Positions 1 to 64,000 of a stretch of 64,000 nt of DNA are shown here, piece by piece. The DNA is from Ancylobacter vacuolatus (lineage in GTDB: Bacteria; Pseudomonadota; Alphaproteobacteria; Rhizobiales; Xanthobacteraceae). The stretch spans positions 558,001 to 622,000 of the forward strand of contig NZ_JAUSUH010000001.1 of NCBI RefSeq assembly GCF_030813595.1, written 5' to 3'. The notes under the pieces are model-generated. The model was given only the letters and a program-made list of their open reading frames with translations. It did no database searches and had not been told where the DNA came from. How positions within the stretch are numbered: position 1 is the first letter of the stretch; every line of letters starts with the position of its first letter. A program made the position numbers and the translations under genes.

Positions 1-2
1 AG

Positions 3-662
3 AAGACGGTGACGGACGGCAAGGTGCACAAGCTGCCGCTGGCCTTGGTGTTCCGCACCCATTTCCGCCAGCTGGTGCTCGGCACGTTCTACATGCTGGC
101 GACCTATGTGCTGTTCTACCTGATGACCACCTTCTCGCTCAGCTATGGCCGCGCCGGCACCGGTGCCGCCCTGCCCGGGCTTGGCTACGACTACACGACC
201 TTCGTGCTGATGATGATCATCGGTGTCGTGTTCTTCGGCATCTTCACCCTGCTCTCGGGCCCCTGGGCGGAGCGCTGGGGCCGCCGCCGGACGCTGATCG
301 CGGTGACGCTCGCCATCATCGTCTTCGGCCTGACCTGGGTGCCGATGCTCGCCGCCGGTCCGGTCGGGGTGATGGCCTGGCTCATTCTCGGCTTCAGCCT
401 GATGGGCATGACCTTCGGCCCGATGGGCGCTCTGCTGCCGGAACTGTTCCCGGCCAATGTGCGCTACACCGGCTCGGGCATCGCCTATAACGTCTCGTCC
501 ATCCTCGGCGCGGCGGTCGCACCCTTCATCGCCATCGCGCTGTGGTCGTGGGGCGGGGGCAGCCCGTTCTGGGTCGGCATCTACCTCTCAGCGATGGCGG
601 GCCTCACCCTCATCGCGCTGCTGCTCGGCAGCGAAACCCGCGACATCGACATCGAGGCGTAG
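3..662 (+). CDS. MFS metabolite:H+ symporter, C-terminal part (5' end outside window)
   Basis: This is the C-terminal half of a major facilitator superfamily transporter, open to the window edge, so the true start is upstream. The visible ~219 residues hold about six membrane segments. The short basic loop with GPWAERWGRRRTLI is the cytoplasmic MFS signature between TM8 and TM9. The later stretch PELFPANVRYTGSGIAYN is typical of the metabolite:H+ symporter group (ProP, KgtP and ShiA relatives), which import organic acids or osmolytes. The substrate cannot be told from this half. The gene ends convergently with kdpE, 17 bp away, across a hairpin. Family assignment is firm; substrate is unknown. 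Confidence 0.85.
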   Translation, partial: KTVTDGKVHKLPLALVFRTHFRQLVLGTFYMLATYVLFYLMTTFSLSYGRAGTGAALPGLGYDYTTFVLMMIIGVVFFGIFTLLSGPWAERWGRRRTLIAVTLAIIVFGLTWVPMLAAGPVGVMAWLILGFSLMGMTFGPMGALLPELFPANVRYTGSGIAYNVSSILGAAVAPFIAIALWSWGGGSPFWVGIYLSAMAGLTLIALLLGSETRDIDIEA

Positions 663-670
663 CGAATGCG

Positions 671-695
671 CCGGGCAGGTTACTCTCCTGCCCGG
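671..695. terminator. Hairpin between convergent MFS and kdpE genes
   Basis: CCGGGCAGG at 671-679 pairs perfectly with CCTGCCCGG at 687-695 across a 7-nt loop. It lies just after the MFS stop and includes the last codons and stop of kdpE on the other strand. There is no T-tract on either side, so it may be a weak bidirectional terminator or a 3'-end stabiliser. Confidence 0.5.
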
Positions 696-1363
696 TAGCC
701 GACCCCCGGCTCGGTGATGATCAGCGTGGGATTGGCCGGGTCAGTCTCCAGCTTGGCGCGGAGCTGGCCGACATAGACCCGCAGATACTGCGTGTCATGC
801 TCATGTGCCGGGCCCCACACCGCGCGCAATATGTGGCGATGGGTCAGCACCTTGCCGGCATGGCGCGAGAGAAAGGCCACCAGTTCGAATTCCTTGGGCG
901 TGAGCTTGATCTCCTCGCCCGCGCGCAGCACCCGATGGCGCGGAATGTCGATCTCCACCACTCCCAGCCGCAGCACCGGCGTCTCGCCCTTGTCCTGCAT
1001 CCGGTGGCGCAGCGCGGCGCGCAGGCGCGCCATCAGCTCGCCCATGCCGAAGGGCTTGTTGATGAAATCGTCGGCGCCGAGGTCGAGTGCCTCGATCTTC
1101 TCCACCTCGCGGTCGCGGGCGGAGAGCACGAGGATGGGAACGGGCGTCCATTCGCGCAGGCGGCGGATCACCTCCTTGCCGTCCATGTCGGGCAGGCCGA
1201 GGTCGAGAATCACCACGTCCGGCTGGCGATTGGCCACCAGCGCGAGCGCCTGCGCGCCGGTGTCGGCCCGCAGCGCCTCATAACCATTGGCCGCCAGCGC
1301 CGGCGCCATGAAGCGGTGGATCGCCGGCTCGTCGTCCACAACAAGCACGGTGCCCGCGCTCAT
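680..1363 (-). CDS. kdpE: KdpE, response regulator of the K+ uptake operon
   Basis: OmpR/PhoB-type response regulator of 227 residues. The N-terminal receiver domain has the acidic pocket DDE at residues 10-12, the phospho-acceptor Asp54 in VVILDLGLPDMDG, and the conserved Lys near residue 104 (INKPFG). The C-terminal ~100 residues are a winged-helix DNA-binding domain. It is known in the family to activate kdpFABC under K+ limitation or turgor stress after phosphorylation by KdpD. Its start overlaps the kdpD stop by 4 bp, indicating translational coupling. It is the last gene of the kdp operon, so the regulator pair is probably co-transcribed with its targets. Confidence 0.96.
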   Translation of the reverse strand: MSAGTVLVVDDEPAIHRFMAPALAANGYEALRADTGAQALALVANRQPDVVILDLGLPDMDGKEVIRRLREWTPVPILVLSARDREVEKIEALDLGADDFINKPFGMGELMARLRAALRHRMQDKGETPVLRLGVVEIDIPRHRVLRAGEEIKLTPKEFELVAFLSRHAGKVLTHRHILRAVWGPAHEHDTQYLRVYVGQLRAKLETDPANPTLIITEPGVGYRAGE

Positions 1364-4056
1364 GCCTCATCCTCCGGCGTCGCGGCCTGCGGGGACAGCG
1401 GCAGCCGCAGCGCGATGCGGGCACCGTTGGTCTGGCCCGGCGCGGGGCTGCGCGCCGCGACCGATCCCCCATGGGCCTCGACGATACCACGGGTGATGGC
1501 AAGCCCGAGCCCAGAGCCGTCGCCGCCATCGCCCGCACCGCGCGGGGCGCGCACGAACTTCTCGAACACATGCGGCAGCGTCTCGGCCGGAATGCCCGGC
1601 CCGTCATCGGTGACCGCGATCACCATCTGACCGTCGATCACCGTGGCGGAGAGGCGGATGCGCGCGCCGGCACCGGCATAGCGCACGGCATTGGCGACGA
1701 CATTGCCGAGTGCCTGGTCCATCAGGCTCGGATCGGCCTCGATCAGCGGCAGGCCGGGGGCGCTGGTGACGACGAAGCGCTGGCGCGCGCCGCGCTTCTT
1801 CACCGTGGCGACGGCCCGGTTCATCAGTTCCACCACGTCCACCCAGTCGCGCCGTATGTCGAGCGCGCCGGCCTCCAGCCGTGTCATCGAGAGCAGGTTG
1901 CGCACCATCAGGTCGAGGTTCTCGGCCTCCTCGCGCATCTGCACCAGCAGGTCGCGGCGCGCCGGCTCGGGAATGCCGGGTCCATAATCGAGCAGGCTGG
2001 TCGCCGCGCCGAGGATGGAGGCGAGCGGGGTGCGGAAATCATGGCTGATGGACGCCAGCAGGATGTTGCGCACCCGCTCGGTCTCGGCGGCGGTCCGCAC
2101 CCGCGTCACCTCGGCCGAGAGCAGGGTGCGCAGCAGCGCCGCCGCCGTCTGCTCGGCCAGCGTGCCGAGAAGGCCCGCGCTCTCGGTATCGAGCGGCGCA
2201 ATGCCGTCATGCTCGATGCCGACGACGCCGATGCGCGCGCCACGCTCACCCCCACCCAATGGCAGAAAAAGCCAGGGCGCGCGCGGCAGGGTGCCGGTGC
2301 CCGCGCCTGCCGCCTCGCCATGGTCGAAGGCCCAGCCGGCCGCCGTCATCGAGGCGGTGTCGAGCCGGTCTTCCGGTGGCCAGGCGGCCGTCAGCGCGAG
2401 CGCGCCCTCCTGCGCCAGCAGGAGGACGCTGGCCCGCCCGAGCGCGGCGTGCAGTTCCACCACGGCCGCCTCTGCCACCGAATTCCGGTCCGGCAGCGCC
2501 GCGAGCTTGCGGGTGAAATCATAGAGCCGCCGTGTCGCCCGCATGCGCTGCGCAGCGAGCCGCGCCTGCTCGCGGGCCCGGCCGGCAATGGTCGAGATGA
2601 TCACCGCCACGATGAGGAACACCAGCAGCGCCAGCAATTCGTGGGGGCGGGCGATGGTGAAGGTTTCCACCGGGTCGATGAAGAAGAAATTATAGGCGAG
2701 GAAGGACAGCCCTGAGGCGAGGATAGCTGGCCACACGCCATGCAGCAGCGCCGGCAGCAGCACGGCGAGCAGATAGAGCATGGAGACATTGGGCAAAGCG
2801 ACGAAGCGGGTCACCACCAGGCCGAGCAGCGTCGCCGCCGCCACGCCCAGCCCGGCGGTGACATAGCCGGCCAGTGGGCCGGCCGGCGCCAGCCGGGAGC
2901 GCCAGCCGGTACGCGCCTCCCCCGCCTCGGCGGTGACGACATGGATGGCGATGCCAGCGGAGCCGCGCACCAGCGCGTCCGACAGCGGCCGTCTCAGGGC
3001 ACTGAGCGGCCAGCGGCGCCGGGCCTTGCCGATGATGATCTGGGTGACATTCTCGAACCGGGCGAAGCGCAGCACTTCGGCCGCCACATCCGCCGCCACC
3101 AGCGAACGCACCTCGGCGCCGAGGCTTTCGGCGAGACGCAGGCCGGCATCCAGCTTCTGCCGGTCGAGGCTCGCCATCACATGGCCGGGGCGCTCCACCG
3201 TCACCGCGAACCAGGCGGCGTCCATCAGGTCGGCGAGGCGTTTGGCCTCGCGCACCACCCTCTCTGCCGCCATATCCGGCCCGACACAGACCAGCAGCCG
3301 CTCGCCCGCCGCCCACGGCCCCTCGATCGCCGCGCCCTGCATGCGCTCGACCAGATCGCTGTCGACCTGCGCCGCCACCCGGCGCAGGGCGAGTTCGCGC
3401 AGGGCGGTCAGGTTGCTCGGCTTGAAGAAGCTCTGCACCGCACGGGTAGCGGTATCCTCGACATAGACCTTGCCGTCCGCCAGCCGCTTCAGCAGCTCGT
3501 CGGAAGGAAGGTCGACGAGGATGAGCTCGTTCGCCTTGCTCAGCGCCGCGTCCGGCACGGTCTCGCGCACCCGCACGCCGGTGATGCGCTGCACCACGTC
3601 GTTGAGGCTCTCGACATGCTGGATGTTCAGTGTCGTCCACACGTCGATGCCGGCGGCGAGCAGGTCCTGCACATCCTGCCAGCGCTTGGGATGGCGCGAG
3701 CCCTCGACGTTCGAGTGGGCATACTCGTCGACCAGCAGCAGCCCCGGCCGCCGGGCCAGCGCCGCTTCGAGATCGAATTCCGGCACCAGACGGCCGCGAT
3801 AGGCCATGCCCTTGCGCGGCAGCATTTCCAGCCCGGCGGTCAGCGCCTCGGTCTCGGCGCGGCCATGGGTCTCGACAAGGCCGACCACGACATCGCGGCC
3901 GCCCGCTTGGGCGGCGCGGGCGGCGGAAAGCATCGCATAGGTCTTGCCGACCCCCGGGGCAGCGCCGAGAAAGATGCGCAGCTTGCCGCGCGCCTCACGT
4001 TCAGCGGCGGCAAGCAGGGCGTCCGGATCCGCGCGAGGGGCTCCCTCACCGCTCAT
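1360..4056 (-). CDS. kdpD: KdpD, K+-responsive sensor histidine kinase
   Basis: Sensor kinase of about 898 residues. Domains in order: the KdpD N-terminal ATP-binding domain with Walker A GAAPGVGKT near residues 31-39, a universal-stress-protein-like domain, a four-helix membrane block (DUF4118 type) around residues 400-500, a GAF-like region, the HisKA dimerisation domain with phospho-acceptor His near 672 (SISHDFRTP), and an HATPase domain with DDGPGIP and GLGLAI. An upstream ATG at 4086 is possible, but the ATG at 4056 follows the kdpC stop and has GGAG six bases upstream, so it is preferred. It senses K+/ionic strength and phosphorylates KdpE. Full-length for the family. Confidence 0.95.
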   Translation of the reverse strand: MSGEGAPRADPDALLAAAEREARGKLRIFLGAAPGVGKTYAMLSAARAAQAGGRDVVVGLVETHGRAETEALTAGLEMLPRKGMAYRGRLVPEFDLEAALARRPGLLLVDEYAHSNVEGSRHPKRWQDVQDLLAAGIDVWTTLNIQHVESLNDVVQRITGVRVRETVPDAALSKANELILVDLPSDELLKRLADGKVYVEDTATRAVQSFFKPSNLTALRELALRRVAAQVDSDLVERMQGAAIEGPWAAGERLLVCVGPDMAAERVVREAKRLADLMDAAWFAVTVERPGHVMASLDRQKLDAGLRLAESLGAEVRSLVAADVAAEVLRFARFENVTQIIIGKARRRWPLSALRRPLSDALVRGSAGIAIHVVTAEAGEARTGWRSRLAPAGPLAGYVTAGLGVAAATLLGLVVTRFVALPNVSMLYLLAVLLPALLHGVWPAILASGLSFLAYNFFFIDPVETFTIARPHELLALLVFLIVAVIISTIAGRAREQARLAAQRMRATRRLYDFTRKLAALPDRNSVAEAAVVELHAALGRASVLLLAQEGALALTAAWPPEDRLDTASMTAAGWAFDHGEAAGAGTGTLPRAPWLFLPLGGGERGARIGVVGIEHDGIAPLDTESAGLLGTLAEQTAAALLRTLLSAEVTRVRTAAETERVRNILLASISHDFRTPLASILGAATSLLDYGPGIPEPARRDLLVQMREEAENLDLMVRNLLSMTRLEAGALDIRRDWVDVVELMNRAVATVKKRGARQRFVVTSAPGLPLIEADPSLMDQALGNVVANAVRYAGAGARIRLSATVIDGQMVIAVTDDGPGIPAETLPHVFEKFVRAPRGAGDGGDGSGLGLAITRGIVEAHGGSVAARSPAPGQTNGARIALRLPLSPQAATPEDEA

Positions 4057-4069
4057 TCTCATCTCCGTC

Positions 4070-4651
4070 TCACGAGCGCGGCGCATCCTTGGCGAGCGCG
4101 TCGAGCGCCAGGTTCAGCGCCAGCACATTGACGCGCGGCTCGCCGAACACGCCGAGTTGCGGGCGCTCTATGTGCGCCTCGACGAGGGCGCGCACAACGC
4201 CCGCGTCGAGCGCCCGCGCGCCGGCGACGCGCGACACCTGCGCCAGCGCGTTGGCGGGAGAGACGTGCGGGTCGAGCCCGCTGCCGGAGGTGGTCACCGC
4301 GTCGACGGGAACCGGGCCGGCGAGGCCGGCCGCACGCAGCGCCGCGGCATCGGCCTTCAGCCGCTCCGCCAGCTTGGCGCTGGTGGGCGCGAGATTGCTG
4401 CCCGACGAAGCGGCGGCGTCATACCCATTGCCCGCCACCGAGGGGCGCGGGTGGAAATAGCCGGCACCGGCGGTGGTCTGGCCGATCAGCGCCGAGCCGA
4501 CGACCACGCCGTCGCGGGTAATCAGCGAGCCATTGGCCTCTCGCGGAAACAGCGCCTGCGCGGCCTGGGTCAGCGCCAGCGGATAGGCGATGCCGGTGAG
4601 CAGGGTGAAGGCGATGAGCAGTGTCACCGCCGGGCGGAGATAGGTGAGCAT
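4070..4651 (-). CDS. kdpC: KdpC, K+-transporting ATPase subunit C
   Basis: Small subunit of the KdpFABC P-type ATPase, 193 residues with one N-terminal membrane helix (about residues 8-28) and a periplasmic domain. Family marks are visible: the segment [20 protein letters not shown] and, further on, [14 protein letters not shown]. KdpC is thought to raise the affinity of KdpB for ATP. It is separated from kdpB by 166 bp holding a palindromic repeat, which is unusual inside a kdp operon, where genes normally abut. Confidence 0.96.
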
Positions 4652-4693
4652 GTGGTTATCCTCAAAGTTCTGTCCGGTTCCGTCCGGGCGACG

Positions 4694-4797
4694 TCATCCT
4701 GAGGTGCCCGGCCATCGGCCGGGCCTCGAAGGATGCTCGTCCGGTTCGCTTGGATGACCATCCTTCGAGGCTCGCTTTGCGAGCACCTCAGGATGAC
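4694..4797. repeat. REP-type palindromic repeat pair inside the kdp operon
   Basis: There are two hairpin-forming units. Unit one spans 4694-4735, with CCCGGCC-ATC-GGCCGGG nested in an outer CATCCT...AGGATG stem. Unit two spans 4759-4795, with CTCGC-TTT-GCGAG nested in CATCCTTCGAGG...CACCTCAGGATG. The outer stems of the two units carry the same core words in opposite order. This resembles the dispersed REP elements that are abundant in Hyphomicrobiales genomes (from memory, not searched). Its location between kdpB and kdpC could affect mRNA processing or relative subunit expression. Confidence 0.75.
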
Positions 4798-4817
4798 GGC
4801 GCGCCACGAGTGGATGT

Positions 4818-6878
4818 TCACGCCAGGCCGATCGCCACCAAAGCCAGGTCGATCAGCTTGATGCCGATGAAGGGCAGCGCGAGCCCGCCCAACCCATAGA
4901 TGGCGAGGTTGCGCGCCAGCACCGCCCCGGCCTCGCCCGGCCGGTAGGCCACGCCGCGCAGGGCGAGCGGGATCAGCGCGATGATGATCAGCGCGTTGAA
5001 GATCACCGCCGAGAGAATGGCGCTCTGCGGCGACGCCAGCCCCATCACGTTCAGCACGCCGAGTTCGGGAATGGCGGCGATGAACAGCGCCGGGATGATG
5101 GCGAAGTACTTCGCCACATCATTGGCGATGGAGAAGGTGGTGAGCGCCCCGCGCGTCATCAGCAGCTGCTTGCCGATGCCGACGATCTCGATCAGCTTGG
5201 TCGGGTCGCTGTCGAGGTCCACCATGTTGCCGGCCTCGCGCGCCGCCTGCGTGCCGGACTGCATGGCGACGCCGACATCGGCCTGCGCCAGAGCCGGCGC
5301 GTCATTGGTGCCGTCGCCGCACATGGCGACCAGCCGCCCCTGGCGCTGCTCGGTGCGGATATAGGCCAGCTTGTCCTGCGGGGTGGCCTCGGCGATGAAA
5401 TCATCGACGCCGGCCTCGGAGGCGATGGCGGCGGCGGTCACGGGGTTGTCGCCCGTCACCATCACCGTGCGGATGCCCATGCGGCGCAGTTCCGCGAAAC
5501 GCTCCTTGATGTCCGGCTTCACCACATCCTTGAGGTGGATGACGCCGAGCAGCCGGCCATTCTCGGCCAGCCCCAGCGGCGTACCGCCGGAGCGGGCGAT
5601 CCGCTCCACAGCGGCATCGAAGGCGGCGATGCCGGTGGAGGCGTGCGGGTCGACCCCATGCACGAAGCGCTTGATTGCGTCGACCGCGCCCTTGCGGATG
5701 CGCCGGTCGGCAACGTCAACGCCCGAGAGCCGGCTCGCCGCCGAGAACGCCACGAAGCTCGCCCCGTCGAGCGCCGCCGCCTCCGGCGTGATGCCGTAGA
5801 CCTCGCGCGCCAGTGCCAGGATAGAGCGTCCTTCCGCCGTCTCATCGGCTAGGCTGGCCTGCACCGCGATCAGCGCCGCCTCGTGCGGATTGATGCCGGG
5901 AACCGGGATGATCTCCGACGCCATGCGGTTGCCGAAGGTGATGGTGCCGGTCTTGTCGAGCAGCAGCGTGTCGACATCGCCCGCCGCCTCCACCGCCCGG
6001 CCGGACATGGCGAGCACATTGTGGCGGATCAGCCGGTCCATGCCGGCAATGCCGATGGCGGAGAGCAGGCCACCAATCGTGGTCGGGATCAGCGTCACCA
6101 ATAGCGCCACCAGCACCGGCACCGGCACGTCGGCGCCGGCATAGCGCCCAAGCCCCGCCAGCGAAACCACGGCGATGAGGAAGATCAGCGTCATGCCGAC
6201 CAGCAGCACGGAGAGCGCCAGTTCGTTCGGCGTCTTCTGCCGCTCGGCGCCTTCCACCAGCGCGATCATCCGGTCGAGGAAGGAGGAGCCGGGCGCGGCG
6301 GTGATCCGCACCACCAGCCAGTCGGAGATGACCGTGGTGCCGCCGGTAACGGCCGAACGATCGCCGCCGGATTCGCGGATCACAGGCGCACTCTCGCCCG
6401 TTATCGCGGCCTCGTTGACCGAGGCGATGCCCTCGACGATCTCACCATCACCGGGGATGAGGTCACCGGCTGCGACCAGCACATGGTCGCCGACCTTGAG
6501 GTCGAGTGCCGACACCGTCTCGCTGGCACGACGGTCCGCCGGATCGCGCAGGCGATGCGCCACCGTATCGGTGCGCGCCTTGCGCAAGGAGTCGGCCTGG
6601 GCGCGTCCCCTGCCCTCTGCCAGAGCTTCAGCGAAGGTGGCGAACAGCACGGTGAACCAGAGCCACGCCATGATCTGGCCGGTGAAGGCCAGCGGGTTGC
6701 CGGCGACAAGATCACGGACGAACAGCACGGTGACGAGGGCGGCGACGACCTCGGTGACGAAGATCACCGGGTTGCGCATCAGCGCCGCCGGGTTGAGCTT
6801 GACGAGGGCATCGCGCGCCGCCCGCCCGATCAGCTCGGGCGAGGCGAAGGCGGAGGTCGCCTTGGTTTGGGTGGACAT
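4818..6878 (-). CDS. kdpB: KdpB, P-type ATPase catalytic subunit for K+ uptake
   Basis: P-type ATPase of 686 residues, the energising subunit of KdpFABC. The phosphorylated Asp308 lies in DKTGTITFG, the actuator motif TGES appears near residue 160 ([13 protein letters not shown]), and the hinge motif [16 protein letters not shown] is intact. It has about seven membrane helices, including the C-terminal block. Length and motifs are normal, so the enzyme should be active. It starts 38 bp downstream of kdpA and is followed by the repeat-bearing gap before kdpC. Confidence 0.97.
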
Positions 6879-6916
6879 GGGAGTCTCTCCGAAGCGGCGG
6901 GATCAGAAGGTCTTGC

Positions 6917-8626
<1,710 letters not shown>

Positions 8627-8660
8627 GGCATGTGGACTTTCGCGAAGAGGGAAGAGCCGG

Positions 8661-8747
8661 TCAGAACCTCTCGGGCCGCAGCAGGGCGGTCACGAGGTAG
8701 ACGGCAAGAGCGAGGGCGACGGTGCCGCCGAGCAGAAGATCGAACAT
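8661..8747 (-). CDS. kdpF: KdpF, small stabilising subunit of the Kdp ATPase
   Basis: A 28-codon gene: [18 protein letters not shown], then [10 protein letters not shown]. This is the standard KdpF layout: one membrane helix followed by the ALLRPERF end that is near-invariant in the family. KdpF is known to sit in the membrane with KdpA and stabilise the complex. It lies directly upstream of kdpA and just after another tiny hydrophobic gene, in the canonical F-A-B-C order. Confidence 0.9.
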
Positions 8748-8751
8748 GGCC

Positions 8752-8835
8752 TCACCCCAGTGATGCGAAGCGGGCATAGGCCGCCATCAGCAGGAAGAAG
8801 CCGATGGCGAGGGCGAGATAGACGAGATCGAGCAT
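8752..8835 (-). CDS. 27-residue single-helix membrane peptide ahead of kdpF
   Basis: A 27-codon frame begins MLDLVYLALAIGFFLLMAAY and ends ARFASLG. It is almost entirely one hydrophobic helix with a short polar end, and it stops 4 bp before the kdpF start. Short hydrophobic frames in this position recur ahead of kdpF in many Proteobacteria (recollection, not searched), which argues that it is a gene and possibly an extra Kdp-associated peptide. No function is established. Support here is its tight placement, transmembrane composition and start context. Confidence 0.6.
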   Translation of the reverse strand: MLDLVYLALAIGFFLLMAAYARFASLG

Positions 8836-9006
8836 GGGTCCAGCTCCCGGTTAGGCTGGCAATTCATCTAGGCCGGGCGGGATAAGCGTTCGATCCGAAT
8901 TGCCGGGTCGCCCCGTAAAGACCGCATAAAGACGGGTAGCCGGGTGGCTCTCCCCTCCCGTGGCGCCCGCGGTTCCGCGCTTGCGCAGACGCGCTCCACG
9001 TGCAAC

Positions 9007-9021
9007 TGATACAATATATCA
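9007..9021. promoter_or_regulatory. Candidate operator dyad ahead of the COG0523 gene
   Basis: TGATA-caata-TATCA forms a 15-bp inverted repeat in a locally AT-rich stretch 21 bp before the start codon at 9042. COG0523 metallochaperone genes are often under Zur control. The dyad is AT-rich and palindromic as Zur boxes are, but it does not match a Zur consensus well. It sits in the ~200-bp divergent region that must also hold the kdp promoter. Confidence 0.35.
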
Positions 9022-9041
9022 TTTGCTCGTGGAGCGTACCT

Positions 9042-10256
9042 ATGTCCGATACCCGTCTTCCGGTCACGGTGCTTTCCGGCTTTCTCGGCGCCGGCAAGAC
9101 CACCCTGCTCAACCATGTGCTGGCGAACCGCGAAGGGCTGCGCGTCGCGGTCATCGTCAACGACATGTCGGAGGTGAACATCGACGCCGAGCTGGTGCGG
9201 GCGGGCGACGCCAATCTCTCGCACACGCAGGAAAAGCTGGTCGAAATGACCAATGGCTGCATCTGCTGCACCCTGCGCGACGATCTGCTCGCCGAAGTGA
9301 AGCGCCTCGCGGGTGAAGGCCGCTTCGATTATCTCCTCATCGAATCCACCGGGATCGCCGAGCCGCTTCCCGTCGCCGCCACCTTCGAGTTCCGCGACGA
9401 GGATGGCTTTTCGCTGTCGGACGTCGCCCGGCTCGACACCATGGTCACGGTGGTCGACGCGGCCAACCTCTTGAAGGATTTCGGCTCGCGCGACTTCCTG
9501 CGCGACCGCGGCGAAGTGGCGGGCGAGGAGGACAGCCGCACGCTGGTGGACCTGCTCACCGACCAGATCGAGTTCGCCGACGTCATCGTGCTCAACAAGG
9601 TCTCCGACGTCGCCCCGGCGCGCCGCAAGGAGGTGCGGGCCGTGGTCAAGGCGCTGAACCCGGATGCGCTCATCATCGAGAGCGACCAGGCCAATGTGCC
9701 GATGAAGGACATTCTCGGCACCGGCCGCTTCGATTTCGAGCAGGCGCATGAGCACCCGACCTGGTTCAAGGAACTGAACGGTTTCAAGGACCATGTGCCG
9801 GAAACCGAAGAATACGGCATTTCCAGCTTCGTCTACCGTGCCCGCCGGCCGTTCCACCCGGAGAAGTTCAACGCCTTCCTCGCCCGCACCTGGCCGGGGC
9901 TGGTCCGCGCCAAGGGGCTGTTCTGGCTGGCGACGCGGCCGCGCCGGGTGGGCGAGATGTCGCTGGCCGGCGCCATCTGCCGCACCGGCTCGATCGGCCA
10001 GTGGTGGGCGGCGATCCCCACCGAGCACTGGCCGACGCAGCCCGATTGGCGGAGCTGGCTGCGCCAGCACTGGACGCCCGGCTATGGCGACCGCCGGCAG
10101 GAGCTGGTCTTCATCGGCGTGAACCTGGACGAGGCCGCGATCCGCGCCGCGCTCGACGCCTGCCTCGTCGGCCCGCTCAAGCCCACTTTGTTCGACCCCG
10201 AGCCGCTGAAATACCTGCCGGACCCGTTCCCGGACTGGGAGCGCGTGCCGGCCTGA
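9042..10256 (+). CDS. COG0523-family GTPase (CobW/ZigA/YciC-like metallochaperone)
   Basis: G3E-family P-loop GTPase of 404 residues. It shows Walker [16 protein letters not shown] near residues 12-26, the family-defining Cys motif [12 protein letters not shown] (about residues 69-80), [12 protein letters not shown], the base-recognition segment VLNKVSD and a CobW C-terminal domain. Relatives deliver or insert zinc, cobalt or nickel. The ~400-residue length and CxCC motif fit the zinc-starvation-induced YciC/ZigA branch best. An in-frame upstream start at 9000 would put the AT-rich dyad inside the coding region, so the ATG at 9042, which begins [13 protein letters not shown], is chosen. It is divergent from the kdp operon. 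The exact metal is inferred, not shown. Confidence 0.85.
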
Positions 10257-10430
10257 GGCGGGAGCGGTGGCGCCGCCCCAGTCCGACAGAGGGCGTTATG
10301 CCGGGCGAACGATAATCATCCGAAACGGAGCGAAAAGCCGCCGTTCATTGCCGGATCGGATCTGGTTGTCTCCACTGATTTTCCCCGGAGGTTTAAGGAG
10401 ACCGCTCCAAACGAAATCGGGTCGCAGGCG

Positions 10431-12119
10431 ATGGCACTCCCTCAATATCGCGTATCTCAATGGGCGGCTCTTTGCAGCCTCCTCATCGTCACCAGCACGC
10501 TCGTCACGTTCATCGTTGCCGCTATGGGCTTCAATGCGGCGCGTATCGGCAGTCCCACCTATGACAGAATAATCGCCGGCAAAGACATCATCGCCGACAT
10601 ATTGCCGCCGCCGCTCTACGTCGTCGAGGCCAACCTCGAAGCGCTGATCGCCCTGAGCAAGCCCCACACCGCCGCCGCCCGTGCGGCGCGCTTTGCCCAG
10701 CTGAATCGGGATTTTGATGCCCGCATAACCTATTGGGACGGTCAGGTGCTGCCGCCCGAACTGAGCAGCGCCATCGACAAGATCGACGCGACGGCGGCTC
10801 CGTTCTGGAAGATCGGCGCGACGGAGCTGTTCCCGGCGCTCGTCGCGGGGGACACCGCACGTGCGGCGCAGGCGGCAGAGCGGATGGGCGACGCCTATAC
10901 TGTCCATCGCCTCGCGGTCGATGCCACTGTTCTCATGGCCGAGGGCTTCGCCGCCGCCAATCAGGCGGATGCGGAGACAACCATCCGCGAGACGATTCAG
11001 GCAAGCAGTGCCGCCGGCCTGGCAACGCTCGCGCTGGTCCTGTTTTCCCTGTTCGCCGTCATCTTCCGGCTCACCCGACCGCTGGCGGAACTTGCCGGCG
11101 CGCTGGCGGCCTTGGCATCGGGCAACCGCGCCGTCGCGATACAGGGGCTCGCCCGCAAGGACGAACTGGGCGAACTCGCCCGCGGCCTCGACGAGTTCCG
11201 CCACACCCTCGAGGAGGGCGACAGAATGCGGAACGCCCAGGCCGACGCGGCCAGGCGCAGCGCCGCGCAGCTTACCGCCGAGCGTCACGCCCTGGCGGAG
11301 GCGTTCGAAGAATGCATGGGTGCTCTCGCCGAGGGCTTCGTCGCCTCCTCGAAAGAGGTTCACGGCGCAGCACAGCAACTGTCGCAGGCGGCCGAGGGAG
11401 CGGCCCGACAGGCGCAGATCGTGGCGAACGCCGCCGATGAATCGACCGGCAGCGTACGATCGATCGCCGCAGCCACAGAGCAAATATCCTGCTCGGTCAA
11501 CGAGATACTGGGCCGGACGGCCGAATCGTCGGGCATCTCCACTCAGGCTGCGCAGGAAGCTGAGGTCATGCGGGCCAACATCCAGGGTCTCATGCAATCG
11601 GCCGACGCCATCGGGCAGGTCATCCATCTCATCAGCGCCATCGCTTCGCAGACCAATCTGCTGGCGCTCAATGCCACCATTGAAGCGGCCCGTGCCGGCG
11701 ACGCCGGACGCGGCTTCGCGATCGTGGCGACCGAAGTGAAGCAGCTCGCAGCTCAGACCGCAGCGGCCACCGAAGAAATCGGCCAGAAGATCGGCGACAT
11801 CCAGGCCGCAACCAGCCAGACCGTCGCCTCGGTCGAGACGATCGCGGCCACCGTCGAGAAAATCCGCGCGATTTCCGCTCTAGTGGGGTCGGCTGTTGAA
11901 GAACAGGGAGCGACCACGTCCAACATCGCGGTCAACACCCAACGGGCTGCACAACGAAGCGAGGACGTGAATACCGGCATTGGCGGCCTGGGAACCGCCG
12001 CGCGCACCGTCGGCGCAGCGTCCAGCCAGATGATCGGCCTCTCCGACGCGCTCTCGAGCCGGGCGAGCCGGCTGCGGGACGAGGTGGCGACGTTCGTGCT
12101 GAACCTGCGCGCAAGCTGA
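10431..12119 (+). CDS. Methyl-accepting chemotaxis protein
   Basis: Transmembrane chemoreceptor of 562 residues. TM1 is about residues 11-33, followed by a ~160-residue periplasmic or helical ligand-binding region, TM2 at about 195-213, a HAMP linker at about 214-266, then the long coiled-coil signalling domain. The conserved hairpin tip that contacts CheA/CheW is visible around residues 403-440 ([20 protein letters not shown]). There is no obvious C-terminal CheR-binding pentapeptide; the protein ends [10 protein letters not shown]. The ligand is unknown. The gene is isolated, with no che genes in the window, so it feeds a chemotaxis system encoded elsewhere. Confidence 0.93.
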
Positions 12120-12154
12120 CGGATGGGCGCGCTGGCGCCGGCCCGAGGCCCCTC

Positions 12155-12179
12155 CCCGGCGGCGGGCCACGCCGCCGGG
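12155..12179. terminator. GC hairpin between convergent chemoreceptor and nrdB genes
   Basis: CCCGGCGGCG (12155-12164) pairs perfectly with CGCCGCCGGG (12170-12179) over a 5-nt loop in the 67-bp gap between converging genes. A poly-T tract is lacking on both strands, so termination may be weak or Rho-assisted. Confidence 0.5.
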
Positions 12180-12186
12180 CCTGCCG

Positions 12187-13308
12187 TCAATCCCAGGCCA
12201 GCGCGCCGCCATTCTGGTACTCGATCACGCGGGTCTCGAAGAAGTTCTTCTCCTTCTTGAGATCCATCGCCTCGCTCATCCAGGGGAACGGGTTCTCCAC
12301 CTCGGCGAAGACCGGGGCGAGGCCGAGCTGGGCGCAGCGGCGATTGGCGATGAAGTGCATGTACTGCTCGCACAAGGCCGCGTTCAGCCCGAGGAACCCG
12401 CGCGGCATCGTGTCCCTTCCATAGGCGGCTTCCAGCTCGGCGGCGTCGGTGAGCATGGCGCGCACCTCGTCCTGAAAGGCGGGCGTCCACAGGTGCGGGT
12501 TTTCGGCCTTGATCTGGTTGATCACGTCGATGCCGAAGTTCAGGTGCAGGCTCTCATCGCGCAGGATGTACTGGTACTGCTCGGCAATTCCGACCATCTT
12601 GTTGCGCCGGCCGAGCGAGAGGATCTGGGCGAAGCCGGTGTAGAACCACATCCCCTCGAACACGACATAGAACGCCACGAGGTCACGCAGAAACTGCTGG
12701 TCGGCCTCCAGCGTGCCGGTGGCGAAGGCGGGGTCGTCGAGGCTCTGCGTGTGCTTCAGCGCCCACGCCGCCTTGTCGGTGATCGAGGGCACCTCGCGGT
12801 ACATGTTGAACAACTCGCCCTCGTCGAGGCCGAGGCTTTCCACGATGTACTGGAAGGTGTGGGTGTGCACCGCCTCCTCGAAGGCCTGGCGCAGCAGATA
12901 TTGCCGGCATTCGGGATTGGTGAGGTGGCGGTAGATCGCCAGCACGATGTTGTTGGCCACCAGCGATTCCGAGGCGGCGAAGAAGCCGAGATTGCGCTTG
13001 AGCATGCGCCGCTCGTCCTCGGTCAGCCCGTCGCGCGACTTCCACAGCGCGATGTCCGCCTGCATAGACACCTCGGTCGGCATCCAATGATTGTTGCAGC
13101 CGGCGAGGTACTTCTCCCACGCCCATTTGTATTTCAGCGGCAGAAGCTGGTTCACGTCGGCGCGGGCATTGATCATCCGCTTCTCATCCACCGTGACCCG
13201 GGCGGCGCCGCGTTCGATCGCGCCGAGTCCGGTGGCGTCGGCGGCCGATGGCGCAAGGTCGGGCGGCAGGGGCCGGGCGGCCGGCGGGGTATCGGACCAG
13301 TCGAGCAT
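12187..13308 (-). CDS. nrdB: Ribonucleotide reductase small subunit, class Ic-like (Phe at the radical Tyr site)
   Basis: Ferritin-like radical-generating subunit of class I ribonucleotide reductase, 373 residues. Metal ligands are recognisable: Glu114 (ASESLVANN), Glu145 and His148 ([12 protein letters not shown]), then the FEGMWF and [10 protein letters not shown] segments. Counting from the ExxH pair, the residue four after His148 is Phe152, where class Ia/Ib enzymes have the radical tyrosine. The first ligand is Glu rather than Asp. Both are hallmarks of the Chlamydia trachomatis class Ic enzyme, which uses a Mn(IV)/Fe(III) cofactor, and the surrounding sequence resembles that protein closely from memory. 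The ATG at 13308 is chosen because AGGAA lies just upstream; the longer frame reads through repeat sequence. It follows nrdA in an operon. Confidence 0.93.
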
Positions 13309-13334
13309 GGAAGTTCCTTGTGGGAAAAGTTGGC

Positions 13335-13425
13335 CGTCATGCCCGGGCTTGAAACGGGCATCCACGCGGCCTGGAGATGATTGCGAGCCGAAGGCGGGGA
13401 TGGCCGGGTGAAGCCCGGCCATGAC
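13335..13425. repeat. REP-type palindrome pair between nrdA and nrdB
   Basis: There are two hairpins. ATGCCCG (13339-13345) pairs with CGGGCAT (13355-13361), and ATGGCCGGG (13400-13408) pairs with CCCGGCCAT (13414-13422). The flanking CGTCATG/CATGACG words mark the ends of the pair. This is the 'cgtcatgcccgggct' type of dispersed element common in Bradyrhizobium- and Xanthobacter-like genomes (recollection). It fills most of the 139-bp intercistronic gap and could alter the nrdA:nrdB transcript ratio. Confidence 0.75.
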
Positions 13426-13447
13426 GTCGCACAGGGATGGTGCCGGC

Positions 13448-16327
13448 CTATTGGCAGGCTTCGCAGTCGGGATCGTTGATGGAGCAGGCCGGTCCGAAGG
13501 CGCTCTCGGGCACCGCAATCGGCGCCGCCGCCATTGCCGCCGACACGGCGTTGAGCTTGCCGTCCGTGCCCTTCAGCGTCGATTTCTCGACATGGCTGGC
13601 GGAGCGCGCCCGCAGATAATAGGTGGTCTTCAGGCCCCGCTTCCACGCCAGCCGGTAGGTCTCATCGAGCACGCGGCCGGAAGGGTTGGCGACGTAGATA
13701 TTGAGCGACTGCGACTGGTCGATCCATTTCTGCCGCCGCGCCGCCGCCTCGATCAGCCAGGCGGGCGCGATCTCGAAAGCCGTGGCGTAGAGCGCCTTCA
13801 GTTCGACCGGGATGCGGTCGATCGGCCCGACGCTGCCATCGTAGTATTTGAGGTCCGACACCATCACCTCGTCCCACAGACCGCGCGCCTTCAGGTCGCG
13901 CACGAGGGCGGCGTTCACCACGGTGAAGTCGCCGGACATGTTCGATTTCACGAACAGGTTCTGATAGGCCGGCTCGATCGACTGCGACACGCCGCAAATG
14001 TTGGAAATCGTCGCCGTCGGCGCGATCGCCATGGTGTTGGAGTTGCGCAGGCCGGTGGTCTTCACCCGTTCGCGCAGCCCTTCCCAGTCGAGCGTCGCGG
14101 AGCGGTCGAGGTCCAGCCCGCCGCGCGCTTCCGCCAGCAATTCGATCGAGTCGATCGGCAGCACGCCCTTCGACCAGAGCGAGCCCTCGAAGGAAGGGTA
14201 GCGCCCACGCTCCTGAGCGAGGTCGCAGGAGGCTCGAAGCGCGTGGAAGCTCACCGCCTCCATGCTGGTATCGGCAAAGCGCACCGCCGCGTCCGAGCCA
14301 TAGGGAATGCGCAGCGCCTGCAGCGCGTCCTGGAAGCCCATGATGCCAAGCCCCACCGGACGGTGGCGCAGATTGGAGCGGCGCGCCTCCGGAATGGTGT
14401 AGAAATTGATGTCGATGACATTGTCGAGCATCCGCATCGCCGTCGTCACCGTGCGCGCCAGCCGCGCCTGGTCGAGCCCGTCCGGCGTGACATGGGCGAG
14501 AAGGTTCACCGAGCCGAGATTGCACACCGCCACCTCGTCGGCGCTCGTGTTGAGCGTGATCTCGGTGCAGAGGTTGGACGAGTGCACCACGCCCACATGG
14601 CCCTGCGGCGAGCGGATGTTGCACGGGTCCTTGAAGGTGATCCAGGGATGGCCGGTCTCGAACAGCAGGGTCAGCATGCGCCGCCAGAGGTCGAGCGCCC
14701 GCACCTGCCGGAACACCTTCATCTCGCCGCGCGCCGCCTTCGCCTCATAGGCCTCATAGGCGCCCTTGAACGCCCGGCCGGTGAGGTCGTGCAGGTCCGG
14801 GGTCTCGTCTGGCGAGAACAGCGTCCACGGCCCGTCCGCCTCCACCCGCTGCAGAAACAGGTCCGGCACCCAATTGGCGGTGTTCATGTCATGGGTGCGG
14901 CGGCGGTCGTCGCCGGTGTTCTTTCGCAGGTCGAGGAATTCCTCGATGTCGATATGCCAGGTTTCCAGATAGGCGCAGACCGCGCCCTTGCGCTTGCCGC
15001 CCTGGTTCACCGCGATGGCGGTGTCGTTGGCCACCTTGAGGAAGGGCACCACCCCCTGGCTCTCGCCATTCGTGCCCTTGATATGGGCGCCGAGGCCGCG
15101 CACCCGCGTCCAGTCATTGCCGAGCCCGCCTGAGTATTTCGCCAGCAGGGCGTTGTCCTTGATCGCCTTGAAGATGCCATCGAGATCGTCCGGCACGGTG
15201 GTGAGAAAGCAGGAGGAGAGCTGCGGGCGCAGCGTGCCGGCATTGAACAGCGTCGGGGTCGAGGCCATGAAGTCGAAGGAGGACAGCAGACGGTAGAACT
15301 CGATCGCCCGCGCCTCGCGATCCACCTCGCGCAAGGCCAGCCCCATGGCGACGCGCATGAAGAAGGCCTGCGGCAGCTCGAAGCGGGTGCCGCGCGCGTG
15401 CAGGAAATAGCGATCATACAGCGTCTGCAGGCCGAGATAGTCGAATTGCAGGTCACGCGCGGGGAGCAGCGCCGCCGCGATGCGGTCGAGGTCGAAGCGG
15501 CCGAGTTCGGGGTCGATCAGTTCCTCGGCAATGCCGCGCTGGAGATAGGCGCGGAAATAGTCGGGGTAGCGCGCCGCCATCTCGCGCTGCGTCGCCTGCG
15601 CCGGCCGGCCGTCGAGAAAGCTCAGCGCCTCGCGGCGCAGCTTGTCGCCGAGTAGGCGGGCGGACACCTTGGCATAGTTGGGCTCGGTCTCGATCAGCGT
15701 GCGGGCGGCGAGAATCGGGGCCAGCGCCAGCTCGTCGACGCTGATGCCGTCATAAAGGTTGCGGCGGGTCTCGTTGAGGATGGCGGCGGCGGAGACATCG
15801 GCGAGCCCCTCCGTCGCCTCGGCCAGCACCGCCTCCAGCCGGGCGGCGTCAAGCGGCACCCGCGCCCCGTCGGCCGTGGTCATCGACAGCGCCGTTGTCA
15901 GCGCCGGAAGCGAGACGGAGGCCGCCTTTGCCGCCGCCCGCTCGCGCGCCCGCTCCTCGCGGTAGAGCACATAGGCGCGCGCGACCTTGTGGTGCTCGCC
16001 GCGCATCAGCGCCAGTTCCACCTGATCCTGCACGTCCTCGATGTGGAAGCTGCGCCCGGAATCGGCGCGGCGGGTAAGGCCGGCGACGATCTGGTCGGTC
16101 AACTCGGCAACGATGTCATGCACACGGCGCGAGGCAGCCGCGCCCGAGCCTTCCACGGCGAGGAAGGCCTTGGTCAGCGCCACGGCGATCTTCGAGGCAT
16201 CAAACGGCGTCACCGCGCCGTTGCGGCGGATGAGCTGATAGCCCGGCGTGCTGGAAGGGGCCGCCGCTGGCGCGGCGGAAACCGGCACGTGGCCGGGCAG
16301 GTTCTCGGCGTCGAGAGAAAGAGACAT
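13448..16327 (-). CDS. nrdA: Ribonucleoside-diphosphate reductase large subunit
   Basis: Class I ribonucleotide reductase catalytic subunit, 959 residues. An N-terminal ATP-cone (about residues 29-130, from [18 protein letters not shown]) is followed by a second cone-like segment (about 145-245), then the ten-stranded barrel with [11 protein letters not shown], the NLCTEITLN segment, [15 protein letters not shown] and the radical-transfer tyrosine pair region. The C-terminal tail ends DPDCEACQ, giving the CxxC pair that shuttles electrons from thioredoxin or glutaredoxin. Duplicated cones fit the class Ic partner seen downstream. It is transcribed toward nrdB, with a cobalamin riboswitch in the leader. 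The start at 16327 is preceded by GGGG inside a small hairpin. Confidence 0.96.
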
Positions 16328-16333
16328 CGGCTA

Positions 16334-16350
16334 ACCCCAAGATCATTGGG
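16334..16350 (-). promoter_or_regulatory. Hairpin covering the nrdA ribosome binding site
   Basis: On the transcribed strand CCCCAA pairs with TTGGGG across a 5-nt loop. The TTGGGG arm contains the only purine-rich Shine-Dalgarno candidate for nrdA, about seven bases before its ATG. The stem would hide the ribosome binding site and is a natural candidate for the expression platform of the riboswitch about 100 bases upstream. Confidence 0.5.
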
Positions 16351-16452
16351 GGCAAAGGCCGAGCGGACGCATCGGCGCGTCGGCGGCACGAGGCACCGGC
16401 GGACGCGCGAACGCACCACCGGGACACCCCGCCCAGGGACGATTATATTGCT

Positions 16453-16645
16453 ACGGCAGGTCTCCTGGCTCACGGGTAAAGCGCCTCTCGTCCGGCCTTC
16501 CCGAAGCGCGCGGCCTCAGTGACACGGTTTGGACGACAGACTCGCCGCTGACAGTTGCGGGGGCAGCGCCGGCCTCGCCTAGCATGGCTCACCGGCTTCC
16601 CTCTTAGCCCTCTCGCCTTGCGACTCGAAGGACCGTAACGCCTAC
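16453..16645 (-). promoter_or_regulatory. Cobalamin (B12) riboswitch in the nrdAB leader
   Basis: Read on the minus strand, the conserved cobalamin-riboswitch blocks occur in order: GGGAAGCCGGTGAGCC, then GGCGCTGCCCCCGCAACTG, AGCGGCGAG, a G(T)CACTG box, CGGGAAGG and the closing GAGCCAGGAGACCTGCCG. This is the classic adenosylcobalamin-type aptamer, which represses the downstream gene when B12 is abundant. The downstream gene is the class I ribonucleotide reductase. The rule is established in Streptomyces, where B12 represses the class I enzyme when a B12-dependent class II enzyme (NrdJ) is available. This implies a class II nrdJ elsewhere in the genome. Boundaries are approximate. Confidence 0.92.
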
Positions 16646-16741
16646 ATATAGGCAGCCAGCCCCGCACGACGTCAAGATATGGACGCACATGTCCTCAGCA
16701 GCGTGGAGCCGCGCGGCCAATAGCGACGCGCGACCTCGCGC

Positions 16742-17110
16742 TCACACCGCCCCGCCGGCCAGCATCCCCTGCATGGAGCGGGCGATGTCGGCGGGTATGT
16801 AGGGCTTGGCGAAGAACAGGCTGCCGGGGGGAAGCTCGGCCTTGCCGGCGATCCGGTTGCCTGACGTGACGATGATATGCACCGGGGGCCAGCGCTCGCG
16901 CACCGCCGCCGAGAGCTTCAGCCCGTCCATGCTGCCGGGCATGTCGATATCGGTGAACACCAGCCGGATTTCCCGGACTGTTTCCAGAATTCTCAGCGCC
17001 TGGTCGGCACTGGCGGCCTCATGCACCTCGAAACCTTTTTCGGCGAGGTAGTCGGCGATGTCGAAGCGCAGGAGCGCCTCGTCCTCGACCACCAGCACTG
17101 CGATTGGCAT
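16742..17110 (-). CDS. Single-domain response regulator (CheY-like)
   Basis: A stand-alone receiver domain of 122 residues beginning MPIAVLVVEDEALLRFDIAD. It has the acidic pair E9-D10, phospho-acceptor Asp54 in VFTDIDMPGSMDG, the Thr in IIVTSG and Lys in FFAKPY. There is no output domain. It belongs to the FixJ/CheY-like single-domain regulators common in Hyphomicrobiales, often paired with HWE-type kinases; no kinase is adjacent. The start at 17110 is preferred to the longer frame because GGGG lies about nine bases upstream and the receiver fold begins there. Confidence 0.85.
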   Translation of the reverse strand: MPIAVLVVEDEALLRFDIADYLAEKGFEVHEAASADQALRILETVREIRLVFTDIDMPGSMDGLKLSAAVRERWPPVHIIVTSGNRIAGKAELPPGSLFFAKPYIPADIARSMQGMLAGGAV

Positions 17111-17406
17111 ACTCAAAAACCCCGGTGCCGGCGCATGATTCATCGCGGCAATGACAGGCAACGCGGCATGCGGGAGAACGATCCCGTGATTTTTTCCAAA
17201 CCACCTTTTTGTGAGGCGGCGCCGTATGCGCCGGTAACCGCGCGGGAAATCACGCGCGCGGCTTGTCGGCCATGGCGTGATGGCGCTATGTAGGGCCTGA
17301 AGATGTCGCGTCCCGCCGGGCCGCACTTCCCATCGCTGCGTCTTGCTTCTGTGAGGCGCAGCCGTGTCGGTTCCAACGAGCCGCCCAACCAGCAGCTGCG
17401 CTGCAT

Positions 17407-17703
17407 GTGATCGGACAAGAATTGCAGGTCCTCGTTCGCGACAACAATGTCGAACAAGCCATGAGGGTTTTGAAGAAGAAGATGCAGCGCGAAGGCATCT
17501 TCCGCGAGATGAAGGCGCGCCGCGCTTACGAGAAGCCGTCCGAGCGGCGCAATCGTGAAGACGCCGAGGCCATCCGCCGGACCAAGAAGGCCGCGCGCAA
17601 GCAGGCCATTCGCGACGGGCTCATCGCCGCACCGAAAAAGAAGCCGTTGATCGGCCGTGGCCTGCCCCGCCCCGGCGCCCCCAGCGCCCCGGCCGCCGAG
17701 TAA
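17407..17703 (+). CDS. rpsU: 30S ribosomal protein S21
   Basis: S21 family protein. The core [20 protein letters not shown], then [19 protein letters not shown], is diagnostic, followed by a very basic tail. Residues after about 70 ([19 protein letters not shown] and on) extend beyond the usual S21 end and are Pro/Ala-rich. The GTG at 17407 gives 98 residues. The TTG at 17422 would start exactly at the position where most alphaproteobacterial S21 begin (xQVLVRDNN) and may be the true start. S21 contacts 16S rRNA near the anti-Shine-Dalgarno region. It neighbours a cold-shock gene, a common pairing of translation-related stress genes. Confidence 0.9.
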
Positions 17704-17721
17704 AAATAAATCTTGCGGGGG

Positions 17722-17750
17722 TTGTGAGAACACCACATCCTCTGTACGAT
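17722..17750 (+). promoter_or_regulatory. Candidate sigma-70 promoter of the cold-shock gene
   Basis: TTGTGA (17722-17727), a 17-nt spacer, and TACGAT (17745-17750). It would give a 5' leader of roughly 130 nt before cspA, in line with the long structured leaders of cold-shock mRNAs. The leader contains a perfect 14-bp palindrome, GCGCACATGTGCGC, at 17784-17797. Confidence 0.4.
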
Positions 17751-17887
17751 AAGGCATCGATCTTGGACGTTGAACTTTGTTTTGCGCACATGTGCGCCGT
17801 AGCGAACTTCCTCTCAAATCGATGTCAACCTGATGCTCGCATGCGTGCGGGCACTCAAATCACTATGTCGACTGAAAGGATTTAGTC

Positions 17888-18097
17888 ATGGCTACGGGTA
17901 CTGTGAAGTGGTTTAACGGCCAGAAGGGCTTTGGTTTCATTCAGCCGGACAACGGCGGGCCGGACGTGTTCGTTCACATCTCCGCGGTCGAGCGCGCGGG
18001 CCTGATGGGCCTGAACGAAGGCCAGAAGGTGTCTTACGAGCTCGAGACCGATCGCCGCAGCGGCAAGAGCTCGGCCGGCAGCCTCAAGGCTGCGTGA
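17888..18097 (+). CDS. cspA: Cold-shock protein (CspA family)
   Basis: Single cold-shock domain of 69 residues beginning [18 protein letters not shown]. The RNA-binding motifs RNP1 (KGFGFI) and RNP2 (VFVHIS) are both intact. It acts as an RNA chaperone that melts secondary structure. AAAGGA lies about 10 bases upstream of the ATG. It has a long 5' leader and is closed by a strong terminator, so it is a monocistronic unit. Other Csp paralogues are expected in the genome; cold induction is not proven by sequence. Confidence 0.95.
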
Positions 18098-18158
18098 GGA
18101 CATTGCTTCCGGTCTTTGACCACGGATGTACTGGCAACGACCGTTGAGGCAGTAGTGG

Positions 18159-18186
18159 AAAGGCCGGGGAAACCCGGCCTTTTTTT
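18159..18186 (+). terminator. Rho-independent terminator after cspA
   Basis: AGGCCGGG (18161-18168) pairs with CCCGGCCT (18173-18180) over a 4-nt loop and is followed directly by a run of eight T (18179-18186, two shared with the stem). It is a textbook intrinsic terminator and the clearest in the window. Confidence 0.92.
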
Positions 18187-18209
18187 GCGTTTACGAAGGG
18201 AAGTTCAAC

Positions 18210-18437
18210 ATGCCCAAAAAAGCGCAGGAGACACCCTTCAAGCCGAAGATGTCTCAATCTGAAAGCAAGGCCGATTCCGTTTCCCGGATCGCCATGTCGT
18301 TGATCGAGCACGAATCGGTGGCCCGCGAAGCCAAGATCACCCGCCTGCGGGAGGCGCGCCTGGCCAAGGAGGCCGCCGAGCGCAGCCTCGCCGCCACGGC
18401 GGCTCCCAAACCCACCCGCCGCACCGTCAAGCGTTAG
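18210..18437 (+). CDS. Small basic protein of unknown function (75 aa)
   Basis: Lys/Arg/Ala-rich 75-residue protein with no recognised domain. Residues about 20-60 (VSRIAMSLIEHESVAREAKI onward) look like one long amphipathic helix, and the end KPTRRTVKR is strongly basic, suggesting a nucleic-acid or ribosome contact. The ATG has a GAAGGGAAG Shine-Dalgarno 7-9 bases upstream, which supports it being expressed. It lies behind the cspA terminator and 18 bp before another small gene, probably as a two-gene unit. Function unknown. Confidence 0.6.
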   Translation: MPKKAQETPFKPKMSQSESKADSVSRIAMSLIEHESVAREAKITRLREARLAKEAAERSLAATAAPKPTRRTVKR

Positions 18438-18455
18438 TCTCCCGCGAAAGCTGCC

Positions 18456-18668
18456 ATGCCTGCTGACCTGAACGACCCCATGACCCTGAAGCTCAAGACG
18501 CTGCGCAACCGGCTGCTGACCGAGCAACGCGATCTGATTTCCATCGCCGCCGAGATCAACGCCCTGCCCTCCGACAAGACGATCCAGAAGATCGCCAGCC
18601 TCGAAGTCGCTATCGGTGCCGTCGAATCGATGCTCGACGAGGAAGCCGGCGAGCGGACGGCGAAATAG
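18456..18668 (+). CDS. Small helical protein of unknown function (70 aa)
   Basis: 70 residues, mostly helical by composition. Residues 10-35 (LKLKTLRNRLLTEQRDLISI) and 45-63 show a heptad-like hydrophobic pattern suggestive of a short helical hairpin or coiled coil. An internal ATG (residue 9, MTLKLKTLRN) is an alternative start because the upstream ATG has only a weak ribosome site. It ends 12 bp before the converging TetR gene. No family recognised. Confidence 0.55.
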   Translation: MPADLNDPMTLKLKTLRNRLLTEQRDLISIAAEINALPSDKTIQKIASLEVAIGAVESMLDEEAGERTAK

Positions 18669-18680
18669 CGACAGGCCGGT

Positions 18681-19277
18681 TCAGCCCGGCTTTGCCAGCA
18701 GACCCTGCGCCAGACAGCGAAACGCCTCGATCGCCTTGGGCAGCGCGCGTTCCGGGGAGGAACTCGCCGCCGTCCACAGCGCCGCGTTCAGCGCCGCGCC
18801 ATTGATCAGCCAGGCCGCCGCCGCCGGGTCCACCGGCTTCAGCACGCCGTCGGCGATCAGCCCTTCCACCGTGCGACGGGTCGTCTCAAGGCAGGCGTTC
18901 TGGCTCGGCCATTGCGCGGGATCGCCGAGCACGGCCGGGCCGTCGAGCAGCACGATGCGCTGCACCTCCGGCTCCAGCGCCATCTCGATATAGGCCACTC
19001 CCTCGGCGAGCAGCCCTTCCCATGGCGTGGCGGCGCGGGCGGCGATGGCCTGTGCGCGGGCGGCCATTTCAGCGTCGATCTGCTGCACCACGGCGGCCAG
19101 AAGTCCGCGCTTGTCGCCGAAATTATGGTAGAGCGCCCCGCGCGTCAGCCCAGCCGCCGCCGTCAGATCGTCCATAGAGGCCTCGGCATAGCCCTTTTCG
19201 GCAAAGGCCCTGCGCGCCGCCGCAACCAGCCTGGCGCGGGTCTCTTCCATCTTTTCCGCCCGTCGTCCCACGGCCAT
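18681..19277 (-). CDS. TetR-family transcriptional repressor
   Basis: 198 residues. The N-terminal helix-turn-helix is typical: TRARLVAAARRAFAEKGYAE, then ASMDDLTAAAGLTRGALYHNFGDKRGLLAAVV (about residues 12-65). The rest is a helical ligand-binding and dimerisation domain, with the GWEGL...-type C-terminal region of the TetR_C group. The ATG at 19277 is chosen over 19319 because AAGGTGAG sits just upstream and the longer frame would run into the operator. It is divergent from the RidA gene, with two copies of the same palindrome between them. Autoregulation and control of ridA are the obvious inference; the ligand is unknown. Confidence 0.9.
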   Translation of the reverse strand: MAVGRRAEKMEETRARLVAAARRAFAEKGYAEASMDDLTAAAGLTRGALYHNFGDKRGLLAAVVQQIDAEMAARAQAIAARAATPWEGLLAEGVAYIEMALEPEVQRIVLLDGPAVLGDPAQWPSQNACLETTRRTVEGLIADGVLKPVDPAAAAWLINGAALNAALWTAASSSPERALPKAIEAFRCLAQGLLAKPG

Positions 19278-19316
19278 GTCGCGCTCACCTTCCACACGGG
19301 CACGAGCGCCCATTGA

Positions 19317-19331
19317 CATACGCGCCGTATG
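19317..19331. promoter_or_regulatory. TetR operator copy 1
   Basis: CATACG-cgc-CGTATG, a perfect inverted repeat with a 3-bp spacer, 39 bp ahead of the TetR start. A second copy with the same half-sites lies 27 bp further on (centre to centre). Confidence 0.75.
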
Positions 19332-19343
19332 CGAACACTCTCA

Positions 19344-19358
19344 CATACGAAACGTATA
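19344..19358. promoter_or_regulatory. TetR operator copy 2
   Basis: CATACG-aaa-CGTATA repeats the half-sites of copy 1 with the same 3-bp spacer; only the last base deviates. It is 56 bp ahead of the RidA start. Duplicate sites between divergent genes fit cooperative repression of both promoters. Confidence 0.72.
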
Positions 19359-19414
19359 TCAGATCATCCCGCCCTCGCAAAAGCCGGAGCGGCAGGTCGA
19401 AACGAAAGGACACG

Positions 19415-19822
19415 ATGATGCGCGACGCCGTTTTCCCCGCCGGCAGGCACGCCCTCTATGAGGCCCATGGTTATTCCGCAGCTGTACGCTCGGGCGACCT
19501 CTTGTTCGTATCGGGACAGGTGGGCAGCCGCACGGATGGCAGTCGCGAGCCCGAATTCGCCCGCCAGGTGGAACAGGCCTTCGCCAACCTGCGGGCGACT
19601 CTCGCCGCCGCCGGCTGCAGCTTCGACGATGTCATCGACGTGACCACCTTCCACACCGATCCCGAAAATCAGTTCGACACCGTTCTGGCGGCAAAGGCGC
19701 AGGCCTTTCCCGCCGCGCCCTTTCCCGCCTGGACCGCCATCGGGGTGAACTGGCTTGCCGGCTTCGACTTCGAGATCAAGGTGATCGCGCGTTTGCCCGT
19801 CCCGGCAGCGTCGGCGGACTGA
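19415..19822 (+). CDS. RidA/YjgF-family protein (enamine/imine deaminase type)
   Basis: Rid-superfamily protein of about 135 residues. It shows the core FVSGQVG, AFANLRATLAAAGCSFDDVI, VTTFHTD and the C-terminal EIKVIARLP with the conserved Arg that binds the imine carboxylate. Relatives hydrolyse reactive enamines such as 2-aminoacrylate, and subgroup members act in specific catabolic pathways. AAAGGA lies 4 bases before the ATG at 19415 and 7 before the ATG at 19418; either may be used. Control by the divergent TetR suggests a specific detoxification or catabolic role rather than housekeeping RidA. Confidence 0.85.
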   Translation: MMRDAVFPAGRHALYEAHGYSAAVRSGDLLFVSGQVGSRTDGSREPEFARQVEQAFANLRATLAAAGCSFDDVIDVTTFHTDPENQFDTVLAAKAQAFPAAPFPAWTAIGVNWLAGFDFEIKVIARLPVPAASAD

Positions 19823-19847
19823 CCGGCCGAGCTGCCCGGCCAACGCC

Positions 19848-20162
19848 TCAGCTGAAGATCGCCTGATAGGCGAAACGATTCCCGTCGCCGGCGATGGGGA
19901 CGAGGAATATGTCCAGCTCGCCCAGCGCCTCATGGTGCAGGCGATGGGTGAGCTGGACCAGGCGATAGGGCCCCTCGCCCTCAAAGAGCAGCTGGAAGCC
20001 ATCGCGCCCACCGGGCAGGTCGCCGGCGGGAGGACGGCGTACGGGCAGCCTCGCGGCCTCCCGCAGGACGATTCGCAAGGGCTCGGGCAGGCCGACCTCG
20101 ACGGCGAAGCTCTCGCCGACGCGCGGCTCGAACTGCTCAAGCGACCATGCAGGCCTGTCCAT
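19848..20162 (-). CDS. DUF6916-like small protein
   Basis: 104 residues. The layout MDRPAWSLEQFEPRVGESF ... FQLLFEGEGPYRLVQLTHRL ... ALGELDIFLVPIAGDG-FAYQAIFS matches the small beta-rich DUF6916-type proteins as I remember them. These are often encoded beside tail-collar (microcystin-dependent-protein-like) genes. No catalytic residues are evident and there is no signal peptide. The ATG at 20162 has AAGGGA seven bases upstream; the longer frame is not needed. It is transcribed away from the PqqD/kinase/sulfotransferase unit, 106 bp apart. The family label is moderate and its role unknown; the context suggests it belongs with the 20-27 kb cluster. Confidence 0.6.
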   Translation of the reverse strand: MDRPAWSLEQFEPRVGESFAVEVGLPEPLRIVLREAARLPVRRPPAGDLPGGRDGFQLLFEGEGPYRLVQLTHRLHHEALGELDIFLVPIAGDGNRFAYQAIFS

Positions 20163-20268
20163 GTGATTCCCTTTCCCAGCGTCATGCACTTCAAGGTTGG
20201 CTTCCTCTGGACGATACCACCTCGGCCGGTTAGGTGTAGAGGCAGTGGTGACAACTTGAGCGTGACCC

Positions 20269-20550
20269 ATGCCCCTTTCAACCAGTTCAGAGGTCGTTCG
20301 GCGCCACCATCCGCTTGAAGCCGCCATTGGCGACACGCAGGTTCTGCTGGATGTCGAACAGGGCCTTTATTTCGGGCTGAACGCGGTCGCCAGCAGCATC
20401 TGGCAGCGGCTGGAGCGACCCATCCGGGTCGACGACCTCTGCCGCTCGCTCAAGGCCGACTATGCGGGCGACGAGGCGCGCATCCAGGCGGAGGTGCTCG
20501 CCTTTCTGGCGCAGCTTGAGACGCAAAACCTCATCGATATTCGCGCGTGA
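20269..20550 (+). CDS. PqqD-like RiPP recognition protein (lasso B1 / HPr-rel type)
   Basis: 93-residue PqqD-superfamily protein. Beta segments VVRRHHPLEAAIGDTQVLLD and GLYFGLNAVASSIWQRLE are followed by a helical part ending AFLAQLETQNLIDI. Members bind the leader of ribosomally made peptides and present it to modifying enzymes; in lasso clusters the equivalent is B1. Its stop overlaps the start of the HprK-like gene (GTGA), so the two are translationally coupled. The next gene, a sulfotransferase, overlaps likewise. A candidate leader with W-x-x-P-x-L is encoded at 24209-24370. The family is clear; its partner is inferred. Confidence 0.82.
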   Translation: MPLSTSSEVVRRHHPLEAAIGDTQVLLDVEQGLYFGLNAVASSIWQRLERPIRVDDLCRSLKADYAGDEARIQAEVLAFLAQLETQNLIDIRA

Positions 20551-21467
20551 GTGCGGCGATGCCGATGACCGACGGCCTCCTCTGCGGCTGGCGCATCCGC
20601 TCCGAGATTGCGCTGCCGGAGCTTTTGTCATGGCAGGGCGACGACCGGCCGCCCGACCTCACCGTCTGCCTCGGCGAGGTGGACGAGCACCTGCCCGGGG
20701 GCCGGGAGATTAGCCCGTTCATTCACATCGACACCAACGGCGCCGGCCTGCTGCAGGTGCCGATGGTGGGGCGGTTCCTTGTGCGCCCGTCCGGCGACAT
20801 CACCGTCGCGCCGCACCCCGAGGCGAGCGAGACCGAGATTCGGCTGTTTCTGCTCGGCTCGGTGCTCGGCCTGGTCTGCCATCAGCGCGCACTGCTGCCG
20901 CTGCATGCCTCCAGCGTCGTCATCGAGGGCGGCGCCGTCGCCTTCTGCGGCCATTCGGGCATGGGAAAGTCCACTTTGGCGCTGCGCTTCGCCCGGCGCG
21001 GCCATGCCGTCGTCTCCGATGATGTCTGTGTCCTCGACAGTGGCCCGCCCGCCCGGGTGCGGCCCTCCTTTCCGCGGCTGAAGCTCTGGCGCGATGCGAT
21101 CGAGGATGCGGCGCTCTCTTCCGAAGGCCTGGAGCGCAACCGGCGCGGGCAGGAGAAATACCATTTTCTGGAGCCCGAGGCGGGCGTTCGCGATCCCCTC
21201 CCCCTGCGTGCGATCTTCCTTTTGCGCCGGCCCGAACGCGGCGAAGCGGAAGGCATTGAGCGGCTGTCGGCACCGCTCGACATCCTTGCCGCACTGGAGG
21301 CCGAAACGTTCCGGCCGCAGATCGGGCGGGCACTGGGGACCGAGAAGGCGCTGTTCCAGGCACGCACGCTCATCGCTAATTCGGTGCCCGTCTATCAGCT
21401 TCGGCGCCCGCCGGATGCGCCGCCCGAGCGCTGGCTCGACGCCATCGCGGCGATCGTGCGGGGATGA
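20547..21467 (+). CDS. HPr-kinase-related kinase (HprK-like, tailoring type)
   Basis: 306 residues. It has the HprK-type core LLPLHASSVVIEGGAVAF and Walker A GHSGMGKST (about residues 135-143), then VSDDVCVLD as the acidic Mg-binding segment. The N-terminal ~110 residues are not the true HprK N-domain. This is the HprK-related kinase group found beside PqqD proteins and asparagine-synthetase-like ligases. A characterised relative in the paeninodin lasso system phosphorylates the C-terminal serine of the precursor. The start GTG (20547) overlaps the PqqD stop; an ATG at 20559 is possible. It overlaps the sulfotransferase by 4 bp. The substrate is inferred. Confidence 0.8.
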   Translation: MSAAMPMTDGLLCGWRIRSEIALPELLSWQGDDRPPDLTVCLGEVDEHLPGGREISPFIHIDTNGAGLLQVPMVGRFLVRPSGDITVAPHPEASETEIRLFLLGSVLGLVCHQRALLPLHASSVVIEGGAVAFCGHSGMGKSTLALRFARRGHAVVSDDVCVLDSGPPARVRPSFPRLKLWRDAIEDAALSSEGLERNRRGQEKYHFLEPEAGVRDPLPLRAIFLLRRPERGEAEGIERLSAPLDILAALEAETFRPQIGRALGTEKALFQARTLIANSVPVYQLRRPPDAPPERWLDAIAAIVRG

Positions 21468-22300
21468 GCGGCCTCGCGCTCATCGCATCCTATCCCAAGT
21501 CCGGCAATACCTGGCTGCGGGCCTTCCTCGCGAGCCATCTGCGCGGCGGCCAGCCGATCGATCTCAATGGCGACCTCTCGCGCATCAAGAATTTGACCGG
21601 CCGTAGCCTGCAGGACAAGCATGCGGGCCTGGAGCACTCGGACCTGACGCCGGATGAGGTGGCTCTGCTTCGGCCCCTCACCAGCCGCCGGATCGCCCAG
21701 CTGCAGCCGGGCCTCTATAAGACCCACGACTCCAACCTCGTTCCGCTCGGCGCGCGCGAGCCGGCGATTCCCGCCGATGCCATAGACCGCCTCGTCTATA
21801 TCGTCCGCGACCCGCGCGATGTGGCGATCTCGATGGCGCATCATTTCGGCTGGACGCCTGAGGACAGCGTCAACCAGATGGCCGATACGACCTTCCGCAT
21901 GGGCCGCTCATCGACCCGGCTCAACATGAATGTCGAGCAGTGGGTCTCTTCCTGGAGCGCCCATGTCGAGAGCTGGCTCGACGCGGCCGATCTACACCTG
22001 CTGCCGCTGCGCTATGAGGACCTGCTGGCCGACCCGCTGGAGCGTTTCACCGAGTTGTGCCGGTTCCTTGATCTGGATGACACGCGGCACGCCATCAGCC
22101 GCAGCCTGGAGGCCAGCAGCTTCACCGCGCTCGCCGCCCAGGAGGCGCGCACGGGTTTCCGCGAGCGGTACCCGGCCTCAACCGCGCCCTTCTTCCGCAA
22201 GGGGGGCGCAGGCGGGTGGCGGGGGGAATTGCCGCCGGGGCTGGCCGAGCGCGTGGCCAGCGCGCATAACCGGGTCATGGCACGCCTCGCCTATCGCTGA
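21464..22300 (+). CDS. PAPS-dependent sulfotransferase
   Basis: 278 residues. The 5'-phosphosulfate loop YPKSGNTWLRAFL (about residues 10-22) and the 3'-phosphate site YIVRDPRDVAISMAHHF (about 109-125) are both intact. The C-terminal FFRKGGAGGWRGEL resembles the RKGxxGDWK motif of cytosolic sulfotransferases. It transfers sulfate from PAPS to a hydroxyl or amine. Its start overlaps the kinase stop (ATGA), making a PqqD-kinase-sulfotransferase unit. In this setting a peptide hydroxyl is a plausible acceptor, but small molecules cannot be excluded. It ends 28 bp before the converging ligase gene. Confidence 0.85.
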   Translation: MSGLALIASYPKSGNTWLRAFLASHLRGGQPIDLNGDLSRIKNLTGRSLQDKHAGLEHSDLTPDEVALLRPLTSRRIAQLQPGLYKTHDSNLVPLGAREPAIPADAIDRLVYIVRDPRDVAISMAHHFGWTPEDSVNQMADTTFRMGRSSTRLNMNVEQWVSSWSAHVESWLDAADLHLLPLRYEDLLADPLERFTELCRFLDLDDTRHAISRSLEASSFTALAAQEARTGFRERYPASTAPFFRKGGAGGWRGELPPGLAERVASAHNRVMARLAYR

Positions 22301-22328
22301 CGGCCCGCCGCCAGGACGCGGCGCCGGG

Positions 22329-24197
22329 CTACCCGTTTCCGCCCTCGACGCGGCGGATGAAGCGGCCGGCGGTGAGCGCACGGCTGAAGGCGCAGAGATA
22401 GTCACGGTTCGCCCGTTCACTCGTGTCGTCGATGCCCGGCCAGGCGTCGAGCAGTGCATCCATGCGGTTGAGATCGAGGCACTCGCTGGCGAAGGGGCTG
22501 TTGCGCAGCCGCGCCACTTCCGCCCGCAGGCCCGGGAGCGCTTCCTGGAAGCCGACCCGCCAGTCAGCCGCCTGCAGTCCCTTGCGCCGCTCATTCAGCA
22601 CGACATCCGGCACAAGACCCCGCATCGCCCGGCGAATCAGCGAGCGCGGCACGCCACCCAGCGCGAACTGCTCCTCGGGAATGGCGAGGCACAGCTCGAC
22701 GACGCGCCGGTCCATGGTGGGGTCGCGCAGTTCGAGCCCGAACAGACGGCGCGCCACCATGACCGGGAAGCCGCGATGGCTGGTTCGATCGAGTGCGGCC
22801 AGCCGCAACGCCCGGCTGTCGCCGCGGCCGATATTCACGAGGTTGCCGGCCACGGCATGGGCACGATCGGCTATGCCGGAGCGCTCGAGGAAATGCGGGT
22901 GAACGGCGGAGAAATCGAACAGGCCGGTTTCCCTCTTGCCTGCCGCCGCCCGCAGCCGCCGACGCAGCGACGCCGGCAGGACGCTGTCGGCGACCTGCCC
23001 GCCAATGCCGAGCCAGCTGCGCCCGCCCCGGCGCAGGTCCCGCATGGTCGCGACGGCGCCCAGCCAGTCGCCCTTGTTCAGCCGCGACGCCAGCAATTCG
23101 CTGCCGGAGTAGCTGATGGTCAGATTTCCCATCGGGGCCTGCAGCAGCACGTCCAGACGACGGCGCCGCGCCTCGCGGCCGATGGCGTGGACCCAGACCA
23201 TGTTGGAGGCATTCAACACCGGCCATTCGGCCGCCATGTCGTGCATTTCCAGCGTATCGAGCAGCGGTTCGGCATCATTGTCGATTCGTACATGCTCGAC
23301 ATTCGGGTAGAGCGCCGCGACCGCGGCGGCATGCGGCCATTCATCGGTGAATCGGTTGCGGCGGGACGGCTGGGGATGGCGCGGCGCTGCGGTGAAGGCG
23401 GTGAGGCTGCGTCCCTGCGCGGCGAGTTCCCGCGCCGCCAGCGCGGTGACGCTCGCACTGTCCAGCCCGCCCGAAAGTTGTGTGCCGATACGCTCGCCGG
23501 GACGGATGCGGGCGCGCACCGCTTCCGCAAGCGTGTCGCGCAGCGCTTCCTCGTAATCCGAGTCACGCGGCAGGTGCAGCATTGGCAGATGCTCGGGCCG
23601 CCACCAACGATGCAGGGTGAAATCGCCCCTTGCCCAGCGCACGAAATGGCCAGGCGGCACCCGGTTTATGCCGCGAAAGAAGGTGCGCATCGGCTCGCGC
23701 GGCAGCATGCACAGCCAGGCCGCCATCTGGTCGGGATCGATGTCGCGCGACACGTCGGGGCAGGCGAAAAGCCCGCGTTGCTCGGTGGCGAACAGCAGGT
23801 GGCCGTGACCGGACCAGAAGAACAGGGGGCGATGGGCGCTGGGATCGACGCCGAGATAGAACGCGCGCTGGTCGCTGTCCCAGACGGCGCAGGCATAGTC
23901 GCCGATCAGGTGGTGGAAACAGTCGCTTCCCCATCTGGCATAAGCGGAGCCGGCAAGGGCACTATCGGTTCGCTCTCGGGTAGCGTCGAGACCGAGCGCC
24001 CCGCACAGCTCCCGGCGGTTATCCAGCCGCCCGTCAAAGGCCACGGCACAGCGGTTCGCGACCTCTATTCCCGCCGCCGTGGCGCTACCAAGCGCGATGG
24101 GCGGATCACTGTGCAAGAAGGCGCGGCGATCCCCACGGGTCAGGGCGGACAGACAGGCGCGAATCGGTTCTGGGGAATGCAGCCCCCCGCAGAACAC
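22329..24197 (-). CDS. Asparagine-synthetase-like ligase (lasso cyclase type)
   Basis: 622 residues with two domains: an N-terminal Ntn/glutaminase-like half (about 1-200, with DGRLDN and GVDPSAHRPLFFW) and a C-terminal ATP-pyrophosphatase half with SGGLDSASV at 242-250. The Cys is at position 3 (MFCGG), not 2, so glutamine hydrolysis is doubtful. Such proteins activate a carboxylate as an acyl-adenylate; in lasso peptide clusters they form the isopeptide macrolactam. The GTG start has GGGAG eight bases upstream and lies 11 bp after the stop of the small precursor-like gene, in one operon. It converges with the kinase/sulfotransferase genes. The family is firm; the cyclase role is inferred from context. 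Confidence 0.82.
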   Translation of the reverse strand: MFCGGLHSPEPIRACLSALTRGDRRAFLHSDPPIALGSATAAGIEVANRCAVAFDGRLDNRRELCGALGLDATRERTDSALAGSAYARWGSDCFHHLIGDYACAVWDSDQRAFYLGVDPSAHRPLFFWSGHGHLLFATEQRGLFACPDVSRDIDPDQMAAWLCMLPREPMRTFFRGINRVPPGHFVRWARGDFTLHRWWRPEHLPMLHLPRDSDYEEALRDTLAEAVRARIRPGERIGTQLSGGLDSASVTALAARELAAQGRSLTAFTAAPRHPQPSRRNRFTDEWPHAAAVAALYPNVEHVRIDNDAEPLLDTLEMHDMAAEWPVLNASNMVWVHAIGREARRRRLDVLLQAPMGNLTISYSGSELLASRLNKGDWLGAVATMRDLRRGGRSWLGIGGQVADSVLPASLRRRLRAAAGKRETGLFDFSAVHPHFLERSGIADRAHAVAGNLVNIGRGDSRALRLAALDRTSHRGFPVMVARRLFGLELRDPTMDRRVVELCLAIPEEQFALGGVPRSLIRRAMRGLVPDVVLNERRKGLQAADWRVGFQEALPGLRAEVARLRNSPFASECLDLNRMDALLDAWPGIDDTSERANRDYLCAFSRALTAGRFIRRVEGGNG

Positions 24198-24208
24198 GCT
24201 TCCGCTCC

Positions 24209-24370
24209 CTAGGATGAGAAGCCGTCGGTGTCGCCCTCGTTAGTGAACTGCGTCTCGGCGCTGCCGGCTGGCCTCACCGTAAGCTCAGGTGTCTCCCAAG
24301 CCATCGGTGCCTGCCGAATGCTGTCACCAGCCACGCCAAGGGACGGCTGGGGCAACCCGTCTTCATTCAT
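24209..24370 (-). CDS. Candidate RiPP (lasso/paeninodin-like) precursor peptide, 53 aa
   Basis: A 53-codon gene with a near-ideal ribosome site (GGGAGG, 5 bases before ATG), 11 bp upstream of the ligase start. Residues 24-41 read AWETPELTVRPAGSAETQ. Counting from Trp25, Pro is at +3, Leu at +5 and Thr at +15, which is the spacing of the lasso leader rule YxxPxLxxxGxxxxxT with Trp for Tyr and the Gly displaced by two. Thr would be the penultimate leader residue. The predicted core is then FTNEGDTDGFSS, with Asp at core position 8 for a possible F1-D8 ring and a Ser-Ser end suited to phosphorylation. A 12-residue core is short for a lasso, so another macrolactam or linear product is possible. 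The coding call is strong; product class is inference. Confidence 0.68.
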   Translation of the reverse strand: MNEDGLPQPSLGVAGDSIRQAPMAWETPELTVRPAGSAETQFTNEGDTDGFSS

Positions 24371-24516
24371 TCACGCCTCCCAGAATTCCGACAATGCAAC
24401 CATCGGTCGTTAGATATCGAACATGCCACGCGCCCCAACGTCAACCAGCCGGCGCCGAATTCCGAGCTCATTGCCGCCCGCCACGCAAGATTCTTGAAGG
24501 AATATACTACCGGTAA

Positions 24517-24546
24517 TTGACACGAAGTAATGATGCTCGGTATGGT
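24517..24546 (+). promoter_or_regulatory. Candidate sigma-70 promoter of the tail-collar operon
   Basis: TTGACA (24517-24522), an 18-nt spacer and TATGGT (24541-24546), 57 bp before the first collar gene. It lies in an AT-richer 232-bp divergent region between the precursor gene and the collar genes. TACCGGTA, a perfect 8-bp palindrome, sits just upstream at 24507-24514 and could be an operator core. No other gene is seen in this gap. Confidence 0.5.
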
Positions 24547-24602
24547 TGCACTCATAGCATGTCGCCCTCGCAGCTGGCTCGGGGGATCAGGGAGGCATCG
24601 GA

Positions 24603-25151
24603 ATGAGTGATAGCTTCGTCGGTGAAATTCGTGCCTTTGCCCACGCCAAGATTCCGTCCGGATGGCTGGCCGCGAACGGCGCCCTTCTTCAGATCAACCA
24701 GAACCAGATGCTGTACGCCCTGATCGGCAACAGGTTCGGCGGCGACGGCGTGAAGGATTTCAAGCTGCCCGATTTGAGAGGAAGGGTGCCGATCGGATAT
24801 GGTTTCAATTCGACGCTGGGCTTGAATTACGCCGTGGGAGCGACCGGCGGCGCGGAGACGGTGACCTTGACCGCCGCGACCTTGCCGAAACATTCGCACC
24901 CGTTTCGGGCCTGCACGATGATCGGCACCCAGATCAACAAGCCGGGCAGCCATCTGGCAGGTGTCGCTAAGGACAATGACAGCGGGAAGATCCGCTATCT
25001 CTACGCGCCCTGCCCCGCCATTCCCAAGGTCTCACTGCACGCTGACACGATTACGGCCACCGGTGACGGGCATCCGCACGAGAATATGCAGCCCTTCGCG
25101 GCGGTGACGTACTGCATCTGCTCCAGGGGCATCTGGCCGCAACGCGACTAA
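24603..25151 (+). CDS. Tail-collar domain protein 1 (microcystin-dependent-protein-like)
   Basis: 182 residues. The phage tail-collar pattern is complete: VGEIRAFAHAKIPSGWLAANG at the N-terminus, then LYALIGNRFGGDG, FKLPDLRGRVPIGYG, GGAETVTLTAATLPKHSHPF and the C-terminal HENMQPFAAVTYCI. There is no signal peptide. Bacterial members of this family occur as tandem non-phage genes; their function is not established. It is the first of three paralogues in an operon with a GNAT gene. GGGAGG lies about 9 bases before the start. No other phage structural genes are nearby, so it is not a prophage remnant. Confidence 0.88.
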   Translation: MSDSFVGEIRAFAHAKIPSGWLAANGALLQINQNQMLYALIGNRFGGDGVKDFKLPDLRGRVPIGYGFNSTLGLNYAVGATGGAETVTLTAATLPKHSHPFRACTMIGTQINKPGSHLAGVAKDNDSGKIRYLYAPCPAIPKVSLHADTITATGDGHPHENMQPFAAVTYCICSRGIWPQRD

Positions 25152-25161
25152 GGAGGCGGAA

Positions 25162-25716
25162 ATGGAATGCTATGTCGGCGAGATCAGGTTATTTGCCGGA
25201 AAGAAGCCCCCCAGGGGGTGGGCGCTGTGCGACGGGAAATTGCTCCCGGTCATCGGCAATGAGGCTCTCTTCGTCCTCCTGGGCGCCACCTGGGGGGGCG
25301 ATGGCCACACGAGTTTCGCCCTGCCCGACCTGCGCGGTCGACTGATGGTCGGCGCGGGCCAAGGTACGGGCCTCACCTCGCGCCTCCTGGGGGCCGTGGG
25401 CGGCGTGAAGGAAGTTACGCTGACCCATTCGCAGATCGCCGCCCACAAACATCTCGTGATGGCGACGGAGGCCGATGCCACCACGGAGAAACCCGATACG
25501 ACGATGGTCTTTGCCACGGCCTCTTCCCCGGATGCGGCGTCAGACCGGGGCGGGCTGCCCTACATCCACGACAAAAGCGGCACCGAGACACGCACTCTGG
25601 AAAGCGACACCATCGGCCACCAGCACCAATACCTAGCGGGTCCCCACGATAACATGATGCCTGCGCTCTCGATCAATTACATCATCGCACTCAGTGGCAT
25701 CTACCCCCAAGAGTAA
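25162..25716 (+). CDS. Tail-collar domain protein 2 (microcystin-dependent-protein-like)
   Basis: 184 residues. It starts with YVGEIRLFAGKKPPRGWALC then DGKLLPV, followed by LFVLLGATWGGDG, FALPDLRGRLMVGAGQG, GGVKEVTLTHSQIAAHKH and the end HDNMMPALSINYIIALSGIYPQ. It has the same architecture as the preceding gene with clear divergence, so the triad is an old duplication rather than a recent one. The start is 10 bp after the previous stop, with AAGGAGG overlapping the gap. The role is unknown. Confidence 0.88.
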   Translation: MECYVGEIRLFAGKKPPRGWALCDGKLLPVIGNEALFVLLGATWGGDGHTSFALPDLRGRLMVGAGQGTGLTSRLLGAVGGVKEVTLTHSQIAAHKHLVMATEADATTEKPDTTMVFATASSPDAASDRGGLPYIHDKSGTETRTLESDTIGHQHQYLAGPHDNMMPALSINYIIALSGIYPQE

Positions 25717-25730
25717 TAACGGAGACAGTC

Positions 25731-26267
25731 ATGGATGCTTATATGGGCGAAATACGTGCCTTTGGCTTCGACTATCCGCCGGTCGACTGGGCTTTCTGCG
25801 ACGGTCATGCCGTGGATGTCGCTCAGTTCCAGGCGCTGTTCTCTATTATTGATTTCACCTATGGGGGGAACGGCAGGACGACGTTCAACCTGCCGAACCT
25901 GAAAGGCCACGCCGCGATGGGGGCGAGCTATGACTATGCGTTGGCCAAAGCCACGGGGACGCCGACGGTCGCCCTCACCCACCCGCAGCTTCCCGCGCAC
26001 CACCACGAAGCGTTGACCTATATTGGCAATCTGGCCGACGCCAAGCTGAGCGCGAGCCCGAAAGACAACTGCCTCGGCCGCTATGAGGTTGCAGGCGTCA
26101 ACAAGTTAGCCAACCATTACCTGCCGGGCAGCACGGATACCGACACCACCCTGGCGGAGGCCAGCATCGGCATCGCTGGCGAGGGAGCCGCGCATCAGAA
26201 CATGCAGCCTTATCTCGCCCTCAACTACTGCATCTGCCTGGTCGGCGAGTATCCGGCCCCCGAGTGA
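25731..26267 (+). CDS. Tail-collar domain protein 3 (microcystin-dependent-protein-like)
   Basis: 178 residues, third copy: MGEIRAFGFDYPPVDWAFC, then DGHAVDVAQFQALFSIIDF, YGGNGRTTFNLPNLKGHAAMG, VALTHPQLPAHHHE and HQNMQPYLALNYCICLVGEYP. In the collar loop LPDLRGR has become LPNLKGH, so this copy has drifted at the most conserved point. It is in the same operon, 14 bp after copy 2 and 4 bp before the acetyltransferase. Confidence 0.87.
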   Translation: MDAYMGEIRAFGFDYPPVDWAFCDGHAVDVAQFQALFSIIDFTYGGNGRTTFNLPNLKGHAAMGASYDYALAKATGTPTVALTHPQLPAHHHEALTYIGNLADAKLSASPKDNCLGRYEVAGVNKLANHYLPGSTDTDTTLAEASIGIAGEGAAHQNMQPYLALNYCICLVGEYPAPE

Positions 26268-26271
26268 CGCC

Positions 26272-26820
26272 ATGGCCACCGGTCCAGACTATCTGCCAGG
26301 CAGCCTTCGCTGCCTCGGCCTCTCACTACGCTTTGAAACCCCCAAGGACGCCCCGTTCCTCGCGGCGCTGTTCGCCAGCGTGCGCAGGCCGGAATTCGAG
26401 GGCAATGGCTGGCCGGACGACGTCCGGCACGCCTTTCTGGCTGACCAGTTCCGCCTCCAGGTGGCGCACTATGCGCGCTACTATGCCGATGCGGCGTTCC
26501 TCATCGTCGAGCGGCAGGGCGTCCCGATCGGTCGGCTCTATCTCCATCGCGGCCCGCGCGAGCATCGCATCGTCGATATCAGCCTGCTGCCAGAGACCCG
26601 CAACCAGGGCATTGGCGGCGCGCTGCTCGATATGGCCTGCACTGAGGCCAGCCGCCTCGGGCGCCTTGCCTCCATCCATGTGGAGAAGAACAATCCCGCC
26701 CAGCGGCTCTATCGGCGCAAAGGTTTCGTGCCGGCGGGCGAGAGCGGGCCGTACTGGCTGATGATCCGCGCGCCAGACCAGGAGACGGCGGCCGAAGCGC
26801 ATGCCGAAGCCGGCGCCTGA
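26272..26820 (+). CDS. GNAT-family N-acetyltransferase linked to the collar genes
   Basis: 182 residues with a GNAT fold: IVERQGVPIGRLYLHRGPRE, IVDISLLPETRNQGIGGALL (the Q/RxxGxG/A acetyl-CoA loop) and VEKNNPAQRLYRRKGFVP. The first ~50 residues (CLGLSLRFETPKDAPFLAAL) are the usual entry strand and helix. It starts 4 bp after the third collar gene, so it is very likely translated with that operon. The acceptor is unknown; acetylation of a collar protein or cluster product is speculative. Confidence 0.85.
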   Translation: MATGPDYLPGSLRCLGLSLRFETPKDAPFLAALFASVRRPEFEGNGWPDDVRHAFLADQFRLQVAHYARYYADAAFLIVERQGVPIGRLYLHRGPREHRIVDISLLPETRNQGIGGALLDMACTEASRLGRLASIHVEKNNPAQRLYRRKGFVPAGESGPYWLMIRAPDQETAAEAHAEAGA

Positions 26821-26918
26821 GCCGGCTTTCCCGGCAGGTTCTGGAAGGTTGCCCGCGCCTGCTCTATAGGGGGGCGCCTGTGCACTTTCCCTAAAGGCAC
26901 CTCGCGCGGAACCTCTTG

Positions 26919-27176
26919 ATGATCGACCTGTTCGCCCTGTTCTCCGGCTTCGCCATATTGTGCTTGTCGGCCCTAATCGCCTTCACGCTGCGCCGGCTGC
27001 TGCCGGCGGTGCTTATTATCACCGCCCTCGCGGTGCTGGCGGCCGTGGCCGCGGTCGATTTCGGCCTGTTCGCCGCGCTCACGCCACTGCTCATCATCTA
27101 TGGCAATGGCGCGCTCATGGGCGGCGTCGGCGGGGCGCTCTATGCCCGCAAGCTCGCCGAGGAGCGGGGGCGCTAG
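26919..27176 (+). CDS. Small inner-membrane protein (85 aa)
   Basis: 85 residues with two or three hydrophobic segments (about 5-25, 30-48 and 52-75), ending in a charged tail (YARKLAEERGR). The ATG at 26919 follows an in-frame TTG. There is no recognised domain. The middle Gly-rich segment YGNGALMGGVGGALYARKLA is reminiscent of small membrane proteins that pack as bundles. It converges with the MFS exporter gene 14 bp away. Function unknown. Confidence 0.6.
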   Translation: MIDLFALFSGFAILCLSALIAFTLRRLLPAVLIITALAVLAAVAAVDFGLFAALTPLLIIYGNGALMGGVGGALYARKLAEERGR

Positions 27177-27190
27177 ACAGGCTCAGCCGC

Positions 27191-28456
27191 TCACCTTCCA
27201 GAGGCGACCTTCCGGCAGGACATGCCGAGCGCGACGATCATCAGTCCGCCGGCCAGCAGGAAGGTGAGCTGCATGCCGGCCGCGATCGCCGCAGATTGTG
27301 CGTGCAGCAGATCCTCCGTGCCGGCGCCGAAGGCGAACACGCCCCCGAGAAGCGAGGCACCCAGTATGAGGCCGATATTGCGTGACAGGTTGAGCAGGCC
27401 CGACACAGTGCCGCGCCGGTCAGCGGGAACATCGGCCAGCCCGGCCGTGTTGTTGGCGGCCTGGAACAGCTGATAGCCCGGCGTCAGCACGACGATGGCG
27501 CCCACATAGCCCGCAACCCCGATCACGCCCGGCAGCACCGCCAGGAAAAACGCGCCGGCCGCCAGCAGCCCGAGCCCGAGCATGAGCACCCGGCCGCTGC
27601 CCCAGGCATCGACAAGGCGCCCCGACGGAACCCCGCTGACGATCGAAACTGCCGGTCCGATCGCCATCACCGCACCCACCAGCGCCTCCTTCAAGCCGAG
27701 GCCGAGTCCGAGATAGAACGGCCCGACCACAAGGGTCGCCATCAGCACGGCGGCGACCAGCATATTGACGATCAGATTGGGTGCCAGCCGCCGGTTCAGC
27801 ACGGCGCACAGGGGCGGCGACGCTGCCCTCTCCCGGCGGGGCGTGTCCGGCAGCGCCATCCACGCCAGCACAAGGGCGAGCACTGCCAGAGGCAGCTGGG
27901 CCCAGAACAGGCCGTGCCACCCTGTCAGCGGGATCAGCAGGCCGCCGAGCGCGGGGCCGAGCGCGGTGCCCAGCGCGGAAACCGTGCCGAGCAGACCCAT
28001 CGCCCGCCCCAGCCGCGCCTCCCCAGCGCTCCGGCGCATCAGGGCCATGGAAAGCGTCATCAGGAAGGCGGCGCCGATGCCCTGCAGCACCCGGGCGCCG
28101 ACCAGCAGCCCGAGGCTCGGCGCCAGCGCACACAGCAGCGAGGCGAGCGCGAACACGCCGAGGCCCGCCATCAGCATGGGCTTCAACCCGTAGCGGTCGC
28201 CGAGCCGGCCGGCGACGACGACCGAGACCGTCAGCGCGGCGAGATAGGCGACGACGACCGCCTGCACCTGCGAGAAGGGCGCCGCGAACGCCTCGGCCAG
28301 CGCCGGCAGCGCGATATTGGCGATGCTGGTGCCGAGCGCGGCCAGCAGCATCGCCAGCGCCAGCGCCGCTGTCAGCCCCCGCTGTGTCGTCGGCGCGCCG
28401 GCCTTTTCCATTCCCGTTCCTATGGCCACTTCCGTTGCCGCCTCCATGCCTGCCAT
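27191..28456 (-). CDS. MFS drug-efflux-type transporter
   Basis: 421 residues, about 12 membrane helices. The antiporter motif in the TM2-3 loop is GRLGDRYGLKPMLMAGLG, and the TM5 motif C region GTALGPALGGLL marks an exporter (DHA type, Bcr/EmrB-like). It is divergent from a MerR regulator with a palindromic operator between them, the usual layout of inducible efflux. The start at 28456 has AAAGGG immediately upstream; the ATG at 28447 has better spacing and may be used. Substrate unknown. Confidence 0.87.
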   Translation of the reverse strand: MAGMEAATEVAIGTGMEKAGAPTTQRGLTAALALAMLLAALGTSIANIALPALAEAFAAPFSQVQAVVVAYLAALTVSVVVAGRLGDRYGLKPMLMAGLGVFALASLLCALAPSLGLLVGARVLQGIGAAFLMTLSMALMRRSAGEARLGRAMGLLGTVSALGTALGPALGGLLIPLTGWHGLFWAQLPLAVLALVLAWMALPDTPRRERAASPPLCAVLNRRLAPNLIVNMLVAAVLMATLVVGPFYLGLGLGLKEALVGAVMAIGPAVSIVSGVPSGRLVDAWGSGRVLMLGLGLLAAGAFFLAVLPGVIGVAGYVGAIVVLTPGYQLFQAANNTAGLADVPADRRGTVSGLLNLSRNIGLILGASLLGGVFAFGAGTEDLLHAQSAAIAAGMQLTFLLAGGLMIVALGMSCRKVASGR

Positions 28457-28504
28457 CCCTTTCCAGCTCTTGCGTCACTGCCTGTCGGGGGGCACAGTGC
28501 CACT

Positions 28505-28518
28505 TCAAGTCGACTTGA
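28505..28518. promoter_or_regulatory. MerR-family operator palindrome
   Basis: TCAAGTCGACTTGA is a perfect 14-bp palindrome (extended CTTCAAGTCGACTTGAGG) between the divergent MFS and MerR genes, 9 bp before the regulator start. CTCAAGT-ACTTGAG dyads are the typical sites of SoxR/MerR-type activators (established family knowledge). Here it overlaps the likely ribosome site of the regulator, fitting autoregulation. Confidence 0.7.
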
Positions 28519-28526
28519 GGTCAAGC

Positions 28527-28970
28527 ATGAAATTCATGGATATTGGGGAGGTCGCGGCCCGGAGTGGAATCGCGCCCTCGGCGCTGCGCTATTATGAGCA
28601 GGCCGGGCTGATTTCCTCGGTCGCCCGCCACGGGCTGCGCCGGCAGTTTTCGCCGGAGGTGCTGCTGCAGCTCACGCTGATTTCCATGGGCAAGTCGGCG
28701 GGGTTCTCGCTGGAGGAGATCGCCGGCATGTTCGGCCGCAACGGCACGCCGGACCTGCCGCGCGCCGTCCTCCACCGCAAGGCCGACGCGATCGACCGGC
28801 AGATCCAGGAGCTGACGGCGCTGCGCGACACGCTCCGCCATGTCGCCGACTGCCCCGCGCCCTCGCATATGGAGTGCCCGACCTTCCGGCGGCTGGTGGA
28901 AACGGCGGCCCGGCGTGCGGCAAAGCCAACGCGCACCGGAAGGCCGAAACCCCGATCGGCTCCCCGTTGA
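28527..28970 (+). CDS. MerR-family regulator (SoxR-like subgroup without the 2Fe-2S cluster motif)
   Basis: 147 residues. The winged-helix motif is MDIGEVAARSGIAPSALRYY, then EQAGLI...GLRRQFSPEVLLQL. A helical linker is followed by a coiled-coil dimerisation helix (HRKADAIDRQIQELTALRDT). The C-terminal part has DCPAPSHMECPTFRRL with only two Cys, so the four-Cys iron-sulfur site of true SoxR (CxxCxC...C) is missing. The signal may be a drug, metal or thiol event instead. It very likely controls the divergent exporter through the palindrome at 28505-28518. The ATG at 28527 is the MerR-type start; the longer frame crosses the operator. Confidence 0.87.
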   Translation: MKFMDIGEVAARSGIAPSALRYYEQAGLISSVARHGLRRQFSPEVLLQLTLISMGKSAGFSLEEIAGMFGRNGTPDLPRAVLHRKADAIDRQIQELTALRDTLRHVADCPAPSHMECPTFRRLVETAARRAAKPTRTGRPKPRSAPR

Positions 28971-29175
28971 CGTTCACGCGCCCGGCCCCGCCCCTCCTCC
29001 ATCTGCCGCAAAGGCGCGTGCGAATGACGGCCAGCCGATTCCGGCAGATCTTCCTGGCCGGGACGTGCGCACCGCTGAGGAACCCGACATCCCCATGCAG
29101 GTTTACAGCCCGATGGCCATGCTTGCCGGCTTCTCCCCTCGCTCAACGATGCTCACAACAATCGGAGAATGACCC

Positions 29176-29322
29176 ATGACATGGGAATATCTGGTGGTCG
29201 AAACCACCCTCGATTCCGCCGCGCTCGGGGAACTGGGGGCGCAGGGATGGGAACTCGTCGCGGTCGTCTCCCCCGGGCATTTCGTGCTGCACTACTTCTT
29301 CAAGCGTCCGGCGCGCGGCTGA
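29176..29322 (+). CDS. DUF4177-like 48-residue protein
   Basis: 48 residues: MTWEYLVVETTLDSAALGEL, then GAQGWELVAVVSPG and FVLHYFFKRPARG. The W-E-Y start and LGxxGWELVAV centre are the signature of the DUF4177 family of small proteins. GGAG lies eight bases before the ATG, so translation is well supported. The gene stands alone between the MerR regulator and the convergent glucan synthase, which ends 37 bp further on. Function unknown. Confidence 0.75.
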   Translation: MTWEYLVVETTLDSAALGELGAQGWELVAVVSPGHFVLHYFFKRPARG

Positions 29323-29359
29323 GCGACACCGACCGTTTCCCAAGCGGCTGGGACCGCTG

Positions 29360-32300
29360 TCAGGTGCCAAGCCCGCCAATGACCAGCCGATGCGCCGTGC
29401 CGTCCAGCGGCACGCGAAACGCGCCATCGACGCGCTCCACCGCGACGCCGTCCAGCCGCGCGCCGACGTTCGCCTGACCTTCCTGCGCCGGCCCGACCAC
29501 GATCTCGTAAGCCGTTCCGGCAATCGTCACCCGGGCCTCGAATCCCGGCCAGTCCTCGGGAATGCAGGGCGATACGGTGAGATGCGCGCCGTCTTTCCGG
29601 ATGCCGAGAATGCCCTCGATGCCGGCGCGGTACATCCAGGCGGCCGAGCCGGTGTACCAGCTCCAGCCGCCGCGCCCGGCATGGGGCGCAACCGAATAGA
29701 CATCCGCGGCCAGCACATAGGGCTCGACCTTGTAGGTCGCGACCTGGCCCGGCGAGCCGCCATGGTTGATGGGGTTGAGCAGTGCGAACAGCTCGTGCGC
29801 CTTTGTGCCGTCCCCGAGCCTGGCGAAGGCGAGGATCGCCCACATGGCGGCATGGCTGTACTGGCCGCCATTCTCGCGCAGGCCCGGCGGGTAGCCCTTG
29901 ATATAGCCGGGGTCGCGCGGCGTGTTCTTGAAGGGCGGCGTGAACAGCAGCGCGATGCCCTCCTCGCGGCGGACCAGATGCTGCTCCAGCGAGGCCATGG
30001 CCTGCGCCGCGCGGCTCGCATCGGCCGCACCCGACAGCACCGCCCAGGACTGGGCGATGGAATCGATGCGGCACTCGTCATTGTCGCTGGAGCCGAGCCA
30101 GGAGCCGTCATCATAGGTAGCGCGGCGGTACCAGGCGCCGTCCCAGGCGTGTCGCTCGATTGCCTCGCGCACGGATGCGGCATGGGCACGCCAGCGCCCG
30201 GTACGCAGGGGATCGCGCGCCTCGGCGAGCGGGGCGAACATCTCGACCGTGCGGATGAACAGCCAGCCGAGCCACACGCTCTCGCCCTTGCCGCCCTCCC
30301 CGACCCGGTTCATGCCGTCGTTCCAGTCGCCGGTGCCCATCAGCGGCAAGCCGTGATCGCCGGTGAGTTCCACGCATTGGTCGAGCCCACGCGCGCAGTG
30401 CTCGAACAGCGAGGCGCTCTCCTGCGAGGGCATCGGCTGGAAGAACGCATCGTGCTCGCCGGGCCGCAGCGGCGGCCCCTCGAGGAACGCCACCGGCTCG
30501 TCCAGCACGCCCGCGTCGCCGGCGGCGGCGATATAGGTGGCGGCGGCATAGGCCAGCCAGACCCGGTCGTCGGAAATGCGGGTGCGCACGCCCTGGCCGG
30601 AATGCGGCAGCCACCAATGCTGCACGTCGCCCTCGACGAACTGCCGGGCGGCGGCGCGCAGCAGATGGCGGCGGGTCTCCTCCGGCTGCGCGAAACTCAG
30701 CGCCATCCCGTCCTGCAGCTGGTCGCGGAAGCCATAGGCGCCGCTTGCCTGGTAGAAGGCCGAACGTGCCCGGATGCGGCAGGCAATGGTCTGGTACAGC
30801 AGCCAGCCATTCAGCATGATGTCGGTGGCGCGGTCCGGCGTCTTCACCTCAACCGCGCCGAGCAGCCGCTCCCAATGGTCGGTGACGGTCTTCAGCACCG
30901 CATCGAGATTGGTCGCGCGGTAGCGGGCGATCAGCACGCGCGCCTCGTCTCCCGTGCGGCACTGGCCGAGCGTCGCCACGATCTCCACGCTTTGTCCGGG
31001 CTGCAGCACGACGAGTCTCTGCAACGCCGCGCAGGGGTCCAGCCCGGCGCCGGTCTTGCCGGAGAGTGGCACCTTGCCCATCAGCGCCGCCGGCGCCGCG
31101 ACGTCGCCCTTGCGGCCGAGGAACTCGGTGCGGTCGGCGGTCCAGGCGGTCTGCATCCCGCCGAGATCGGCGAAGGCGACCCGCCCATTGCCGATCGCGC
31201 TCCATGAATTGCGGGCAAACATCGCTCCGGTGGCGAGATCCATCTCGGTGGCGATGAACGGCGCCGAGGCCCCGCGCACCGTGCCGAGCACCCACTCGAC
31301 ATAGGCCGTCACCGTGAGGCGGCGCACCCGGTCAGACGTGTTGGTCAGAGTCAGGCGCGAGATCTTGATCGGGTCGGCCAGCGGCACATACTGCAGCAGG
31401 TCGAGCGCGACACCGTTGGCTTCGTGAGAAAAGCTGGAATAGCCGAAGCCGTGGCGGGCGATATAGCTGCCACCGTCGCGAATGGGCAGCGCCGTGGGGC
31501 TCCAGGCATCGCCGGTCGCCTCGTCCCGGACATAGATGGCCTCGCCGATCGGGTCGGCGACCGGGTCATTCGACCACTGGGTCAGCTGGTTTTCGCGGCT
31601 GTTCTGCGCCCATGTGTAGCCGCTGCCGTCCGCCGAAACCTGGAAGCCAAAGCCGCTGCCGGCGATCACATTGATCCACGGCGCCGGGGTGGTCTCCTCG
31701 CCGTTCAGCTGGACGACATATTCGCGGCCGTTCTTGTCGAAGCCGCCGAGCCCGTTGAAGAACTCCAGCGACAGCTCCGACGGCGCCACCACCGGCGCCA
31801 TCGTCCGGCGGCGCCGTGCTGCCGCCGGACGCGGCAGGAAGGCCGGAATATAGGTTAGCTGGTTGGCGATCGTGCCCCGACGCGCCGAGAGCACGACACG
31901 GGCCACCGATTGCAACAGCCCGCGCCCTTCCAGGCTCATCATGTCGGTGCGCAGCACATGCACCGCGCCCTGCCCCTGCTCGTCGCCGAAGCGTGGGCGC
32001 GACTGGCTTGAGCGCACGGCCGTCTCGATGGCGATCTGCAGATCCTGCACATAGGACGAGGCGTGCTCGTTGAGGATGACCAGATCGACCGCCAGTCGCT
32101 TCATGCCCCAATATTCATGGGCGCGCAGAAGCTGGCGCACCTGCGCCATGTCCTCGAGATCGTCGATGCGCAGCAGCACGATCGGCAGATCGCCGGAGAT
32201 CGAATATTGCCAGAGCGAGGATTGCGGCCCGGCGCCGCGCTCGATGACGTCGGAGGGCACGCGGAAGCGGGCGTCGGCATAGATGATCGGCGCGGCAAGG

Positions 32301-35300
32301 CGCTGGAAATCGGCGGCCTCCTCGGCCTTCACGTCGAGATGGCGCAGCTGCACCTGCGCCTGCGTCCACGCCAGTGTCTTCGCCCGCTCGAAGGCATTGC
32401 GGTCATGATGCTTGTCGACGAGATTGAGCAATTCCTCGCGCGAGGACGCGACCAGCGTCCAGAAGGCCACGCGCACGGTTCGGCCGGCGGGGACCTTCAC
32501 CCGGTGGCGCAGCGCAAAGACTGGGTCGAGCACCGTGCCAACCGTGTTGGAAAGGGCCGCCCCTTCCCGGATGACCGCGGCCTCGCCCGGCTCGCGGTTG
32601 CGGCCGAGAAAAAGGGCGCGATCGCTCTCATATTGCGGCGGATCCAGCATCTCGCCCTCGATGACGGCGAAATGCGCGGCCCAGATTTCCGCCTCGTACG
32701 GCGAGCGCCGCCGGCGGGTGGCGATGAGCGCGCCGAATTCCGGGCGGTGCTCGGTCTCGACAAACATCTTGGCAAAGGCCGGATGCGCGTTGTCGGTCGC
32801 CGGCGTCGCGAGCACCAGCTCGGCATAGGAGGTGAGCTCGATCTCACGCGCCCGCCGCCCGCTATTGGTCAGCGAGACGCGCCGCACCTCGCCATCATCC
32901 TCGCCGGAGACCAGCAGATCCATGGTGGTGATGAGCGAAGGGCTGCGGTGGATGAATTCGGCGCGGTCCTCGGAGAACACCACGTCGTCGTGCTCGGCGG
33001 CAACGCCGAACGGCTGGGCGCCGGCCGACCATAGTTCGCCGCTCTGGCTGTCGCGCAGGAAGATGTGCGAGCCTTGCACGTCGCGCGTCGCATCCTCGCG
33101 CCAGCGGGTCACGGCGATGTCGCGCCAGCGGCTGAAACCAGTGCCGGCGGTCGTCACCATCACCACATAGCGGCCGTTCGAGAGCAGATGCGTCACCGGC
33201 GCCCCACCGGAAGGTGGCTTGAGGCAACGCACATTCGGCGCCTCATTGGCCTCGCTCCTGGCGGAGGCCTTCACCTCTTCGGCGCGGGGATAGGCGACGA
33301 TGACGTTGCGCGGCATGCGCTCCTGCAACAGCAATTCGCTGGCCTGGATGATCGGCTCGCGATGGAAGCGCGCCCGCATCTGCCCGCCGCCCAGCACATT
33401 GGCGATGGCGACGATTGTCATGCCCTGATGGTGGGCCATGAAATTGCGCACGATGGCGACGCTGGCATCGGCGGGCCGGCGCGCAGGGGTGAAGTCCAGC
33501 GCCTCATAGAAGCCGTAGCGTCCGCCGGCCCCCATAGCGGCGAGCCGGGCAAAATTCTCCCGCGCCCCCGAGGGGTCGACCATGGTCGCCAGCCCCGTCG
33601 CATAAGGCGCGATCACCAGATTGTCCGACAGGCCCCGCTTCAGGCCGAGGCCCGGCACACCGAAATTCGAGTACTGGTAGGTGAATTCGAGATCGCGCGC
33701 ATTATAGGCGGATTCCGAGATGCCCCAGGGCACGCCGAGCCCGCGCGCATAGCTCTGCTGGCGCGCCACCACCAGCCGGTTGGTCTGTTCCAGCAGGCTG
33801 CCGGTCGGCGCCCGCATCACCAGCGAGGGCATCAGATACTCGAACATCGAGCCGGACCACGACACCAGCGCGGAACCGCTGCCGAGCGGCGTCGCCGTGC
33901 GCCCGAGCCGGAACCAGTGCCGTGTGGGCGCGTCGCCCTTGGCGATGGCGAACAGGCTGGCGAGCCGGGCCTCCGAGGCCAGCAGATCGTAGCAGCTCGG
34001 GTCGAGGCAATTGTCGGGTACGCTGTAGCCGATGGAGAGCAGCTTGCGTTCGGGATCGAGCAGGAAGGCGAAATCCATCGCCAGCGCCATGTCGCGCGCG
34101 GTCTGGGCGATGGTGCGCAGGCGGTTGCGCAGCGTGCGGGGAGCATCGGCGAGGTAGAGCCGGTCACGCTCGTGCTCGGCCACCGCAACGCGCAGGCGCT
34201 CGGTCCAGAAGACCAGATCCGGCGCGCCGCTCTCGTCCGCGGTCGGCGCCAGGTCGGCGGCCAGACGCGACGCTTTCTCGGTGAGGCGTATCAATGTCGG
34301 CGTCGAGGCCTCCAGCCCCTGTCCGCCGTGCAGCAGCGCGGTGATCTCGACGAACAGGCCGTCCAACTGGCCGGCGCGCTCGTCGGCCGCCATCACCTGC
34401 GTCGTGCCGAGCGCCTCGCGGGCCAGCGCGATGGCATCCGCCATGCCGGCTTCCGCCTTATGCGTGAGCGGTACGTCGATCCACTCCTCGCAGGCCACGG
34501 CGACGACGAGAAGATGGCCGGCAAGATTGCCGCTGTCGACCGAGGAGACATAGGCCGGCTCCAGCACCCGCAGGTCGCGCGTGCCGTACCAGTTGAAGAA
34601 GTGCCCCTTGAAGCGCGCCAGGCGCTGCATGGTCGAGAGCGTCGCCTCCAGTCGCTCGACCGTCTCCATCGTCGCCGCCCAGCCGAAATCGCGCGCCGCC
34701 ACCGAGGACATGAGGTAGAGCCCCATATTGGTCGGCGACGTGCGGTGCGCGACCACCGGCTTGGGGTCCTCCTGGAAATTGTCCGGCGGCAGCATGTTCT
34801 CGGCTGGGGTGACGAACGTCTCGAAGAAGCGCCAGGTGCGGCGGGCGATCAGCCGAAGAGCGTGGGCATCATTGGGCGAGACCGCCAGCGTCTTGGCGAT
34901 CGGCGGCGAACGGCTCGCCCAGAAGGCCAGCGCCGGCGCGGCCAGCCACAGCAGGGCGAAGGGCAGGATCACCGGCCATGATTCCGGCGCCCAGGCGAAG
35001 GCGCCGAGCGTCATCGCCAGCCCCAGCACGGTACCGCCCTGCATCTCGCGGTAGAAGCCGATGAGATCGAGCCGCGGCTGAGCGCCGGCCACCGCCGCCG
35101 TGGTCCATTCCAGCAGGTGCCTATGACTGACGAACAGCCGGAAGAGCGTGCGGATCACCGCATCGGCGAGGCGCCAGCTTTGATCGGGGAGAAAGGCGAA
35201 GGTGAACACGGTCTGCAGCAGCGCGATGCGCAGATCGTCCGCCAGCGCCGTCACATGGCTGAGCAGCCGGATACCGACCCCGCGCGGCACGATGGAGAAC

Positions 35301-37876
35301 AGCGCCGGCAGAAAGGCGGGGATCGCGATCGCCGCGATCAGCGCCAGCACCGCATGGACATTCCACGGTGCCGGCGCCAGCCAGCTGACGCCCAGCGCGG
35401 CGAAGGTGAAGGGTAGCACCAGCGAGCGGCGCAGATTGTCCAGCATCTTCCAGCGGCCGAGCGTCGGCACCGCATGCGCGCCGGACCGCAGGCCGAACAC
35501 CCAGGGCAGCAACTGCCAGTCACCCCGGGTCCACCGGTGCTTGCGCTTGGCGATCACGTCATAGCGGGAGGGAAAATCCTCGACCACCTCGACATCGGAC
35601 GCCAGACCCGCGCGGGCATAAATGCCCTCGAACAGATCATGGCTCAGCAGTACGTTTTCCTTGATCCGCCCGGCGAGCGAGGCCTCGAACGCATCGACAT
35701 CATAGATGCCCTTGCCGGTATAGGAGCCCTCGCCGAACATGTCCTGATAGACATCCGACACGGCGGCCGCATAGGGGTCCATTCCGCCCGGGCCGGAATA
35801 GACCCGCTGGTAGAGCGAGCCATCGCGCCCGATCGGCAGCGAGGCCGTCACGCGCGGCTGCAGGATCGCGTAGCCGCCCACGACGCGCTGCTCGGCGACG
35901 CTGAATTGCGGCCGGTTGAGCGGGTGCGCCATCTTGCCGACCAGCCGCACCGCCGCATCGCGCGGAAGGCGGGTATCGGCGTCAAGCGTGATGACATACC
36001 GCACGTCCGCCGGCACCTGCGGCGGCTGGCCGTGAAACGCGATGAAGCTTGTATTGGTGGCGCCGCGCAGCAGCCGGTTCAGCTCATGCAGCTTGCCGCG
36101 CTTGCGCTCCCAGCCCATCCATTTGCCTTCGCCTTCGTTCCAGACGCGATGGCGGTGCAGCAGCAGGAAGCGAGGCCCTGATGGCGCCGGCCCGTAGCGG
36201 CGATTCAGCTGCGCGATCGCCGCCGTGGCGGTGGCAAGCAGGGCCTCGTCACCCTCCACCTTCTCCTGGTCGGCATCCATGCCGTCCGACAGCAGCGCGA
36301 AGGCGAGATCGCCGCTGGAACCAGTGAGATAATGAACTTCCAGCCGCTCGATCTGCTCCAGCAGATCGGCTTCGCTGGTCAGGAGCGTCGGCACGACCAC
36401 CAGCGTGCGCAATTCGGTGGGAATTCCGGCCGCGAGCTCCAGCCCCGGCAAGGGCGAGGCACCGAACGAATACGCCACGCCCCGGTTGACCAGCGCGCTC
36501 GCCGCATCCGACGCCGGCAGGAAGGCGAGCGGCGCCAGCAGCAACAGCCAGCCGGCGAAGCCGCCGGGAATGGCGAGCCACGCATAGGCGAGCACAAGCA
36601 GCGTCAACGTAGTGATCAGCACCGCCACGGCATAGCCATGGACTCCGAGCGGCGTGTTGAGCCGCGAAATCCACAGCCGCGCTGGCGGGCGGAAGCCGAT
36701 GCTCGTCTCCAGCGCGAGCCGACCTCCGGCGATCAGATGATAACCCGGATCACGCGCGCTCTCCTCCCCCTGCATCGCCGTGGCATCCGCACGGGTGCAG
36801 CAGGCGCTGGCGCTCAAGGCGCGGCGCGCGACCTCCAATTCGCTGACGGTCGAGCCGCGCGCCAGCTGCTCAATGGCGCTGCGGTAGAGATTGCGGGTCG
36901 CGAAATCCATCGCATCGAAGCCGCTGGCGCCGCGCAGCGTCTGGTCGACCAGGCTGACGCTCTCGAACCATTCGGCCCAGTCGATATCGGAGATCAGGCG
37001 CATGCTGGTGATGACATTGCGCACCGTGACATTCGACGCCCCCTGCCTCTGCTGGGCGTGCTGAACCACCTCGTCGATCGAGGTCTCTTGCAATTTGAGC
37101 CGCTCATCGAGCCATCCGAGCGCTGGCGTGGTGCGCGGATCCTGGTCGCGCAGCCGCTTGGCCAGTTGCGCCGCGAACAGTTCCGACAACGGCTCGCACG
37201 AGCGCGCCACGATATCGCTGTCGAGCGAAAAACCGGCGAAGCCGGTCTCCAGCACCCGGTTGGCCAGAGCGTCGGCTTGTGCCCGCGCCTCGCGTCCGAC
37301 CATGATCTGGTCGGTCAACCGGCGCAGATTCTCGATCAGCACGATCCGGAGCGTGATCGCCACCGCCCAGAGCTCGCCGATCGAGAGCGGCTCGACGGTT
37401 TGGTAGGAGGCAACAAAGCGCCTCAGAGTGGTCGGGTCGACATGGCTGTCCGTGTGGGCGACGAACGCCCAGGCGAGGCCGAAGACTCGAGGGTAGCCGG
37501 CGAATGGACCGGCGGCGAGCTTGGGCAACTGGCGGTAATAGCCCGGCGGCAGGTCGTCGCGGATCTCGCGGATCTGCTCCTCGACGAGGTGATAATTGTC
37601 CAGCAGCCACTCGGCCGCCGGCACGACCCCGTTCCCCTCCTCCAGTTCGGCGGCACTGGCGCGATAGGCCGCCAGCAGCACCCTGGCATTGTCGTTCAGG
37701 CGGCTTTGCAGGGGGACGACGACCGGCGGATTGGGCGACACTTTCTGTGCCGCCGCGAGGCTTTCAGCATGCTGCTCCAGCCGCTCGACGCCGAACAGCT
37801 CCTCCCGGACAGGGGCCGTGTCGCTCCAGGGCGCGGACGAACGACGGTCGAAAACCGCGCGGAGTTGGGCCAGCAT
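29360..37876 (-). CDS. ndvB: Cyclic beta-1,2-glucan synthase (NdvB/Cgs)
   Basis: A 2838-residue inner-membrane enzyme that makes cyclic beta-1,2-glucans exported to the periplasm for osmoadaptation and host interaction. Order of parts: an N-terminal cytoplasmic region (PVREELFGVERLEQHAESLA); membrane helices about 410-460; the GT84 glycosyltransferase domain with YVITLDADTRLPRD (about residues 640-655); more membrane helices about 800-1000; a glucoamylase-like middle region; and two beta-sandwich/GH94 phosphorylase modules at the C-terminus (GTGDWNDGMNRVG and YKVEPYVLAADVYS). Length is normal for the family (~2800). It has no adjacent ndvA exporter. The plus strand across it carries long spurious frames. 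Confidence 0.96.
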   Translation of the reverse strand: MLAQLRAVFDRRSSAPWSDTAPVREELFGVERLEQHAESLAAAQKVSPNPPVVVPLQSRLNDNARVLLAAYRASAAELEEGNGVVPAAEWLLDNYHLVEEQIREIRDDLPPGYYRQLPKLAAGPFAGYPRVFGLAWAFVAHTDSHVDPTTLRRFVASYQTVEPLSIGELWAVAITLRIVLIENLRRLTDQIMVGREARAQADALANRVLETGFAGFSLDSDIVARSCEPLSELFAAQLAKRLRDQDPRTTPALGWLDERLKLQETSIDEVVQHAQQRQGASNVTVRNVITSMRLISDIDWAEWFESVSLVDQTLRGASGFDAMDFATRNLYRSAIEQLARGSTVSELEVARRALSASACCTRADATAMQGEESARDPGYHLIAGGRLALETSIGFRPPARLWISRLNTPLGVHGYAVAVLITTLTLLVLAYAWLAIPGGFAGWLLLLAPLAFLPASDAASALVNRGVAYSFGASPLPGLELAAGIPTELRTLVVVPTLLTSEADLLEQIERLEVHYLTGSSGDLAFALLSDGMDADQEKVEGDEALLATATAAIAQLNRRYGPAPSGPRFLLLHRHRVWNEGEGKWMGWERKRGKLHELNRLLRGATNTSFIAFHGQPPQVPADVRYVITLDADTRLPRDAAVRLVGKMAHPLNRPQFSVAEQRVVGGYAILQPRVTASLPIGRDGSLYQRVYSGPGGMDPYAAAVSDVYQDMFGEGSYTGKGIYDVDAFEASLAGRIKENVLLSHDLFEGIYARAGLASDVEVVEDFPSRYDVIAKRKHRWTRGDWQLLPWVFGLRSGAHAVPTLGRWKMLDNLRRSLVLPFTFAALGVSWLAPAPWNVHAVLALIAAIAIPAFLPALFSIVPRGVGIRLLSHVTALADDLRIALLQTVFTFAFLPDQSWRLADAVIRTLFRLFVSHRHLLEWTTAAVAGAQPRLDLIGFYREMQGGTVLGLAMTLGAFAWAPESWPVILPFALLWLAAPALAFWASRSPPIAKTLAVSPNDAHALRLIARRTWRFFETFVTPAENMLPPDNFQEDPKPVVAHRTSPTNMGLYLMSSVAARDFGWAATMETVERLEATLSTMQRLARFKGHFFNWYGTRDLRVLEPAYVSSVDSGNLAGHLLVVAVACEEWIDVPLTHKAEAGMADAIALAREALGTTQVMAADERAGQLDGLFVEITALLHGGQGLEASTPTLIRLTEKASRLAADLAPTADESGAPDLVFWTERLRVAVAEHERDRLYLADAPRTLRNRLRTIAQTARDMALAMDFAFLLDPERKLLSIGYSVPDNCLDPSCYDLLASEARLASLFAIAKGDAPTRHWFRLGRTATPLGSGSALVSWSGSMFEYLMPSLVMRAPTGSLLEQTNRLVVARQQSYARGLGVPWGISESAYNARDLEFTYQYSNFGVPGLGLKRGLSDNLVIAPYATGLATMVDPSGARENFARLAAMGAGGRYGFYEALDFTPARRPADASVAIVRNFMAHHQGMTIVAIANVLGGGQMRARFHREPIIQASELLLQERMPRNVIVAYPRAEEVKASARSEANEAPNVRCLKPPSGGAPVTHLLSNGRYVVMVTTAGTGFSRWRDIAVTRWREDATRDVQGSHIFLRDSQSGELWSAGAQPFGVAAEHDDVVFSEDRAEFIHRSPSLITTMDLLVSGEDDGEVRRVSLTNSGRRAREIELTSYAELVLATPATDNAHPAFAKMFVETEHRPEFGALIATRRRRSPYEAEIWAAHFAVIEGEMLDPPQYESDRALFLGRNREPGEAAVIREGAALSNTVGTVLDPVFALRHRVKVPAGRTVRVAFWTLVASSREELLNLVDKHHDRNAFERAKTLAWTQAQVQLRHLDVKAEEAADFQRLAAPIIYADARFRVPSDVIERGAGPQSSLWQYSISGDLPIVLLRIDDLEDMAQVRQLLRAHEYWGMKRLAVDLVILNEHASSYVQDLQIAIETAVRSSQSRPRFGDEQGQGAVHVLRTDMMSLEGRGLLQSVARVVLSARRGTIANQLTYIPAFLPRPAAARRRRTMAPVVAPSELSLEFFNGLGGFDKNGREYVVQLNGEETTPAPWINVIAGSGFGFQVSADGSGYTWAQNSRENQLTQWSNDPVADPIGEAIYVRDEATGDAWSPTALPIRDGGSYIARHGFGYSSFSHEANGVALDLLQYVPLADPIKISRLTLTNTSDRVRRLTVTAYVEWVLGTVRGASAPFIATEMDLATGAMFARNSWSAIGNGRVAFADLGGMQTAWTADRTEFLGRKGDVAAPAALMGKVPLSGKTGAGLDPCAALQRLVVLQPGQSVEIVATLGQCRTGDEARVLIARYRATNLDAVLKTVTDHWERLLGAVEVKTPDRATDIMLNGWLLYQTIACRIRARSAFYQASGAYGFRDQLQDGMALSFAQPEETRRHLLRAAARQFVEGDVQHWWLPHSGQGVRTRISDDRVWLAYAAATYIAAAGDAGVLDEPVAFLEGPPLRPGEHDAFFQPMPSQESASLFEHCARGLDQCVELTGDHGLPLMGTGDWNDGMNRVGEGGKGESVWLGWLFIRTVEMFAPLAEARDPLRTGRWRAHAASVREAIERHAWDGAWYRRATYDDGSWLGSSDNDECRIDSIAQSWAVLSGAADASRAAQAMASLEQHLVRREEGIALLFTPPFKNTPRDPGYIKGYPPGLRENGGQYSHAAMWAILAFARLGDGTKAHELFALLNPINHGGSPGQVATYKVEPYVLAADVYSVAPHAGRGGWSWYTGSAAWMYRAGIEGILGIRKDGAHLTVSPCIPEDWPGFEARVTIAGTAYEIVVGPAQEGQANVGARLDGVAVERVDGAFRVPLDGTAHRLVIGGLGT

Positions 37877-38092
37877 GATCGCCTTTCAGCCCGGCATCGC
37901 GCCAGGGATGAGGGGGCGGAACGGGCCATGTCAGATAAACCGGAGCCTCGGGAGAGGTTCCGGATAGGCGAGAGTTGGGCGGGTTGGCTGTGTCGGCGCC
38001 GACGTTACAGCATTTGGCGCGCGCGTGGGGAACTCATCGCTACGGGCGCGCTGGCTCTCTCATTGGCCTGTCAGGCGGCCGCCCGACTTGGT
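37877..38092. other. Intergenic region upstream of the glucan synthase
   Basis: 216 bp between the divergent-side start of ndvB and the end of the gluconokinase gene. No gene, RNA or convincing operator was seen; it must carry the ndvB promoter on the minus strand. Confidence 0.5.
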
Positions 38093-38650
38093 TCAGGCGT
38101 CCCTGCCGGCCGACAGTTCGAACGCGGAGGGACCGGCCTGCGCCTGGCGGATCGCCTCCCCTGCGCGGGCAATGACATCGGCAAGCGGACGATCAATGTC
38201 GACCGTCACCACGTCCGCTTCGCCAGTGGGGACTTCAAGTGTGGCGAGCTGGCTGTCGAGAAGCGCGAGCGGCATGAAATGCCCGGCACGCTGGCTCATG
38301 CGCTCGGCCAGCACGGCCCGCGAACCGCTGAGGAACACGATGTCGAGCGGCCCGGCCGTGCGGAGCTGGTCGCGATAGGCGCGGCGCAGCGCCGAGCAGG
38401 ACACCACGACCCCGCGCCCGGCGGCACGGCTGTCGGCGATCGTCCGGCAGATCATCGCCAGCCAGGGACGGCGATCCTCGTCGTCCAGCGGCTCGCCACG
38501 GGCCATCTTGGTGATGCTGGCGGGAGGGTGGAGCGCGTCGCCCTCGATGAAATCGGCGCCGAACCTGTCGGCAAGCGCCTGGCCGACCGAGGACTTGCCG
38601 CAGCCGGAAACGCCCATCACCACGATGGCCGGAGGCACCTCGCGCGGCAT
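38093..38650 (-). CDS. gntK: Gluconokinase
   Basis: 185-residue P-loop carbohydrate kinase: Walker A VMGVSGCGKSSVGQAL (about residues 11-26), GDALHPPASITKMARGEPLDDEDRRPWL, and the lid-region SCSALRRAYRDQLR. It phosphorylates D-gluconate to 6-phosphogluconate, feeding the Entner-Doudoroff or pentose phosphate routes. It is the last gene of the sugar-acid operon, 5 bp after idnD. The products of IdnD and IdnO upstream give gluconate, so the pathway L-idonate to 5-ketogluconate to gluconate to 6-phosphogluconate is complete. It could equally be named idnK. Confidence 0.93.
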   Translation of the reverse strand: MPREVPPAIVVMGVSGCGKSSVGQALADRFGADFIEGDALHPPASITKMARGEPLDDEDRRPWLAMICRTIADSRAAGRGVVVSCSALRRAYRDQLRTAGPLDIVFLSGSRAVLAERMSQRAGHFMPLALLDSQLATLEVPTGEADVVTVDIDRPLADVIARAGEAIRQAQAGPSAFELSAGRDA

Positions 38651-38655
38651 GAGCG

Positions 38656-39699
38656 TCACGAAGCCGCGCCGAAGCGGAACTGCACCTTCATCGCCCGCCG
38701 TCGGTCCGAGGCCAGCGCGAACGCCGCGTCCGCCTCCTCGATCGCGAAGCTGCCCGTCAGCAGCGGCGCGAGGTCGACACAGCCGGTGGAGATCAGCTCG
38801 GCGGCGCGGGCGAACTCCGCGTCGAAGCGGAAGCTGCCGCAGAGGTTCAGCTCCTTGGCGACGATGGCATTCATCGGCAGGGGCAGCTCGCCGCCGAGCC
38901 CGACCAGCACGATGGTGCCGCGCGGGCGGGTCAGTTCGATGGCGCTTACCAGCGCACGCCCATTGCCTGAGCATTCCAGCGCCGCGTCGACCCGGCCCTT
39001 GTCCTGGGCGAGATCGGCCAGTTCGTCCGTGCCGCCCGAGACATCCACGCACCGCGTCGCCCCGAGCCGGGCGGCGATGGCGAGGGCTTCCGGCGCGATG
39101 TCGGTGGCGATGATGTCCCGCGCTCCCGCCAACCGCGCCGCCGCGATGGCAAGGCAGCCGATCGGGCCGCAACCGGAGACCAGAACGGTCTTGCCCGCGA
39201 GATCGCCCGCCTGCGCCACCGCGTGCAGCGCCACGGCGAAGGGCTCACACAGCGCGGCGAGCGACAGGTCGACATCGTCGGCGACTTTCACGGCCTGGGC
39301 TTCCGGCACGGTCATCTCCTCGCGGAACGCTCCCTGTACATGGGGAAAGCGCATCGCGCTGCCGTAAAAGCGCATGTCGAGGCACTGATTGCGCAGGCCA
39401 CGCTGGCAGTAGTCGCACTGCCCGCACGGCCCCGAGGGATTCACCGCCACCTTGTCGCCGACCTTGACCGAGGTCACGCCCGCCCCGACCGCCTTGACCG
39501 TGCCGGCCACCTCATGGCCGAGCACCATCGGTTCGCGCAAGCGCACCACGCCGAAGCCGCCCTGGTGGAAATAGTGCAGGTCCGACCCGCAAATGCCCCC
39601 CGCCCCCATCTGCACAACGACATCGTGCGGGCCGGGCGCGGCGGCCGGCAGCACCTCGAGGCGCAGATCGTGCGGGGCATGGATGACGATGGCACGCAT
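38656..39699 (-). CDS. idnD: Zn-dependent L-idonate 5-dehydrogenase
   Basis: 347-residue medium-chain dehydrogenase. It has catalytic zinc ligands Cys in GGICGSDLHYFHQGG and His/Glu in GHEVAGTV, a structural-zinc Cys cluster CGQCDYCQRGLRNQC, and the Rossmann motif VSGCGPIGCLAIAAARLAGA. The motif order and length match L-idonate 5-dehydrogenases, which oxidise L-idonate to 5-keto-D-gluconate. The ATG at 39699 (MRAIVIHAPHDLR) is chosen over an upstream in-frame ATG because the fold starts there. Related L-gulonate 5-dehydrogenases look alike, so the exact epimer is uncertain. Confidence 0.85.
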   Translation of the reverse strand: MRAIVIHAPHDLRLEVLPAAAPGPHDVVVQMGAGGICGSDLHYFHQGGFGVVRLREPMVLGHEVAGTVKAVGAGVTSVKVGDKVAVNPSGPCGQCDYCQRGLRNQCLDMRFYGSAMRFPHVQGAFREEMTVPEAQAVKVADDVDLSLAALCEPFAVALHAVAQAGDLAGKTVLVSGCGPIGCLAIAAARLAGARDIIATDIAPEALAIAARLGATRCVDVSGGTDELADLAQDKGRVDAALECSGNGRALVSAIELTRPRGTIVLVGLGGELPLPMNAIVAKELNLCGSFRFDAEFARAAELISTGCVDLAPLLTGSFAIEEADAAFALASDRRRAMKVQFRFGAAS

Positions 39700-39746
39700 G
39701 GTGGGCAAGTCCTTGAAGAGAAAGGAGGGCAGGAACGGGCTCGCCG

Positions 39747-41027
39747 TCACCGGGTCATCCAGTGCAGCGGCCACAGGACGATCTGCGGGAAGGCGACCAG
39801 CAGGAACATCACGAAGCTCTGGGCGATCAGGAAGGGCAGCACCCCCCGTATCACCCCGCTCATCGGCACCTTGGCGACGCCGCAGACCACGTTGAGCACG
39901 GTGCCAACCGGCGGCGTGACCAGGCCCAGCGCGTTGTTCATGATGAACAGCACGCCGAAATAGACCGGGTCGATGCCGGCCTGCTTCACAACAGGCATCA
40001 GCACCGGGGTGAGGATCAGCACGGTGGGGGTGAAGTCGAGCGCGGTGCCGATGATGAACACCAGCACCATCAGGATCGCCATCAGCAGGATCGGGCTGTC
40101 CATGAACGGCTCGACGAAGATGGCGAGCTGCTGGGGAATGTCGGCGGTGGTGATCAGCCAGGCCGACACGCCGGCCGCCGCCACCAGGAACATGATGACC
40201 GCCGTCGTCTCCGCCGCCCGGTAGATCAGGCGGAACAGGTCGCGCGGCTTGATCTCGCGGTAGATGAAAAGGCCCACGAAGAGCGAGTAGACCGCAGCGA
40301 TGACCGCCGCCTCGGTGGGGGTGAAGATGCCGAACTTCAGGCCGCCGATGATGACCAGTGGCAGCAGCAGCGCCCAGAAGGCGTCGCGGGTCTCAACCAG
40401 GCGCTCGCGCATCGAGCGCCGCGGCTCGACGCGGGGATTGTCGCGCTTGATGCACCAGCGCCACGCCACCATGATGGCGATGCCCATGAGCACGCCGGGC
40501 ACGATGCCGGCGATGAACAGCTTGGTGATCGACACGCCGCCGGCGACGCCGAAGATGATCATGCCGATCGAGGGCGGGATGACCGGGGCGATGATGCCGC
40601 CGCAGGCGATGAGGCCGCAGGAGCGGTTCACGTCATAGCCGGAATTACGCATCAGGGGCACAAGCACTGAGGCGAGCGCGGCCGTGTCGGCGACAGCGGA
40701 GCCCGAGAGCGACGCCATGATGACCGCCGCCATGACCGCGACATAGCCCAGCCCGCCACGGATATGGCCGACCCAGGCCATCGCCATGGTGATGATGCGC
40801 CGGGTCATGCCGCCGGCATTCATGAACTCGCCGGCGAGCATGAAGAAGGGCACCGCGAGCAGCGGGAAGCTGTTGGCGCCGTCCCACATGTTCTGGATGA
40901 TGATCTGCGGATCGGTGATGCCCATATAGAACATCATCGCGAGGCCGCAGCCGATCAGCGCGAAGGCGACCGGCATGCCGAGCGCCATCAAGCCCAGCAG
41001 CGAACCGACGAAAATAAGGACGATCAT
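39747..41027 (-). CDS. dctM: TRAP transporter large permease (DctM type)
   Basis: 426 residues, about 12 membrane helices of the DctM family. Typical segments are GMPVAFALIGCGLA, the PFFMLAGEFMNAGGMTRRI loop, SGSAVADTAALASVLVPLM and NNALGLVTPPVGTVLNVVCG. It provides the Na+-coupled channel of a tripartite ATP-independent importer. Its start overlaps the dctQ stop by 4 bp. Context (idnD, idnO, gntK) points to a hexonate such as L-idonate or gluconate as cargo; that is inference. Confidence 0.93.
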   Translation of the reverse strand: MIVLIFVGSLLGLMALGMPVAFALIGCGLAMMFYMGITDPQIIIQNMWDGANSFPLLAVPFFMLAGEFMNAGGMTRRIITMAMAWVGHIRGGLGYVAVMAAVIMASLSGSAVADTAALASVLVPLMRNSGYDVNRSCGLIACGGIIAPVIPPSIGMIIFGVAGGVSITKLFIAGIVPGVLMGIAIMVAWRWCIKRDNPRVEPRRSMRERLVETRDAFWALLLPLVIIGGLKFGIFTPTEAAVIAAVYSLFVGLFIYREIKPRDLFRLIYRAAETTAVIMFLVAAAGVSAWLITTADIPQQLAIFVEPFMDSPILLMAILMVLVFIIGTALDFTPTVLILTPVLMPVVKQAGIDPVYFGVLFIMNNALGLVTPPVGTVLNVVCGVAKVPMSGVIRGVLPFLIAQSFVMFLLVAFPQIVLWPLHWMTR

Positions 41028-41605
41028 GACACTGTCCCTTTGCGGGAGGTCTGGTCGGCGAGCTCATGCTCGATGTCGTGGATCTCGGACATCCCCTCCT
41101 CATTGACGTCGATCAGCTCGTCATCGGCGACATGGCCGAAGGCGAGGCGAACGAGGTTGGCGAGGCAGATGAGGCCGATCGCGGTCGAGGTGATGTAGCT
41201 CACGCCATAGACCCACAGCGTCGAGATCTGCGCGACGGGCGAGGAACTGCCGGCGATGATGTCGTGCTGCAGCCAGGTGCCGTAGAGCATGTACAGGCTG
41301 CACACGAGCATGATCGCCTGGCTGATGCCCCAGCACAGCTTACGGCCGAGCAGAGGCAGGGCGCGCACCACGAGGTCGACCCCCAGATGCGCCCGCCGGT
41401 GCAGGCCGACGATGGCGCCGAGGAAGGTGAGCCAGACAAAGGCGAAGCGCGGCAGTTCGTCGGACAGGTCGATACCGGTATTGAAGCCGAGCCGCAGCAC
41501 CACATTGCCGAAGACGGTGACGAGCATGACGACCATGCACAGCACCATCACCGCTTCCAGCACGCGGTAGAACGCGGCGATCGCCAAGCTGAGCAGTTGG
41601 TTCAT
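41024..41605 (-). CDS. dctQ: TRAP transporter small permease (DctQ type)
   Basis: 193 residues with four membrane helices. The DctQ signatures are the RFAFVWLTFLGAIVGLHRRAHLGVD segment (helix 2 to 3) and the following LVVRALPLLGRKL. The C-terminal tail of ~45 residues (FGHVADDELIDVNEEGMSEI and on) is acidic and longer than usual. It works as a pair with DctM. It is preceded by a 105-bp gap with a hairpin that separates it from dctP. Confidence 0.92.
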   Translation of the reverse strand: MNQLLSLAIAAFYRVLEAVMVLCMVVMLVTVFGNVVLRLGFNTGIDLSDELPRFAFVWLTFLGAIVGLHRRAHLGVDLVVRALPLLGRKLCWGISQAIMLVCSLYMLYGTWLQHDIIAGSSSPVAQISTLWVYGVSYITSTAIGLICLANLVRLAFGHVADDELIDVNEEGMSEIHDIEHELADQTSRKGTVS

Positions 41606-41674
41606 CGGGACACCTCGCGAAAGCCAGGCGCCGCTCCGTCACCGAAGGAAGGGGTGCGCCGTGGGAGGAAGGCC

Positions 41675-41698
41675 GGCGACCCGCGCAGGCGGGCCGCC
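41675..41698. terminator. Intercistronic hairpin between dctP and dctQ
   Basis: GGCG-a-CCCGC (41675-41684) pairs with GCGGG-c-CGCC (41689-41698) around a 4-nt loop, one mismatch in the stem. It lacks a T-tract, so partial attenuation or protection of the dctP mRNA 3' end is more likely than full termination. Such elements often give binding proteins a higher expression than their permeases. Confidence 0.45.
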
Positions 41699-41710
41699 GG
41701 GGGCGATCGC

Positions 41711-42739
41711 TCAGTTGGCGCCGCGCGCCTTCTCGATTTCGGCGTAGAAGCCGTCGACAAAGGCGTCGCCGATCTGCGGCTTGAACTTCGCCACCACCGG
41801 CTTCACCTGGGCCTGGATGCGGGCCAGCTGGTCGGCGGGAACCTCGTCGACTTCGACGCCGGCTTCCTTGAACTTGGCGATGACGTCGCGGTCACCCTCG
41901 TCAAGCAGCTTGCGCTGCAGCAGACCCGCCTCGACCGCAGCCTTGCGGATGCCGGCCTGGTCGGCCGGGGTCAGCTTGTCCCAGAACTTCTGCGAGGCCA
42001 CCAGCGCCACCGGCGTATAGACGTGGTTGGTGAGCGAGATGTACTTCTGAACTTCCTGCATCTTGTTGGCGTACATATGCAGGAGCGGGTTTTCCTGGCC
42101 GTCGATCGCCTTCACCTCAAGCGCCGGGAACACTTCCGAGAACGGCATCGGGGTGGCGTTGGCGCCAATCGTCTTCCAGGTGTCGAGCGCGACCGGGTTG
42201 GCCATCACCCGCAGCTTCAGGCCGGTGATGTCGTCAAGCTTGGTGACCGGGCGGCGGCTGTTCGACAGGTTGCGGAAGCCCATGCCGGTCCAGGTCAGGC
42301 CGACAATGCCGGAGGGCTCGACCTTGGCGAAGATTTCCTTGGAGGAGGCGCCGTCGAGCACGGCGTAGACTTCCTTGGTGTTCTGGAACATGAAGGGCAG
42401 ATCCCAGACCTGCACTTCCTTCACCCGCGACGACAGCGGCGCCAGCGTGCCGATATAGAATTCCTGCGTGCCGGACTGCACCGCCTGCAGCTGCTTCTCG
42501 TCGCTGCCGAGCAGAGCGCCGTGATAGGTCTGCACCTTCACATTGCCGTTGGTGTAGGTACCGACCAGCTCGGCGAACTTGTTCATCGCCGCCGCCTGCG
42601 GGTGGCTTTCCGGCATGGCGTGGCCGGCCTTGGCCTTGATTTCCGCCAGGGCGGGGCCGGCCGCGAACAGGGCGGCGGCGAGCAGCGCGGCACCGGCGAC
42701 CCGCAGGCCGGCGGTCTTCGTTGCGAAAGGCGTCTTCAT
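41711..42739 (-). CDS. dctP: TRAP transporter periplasmic solute-binding protein (DctP type)
   Basis: 342 residues with a clear signal peptide (TAGLRVAGAALLAAALFAAG, cleavage likely after PALA). Binding-protein features: KAGHAMPESHPQAAAMNKFA at the mature N-terminus, a carboxylate-binding Arg region around LKLRVMANPVALDTWKTIGA, and WDLPFMFQNTKEVYAVLDG. It captures a carboxylated substrate in the periplasm and hands it to DctQM. Closest in feel to the TRAP binding proteins for aldonates and uronates (DctP/TeaA group). It is placed behind the operon's dehydrogenase gene. Confidence 0.93.
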   Translation of the reverse strand: MKTPFATKTAGLRVAGAALLAAALFAAGPALAEIKAKAGHAMPESHPQAAAMNKFAELVGTYTNGNVKVQTYHGALLGSDEKQLQAVQSGTQEFYIGTLAPLSSRVKEVQVWDLPFMFQNTKEVYAVLDGASSKEIFAKVEPSGIVGLTWTGMGFRNLSNSRRPVTKLDDITGLKLRVMANPVALDTWKTIGANATPMPFSEVFPALEVKAIDGQENPLLHMYANKMQEVQKYISLTNHVYTPVALVASQKFWDKLTPADQAGIRKAAVEAGLLQRKLLDEGDRDVIAKFKEAGVEVDEVPADQLARIQAQVKPVVAKFKPQIGDAFVDGFYAEIEKARGAN

Positions 42740-42793
42740 GGGGTTTCTCCTTGGTACGGCTTGGTTTTGTTGTGGAATGCGGCGGCGCGTCGC

Positions 42794-43564
42794 CTAGAGG
42801 ACGGCCAGCATGCCGCCGTCGACATAGATGAGCTGGCCGTTGACGTAGTTGGAGGCGGGCGAGGCGAGGAACACCGCCGCGCCGACCAGTTCATCGGGCT
42901 GGCCCCAGCGCTTGGCCGGGGTGCGGCCCTTGACCCAGGCATCGAAGGCCGGATCGTTCATCAGCGCCTCGTTCATGTCGGTCGCCATGTAGCCGGGACC
43001 GATGGCGTTGGCCTGAATGTTGAACTGCGCCCATTCCGCGACCATGGAATGGGTCAGCGTCTTGATGCCGCCCTTTGCCGCCGTGTAGGGCGCCACCGTC
43101 GCCCGCGCCGCCTGGCTCATCAGCGAGGCGATGTTGATGATCTTGCCGCCGCGACCGCGCGCGATCATGCGGCGGGCCGCCTGCTGGCTGACCAGGAAGG
43201 CGCTGGTGAGATCGACTTCCAACACCCGGCGCCAATCGGCCGGATCGAGATCCACCATCGGCTTGCGGAACTGGATGCCGGCATTGTTGACGACGATGTC
43301 GACCTCAATGCCCTCGGCATCGAGCGCGGCGAAGGCTTCGGCGACCGCCGCGTCATTGGTCACGTCGAAGGGCAGCGCGTGGGCGTGCAGGCCCTCCCCT
43401 TCCAGCACGCGGCAGGCCGCATGCGTGGTGTCGGCCTTGGTGCCGTTCAGCACGACGCGCGCCCCGGCCTGGGCGAGGCCGCGGGCGATGCCATAGCCGA
43501 GGCCGCGGGCCGAACCGGTGATGAGGGCGGTGCGCCCTTGAAGCGAAAAGAGCTGCGTGGACAT
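42794..43564 (-). CDS. idnO: SDR-family gluconate 5-dehydrogenase
   Basis: 256-residue short-chain dehydrogenase: cofactor motif TGSARGLGYGIA (about 16-27), NNAG, and the catalytic Ser-Tyr-Lys set in IINIASLMSQ...PYTAAKGGIK. It interconverts 5-keto-D-gluconate and D-gluconate using NAD(P)H. Its link to idnD and gntK makes this assignment reasonable; SDR specificity cannot be read from sequence alone. GGAG-type ribosome sites are weak. It sits 14 bp after the enolase-superfamily gene. Confidence 0.85.
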   Translation of the reverse strand: MSTQLFSLQGRTALITGSARGLGYGIARGLAQAGARVVLNGTKADTTHAACRVLEGEGLHAHALPFDVTNDAAVAEAFAALDAEGIEVDIVVNNAGIQFRKPMVDLDPADWRRVLEVDLTSAFLVSQQAARRMIARGRGGKIINIASLMSQAARATVAPYTAAKGGIKTLTHSMVAEWAQFNIQANAIGPGYMATDMNEALMNDPAFDAWVKGRTPAKRWGQPDELVGAAVFLASPASNYVNGQLIYVDGGMLAVL

Positions 43565-43578
43565 GGAGATATCGCTTT

Positions 43579-44778
43579 CTAGAGAGCGCTGCGGCGGGTG
43601 CTGACGTCGGGGCGCTTGAACACGTCGGGGCGCAGTTCGAGGCCGAGCCCGGGGCCTTCCATCGGGTAGGCATAGCCGTTCTCGATGCGCGGCAGGTTGG
43701 TCACCAGCTCGGTGTACCAGCCGCGATAAAAGGCGCGGACCGACTCCTGGATCAGCGTGTTGGGCTGGCTGAACGAGCAGTGGATCGCCGCCGCAAAGGC
43801 CACCGGGCCGGTGCAGTCATGCGGGGCGAAGGGCCGGTGATAGGTGTCGGCCTGCGCGGCGATCTTGCGGCCCTCGGTGAGCCCGCCGGTCCAGCACAGG
43901 TCCACCATCACCACGCCGACCGCATCGACATTCAGGAAGTCCTGATAGGCGAAGCGCGAGCCCAGCGTCTCGCTGGCGCAGACCCAGACATCGGTGGAGC
44001 GGGCATATTCGGCCAGCGCCTGCGGCGAGTTCATCCGGATCGGGTCTTCGTACCAGGTCGGCGCATAGGGCTCGAGGGCACGGGCGATCTTCTTGGCGGT
44101 CGGCAGGTTCCACAGCGAGTGGAACTCGACCATGATCTCCATCTTGTCGCCGACCGCCTTGCGGATCTTCTCGAAGGGCTCGATCGCCGTCTTCATCTGC
44201 TCGGCGGTGATGTAGTTGCCGCCGGTCTCGATGGCGGCGGGATCGAACGGCCAGATCTTCATGGCGGTGATGCCTTCGTCGAGCAGGCTCTCGGCCAGCT
44301 CGTCGGCACGGTTCATGAAGCCGTCGAGATCCTCATAGGGCCCTTCGGCCTCGCCGAGGCCCCAGGTGGACACCGGCTTGATGCTCATCGAGCGGACATA
44401 TTTATAGCCGGCGCAGGTGTTGTAGAGCCGCAGCTTGTCGTGGGCGAGGCCGCCCAGCATCTGGTGGACTGGCTGGTTGCAGATCTTGCCGAAAATGTCC
44501 CACAGCGCGAAGTCGATCGCCGAGGCGGCGCGGTATTCGACGCCGGTCGAGGCCTGCGCCAGCGGCAGGTTCACCATCTCGCGGTTGAGCGCCTCGATGC
44601 GCAGCGGGTCGCGGCCGAGCAGCCGGCCGGCCAGCGTGTCATGAATATGCGCCTCGACCGCGCCGGCGCCATAGAAGGTCTCGCCGAGGCCGATCACGCC
44701 CTCGTCGGTGTGGACGTGCACCCAGAGCAGATTGGCGAACTCGGCTACGCGGATGGTCTCGATGGCTGTGATTTTCAT
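43579..44778 (-). CDS. Enolase-superfamily sugar-acid dehydratase or racemase
   Basis: 399 residues with the mandelate racemase/muconate-lactonising layout. The capping domain begins MKITAIETIRVAEFANLLWV. Barrel residues include Lys in MKIWPFD, Glu in MVEFHSLWNLPT, WYEDPI, ASETLGSRFAYQDF, and the terminal His-Asp segment FAPHDCTGPVA. The HD dyad and single K place it near acid-sugar dehydratases (gluconate/galactonate/fuconate-like), not the mannonate dehydratase group. In the idn operon it may give a side entry such as dehydration of an aldonate to 2-keto-3-deoxy acid. It starts 181 bp after the regulator. The ATG at 44778 is chosen because the fold begins there. Substrate unknown. Confidence 0.78.
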   Translation of the reverse strand: MKITAIETIRVAEFANLLWVHVHTDEGVIGLGETFYGAGAVEAHIHDTLAGRLLGRDPLRIEALNREMVNLPLAQASTGVEYRAASAIDFALWDIFGKICNQPVHQMLGGLAHDKLRLYNTCAGYKYVRSMSIKPVSTWGLGEAEGPYEDLDGFMNRADELAESLLDEGITAMKIWPFDPAAIETGGNYITAEQMKTAIEPFEKIRKAVGDKMEIMVEFHSLWNLPTAKKIARALEPYAPTWYEDPIRMNSPQALAEYARSTDVWVCASETLGSRFAYQDFLNVDAVGVVMVDLCWTGGLTEGRKIAAQADTYHRPFAPHDCTGPVAFAAAIHCSFSQPNTLIQESVRAFYRGWYTELVTNLPRIENGYAYPMEGPGLGLELRPDVFKRPDVSTRRSAL

Positions 44779-44959
44779 GAGATCTTGCAAGCGGCTTTGA
44801 GGACACGACCGGGCATTGCCCGTCCGCGAGGACGAAGCTGGTCGAAGGTTCGACGATGGAGCGGGAGGCCGGCCCGGCCCACACGGCACACTCACGCGGC
44901 ACGCTCATGTGGCGGTCAGCATGGCGCGAGCGGTCAGCGGCGCGGGAGGCGCGGCGCGC

Positions 44960-45781
44960 CTAGGTCAGGGCGATCGAGTCATGGCGTTCCTCCAGCATTT
45001 CCTCGTTGTTCTTCTGGTCGAGCTCTCTGTCGGCTCGTTGTTGAATCTGCGCCACGCTGGCCGTCTGGGCCGGGGTGCGAAAAGCTTCGGGGTCGGCGCG
45101 CAGCAGCTTGCGCATGTCGCGCTCGGCATCGTCGAGCAGCTCGATGATGGCGTCGCCCGCCTCGGAGGGCCGGCGCTGCTCGATCGCCTCGCACACACGG
45201 CGGTGCATGGGGAGCGAATGCGCGCGCCCGCCGGGGACGGCGGCGACGCGCTCGAAACAGATGCGCAGCACCGTCGACATCACGCTCTGCAGCTGGGTGA
45301 CGAAGGGATTGGCACAGGCGCGGATGATGGTGCTGTGGAATTCGAGGTCGGCGGCGACATAGTCGCCCTGCCCATCCACGGCGGCGGCCATCGCCTCATA
45401 GGCCGCCCGAAGCGTCTTCAGCTCGTCCGGGCTGGCCCGCTCGGCGGCGAGGCGGGCGGCGGCCGGCTCGATGATGCGGCGCAGCTCCATGATGTCGGAG
45501 CCGAGCGCGAGATCGACGCCATTGGCATCGGCGCGCCAGATCATCACTTCCTGATCCAGCAGGCTCCACCGGCTCTGCTCCAGCACCACCGTGCCGGTGC
45601 GACGGCGCGCCTCCAGCATGCCCTTCGACACCAGCCCCTTGATCGCCTCGCGCAGCACGATGCGGCTGACGCCGAGCTGGGCGCACAGCACCGGCTCGGC
45701 CGGAATCACCTGGCCCGGCCGATAGCGGCCGGCGCAGATGTCCTTACCCAGTCGGTCAAGGGTGTCATGGTAGAGCGTCAT
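44960..45781 (-). CDS. FadR/GntR-family regulator of the idn-type operon
   Basis: 273 residues. The winged helix has LGKDICAGRYRPGQVIPAEP then VLCAQLGVSRIVLREAIKGLVSKGMLEARRRTGTVV. The C-terminal FCD domain carries metal or ligand residues in LRRIIEPAAARLAAE, DLEFHSTIIRACANPF and PMHRRVCEAIE (Asp, His, His). The FadR subgroup responds to organic acids. The ATG at 45781 is chosen because the upstream alternative (45793) lies inside the operator palindrome, and a -10 box for this gene is about 8 bases before 45781, implying a near-leaderless mRNA. It heads the catabolic operon, so it probably regulates all eight genes including itself. Confidence 0.88.
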   Translation of the reverse strand: MTLYHDTLDRLGKDICAGRYRPGQVIPAEPVLCAQLGVSRIVLREAIKGLVSKGMLEARRRTGTVVLEQSRWSLLDQEVMIWRADANGVDLALGSDIMELRRIIEPAAARLAAERASPDELKTLRAAYEAMAAAVDGQGDYVAADLEFHSTIIRACANPFVTQLQSVMSTVLRICFERVAAVPGGRAHSLPMHRRVCEAIEQRRPSEAGDAIIELLDDAERDMRKLLRADPEAFRTPAQTASVAQIQQRADRELDQKNNEEMLEERHDSIALT

Positions 45782-45782
45782 G

Positions 45783-45808
45783 CCAATCATCATACGTATG
45801 ATGATTGG
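45783..45808. promoter_or_regulatory. 26-bp perfect palindrome: GntR/FadR operator overlapping the promoter
   Basis: CCAATCATCATAC at 45783-45795 is followed without spacer by its exact reverse complement at 45796-45808. Read on the minus strand, a -35 box TTGACG (45811-45816), a 16-nt spacer and a -10 box TATGAT (45789-45794) point to transcription starting near 45782. The -10 therefore lies inside the palindrome. Binding by the regulator would block polymerase, the standard repressor geometry, and ATCATAC-type half-sites fit the FadR-family (T/A)TnGTAnGAT-like sites loosely. Confidence 0.85.
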
Positions 45809-45915
45809 ATCGTCAATGGTCGCCGCCGCCCCGGCCGATCGATATTCAGGCTTTCCTGAGATCGAGACGGCGGGTGCCTAAGCCAATGGGTGAGAGCGAC
45901 GCGGCGGCGTGCGGC

Positions 45916-48900
45916 TCACCAGCGGAACCGCAGGCTGCCACTGGCGCCGAGGACGGAATAGCCGTCGGCGATCTGGGCGTCGAAGCTGGCCGAGAGAACC
46001 ATCGTGCCGCCAAGCGTCACCTGCAGCCCCGCACGCAGCTCCAATGCGTCCTCGACAATGGGGATGGGCGATCCCGCGAAGGCAAAGCCCGGCGCTTCCG
46101 CGAAGCTGCGCCACACATCCCGTTCCGGGCTGAAGTCGTGCATCCACGCCGCGCGCAGGAAGGGCGCGTAGGTCAAGCCGTCCCTGCCCTGCCAGAGGCC
46201 GTCGAACTGGACGCCGATATAGGTCGGCAAAGCGGTGATCGTGCCGGAATGATAGGTCAGGCCCTCCCCCAGAGAACCGAAGCTCTCCGTGTCCGAGCCG
46301 AGCCACAGCTGCATCGGCTGGAACGCGGCGAAGGGTGTCAGCGTCGCGTTGGTGTCGCCGAGCGCGAAGCCATAGCCGATCTCGATCCGGCCGCCGAGCA
46401 GCGTGCCGTCGAGTTCCCCGCTGGTCGCGAGATCGAGACCAAGGCCGTAGAGGTTACGGTCGAAATCGGCACGGCCATAACCGAGCGTGGCGATCGCCGA
46501 GAGATAGGCCGCCTCGTCCTGGTAGACGCCATAGGCGCTCAACCCGCCATAATTGGTCGAGGTGCCGGCGCCATATTCGCTCGCCGAAAGGTCGGTGGTG
46601 GAGAAATGGCCCGCCACACCCACCAGCATCGGCAGGTCAGGCAGCTGCCCGTCGGCACCCATGGTCAGCCCGAGAAGGTTGCCGGAGATCCCCCCGCCCG
46701 TGGTCGAGCTGCCCATCGCCGCCCCCCAGAAATAGCTCGCCGCCGCGCCGTCAGGGCCGACCGGCGCAGGAACGGTGGTGGCCGCGCCCGGTCGCCGCTG
46801 GCGCAGGCGCCACTGGTCCATCTGGTCCGCCACGCTGGCGATCGCCGCCGCGCTGGCGTTGATCATGCTCTGAGGGACAAGGGAGGCCGCCCCGCCGCCG
46901 ATCGTCTCATAGGCGGTCTCGAGCGAGGAAAGCGTCGGCATCTCCAGCAAGGCGGGAACCATGGTCTGGAACAGGGCGGAGGAGCCTCCGGTCTGAATGA
47001 ACCCGACGACATCAGCGATATCGCGCGTGCCGGCCGACAGGCCCTCGGGCGTGAAGTCGATGCGTGTGTCGAGAGAGAGACCGCCTGATGATTCCGACAG
47101 CGAGAAGTCGAGGATCGCCGTGTCCCCCGCCGCCGTCAGGCTTGACCAGTCACTGCCTCCCGCCACGGAAAGGAAGGACACCGAGAAGGACCCGGGCATG
47201 GCGAGATCCGGGCGGTAGAGACTGCCCTGCACGGCGCCGGAGAGGTCCGCACTTCCGCTGACGGCAAACTGGTCCGCCTGCAGCGAGATCTGGTCGGTTC
47301 GCACGATCAGGCGGCCCGTCGCGGTCTGGGTGAAGCTGCCGTCGATCGCCGTTGCGCCAAGGCTGGTCGCGCCCCGGCGCAGCGTGCCCTCGTTGCGCAG
47401 CACACTCTGCGCGCCGCCGAGGTCGAGTGACGATCCCGCATAGAGAGTGCCGCTGGACAGGTTGACCACGCTGTTGGCGATGCCATCGGCCAGCGACAGA
47501 TTGCCGATCAGGCCGCCGCCATTGGTGATGGCGCTGTACCCCCCGGTGGTGCGGACCGCCATGCCCTCCGCGCCGTCGACCGTGGCGATCCAGCCATTAT
47601 TGTTCACATAGTTCTCGGTGCCATCGCTGACGATACCAACGCCGCCGACGCCGCCGATCACGCTGGCGCCCTCAGCGATATTGATGAGCGGATCGCCGCT
47701 ACCCTGCATCAGCACGCCGACCGCGCCGGCGCCGGTCGCGGTCACCGCCGTCTGGCTTGCCAGATTGACCACCACCTTGCCGGAGGCCGCTGTGCTGCCA
47801 TTCACCAGCTCCATGCTGGTCCCATTCATCACCAGGCCGCCGCCATTGCTGACGGACTGGGCGATGACGCCATAGGCGCCGGCACCTGTTGTCGAGACGC
47901 TGCCGTTCACGTTGACCGTCACCGCCCCACCGGTGCCCGTGCCTCCCGTGGAAGTCCAGCTCGCCGCCTGACCGTCGGATATCGCCGCCCCGCCGCCGCC
48001 GCCGATGGATTGGGCGAGAACACCGACCGCATTGGTGCCCGAAGTGGTCAGCGATCCGCCGACCGTCACCTCGACCGCCCCGGCGTCGGAGGCGGTGGAA
48101 GGCCCGGCAAAGGTGATATTCGCGCCGGCATTGGCCACGCCGCCGCCGCCGCCAATGCTCTGCGCCAGAATACCGATCGCCGCGTTCCCGGTCGTGGCGA
48201 TCGTCCCGGAGGTGGAGAGCGTGACCGTGCCGCCTGCCCCGCTGCCCGCCCCTCCCAGCGTCGTGGCGAGACTGTTCGGCAGGACCGCGCTGGTGCTGAC
48301 GCTGGCGACACCGCCGCCGCCGCCGATGGATTGGGCGAGGATGCCGAAGGCCGCCGTGCCTGATGTCGCGACACCGGTCGCCGTGACGGAGATGTCGCCG
48401 CCATCATTGCCGGTGCCGCCCGTGCCCGCCAGGGTCAGCGTGCCGGTGACACCGCCGCTGGTCAGGCTGGACGAACTCGCTGCTCCAACGCCGCCGCCAC
48501 CGCCGACCGACTGGGCGAGAATCGCCACCGCCGCCATGCCCGAGGTGGTGATCGTATCGGCGGTGGTTACCGTCACCGAGCCGCCGGTCTGGCCGATGCC
48601 GGCGCTGCCGCCAAGCGCCATGTCGAAGGAGGCCTCAGTGCCGCCCGAGGCGCCGCCGCTGGAAGCGCCCGCCGCGCCGCCACCGCCGCCCACAGACTGG
48701 GCCAGCAGCCCATAGGCCAGCACACCCTGCGTGGTGATCGCTTCATTGGCCGTCGCCGTGACGTCGCCGCCCGCACCGCCCGTGCTGCCGGAGCCGCCAA
48801 GGCCGAAGGCCAGCGCATAGGTGCTGTTGCTGGCGTTCACCGTGCTCGCCCCGCCCGCACCGCCGCCGCCGCCGATGGATTGCGCGAAAAGGCCGGTGGA

Positions 48901-51900
48901 ATGGGCGCCCTGCGTGAGGATCTGCGCGTTCGAGGTGACCTGCACCGTGCCGCCGGCGCCGCCGCCGGCGCCGGATCCGCCAAGGCCCATCGCCAGCGCC
49001 ACGCCGTCATTGGCGGAGGTGGAGGTCGAACTGCTCGATGCCGAACTGCTGCTCGCGCTGCTGCCGCCGCTGCCGCTCGGCGCGGTCGCCGCCGAGACCA
49101 GCGCGCCGCCCAACCCGCCGCCGCCACCCACAGACTGGGCGAAGATGCCGTAGGAACTGTCGCCCTGGGTGGTGATCCCGGTCGACAGGCCGCCCCAGGC
49201 CACCGCCGTATTGACGGTGACGGTCACGGCGCCACCCGCGCCGCCGCCGCCGCCGCTGCCCCCAAGGCCGAGGCCGATGGACGCCGTGCCGCCCTCGCCC
49301 GATGTCGAGGAGGAGGCGCCGCCCGATCCGCCGCCGCCGCCCACCGACTGGGCGAAGACGGCACTGGAGTTATAGCCGGTGGTCGACAGCGTGCCCTGGG
49401 TGGTGACGCCGACCGTGCCGCCGGCCCCGGCGGCCGATCCCGCCCCGCCGATCGACAGCGCCACGCTGGTTTCGCTGGCCGAGGAATTGGTGGTGCTGGC
49501 ACCGCCATTGCCGCCGCCGCCGCCCACCGATTGCGCGAAGATGGCGGCGGAATGGTCCCCCGCCGCGACCATGGTGTCGGAATCGTAGAGGTCGACGCCG
49601 GTGGCGATCACATAGACATTCGTGACCGAGACATCGCCGCCCGCGCCGCCGGTGCCGCCACTGCCGCCGAGGCTCAGGGCGAGCGAGGTGCCGCCATCGC
49701 TGCCGGACTGGCTGCCCTGCTGTCCCCCGCTCGTCCCGGCCGAAGCCGAGGTCGCGCTGCCGCTGGCCGAACCCGAGAGGCTGCCGGTGGCGCTGGAGGA
49801 GGACCCGCCGGACCCGCTGGAGGACGACACGCTGGCGCTGGCGACGCTGGAGCCGCCATTGCCGCCGCCGCCGCCCACCGACTGGGCGAAGATGCCCGCC
49901 GAATTGGGGCCGAGCGTGCTGACATAGGCGAGCTGGGATGCGCCGATCGTCACCGTGACCCCGCCGCCATCGCCCCCAGCGCCGCCGGAAGCGCCGAGGC
50001 TCATGCTCACCGCCGCCTGGCCGCCGCTGCCGGCCGTGCTGGACGAGGCGCCGCCATTGCCGCCGCCGCCACCCACCGACTGGGCGAAGATGCCCGCCGC
50101 CTGCAGGCCGGACGTCTGGATGTAGCCGAGGGAGGTGAGGTTGATGCTGCCGCCATCGCCGCCGTCGCCGGCGCCGCCGCCGAGGCTGAAGGAGACGGCG
50201 TAGGAATCGCCATTGGCGTTGGTGGCGCTGGAGCCGCCATTGCCACCGCCGCCGCCGATGGACTGGGCGAGGATCGCCGTGGCCTGATCGCCGAAGGTGT
50301 AGATCGACCCGGTATTGTCGAGGGTGACGGTGGCGCCGTCGCCGCCCGTTCCGCCGAAGCCGCCAATGGTGAGCGCGGCGGCGATACCCGCGCTCGCGCC
50401 GTCATTGCTGCTTTCCGGCTGCGTGTCGGAACTGCCCGAGACGGCCGAACTGACATTGGCGGCGTCCTGCCCCGCCCCGGCGCCCGCCACCGAGGTCACG
50501 CCGCCCTGGAGCTCCTCCCCATCGCCGGCATTGGTGGTGGTGGAGGCGGCGCCGCCATTTCCCCCGCCCCCGCCGATCGCCTGGGCAAGAATGCCGTAGG
50601 ACAGCGCGCCATAGGTCACCAGCGTGCTGCCATTGTCGACGGTGACGGTGCCGGCATCGCCGCCGCCATTGCCGAAACCGCCAATGGCGAGGCCCGCGGC
50701 ATAGTCGTTGCTGGAGGCGGTGGCCTGCGTCCAGCCGCCATTGCCGCCGCCGCCACCGATCGACTGGGCGAGGATGGCGGAAGCGTGCATGCCCACCGTG
50801 GTGATGCTGCCTGATGTGTCGGTGTTGCTGTACACCGTCACCGTGCCGCCGCTGCCGCCGGTGGCGCCGCCGCCGCCAATGGCGAGGGCGACCGAGGCGG
50901 TGGTGGAGGTCGCAATGGAATCGGCCGAGCCGCCATTGCCGCCGGAGCCGCCGATCGACTGGGCGATGATGCCGGCGGACTGGTCGCTGAAGACGCCGGA
51001 GGAGCCGGTCAGGATCGCGCCGTTCTGCGTCACCTCGACCGTGTAGGCATCGCCGCCCGCCGCGCCCGCGCCGCCGATGGCGACGCTGGCCGCCGCGCCG
51101 TCGGTGCTGTCGCTGGTGCCGGAAAGGCTGAAGGCACGGCTCGACCCGCCATTGCCGCCGGCGCCGCCGATCGATTGCGCGAGAATACCGGCGGAGAGAT
51201 AGCCATTGGTGGTGATGTCGGCGGCGGTGACGGTGACGCCGCCGCCCGACTGGCCGGACCCGCCGCCCCCGCCGGTGGTGCTGGCGCCCCCCACCGAGAC
51301 GTTCGCGTCGCCCCCGCCGGTGGCGCCGGAGCCGGCAATGGCCGAACCGCCATTGCCGCCGGACCCGCCAATGGCTTGCGCGAGAATGCCGATGGACTGG
51401 TCGGCACCGGTGGTGACGGTATCGGACGCAGTGACGGCGACATCATAGGCGCCGCCGCCGGTGCCGCCGCTGCCGCCGACGGTGACGCTGGAGGCAAAAA
51501 CGACGGAACCCGCCGCAGAGGCGGTGAAGCCGCCATTGCCGCCATTGCCGCCGATGTTCTGCGCGATGATGCCGGGCGAGAACAGGCCGTTGGTCGAGGT
51601 GCTGCCCTCGGCCGTCACCTGGACCAGGCCGTTGCCGTTGCCGCCCGCGCCGCCAGTGCCGCCAATGCTGACCGGCGCGCTGGCGCCGGAGCCGAGCGCG
51701 CCGGCGATGTCCCAGCCGCCATTGCCGCCATTGCCGCCGATGGCCTGCGCGATGATGCCGGCCGACTGGTTATAGCCATAGGACGTCACATCCTGCGTTT
51801 GGATGGTGACATTGGCCGAGGTGCCGCCGGCGCCGCCCGCGCCGCCCAGATTGACGCCGGCCGACAGGCCCTCGCTGAGGCCGCCCGCCACCGCGAAGCC

Positions 51901-54900
51901 GCCATTGCCGCCCTGCCCGCCAATGCTCTGGCCCACCACGCCAGGCGCGAGGGGGCCGTTCATCGTTACCGCTTCATAGAGGGTGATGGAGGCCGATGAC
52001 GCCGCCCCGCCGCTGCCGCCCTCGCCGCCGATCTCGAGGCTGCCCGAGGCGGCACCGGTAAAGTCGCCGCCAGCGGCGAACCCGCCATTGCCGCCGCCGC
52101 CGCCAAGCGACTGGGCCAGCACGCCCGGGGCGGTGCCGCGCGCCTGGTCGCCATAGGAGCCCGCCGCGCCGATGATGGCGCCATAGCTGGTGACGGTGAC
52201 GTTGCCGGAATTGGAACCCGTGCCACCGCCGCCGCCCACCGCCAGGGTGAACGCCCCGTCGCCGGAAAAGTCGCCTGTTGTGACGAAGCCGCCATTGCCG
52301 CCGCCGCCGCCGATCGACTGCGCGAGCAGGACCGGCGCGCCGCCATAGTTCGAGACGAGCGCGCCGTAGTTGAGCACCGTCACATTGCTGGAGCTGTTGC
52401 CGCTGCCGCCGGCGCCGCCAATGGTCATTCCAGCCGAGGCGGAGATGCTGAGATCCGCGTCGAGGCTGAAGCCGCCGCTGCCGCCGCCGCCGCCGATCGA
52501 TTGAGCGATAATCGCGCTCGAACCGGCGCCGTTGACGGTGATGGCGGCCGAGCCATAGGCGCTGTTGACCGAACTGTCCTCATTATAGACCCAGACATCG
52601 GAGCCGGTGCCGCCCGAGCCACCCGTCCCGCCGATGATGAGGCTGGCGGAGACGGCGTCCGCGTCGACGGCGATCGTGTTGCCGCCCGCGCCGCCGCCGC
52701 CGCCAATGGCCTGGGCGACAATGCCATGCGATCGCGCGCCGTTGGTGGTGATGACGCCGCCGGAATTGTCGGCGATGACCGCTCCCGAATTGCCGCCGCC
52801 GCCGCCGGATCCCCCCACCCCGATGCCGATGACCGAGCCGGTGGACACGGTGCCGGACACCGAGGCCCCACCCGTGCCGCCGCCGCCGCCGATGGACTGG
52901 CCGACCAGGCCGGAGGAATCATCGCCATTGGTGGTGATGCTGACGCCATTGGTGCCGGTATAGACGTCGCCGCCATCGCCAGCGCCGGCGCCCGATCCGC
53001 CGAAGGACATCGCGAAGCCGCCGACATCCGAGCCGGACAGCGTCACCGCATAGCCGCCCGCGCCGCCGCCGCCACCGATCGACTGGGCGACGATGCCGGG
53101 TGAACTGTCGCCCTGCGTCGAGATCAGCGCCGCGCTTGCCGGCGCGCTGAAGGTCGGCTGGCCGCTGATGGACGTGCAGGCGCCGTCATTGCCGGAGTTG
53201 CCCGAATAGGAATTGCAGTTGACCGCCACGGGGCTGGTGCCCCCGCCGTAACCGCCGCTGCCGCCATGGGCGATGGCGGCGGAGACCCCGCCGGACAGGT
53301 CGAAGGCGATGCTACCGCCGCCCGCGCCGCCGCCACCGCCAATGGCTTGCGCGAGAATGCCGGCGGAATTGATCTCCGTCGTGGTGATGTTGCCGCTATT
53401 GCCGACATAGAGGCTGGCGCCGCCGCCGCCCTGGCCGCCGGTGCCGCCGACGGTGAGGGACACGCCCGCGACCAGCGAGGCCGAGCCCGACAGGCCGAAC
53501 CCGCCCGCGCCGCCGCCGCCGCCGATGGATTGGGCGAGAATGCCGTAGGAGCCGCCCGCCGTGGGCGCGGGCGAGCCGGCATAGCCGCACCCGCCCGTGC
53601 ACAGATCGCCGGAATTGATCACGATGACCTGGTTGCCATTGCCGCCATCACCGCCGGTGCCGCCCAGCGCGATGGCGAGGTCCGGCGCGCCGCTGAAGGC
53701 CATGCCGCCGGAACCGCCGGCGCCGCCGAGCGACTGGGCGAAAATCGCGGCGGAGGACGCACCCGTGGTGGTGATGTCGGACGAATTCGTCACCTGCGTT
53801 TGCGCGGCAGTGCCGGCCGGTCCGCCGGAACCGCCCAGCGCGACCAGCCCCGCCGCCACGCCGGCATTGCCGCCGCCGCCGCCGACCGACTGGGCGTAGA
53901 TACCATAGGAACCCGCGCCGGACGTCAGGATCGCGGCGCCGGTCGTATTGGTCACCGTGATCGCGCCGCTGTCGCCGCCATAGCCGCCGCCACCGCTGAC
54001 GCCGCCATACCAGCCATTGGCACTGCCACCGTCGCCGCCATTGCCGCCGATGCTCTGGGCGAAAATGCCGGTGGCCTGGGTGGTGGTGATGGCGGCGCCG
54101 TTCTGCACCGTCACCGAGCCGCCGGCGCCGCCGGTTCCCGCCGCTCCGCCATTGCCGCTGCTGACGGAACTGTTCTCATTGCCGCCATTGCCGCCCTGGC
54201 CACCCACGCTCTGCGCCCAGATTCCGTAGGAATCGGTGCCAACCGTGGTCAGCGCGATGGCGTTGTCGACCGTGACCGCGCCGCCATTGCCGCCATTGCC
54301 GCCCGCCCCGCCCTTATAGTCCACCGACGACGTGCCGCCGCCATTGCCACCTCGGCCGCCCTGGGAGATCACGACGATGCCGGAATATTCGAAGGTGAAG
54401 CTGCCGGACTGGCTGTCGATGGTGATGTCGGCGGTCCCGCCATCCCCGGCATCGCCGCCGGGCTGGCCGCCATAGCAGCTGCCGCCGCTCCCCCCCGCGC
54501 CGCCCTGCCCGCCGGTGACGGTCACGAGGACCATCGTCGCGTTATAAGTGCCGCCGGAAGTCAGCCCATTGTCGAAGGTCGTGAAGATATCGTCGGATGG
54601 ATTGCCTGTCGTGCCGCTATAGGGCGGGTAGGTGCAGCCATCCGCGTTCTGGCCGCTGAGGCCATTGCTTCCCGTATTCTGGAAGGACGAAAGGGCCGGC
54701 CCGATCGACGGCGCCGTGCTCTGGGCGGCGGCAGGGGCGGTCAAGGCGCAGACGGCGACCGACGACATGAGGAATGGCAGGGACAGCCGAAGAGTGCCGG
54801 AAACCGCACGAGCCTTCCGCGAGAGCAACGTCAGACCGGCCATGCGCATCCCCCGCAAGAAAGCAAAACGGCGCGCGCCTTGCCGGCGCCCGCTGTGTGG

Positions 54901-54909
54901 GATGGGCAT
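45916..54909 (-). CDS. Giant glycine-rich repeat autotransporter adhesin
   Basis: About 2997 residues. The N-terminal extended signal region has a basic stretch (HSGRRQGARRFAFLRG) and hydrophobic LRLSLPFLMSSVAVCALTAP ending AAAQS. The passenger (about 60-2600) contains roughly 33 repeats of a unit whose core is (I/V)xAQS(I/V)GGxGGxGG, alternating with VTVxNxGxIxTxG segments, consistent with a right-handed beta-helix. The last ~290 residues are a type V beta-barrel ending in LRFRW, the BamA-recognised C-terminal aromatic. A GGGAG four bases before 54909 supports this start. It is a surface-exposed adhesin or aggregation factor by type. Divergent from a regulator 68 bp away. Very large and repetitive, so prone to assembly error. 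Confidence 0.9.
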   Translation of the reverse strand: MPIPHSGRRQGARRFAFLRGMRMAGLTLLSRKARAVSGTLRLSLPFLMSSVAVCALTAPAAAQSTAPSIGPALSSFQNTGSNGLSGQNADGCTYPPYSGTTGNPSDDIFTTFDNGLTSGGTYNATMVLVTVTGGQGGAGGSGGSCYGGQPGGDAGDGGTADITIDSQSGSFTFEYSGIVVISQGGRGGNGGGTSSVDYKGGAGGNGGNGGAVTVDNAIALTTVGTDSYGIWAQSVGGQGGNGGNENSSVSSGNGGAAGTGGAGGSVTVQNGAAITTTQATGIFAQSIGGNGGDGGSANGWYGGVSGGGGYGGDSGAITVTNTTGAAILTSGAGSYGIYAQSVGGGGGNAGVAAGLVALGGSGGPAGTAAQTQVTNSSDITTTGASSAAIFAQSLGGAGGSGGMAFSGAPDLAIALGGTGGDGGNGNQVIVINSGDLCTGGCGYAGSPAPTAGGSYGILAQSIGGGGGAGGFGLSGSASLVAGVSLTVGGTGGQGGGGASLYVGNSGNITTTEINSAGILAQAIGGGGGAGGGSIAFDLSGGVSAAIAHGGSGGYGGGTSPVAVNCNSYSGNSGNDGACTSISGQPTFSAPASAALISTQGDSSPGIVAQSIGGGGGAGGYAVTLSGSDVGGFAMSFGGSGAGAGDGGDVYTGTNGVSITTNGDDSSGLVGQSIGGGGGTGGASVSGTVSTGSVIGIGVGGSGGGGGNSGAVIADNSGGVITTNGARSHGIVAQAIGGGGGAGGNTIAVDADAVSASLIIGGTGGSGGTGSDVWVYNEDSSVNSAYGSAAITVNGAGSSAIIAQSIGGGGGSGGFSLDADLSISASAGMTIGGAGGSGNSSSNVTVLNYGALVSNYGGAPVLLAQSIGGGGGNGGFVTTGDFSGDGAFTLAVGGGGGTGSNSGNVTVTSYGAIIGAAGSYGDQARGTAPGVLAQSLGGGGGNGGFAAGGDFTGAASGSLEIGGEGGSGGAASSASITLYEAVTMNGPLAPGVVGQSIGGQGGNGGFAVAGGLSEGLSAGVNLGGAGGAGGTSANVTIQTQDVTSYGYNQSAGIIAQAIGGNGGNGGWDIAGALGSGASAPVSIGGTGGAGGNGNGLVQVTAEGSTSTNGLFSPGIIAQNIGGNGGNGGFTASAAGSVVFASSVTVGGSGGTGGGAYDVAVTASDTVTTGADQSIGILAQAIGGSGGNGGSAIAGSGATGGGDANVSVGGASTTGGGGGSGQSGGGVTVTAADITTNGYLSAGILAQSIGGAGGNGGSSRAFSLSGTSDSTDGAAASVAIGGAGAAGGDAYTVEVTQNGAILTGSSGVFSDQSAGIIAQSIGGSGGNGGSADSIATSTTASVALAIGGGGATGGSGGTVTVYSNTDTSGSITTVGMHASAILAQSIGGGGGNGGWTQATASSNDYAAGLAIGGFGNGGGDAGTVTVDNGSTLVTYGALSYGILAQAIGGGGGNGGAASTTTNAGDGEELQGGVTSVAGAGAGQDAANVSSAVSGSSDTQPESSNDGASAGIAAALTIGGFGGTGGDGATVTLDNTGSIYTFGDQATAILAQSIGGGGGNGGSSATNANGDSYAVSFSLGGGAGDGGDGGSINLTSLGYIQTSGLQAAGIFAQSVGGGGGNGGASSSTAGSGGQAAVSMSLGASGGAGGDGGGVTVTIGASQLAYVSTLGPNSAGIFAQSVGGGGGNGGSSVASASVSSSSGSGGSSSSATGSLSGSASGSATSASAGTSGGQQGSQSGSDGGTSLALSLGGSGGTGGAGGDVSVTNVYVIATGVDLYDSDTMVAAGDHSAAIFAQSVGGGGGNGGASTTNSSASETSVALSIGGAGSAAGAGGTVGVTTQGTLSTTGYNSSAVFAQSVGGGGGSGGASSSTSGEGGTASIGLGLGGSGGGGGAGGAVTVTVNTAVAWGGLSTGITTQGDSSYGIFAQSVGGGGGLGGALVSAATAPSGSGGSSASSSSASSSSTSTSANDGVALAMGLGGSGAGGGAGGTVQVTSNAQILTQGAHSTGLFAQSIGGGGGAGGASTVNASNSTYALAFGLGGSGSTGGAGGDVTATANEAITTQGVLAYGLLAQSVGGGGGAAGASSGGASGGTEASFDMALGGSAGIGQTGGSVTVTTADTITTSGMAAVAILAQSVGGGGGVGAASSSSLTSGGVTGTLTLAGTGGTGNDGGDISVTATGVATSGTAAFGILAQSIGGGGGVASVSTSAVLPNSLATTLGGAGSGAGGTVTLSTSGTIATTGNAAIGILAQSIGGGGGVANAGANITFAGPSTASDAGAVEVTVGGSLTTSGTNAVGVLAQSIGGGGGAAISDGQAASWTSTGGTGTGGAVTVNVNGSVSTTGAGAYGVIAQSVSNGGGLVMNGTSMELVNGSTAASGKVVVNLASQTAVTATGAGAVGVLMQGSGDPLINIAEGASVIGGVGGVGIVSDGTENYVNNNGWIATVDGAEGMAVRTTGGYSAITNGGGLIGNLSLADGIANSVVNLSSGTLYAGSSLDLGGAQSVLRNEGTLRRGATSLGATAIDGSFTQTATGRLIVRTDQISLQADQFAVSGSADLSGAVQGSLYRPDLAMPGSFSVSFLSVAGGSDWSSLTAAGDTAILDFSLSESSGGLSLDTRIDFTPEGLSAGTRDIADVVGFIQTGGSSALFQTMVPALLEMPTLSSLETAYETIGGGAASLVPQSMINASAAAIASVADQMDQWRLRQRRPGAATTVPAPVGPDGAAASYFWGAAMGSSTTGGGISGNLLGLTMGADGQLPDLPMLVGVAGHFSTTDLSASEYGAGTSTNYGGLSAYGVYQDEAAYLSAIATLGYGRADFDRNLYGLGLDLATSGELDGTLLGGRIEIGYGFALGDTNATLTPFAAFQPMQLWLGSDTESFGSLGEGLTYHSGTITALPTYIGVQFDGLWQGRDGLTYAPFLRAAWMHDFSPERDVWRSFAEAPGFAFAGSPIPIVEDALELRAGLQVTLGGTMVLSASFDAQIADGYSVLGASGSLRFRW

Positions 54910-54977
54910 CCCGCTCCCGGGTTTGCCGGCCGGACGTGTTATAGGCAACGTCACTTTTTGGAATCGTTGGGCGATTT

Positions 54978-55865
54978 ATGCAGAAGGCGGGTGCGTGCAT
55001 GGGCGGGGAATCGGGGCCGGCCGCGTCCTTTCCCGAACCCGTCCTCCGGCTGTTCGGCGCGGAGGCCATCAACGAGCTGATGGCGGCGCCGGGGTTTCCC
55101 GACGCCGTCAGGGCCGCCGCCGCCAATGCGGTCCGGCTGTATGACGGCAGCTGGATCCGCAACCGGCTTTTGAATGATCGCGGCCGCCTCCTCGCCGTGC
55201 TGCTCCTGCTGGATCTGCATTTCACCGAGAGCGGCGGAACGGGCTTCACCGGGGCGCAGCTGCGGCGCGAGGTGGTGGCGTTGGACGTCTGCAGCGCCGG
55301 CCGTGCCACCGCCTTCCTCGCCGCGCTGCGGTTCAAGCGCCTGCTGGCGGACGGCACCGTTTCCGGGCGGAAGGAGCGGCGACTTATACCGACGGCGGCC
55401 CTTCTGCAGACGCATCGCGAGCGCTGGAACGGCATGTTCGCGGCCATCGCCCATATCGACGCGCCGGCGGCAGAGGCGGCCCGCGCCTTACCGGATGATC
55501 TTCTGTTCGGCCCCTGCACCCACGCCATGGCGGCGTGCTTCCGCCAGGGCCTGCGGGTGTTCGCGGCCGCGCCGGAACTGCAGGACCTCGCCGAACGCGA
55601 TGCCGGCCTCGTCATGCTGGTGTCGCTGATCACCCGGGACGGTCCCGTCTCCGTCAGCCAGCTCGCGCGGCGATTCCACGTCTCGCGCGCGCATGCGGCC
55701 AATGTCCTGCAACGCGCCGAGACGCAAGGTCTCGCCTGCAGCGAGCCCGGACTGAACGGATACCGCGCGAGCCCGGCGCTGCAGCCGGTTCTCATGCGCT
55801 TCTACGCCGTCATTTTCCTCACCTTCCTGACGGCCCTGAGCGAAGGTCGACCGCGCGGGGGCTGA
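54978..55865 (+). CDS. Two-winged-helix regulator-like protein, family not recognised
   Basis: 295 residues, no signal peptide. Two helix-turn-helix-like regions are visible: about 68-140 (GRLLAVLLLLDLHF ... FTGAQLRREVVALDVCSAGRATAFL) and 222-258 (SVSQLARRFHVSRAHAANVL ... QGLA), the second with MarR-like spacing. The middle section has a short CTHAMAACF motif of unknown use. It is transcribed divergently from the giant autotransporter with only 68 bp between starts, so it is a likely regulator of it. I do not recognise a named family; the call rests on the helix-turn-helix patterns and position. Starts at 54999 (MGGESG) also exist. Confidence 0.6.
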   Translation: MQKAGACMGGESGPAASFPEPVLRLFGAEAINELMAAPGFPDAVRAAAANAVRLYDGSWIRNRLLNDRGRLLAVLLLLDLHFTESGGTGFTGAQLRREVVALDVCSAGRATAFLAALRFKRLLADGTVSGRKERRLIPTAALLQTHRERWNGMFAAIAHIDAPAAEAARALPDDLLFGPCTHAMAACFRQGLRVFAAAPELQDLAERDAGLVMLVSLITRDGPVSVSQLARRFHVSRAHAANVLQRAETQGLACSEPGLNGYRASPALQPVLMRFYAVIFLTFLTALSEGRPRGG

Positions 55866-56275
55866 GGCGCCGACACGCCGGCATCGCCTCAGGCCGGCGC
55901 GAAGCCTCATCGACCGCCGGCCACGATCGGGGGCTCAGGAACAAAGACATGGATCTGAAGTGCGGATCATCGCACCGCCGCTTCCAGCCTCCTGCCCGTG
56001 CATAAGCCTCGCCCTTCTCCGGGTTTGACTTTAGCGCAAGCAGCCCCCAACTTCCGGGGATGATGATCGCACGCGCACAGCATTGGCACTTTCGGGTATG
56101 TCCCATCGCGGGACACTAGCCCCCGGCTCGGTCGCCCGGCGCCCTGGCACCGGGGCGCGCGGTCAAAAACTGTAGCCGGCGACGCCGCTTAGGGCGGCAG
56201 AATTCCACATCATCCGACCAACGACACGTGAAGCGCCCTCGCCGCGCTCTGCGTCCATCACAATTGGAGACTTCA
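55866..56275. other. 410-bp intergenic region with an inverted repeat
   Basis: No convincing gene was found on either strand. The main feature is TGTCCC-atcgc-GGGACA (56099-56115), a perfect 6-bp inverted repeat with a 5-bp spacer. The rest is GC-rich non-coding sequence ahead of rnk, with a TTGGAGA ribosome site just before it at 56264-56270. Confidence 0.55.
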
Positions 56276-56707
56276 ATGACGCTCGCAAGCCGCAAGCCGG
56301 CCATCCTCATCACGCGCAACGACCACGCGCAATTGACGAAACTGGCGGACGGTTATGCGGCCAGCCATCCCGACCTTGCCGAGGAGCTTTACACAGAGTT
56401 GGACCGGGCGCGGGTCGTCGCCACAGAGAAGCCCGGCGCCGAATTCATCCGCATCGGCTCGACGTTCAGGTTCACCACCGATGGCGGGGCCGACCGCACC
56501 GTTACCCTCGTACTCCCTGGCGAGGCCGACATTGCGGCGGGGAAGGTGTCTGTCATGACCCCCATCGGCGTGGCGTTGATCGGGCTTTCGGCAGGGCAGT
56601 CGATGAAATGGACGGCCCGTGATGGCGCTGTCCATATGTTGACCGTTGTCAGTGTGGGGGTGGGCCAGCAGCCAGCGGGTGGCAACTTGGCCGGAGCACA
56701 CTCCTGA
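56276..56707 (+). CDS. rnk: Regulator of nucleoside diphosphate kinase (Rnk/GreA-C-like)
   Basis: 143 residues. The N-terminal coiled-coil-like helix pair (HAQLTKLADGYAASHPDLAE, then ELYTELDRARVV) is followed by a GreA/GreB C-terminal domain: IRIGSTFRFTTDGGADRTVT, then VTLVLPGEADIAAGKVSVMTPIGVALIGLSAGQSM. This is the Rnk architecture, a protein that binds RNA polymerase near the secondary channel and affects ndk and alginate in Pseudomonas. The ATG at 56276 has TTGGAGA about six bases upstream; a longer frame from 56228 is unlikely. Role in this organism is inferred from the family. Confidence 0.82.
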   Translation: MTLASRKPAILITRNDHAQLTKLADGYAASHPDLAEELYTELDRARVVATEKPGAEFIRIGSTFRFTTDGGADRTVTLVLPGEADIAAGKVSVMTPIGVALIGLSAGQSMKWTARDGAVHMLTVVSVGVGQQPAGGNLAGAHS

Positions 56708-56972
56708 GGTCGAGATGGGCGGCTCTCCGGGGTCCATGCCGCGGAACTTAAGGGAAGCGCCGCCTTTTGCCGGTGAAGCGGCGGAAGGCGTGGACGGTAC
56801 CGTTTCGGCTGTTGACCTAGAGCCCCGGCGACTCGCGCGCGGGCTGTCCAAGGAGAGCCGCCACAGCGCATCGCACTCGGGGTCGTGCGCCTGAAGCCCA
56901 AACATGGGGAGCTCGGACTGGCGTGACCGCCAGCCGACGGACTTTGCTTGCTTACTTCGCTTGAAAAAGTGT
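56708..56972. other. Non-coding region between rnk and tRNA-Ser
   Basis: 265 bp with no gene recognised. CTGGCG-tgac-CGCCAG forms a small perfect hairpin near 56919-56934. A plus-strand frame across this stretch looks like composition-driven noise. It may hold remnants of earlier insertions next to the tRNA, but nothing integrase-like could be identified. Confidence 0.45.
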
Positions 56973-57064
56973 TGGCGGAGACGGAGGGATTCGAACCCTC
57001 GAGGCCCTTTTGGGGGCCTGCTCATTTAGCAAACGAGTGCCTTCAGCCTCTCGGCCACGTCTCC
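56973..57064 (-). tRNA. tRNA-Ser (anticodon GCU)
   Basis: 92-nt class II tRNA on the minus strand. It has acceptor GGAGACG/CGTCTCC, a D-arm beginning TGGCCGAGAGGCTGAAGGC, and an anticodon loop TTGCTAA with anticodon GCT at 57028-57030. A long variable arm (GCAGGCCCCCAAAAGGGCCT region) is followed by GGTTCGAATCC as T-arm. Discriminator G and CCA are encoded. The long variable arm and GCU anticodon identify serine (AGC/AGU codons). Confidence 0.97.
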
Positions 57065-57176
57065 AGCCGGCCTCGCGGTCGCCTTGCGGCGGCGCGGTTC
57101 GAGCCGGCGACCTGTCTAGGTTTCCCCCGCCCCCCGGTCAAGGCCGAATACGCAGTTGGTCCACTGCCGGCTTCAT

Positions 57177-57890
57177 TCATCCGGCCGGGCGCTGGCCGAA
57201 CAGCACGCTCTGCGCCTGCGTGTCGGTGGCGAAGTCGATCTTGGCGCGGTCGGCGGCGTTCACGGCGAGGCCGCGCTGCACCGCCGGCCGCGCCAGCATC
57301 CGCTCCAGCCAGGCGGCAAAATGGGGCAATTCCTTGATGTCCTGGCCCTGTCGCTCCCATAGCTTGGCCCAGCCGATGCAGGCGATGTCGGCGATGGAAT
57401 AGTCGCCGGCAAGGAAGGGCCGGTCCGCCAGGCGCGTGTTCATCACCCCATAGAGGCGGTGCACCTCCTTGGTGTAGCGCTCGATGGCGTAGGGAATCTT
57501 CTCCGGCGCATAGATGCGGAAATGGTGCGCCTGCCCCGCCATCGGCCCGAGCCCGGCCATCTGCCAGAACAGCCACTGGTCCACCTCCACCCGCCCGCGC
57601 TCGTCGGTGGGGTAGAACAGCCCGGTCTTGCGGCCGAGATATTGCAGGATCGCCCCTGATTCGAACACGGAGAGCGGCGCCCCGTCCGGCCCCTCGGGAT
57701 CGACGATTGCCGGCATCTTGTTGTTGGGCGACAGGGCGAGAAAGTCCGGCTTGAACTGGTCGCCCCGGCCGATATTGACCGGGATCACCTCATAGGGAAG
57801 CCCGCATTCCTCCAGCATGATGGAGATCTTCCAGCCATTGGGCGTCGGCCAGTAATAGAGCTGGATCGGACGGGACTGTAGCTGGGCCAT
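57177..57890 (-). CDS. Glutathione S-transferase (YghU/YfcG-like)
   Basis: 237 residues. The thioredoxin-like N-domain begins IQLYYWPTPNGWKISIMLEE with the Thr-Pro-Asn segment typical of the Nu-class (YfcG/YghU) disulfide-bond reductase GSTs. It continues NKMPAIVDPEGPDG, FESGAILQYLGRKTGLFYP, then an all-helical C-domain (VDQWLFWQMAGLGPMAGQAH, FLAGDYSIADIACIGW). Such enzymes reduce disulfides or conjugate glutathione. It ends 112 bp from the tRNA. The ATG is 18 bp downstream of a short unassigned leader. Assignment to subgroup moderate. Confidence 0.88.
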   Translation of the reverse strand: MAQLQSRPIQLYYWPTPNGWKISIMLEECGLPYEVIPVNIGRGDQFKPDFLALSPNNKMPAIVDPEGPDGAPLSVFESGAILQYLGRKTGLFYPTDERGRVEVDQWLFWQMAGLGPMAGQAHHFRIYAPEKIPYAIERYTKEVHRLYGVMNTRLADRPFLAGDYSIADIACIGWAKLWERQGQDIKELPHFAAWLERMLARPAVQRGLAVNAADRAKIDFATDTQAQSVLFGQRPAG

Positions 57891-58062
57891 GACGCGAGCG
57901 CTCCCCCTTCGCCCTTGATGGGGCGCAGGACATCAGAACTAGGGCCGCCCCGCGCGGCTGGCAAGCGGGCGGGGCCCGGCGGCATGACGTGCTCGCCTCA
58001 TCGGGCGGATGCGAGTAGATTTGCCCCGCCCGGCGCCCCCGCGCCTTTCCACAAGCGAGACC

Positions 58063-58734
58063 GTGCGCGTGAAAACTGCCGTCCTTTCCTGCCTGCTCGG
58101 CGCGCTCACCCTGGCCGGCGCCCTGCCCGGCGCGGCGCGGGCGCAGACGCCGGCGGCCCCCTCGCCGGCCAAGATCTGCGCCGACCGCTGGAACGAGATG
58201 AAGGCGAACAACCAGACCGGCGAGCAGAGCTTTCGCGATTTTTCCGCGCAGTGCCTGAAGGAGCCCGGGGCGACGGCGGAAAAGCCGGCCCCTGCGGGCG
58301 AGCCGGCACCCGCGCCGAAGCGCAACACCACGCCGACCGGCGCCTCGGCCACTGCCGCCCAGCCCTCGATCAAGCAATGCGCCGATCTGTGGAACGAGAT
58401 GAAGGCGAAGAACCAGACCGGCAAGCGCACCTATCGCGACTTCGCCCAGGAATGCCTCGCCGGCACCGGCGTACTGGATGAGAAGCCGGCGCCAACGCCG
58501 GCGCCGGAAGAGCCTAACGAGCAGGCGCCCAAGCCGAAGACCTCGGTTCCCTCCGTGCCCCGCCCGGCGGGCGCCCCCACGCCCGACCCCGCCCCGGCGC
58601 TGTCGCGCCCGCCCGATGCCAGCGACCGCGAGGCGCTCAATCGGTGCAATGCCGAGTGGCAGTCCTACAAGACCCGGCACAACCTCACCGGCGCCAAGGC
58701 CTGGCACGTCTTCATGGCCCGCTGCCTGCCGTAA
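58063..58734 (+). CDS. Periplasmic protein with three Cys-bounded (PsiF-like) repeats
   Basis: About 223 residues. The signal peptide VKTAVLSCLLGALTLAGALP is followed by GAARAQ. Three units share C-x(3)-W-x(2)-(M/Y)-K-x-x-(N/H)-x-TG-x(4-5)-F-x(4)-C-L. They start at ICADRWNEMKANNQTG, QCADLWNEMKAKNQTG and RCNAEWQSYKTRHNLTG, and are joined by Ala/Pro-rich linkers. The Cys pair per unit and the F-x(4)-CL close resemble the PsiF repeat, a family induced by phosphate starvation with unknown function. The GTG at 58063 is chosen because the n-region and signal follow at once; the upstream ATG at 58009 would add a non-signal leader. No neighbours help with function. Confidence 0.7.
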   Translation: MRVKTAVLSCLLGALTLAGALPGAARAQTPAAPSPAKICADRWNEMKANNQTGEQSFRDFSAQCLKEPGATAEKPAPAGEPAPAPKRNTTPTGASATAAQPSIKQCADLWNEMKAKNQTGKRTYRDFAQECLAGTGVLDEKPAPTPAPEEPNEQAPKPKTSVPSVPRPAGAPTPDPAPALSRPPDASDREALNRCNAEWQSYKTRHNLTGAKAWHVFMARCLP

Positions 58735-58749
58735 GGCGGCCCGCCGGGC

Positions 58750-59247
58750 TCAGTGGCCGGCAAGGTCGATCTTGAAACCGTCGAGCCGCTTCTCGAAGCC
58801 GGCGCGCTCATAGAAGCGGTGCGCGTCGGCGCGCAGCTTGTTGGAGGCGAGCTGCAGCGAGCCGGCGCCCCGGCGCCGCGCTTCGGCGATGGCGAAGTCC
58901 ATCATCGCCGCGCCGACGCCCTTGCCGCGCACGTCAGGGTCCACCTGCACCGCCTCGGCATGGGCGAGCAGTGTGCCGTGGCGCAGCAGCGCGCGGAAGA
59001 ACACCAGCTGGAAGGTGCCGACCACCCGGCCGTCGAGCCGCGCGACATAAAGCGTCGCGCGCGGATCGGCGGCGATGTCGTCAAAGGCCCGCTCATAGGC
59101 GGGAAAGTCGGCCGGGTCGGCACTGTCGCGCACGCCGAACAGCGTCTCCCGCGCGAGTATGGCGACGATGGCCGGCAGGTCGGCGCGGGTGGCCGGCTCG
59201 ATGGCGACGGCGCAGGCCGTCGCCTCCGGCGCAGAGGCGTCGCTCAT
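58750..59247 (-). CDS. GNAT-family N-acetyltransferase
   Basis: 165 residues: [40 protein letters not shown], and the acetyl-CoA loop [20 protein letters not shown] with RxxGxG/A, ending with [13 protein letters not shown]. It overlaps the gatB stop by 4 bp, so translation is coupled, an arrangement often seen with gatB in alphaproteobacteria. Acceptor unknown. Confidence 0.85.
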
Positions 59248-60737
59248 ATCCCGAGCTTGCTCTTCAAGAGGTCGTTCACCACCTGCGGCGCGGCCTTGCC
59301 ACCGGTCTGCTTCATCACCTGGCCGACAAACCAGCCCAGCATGGTCGGCTTGGCGAGCACCTGCGCCACCTTGTCCGGGTTGGCGGCGATGATGGCGTCC
59401 ACCGCCGCCTCGATGGCGCCGGTATCGGTCACCTGGCGCATGCCGCGCGCCTCGACGATGGCGCGGGGGTCGCCGTCCTTCTCCTCGGCGATGATGATCG
59501 CCAGCACGTCCTTGGCGATCTTGCCGGAAATGGTGCCGTCGGCGATCAGGTCGACCAGCCCGGCGATCTGCACCGGGGTGATGTGGGTCTCATAGACCGA
59601 CAGGCCGGAGGCATTGGCGAAGGCGGAGACGTCGCCCATGATCCAGTTGGCCACCGCCTTGGCGTCGCGCGCGCCGCCGCCATGGGCGACCGCCGCCTCG
59701 TAATAGGCCGCCGTCTCCTTCTCGGCCACCAGCACGTCGGCGTCATAGGCGGAGAGGCCATAGGCGGCGACGAAGCGGGCCTTCTTCTCGTCGGGGAGTT
59801 CCGGCAGATGCGCCTTCAATTCGGCGACGAAGGCGTCGTCGAATTCCAGCGGCAGCAGGTCCGGGTCGGGGAAATAGCGGTAATCATGCGCTTCTTCCTT
59901 CGACCGCATGGAGCGCGTCTCGCCCTTGCCGGGGTCGAACAGGCGGGTTTCCTGGTCGATCGTGCCGCCATCCTCAATGATGCCGATCTGGCGGCGCGCC
60001 TCGACATCGACCGCCTGGCCGATGAAGCGGATGGAGTTGACGTTCTTGATCTCGCAGCGCGTGCCGAAATCATCGCCCGGCCTGCGCACCGAGACGTTGA
60101 CGTCGGCGCGCAGCGAGCCCTTTTCCATGTCGCCATCGCAGGTGCCGAGATAGCGCAGAATGGTGCGCAGCTTGGTCACATAGGCCTTCGCCTCTTCCGC
60201 CGAGCGCAGGTCCGGCTTGGAGACAATCTCCATCAAAGCGACGCCGGAGCGGTTGAGATCGACCAGGGAGAGCGTCGGGTGCTGGTCGTGGATCGACTTG
60301 CCCGCGTCCTGCTCCAGATGCAGCCGCTCGATACCCACTTCGATCTGCCCGTCGGCGGTGTCGACCAGCACCACCCCCTCGCCGACGATGGGGCTCTTGT
60401 ACTGGCTGATCTGGTAGCCCTGCGGCAGGTCCGGGTAGAAGTAGTTCTTACGGTCGAACACCGAGCGGTTGTTGATCTCAGCCTTGAGGCCCAGCCCCGT
60501 GCGCACCGCCTGCTTCACGCATTCGGCGTTGATGACGGGCAGCATGCCCGGCATCGCCGCATCGACCAGCGAGACATGGGCGTTCGGCTCGGCGCCGAAT
60601 TCGGTCGAGGCGCCGGAGAACAGCTTGGAATTGGACGTGACCTGCGCATGGATTTCCATGCCGATCACGATTTCCCAGTCGCCGGTGGCCCCCTTGATCA
60701 GCTTCTTCGGGTCGGCGGGGCGGGAATGCATGTTCAT
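59244..60737 (-). CDS. gatB: Asp/Glu-tRNA amidotransferase subunit B
   Basis: 497 residues. The catalytic core has [40 protein letters not shown], the [12 protein letters not shown] segment and [21 protein letters not shown] helical middle and C-terminal YqeY-like tail domain end LKSKLGI. It works with GatA and GatC to convert Glu-tRNAGln and Asp-tRNAAsn to the amide forms. gatA lies about 2.9 kb upstream on the same strand, with the lactate permease gene and small genes inserted between them. ATG at 60737 ([12 protein letters not shown]) has a weak AGG site and is preferred over 60764. Confidence 0.96.
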
Positions 60738-61082
60738 CGGACGAACCTGTTCTGGCGTGCGCAAGCACGAAAGCGCGGGAGTGGCAGTTCCCTACCCTGC
60801 CCCCGCCGGTCCTGACAACCGTTTCGCGCGGCCCCGCCGGCCGAACCCGTCTCCCACCCGCCCCGGCCGAGGGGACAAACGTCGTCCGTCCGGGGCCCTT
60901 ATAGACGATTGGACAAGAGGACACGCCATTTTGTCTCGCGTATTCATGGGTCCAATGCGACGATGGTCAGAATATATTACCAACGCGCAGGCTCTCGGGA
61001 GGAGCGTCCACACCAATCAACGTCGCCGCTCCGTCTGGGCTCCTGGCGGAAAAAGGCCGGCGACACAGGAGGAAACAACCGG
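60738..61082. other. Intergenic region between gatB and lactate permease
   Basis: 345 bp with no gene seen. It carries the promoters of two divergent genes. ATTGGAC (60908-60914) and GTCCAAT (60950-60956) are inverted copies 35 bp apart, a possible loop-forming or two-site operator for lactate control (LldR-type operators contain ATTGG). An AGGAGG ribosome site precedes lldP at 61083. Confidence 0.45.
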
Positions 61083-62777
61083 ATGTCGACAGGTCTGCTC
61101 GCCTTCCTTGCCTTTTTGCCGATCATTTCGGCAGGCGTCTTGCTCATCGGTTTTCGCATCGCCGCCCGCATCGTCATGCCCATCACCTATGTGATGGCGG
61201 TGGTTATCGCCCTTTTGTTCTGGGGCGTCAGCGCCAACCGGATCGCCGCCTCGACACTGCAGGGATTGCTGCAGACCGCCGGCCTTTTGTGGATCATCTT
61301 CGGCGCCATCCTGCTGCTCAACACGCTGAAGCACTCGGGCGCCATCTCCACCATCCGCGCCGGCTTCACCTCGATCAGCCCGGATCGGCGCGTGCAGGTG
61401 ATCCTCATCGCCTGGCTGTTCGGCTCCTTCATCGAGGGCGCCTCTGGCTTCGGCACCCCGGCCGCCGTCGCCGCCCCGCTGATGGTGGCGGTCGGCTTCC
61501 CGGCCATGGCCGCCGTCGTGTTCGGCATGATGATCCAGTCGACGCCGGTGTCCTTCGGCGCCGTCGGCACCCCGCTGATCGTCGGCGTGCAGACCGGGCT
61601 GGACCAGACCGCCATATCGGCGCAGCTCACTGACGTCGGTTCCAGCTGGGCCGTCTTCTTCCACCTCATCACCACGGAAGTGGCGATCATCCACGCCATC
61701 TGCGGCACGCTGATGCCGCTGTTCCTCATCATGGTGATGACGCGCTTCTTCGGTCGCAACAAATCCTGGACCGAGGGCCTTTCCGCCGCGCCCTTCGCCA
61801 TCCTCGGCGCCTTCGCCATGACGGTGCCCTATGTGCTGGCGGCGACCTTCCTCGGCGCGGAATTCCCCTCGCTGCTCGGTGGACTGATCGGCCTCGCCAT
61901 CATGACGCTGGCCGCGCGCGCCGGCTTTCTGGTCCCGAAGACCAGCTGGGACTTCGCCCCGCCCTCGGAATGGCCGAAGGAGTGGTTCGGCCAGCTCGAC
62001 ATCACCCTCGACAGCCTCGCCAAGCGCACCATCCCGCTGGCGCTGGCCTGGGCGCCCTATGTGCTGCTGGCGGTCTTCCTGGTGGTCAGCCGCATGGTGC
62101 CCGGCGTCGGCGGCGCGCTGAAGTCGGCGACATTGGCCTTCTCCAACCTTCTCGGCGAACAGGGGATCAATGGCGATTTCCCGCTGCTGTTCTCCCCCGG
62201 CGGCCTGCTGGTCATCATCTGCATGATCACCGTCCTGCTGCACCGCATGCCGCTGTCGGGCTTCACCGCCGCCGTGCGCGAGAGCAGCGGCACGCTGATC
62301 GGCGCCGGCTTCGTGCTGATCTTCACCGTGCCGATGGTGCGGGTGATGATCAATTCCGGCGTCAACGCCAATGGGCTGGACAGCATGCCGGTGCTGGTCG
62401 CCGAATGGGTGTCGACGCAGGTCGGCGCGGTCTACCCGGTGTTCGCCCCGACCATTGGCGCTCTCGGCGCCTTCCTTGCCGGCTCGAACACGGTCAGCAA
62501 CCTGATGCTGAGCCAGTTCCAGTTCTCGGTGGCGCAGGGGCTGGGCATCTCCTCGGTGCTGATGGTGGCGGGCCAGTCGGTCGGCGCCGCCGCCGGCAAC
62601 ATGATCGCCATCCACAATGTCGTCGCGGCGTCGGCCACGGTCGGCCTGCTCGGGCGCGAAGGGGCGACGCTGCGCATCACCATCCTGCCGACGATCTACT
62701 ATCTGATCGTCGCCGGAACCCTGCTGCTGCTCGGCTTCTATGTCGTCGGCCTCAGCGATCCGCTGATGGGCCGGTAA
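61083..62777 (+). CDS. lldP: L-lactate permease
   Basis: 564 residues, about 13 membrane helices. Family signatures are [20 protein letters not shown], the [17 protein letters not shown] segment, [20 protein letters not shown] and [20 protein letters not shown]. It imports lactate or glycolate with protons. The ATG at 61083 has an AGGAGG-type ribosome site 8 bases before it and begins [14 protein letters not shown]; a longer frame from 60909 would add an unlikely leader. No lactate dehydrogenase is nearby, so the catabolic enzyme is elsewhere. Confidence 0.93.
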
Positions 62778-62877
62778 AGCGAGCCGCCGGGACCGTCAGA
62801 CGTCCCGGCAGCCTTGCGCCAGATCAAGGCCGGCGCTCCCCTGCGCCGGCACTCTCCCCCAAACGGGGAGAACAGCC

Positions 62878-63174
62878 ATGAATGTCGACACGATAGACGA
62901 GCGCCTCGCGCTCTTCCGCGCCATGGCCGCCCATGCCGGCCTGGACCTTCCGGCGATCGCCGCCGAGGCGCCGCAGGAGGTGCTGGCCGCCGCCCAGCGC
63001 TGCCTCGGCTGCCGCGATGCCCCGGACTGCCACCGCTGGTTCGACGCACAGGCCGCCGGCGAAAATACGGAAAACGCTGGCGCCAGCGAACAGCCGGTGC
63101 CCGGCTTCTGCCGCAACGCGGCGCAGTTCGATCTCTGGAAGGACGGCGCGACACCCTCGCAGGCGGCCGAATAG
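62878..63174 (+). CDS. DUF6455-like small Cys-containing protein
   Basis: 98 residues: MNVDTIDERLALFRAMAAHA, then GLDLPAIAAEAPQEVLAAAQ, then CLGCRDAPDCHRWFDAQA and PGFCRNAAQFDLWK. Four Cys (CxxC, C and C) could bind a metal. The layout matches the small alphaproteobacterial DUF6455 family as I recall it. A GGGGAGAACAGCC ribosome site lies upstream. Function unknown; the lldP stop is 100 bp upstream. Confidence 0.72.
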   Translation: MNVDTIDERLALFRAMAAHAGLDLPAIAAEAPQEVLAAAQRCLGCRDAPDCHRWFDAQAAGENTENAGASEQPVPGFCRNAAQFDLWKDGATPSQAAE

Positions 63175-63197
63175 GCCGGAGCGGCGGGCCTGGAGAA

Positions 63198-63344
63198 CGC
63201 GTTATCCGATCAGATTGGTTCAGTCTGATCGGATCGCACTCCAGAGCGTTTTCGAGCGACGTGGACACCGGCTCGCGTGAAGAAAACGCGACAAAACAAA
63301 GAATGAGATCATTTCACTGTCTCCATGAAACAGTGAAATGATCT
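63198..63344. repeat. Dispersed structured repeat with two long hairpins
   Basis: TCCGATCAGA (63205-63214) pairs with TCTGATCGGA (63224-63233). AGATCATTTCACTGT (63306-63320) pairs perfectly with ACAGTGAAATGATCT (63330-63344). Between them is CAGAGCGTTTTCGAGCGA and AAGAAAACGCGACAAAACA. This matches an interspersed element familiar from Bradyrhizobium, Methylobacterium and Xanthobacter-type genomes (recollection). The last arm overlaps the stop codon of the chorismate mutase gene, so it may also act as that gene's terminator. Confidence 0.7.
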
Positions 63345-63636
63345 AGCCCAGCCGCTCATTCTCGTAGGCGATCACCCAGTCGATCAGCTGGCGCCAGAGC
63401 TTTTCCACCAGCTCCGGCGGCACGCCCTTGGTTTCGGCATGGGCGCTGACCTTGTCGATCACGTCTTCCACCCGCTCGGGCAGGAAGGCGGCGAGGCCCT
63501 CCACCTTCTTCACCGCGATGACGTGCTTGACCACCTCGAAGCGCCGGGCCAGCAGCTCGACGATCTCGGCGTCGATGGCATCGATCTCGGCCCGGAAGGG
63601 CGCGAGCGAGCGCTCATTGGCGGGCAGGCGCGGCAT
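63343..63636 (-). CDS. Chorismate mutase (AroQ type)
   Basis: 97 residues of the helical AroQ fold: LAPFRAEIDAIDAEIVELLA, RRFEVVKHVIAVKK, FLPERVEDVIDKV and LWRQLIDWVIAYENE. Active-site residues Arg (LLARR), Lys (KK) and Glu are in place. It converts chorismate to prephenate for Phe/Tyr synthesis, or acts as a monofunctional secondary enzyme. It lies 4 bp from the gatA stop, so it is probably co-transcribed with gatA, as in other alphaproteobacteria. The gene stop sits inside the dispersed repeat hairpin. Confidence 0.88.
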   Translation of the reverse strand: MPRLPANERSLAPFRAEIDAIDAEIVELLARRFEVVKHVIAVKKVEGLAAFLPERVEDVIDKVSAHAETKGVPPELVEKLWRQLIDWVIAYENERLG

Positions 63637-63640
63637 CGGC

Positions 63641-64000
63641 TCACTCCCACCAGCGGTCGGTGACCTCGAAGCGGCCGGCGGCCTCCTCGATCACCTGGCC
63701 GAGCGAGAACAGCCCCTCCTCGCCGAACGGCCGGCCGATCAGCTGCAGGCCGAGCGGCAGCCCCTCGGAGGACAGCCCCGCCGGCACCGCGATGCCCGGC
63801 AGGCCGGCCATGTTCAGCGTCACCGTGAACACGTCCTGCAGATACATCTCCACCGGGTCGGCGCCCGACTTCTCGCCGATGCCGAAGGCGGGCGAGGGCG
63901 TGGCCGGCGCCAGCACCGCGTCGATGCCCTCGGCAAAGACGGTCTCGAAGTCGCGCTTGATCAGCGTGCGGACCTTCTGCGCCTTGAGGTAATAGGCGTC
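63641..64000 (-). CDS. gatA: Asp/Glu-tRNA amidotransferase subunit A, C-terminal part (5' end outside window)
   Basis: Open to the window edge; the visible ~119 residues are the C-terminal end of an amidase-signature protein: [20 protein letters not shown], then [60 protein letters not shown] and the end FEVTDRWWE. This is typical GatA. The catalytic Ser-cisSer-Lys lies upstream outside the window. Its neighbours (gatB, chorismate mutase) support the name. The window ends mid-gene. Confidence 0.93.

Follow-up and report, generated by a model that had tools for sequence, protein, structure and literature searches.

A conserved 53-codon gene beside tail-collar genes in Ancylobacter vacuolatus is a likely precursor gene of a lasso-type peptide

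We analyzed a stretch of 64,000 nucleotides from Ancylobacter vacuolatus (here called the window) and found that a 53-codon open reading frame (ORF) at positions 24209 to 24370 of the minus strand is, judging from its conservation, a real gene. We consider it likely that this gene, A, encodes a RiPP precursor of the lasso (macrolactam) type, within the paeninodin-like group whose clusters include a kinase. What we observed is that the gene is conserved, that certain of its residues keep a fixed spacing, that it is linked to the other genes of the set, and that the enzymes and the leader peptidase B2 give family matches; from these observations we infer the cleavage site, ring closure, threading, phosphorylation or sulfation, fiber assembly, partnership and function discussed below.

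The precursor gene and its maturation enzymes

Gene A reads from 24370 down to 24209 and specifies the 53 amino acids MNEDGLPQPSLGVAGDSIRQAPMAWETPELTVRPAGSAETQFTNEGDTDGFSS. The initial annotation of this DNA, which gave no strand, had proposed a lasso-type precursor here, and much of its description was borne out on the sequence. GGGAGG is followed after five bases by the ATG of A, 11 bp separate the stop of A from the GTG of the ligase gene C (24197), and three genes, of PqqD-like, HprK-like and sulfotransferase type, are found less than 4 kb away (20269 to 22300, plus strand). The residues of the proposed leader motif were all found (W25, P28, L30 and T40, the last at W+15). Of the rule YxxPxLxxxGxxxxxT, the Trp/Pro/Leu/Thr spacing is kept and the Gly at +9 is not, Pro standing in its place. 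The leader motif, the lasso-type ligase and the linked B1, kinase and sulfotransferase genes support the reading of A as a lasso-type precursor.

Nine of the 30 Ancylobacter genomes searched carry the tail-collar genes and the cluster. We inspected the neighborhoods of all nine (the window, L055 to L057 and L160 to L164), and each has an A-like ORF at the same place. Conservation of the frame in relatives that keep the ligase, on which the initial annotation had staked its reading, was seen in all eight genus genomes in which a ligase ortholog was found; G204, which has no C in the cluster, also keeps the frame. Counted from the motif Trp (W+0), Pro at +3, Ala at +13, Gln, Glu or Arg at +14, Asp or Glu at +22 and a terminal Ser are each present in 9/9 orthologs, the Ser falling at +27 in eight and at +28 in the window. 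The aromatic-x-x-P-x-[L-like] leader appears as W..P with Leu, Ile or Met at +5 in all nine, Trp replacing Tyr. Mean identity among the nine is 51.9% from W to W+14 and 24.8% in the cores.

The gene that follows A, C (22329 to 24197, minus strand), encodes an asparagine-synthetase-like lasso cyclase (PF00733, 106 bits; cut-off, 21) with an SGGLDS motif. Its best NCBIfam model is the lasso cyclase model NF033535, at 230 bits, below the cut-off of 525. On the plus strand lie the genes for B1, a PqqD-like RRE protein (20269 to 20550; PF05402, 64.9 bits; cut-off, 23.4), for K, an HprK-like kinase (20547 to 21467; PF07475, 30.3 bits, just below the cut-off of 33.3), and for a sulfotransferase (21464 to 22300; PF00685, 100 bits; cut-off, 22). 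The best NCBIfam model for B1 is NF033536 (lasso_PqqD_Bac; 53.8 bits, below the cut-off of 80), and K scored 35.6 bits with HprK_rel_B (cut-off, 200). The 4-bp overlaps between B1 and K and between K and the sulfotransferase gene suggest that the three form one operon. A search of solved structures by sequence returned only distant matches for the kinase and the cyclase.

B1, K, the sulfotransferase and a GNAT acetyltransferase are present in 9/9 genus clusters and C in 8/9, so that a kinase gene accompanies a Ser-ending ortholog of A in every case. The exception for C, G204 (L162, 10930 to 11846), is a natural deletion: C is missing from the 20 kb inspected and the sulfotransferase is truncated, matching to about residue 166, and A, the kinase, PqqD, the collars and a remote B2 are all kept.

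The window genome holds two further lasso-type cyclase loci, L053 (G000:C2, 10110 to 12113) and L054 (G000:C17, 1171 to 4985), with precursor-like ORFs of their own, one of which has the core GGGGGSDDFVAGLS; the B2 match of L054 falls in two frames, possibly a frameshift. Elsewhere in the window we noted a 2838-amino-acid protein with GH94 and glycoamylase domains (29360 to 37876, minus strand), which we take to be a probable cyclic beta-glucan synthase, a 3012-amino-acid open frame (45916 to 54954, minus strand), and a 69-amino-acid ORF (17888 to 18097, plus strand) that by eye resembles a cold-shock protein.

Tail-collar genes beside the precursor gene

The gene set given by the initial annotation stood as far as the linked B1, kinase and sulfotransferase genes are concerned; it had overlooked the absence of B2 from the cluster and three tail-collar genes. 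These lie on the plus strand at 24603 to 25151 (PF07484, 81.1 bits; cut-off, 24), 25162 to 25716 (PF07484, 80.8 bits) and 25731 to 26267, the third being recognized by its alignment with other collars. They are followed by the GNAT gene (26272 to 26820, plus strand; PF13508 and PF00583 over cut-off). A is divergent from collar 1 in 9/9 genus loci, and in the window the 232-bp intergenic region (24371 to 24602) likely holds both promoters. Since three paralogs are kept in order, the collar proteins probably form a heterotrimeric fiber. An H-x-H and a later H-x-N are retained in 18/18 aligned collars; such His residues bind metal in T4 tail fibers. Collar 2 weakly matches 1ocy and 1pdi (E, 0.004 to 0.005), a sequence search returned no solved structure for collar 1, and the structure model of collar 1 is poor (pLDDT, 64). 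Compared with phage short tail fibers of the T4 gp12 type, the system shares the collar domain, the weak 1ocy and 1pdi matches of collar 2 and the two His motifs, and differs in that three co-conserved paralogs lie beside RiPP genes in cellular genomes.

On the other side of the cluster is a gene for a DUF6916 protein (19848 to 20162, minus strand, with the start set by alignment; PF21880, 80.6 bits; cut-off, 27). It is less constant, occurring as a single ORF in 5/9 genus clusters. It is in two pieces in G186 (L056, 5889 to 6099), and we saw no copy next to the cluster in G199, G205 and G214 (L160, L163 and L164), which points to a gene that is dispensable or decaying. An attempt to assign it a function by fold was abandoned: the model (pLDDT, 82) gave 0 matches at E 0.001, the best E values being 0.13 in the PDB and 0.017 in a viral library.

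The collars of the genus change unusually fast. Between the window and G186, identity is 43 to 50% for the collars (24603 to 26267), against 86 to 89% for the neighboring kinase and sulfotransferase; the kinase, sulfotransferase, B1 and B2 together span 86 to 91%, and GNAT and C stand at 74% and 72%. Collar divergence does not follow that of the kinase (r, 0.09, compared with 0.91 for sulfotransferase and kinase). Fast change of peptide and fiber, with the tailoring enzymes remaining stable, would be consistent with a role in recognition without proving it.

Pairing of a precursor with collars recurs in other bacterial genera, as judged from gene content. Three loci with 27 to 28% cyclase identity (L067, L068 and L071) contain C, B1, B2, kinase, sulfotransferase, three collars, GNAT and DUF6916, with B2 inside the cluster. 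In L071, a 225-amino-acid protein encoded between B2 and C (7124 to 7801, plus strand) resembles by eye a 2-oxoglutarate/iron oxygenase. We also sampled loci by a search that does not use the cyclase: PF21880 was found in 10 of 289 genomes of the class, the window's included, and the 13 matches outside the window fell in 12 stretches. All 12 have collars. C, B1, kinase and sulfotransferase are all present in five; three, all of genus g83 (L226, L228 and L229), have B1 and a precursor and no C; and four have collars with no lasso genes nearby. One of those four is G475:C4; if it belongs to the same replicon as L085, a Tistrella mobilis plasmid locus with C, kinase, sulfotransferase and PqqD, lasso genes lie some 60 kb off. 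The g83 loci hold the precursor, PqqD, GNAT, DUF6916 and three collars together, and cyclase, kinase and sulfotransferase are absent from the 20 kb inspected; genes located elsewhere may supply the remaining maturation steps. Among open-licence PMC papers, we found none that mentions both "lasso peptide" and "tail collar" and none that mentions DUF6916. The link is surprising and we found no earlier report of it, a search scope that does not prove novelty.

What the neighborhood means for the peptide can be read in two ways. It is quite possible that A encodes an ordinary secreted lasso-type peptide and that the collar neighborhood is inherited and not functional. Collars occur at only 2/73 cyclase loci outside the genus in one cyclase-search set, so that they accompany a single subset of the lasso-type clusters; the four collar-bearing DUF6916 loci without nearby lasso genes point the same way, as does the weak correlation between A-core and collar divergence (0.29 over 36 pairs). 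Inheritance without function sits less easily with the recurrence of the same block at 28% cyclase identity (L067, L068 and L071), with genus g83, where A, PqqD, GNAT and collars remain grouped with no cyclase nearby, and with the distance of the nearest collar, which is within 500 bp of A in 9/9 genus loci and 10/15 others. More tentatively, we propose a hybrid system in which a lasso or lariat peptide, phosphorylated or sulfated on its C-terminal Ser, would be a working part of a heterotrimeric collar fiber of phage-tail origin encoded at the same locus, acting as its cap, ligand, tether or regulator, both partners diversifying fast under conserved maturation enzymes.

The leader peptidase and the leader-core boundary

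We did not find B2 in the window cluster. A remote B2 is encoded in the window genome (G000, contig C3, at about 197 kb) and matches NF033537 (lasso_biosyn_B2) at 94.3 bits (cut-off, 33), so the argument that B2 has been lost and the system is not of the lasso type was rejected. Strong PF13471 matches (E, 3.5e-19 or better) occur in exactly the nine collar genomes of the 30; matches in four of the 21 genomes without collars also pass the cut-off, less strongly (E, 2.6e-11 to 5.4e-9). In 8/9 the B2 gene is flanked by those of a FadR-type regulator and an ABC-2 permease; in G200 it is inside the cluster beside DUF6916. FadR itself is found in 29/30 genomes, and in 21 of these 29, G200 included, no B2 or permease lies within about 1.5 kb. 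In a FadR tree the eight remote-B2 genomes form one clade and G200 falls elsewhere, which gives about two independent events; counting the nine genomes as nine independent co-occurrences of collars and B2 was therefore rejected. In G103, the sole cyclase found at a threshold of E 1e-20 and the sole B2 found are the cluster C and the remote B2. The ABC-2 permease was considered as a cluster-specific exporter and rejected, being present in 25/30 genus genomes at E 1e-120; only its position beside B2 is special. No dedicated exporter for the peptide was identified.

The initial annotation had taken Thr at +15 as the penultimate leader residue, leaving the core FTNEGDTDGFSS. This boundary was not supported by the orthologs: Thr+15 occurs in 2/9 and Ala+13 in 9/9, and Ala+13 with Asp or Glu at +22, that is, at core place 8, fits all nine. 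The predicted core is accordingly TQFTNEGDTDGFSS (24212 to 24253, minus strand), with a putative Thr1-Asp8 ring, a six-residue tail and a C-terminal Ser. A penultimate Thr, usual though not absolute in lasso peptides, is absent in this register, Ala taking its place throughout, and the acid expected at core place 7 to 9 sits at place 8 in 9/9. Acid counts at core places 1 to 12 of the nine orthologs are 1, 3, 2, 0, 1, 1, 0, 9, 3, 3, 0 and 0; an all-acid column arose in 0 of 100,000 within-sequence shuffles, which ignore the relatedness of the orthologs.

Further precursor-like ORFs, from paralogs and other genera, have Thr, Ala or Ser at +13/+14 in 19/19 hand-picked cases: Thr at +13 or +14 in 14, Ala+13 in four and Ser+13 in one. 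With that residue taken as -2, Asp or Glu falls at place 7 to 9 in 16/19 and three break the ring rule, counts of acid (as of Ser) that are biased upward by search patterns that required an acid, or a Ser in one of the two final positions. One pattern behind the 19 was W/Y..P with a hydrophobic residue at +5 and Ser last or second-last; another required the acid. L060, whose register is ambiguous, and other chance-looking ORFs were left out, and no precursor was recognized among the ORFs at L227, L222 to L224, L230, L080, L070, L062, L063 and L065. The L071 precursor gives no 7-to-9 ring fit from its Thr+14. L173, a second cluster in G214, has Thr+13 and Asp+22 at the positions that are Ala+13 and Asp/Glu+22 in the window clade. 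L221, L058 and L064 likewise combine Ala+13 with Asp+22 and have B2 within the cluster, so Ala at -2 does not mean loss of B2.

That the initial boundary is nevertheless right for this strain, with a leader ending in Thr-Gln, the core FTNEGDTDGFSS and a Phe1-Asp8 ring, strikes us as unlikely. It places Thr at W+15, in agreement with the published Y(-17)...T(-2) spacing (PMC10368454), and an acid at place 8, and Thr-Gln also precedes Phe in L067 and L068; yet the Thr of those two lies at +14 and +13, respectively, and of the two orthologs with Thr+15 only the window has an acid at place 7 to 9, G200 having none. The Ala+13 register with its acid at +22 accommodates all nine.

On the predicted core, most tails lack a bulky plug residue, as in SGVSS, GTGTS and DGQSS among those of five or six residues, so that the product may be either a lariat that is not threaded or a lasso kept in place by its modified Ser. 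The short, plug-free tails, together with the missing penultimate Thr and the absence of B2 from the window cluster, would also suit a non-lasso RiPP, in which the ligase forms another amide or the peptide is only phosphorylated or sulfated and carries no ring. We give this little credence in view of the intact remote lasso B2, the invariant acid at a fixed place, and paralogs with Thr at +13/+14 and an acid at place 7 to 9.

The fixed places of A can be written as W..P.{9}A.{8}[DE].{4,5}S-end. They had been noted on six orthologs before three more were seen, and the pattern was formulated once the full set of nine was known. It matches one of 481 window ORFs of 30 to 170 amino acids, A itself, and 13 of 19,837 ORFs in 126 loci, some of them duplicated; the 13 reduce to eight different precursors, which adjoin the eight clusters other than that of the window, and there was no other match. 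A matched none of the NCBIfam and Pfam precursor models, including the paeninodin model NF033524 at E 10; the precursors of L231 and L054 score 19.4 and 15.7 bits with that model, below its cut-off of 27. Although A is short and without any family match, the identical motif and position in 9/9 clusters and the confinement of the pattern to them make it extremely improbable that A is a random reading frame in the gap upstream of the ligase gene.

Relation to known systems

According to PMC8498205, the paeninodin kinase places its phosphate on the C-terminal Ser and does not work on the peptide once it is threaded, and some Firmicutes clusters begin with a sulfotransferase gene. The window cluster resembles those of paeninodin-type phosphorylated lasso peptides of Firmicutes and Proteobacteria in its split B1/B2, cyclase, HprK-like kinase and Ser-ending precursor. 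It differs in its remote B2, the Ala at the penultimate leader place, the short acidic core and the adjoining three collar genes and GNAT, and in that NF033524 does not match A. A changed -2 residue has a precedent in a kinase-bearing cluster: BsfA is a validated lasso precursor with Ile-2, and precursors with Ile, Val or Ala at -2 are mentioned as predicted (PMC10368454). Unlike BsfA, in which BsfK phosphorylates Ser3, the precursors described here have no fixed Ser at place 3 and a Ser fixed at the end.

In the mechanism that we propose for A, B1 would bind the W-x-x-P-x-[LIM] leader. K, and perhaps also the sulfotransferase, would act on the precursor while it is still linear. The most likely target would be the C-terminal Ser, which by analogy with paeninodin we infer to be the phosphorylation site of K. 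The remotely encoded B2 would then cut after Ala-Glu, and C would join the newly exposed N-terminus (Thr1) to Asp8 through an amide. The product would be an acidic lariat of 14 residues, six of them in the tail. That the mature peptide would act together with the collar fiber is the least certain step, and we put it forward with reserve.

These findings bear on how such clusters are recognized: a lasso cluster can look incomplete when B2 is encoded elsewhere, and for a leader with Ala at -2 a Thr-based rule would misplace the boundary. They bear also on what the peptides are for. The enzymes of phosphorylated lasso peptides have been described, and their biology is little described. If the precursors are tied to a fiber module across genera, the fiber would offer a direct, testable handle on the purpose of the peptide.
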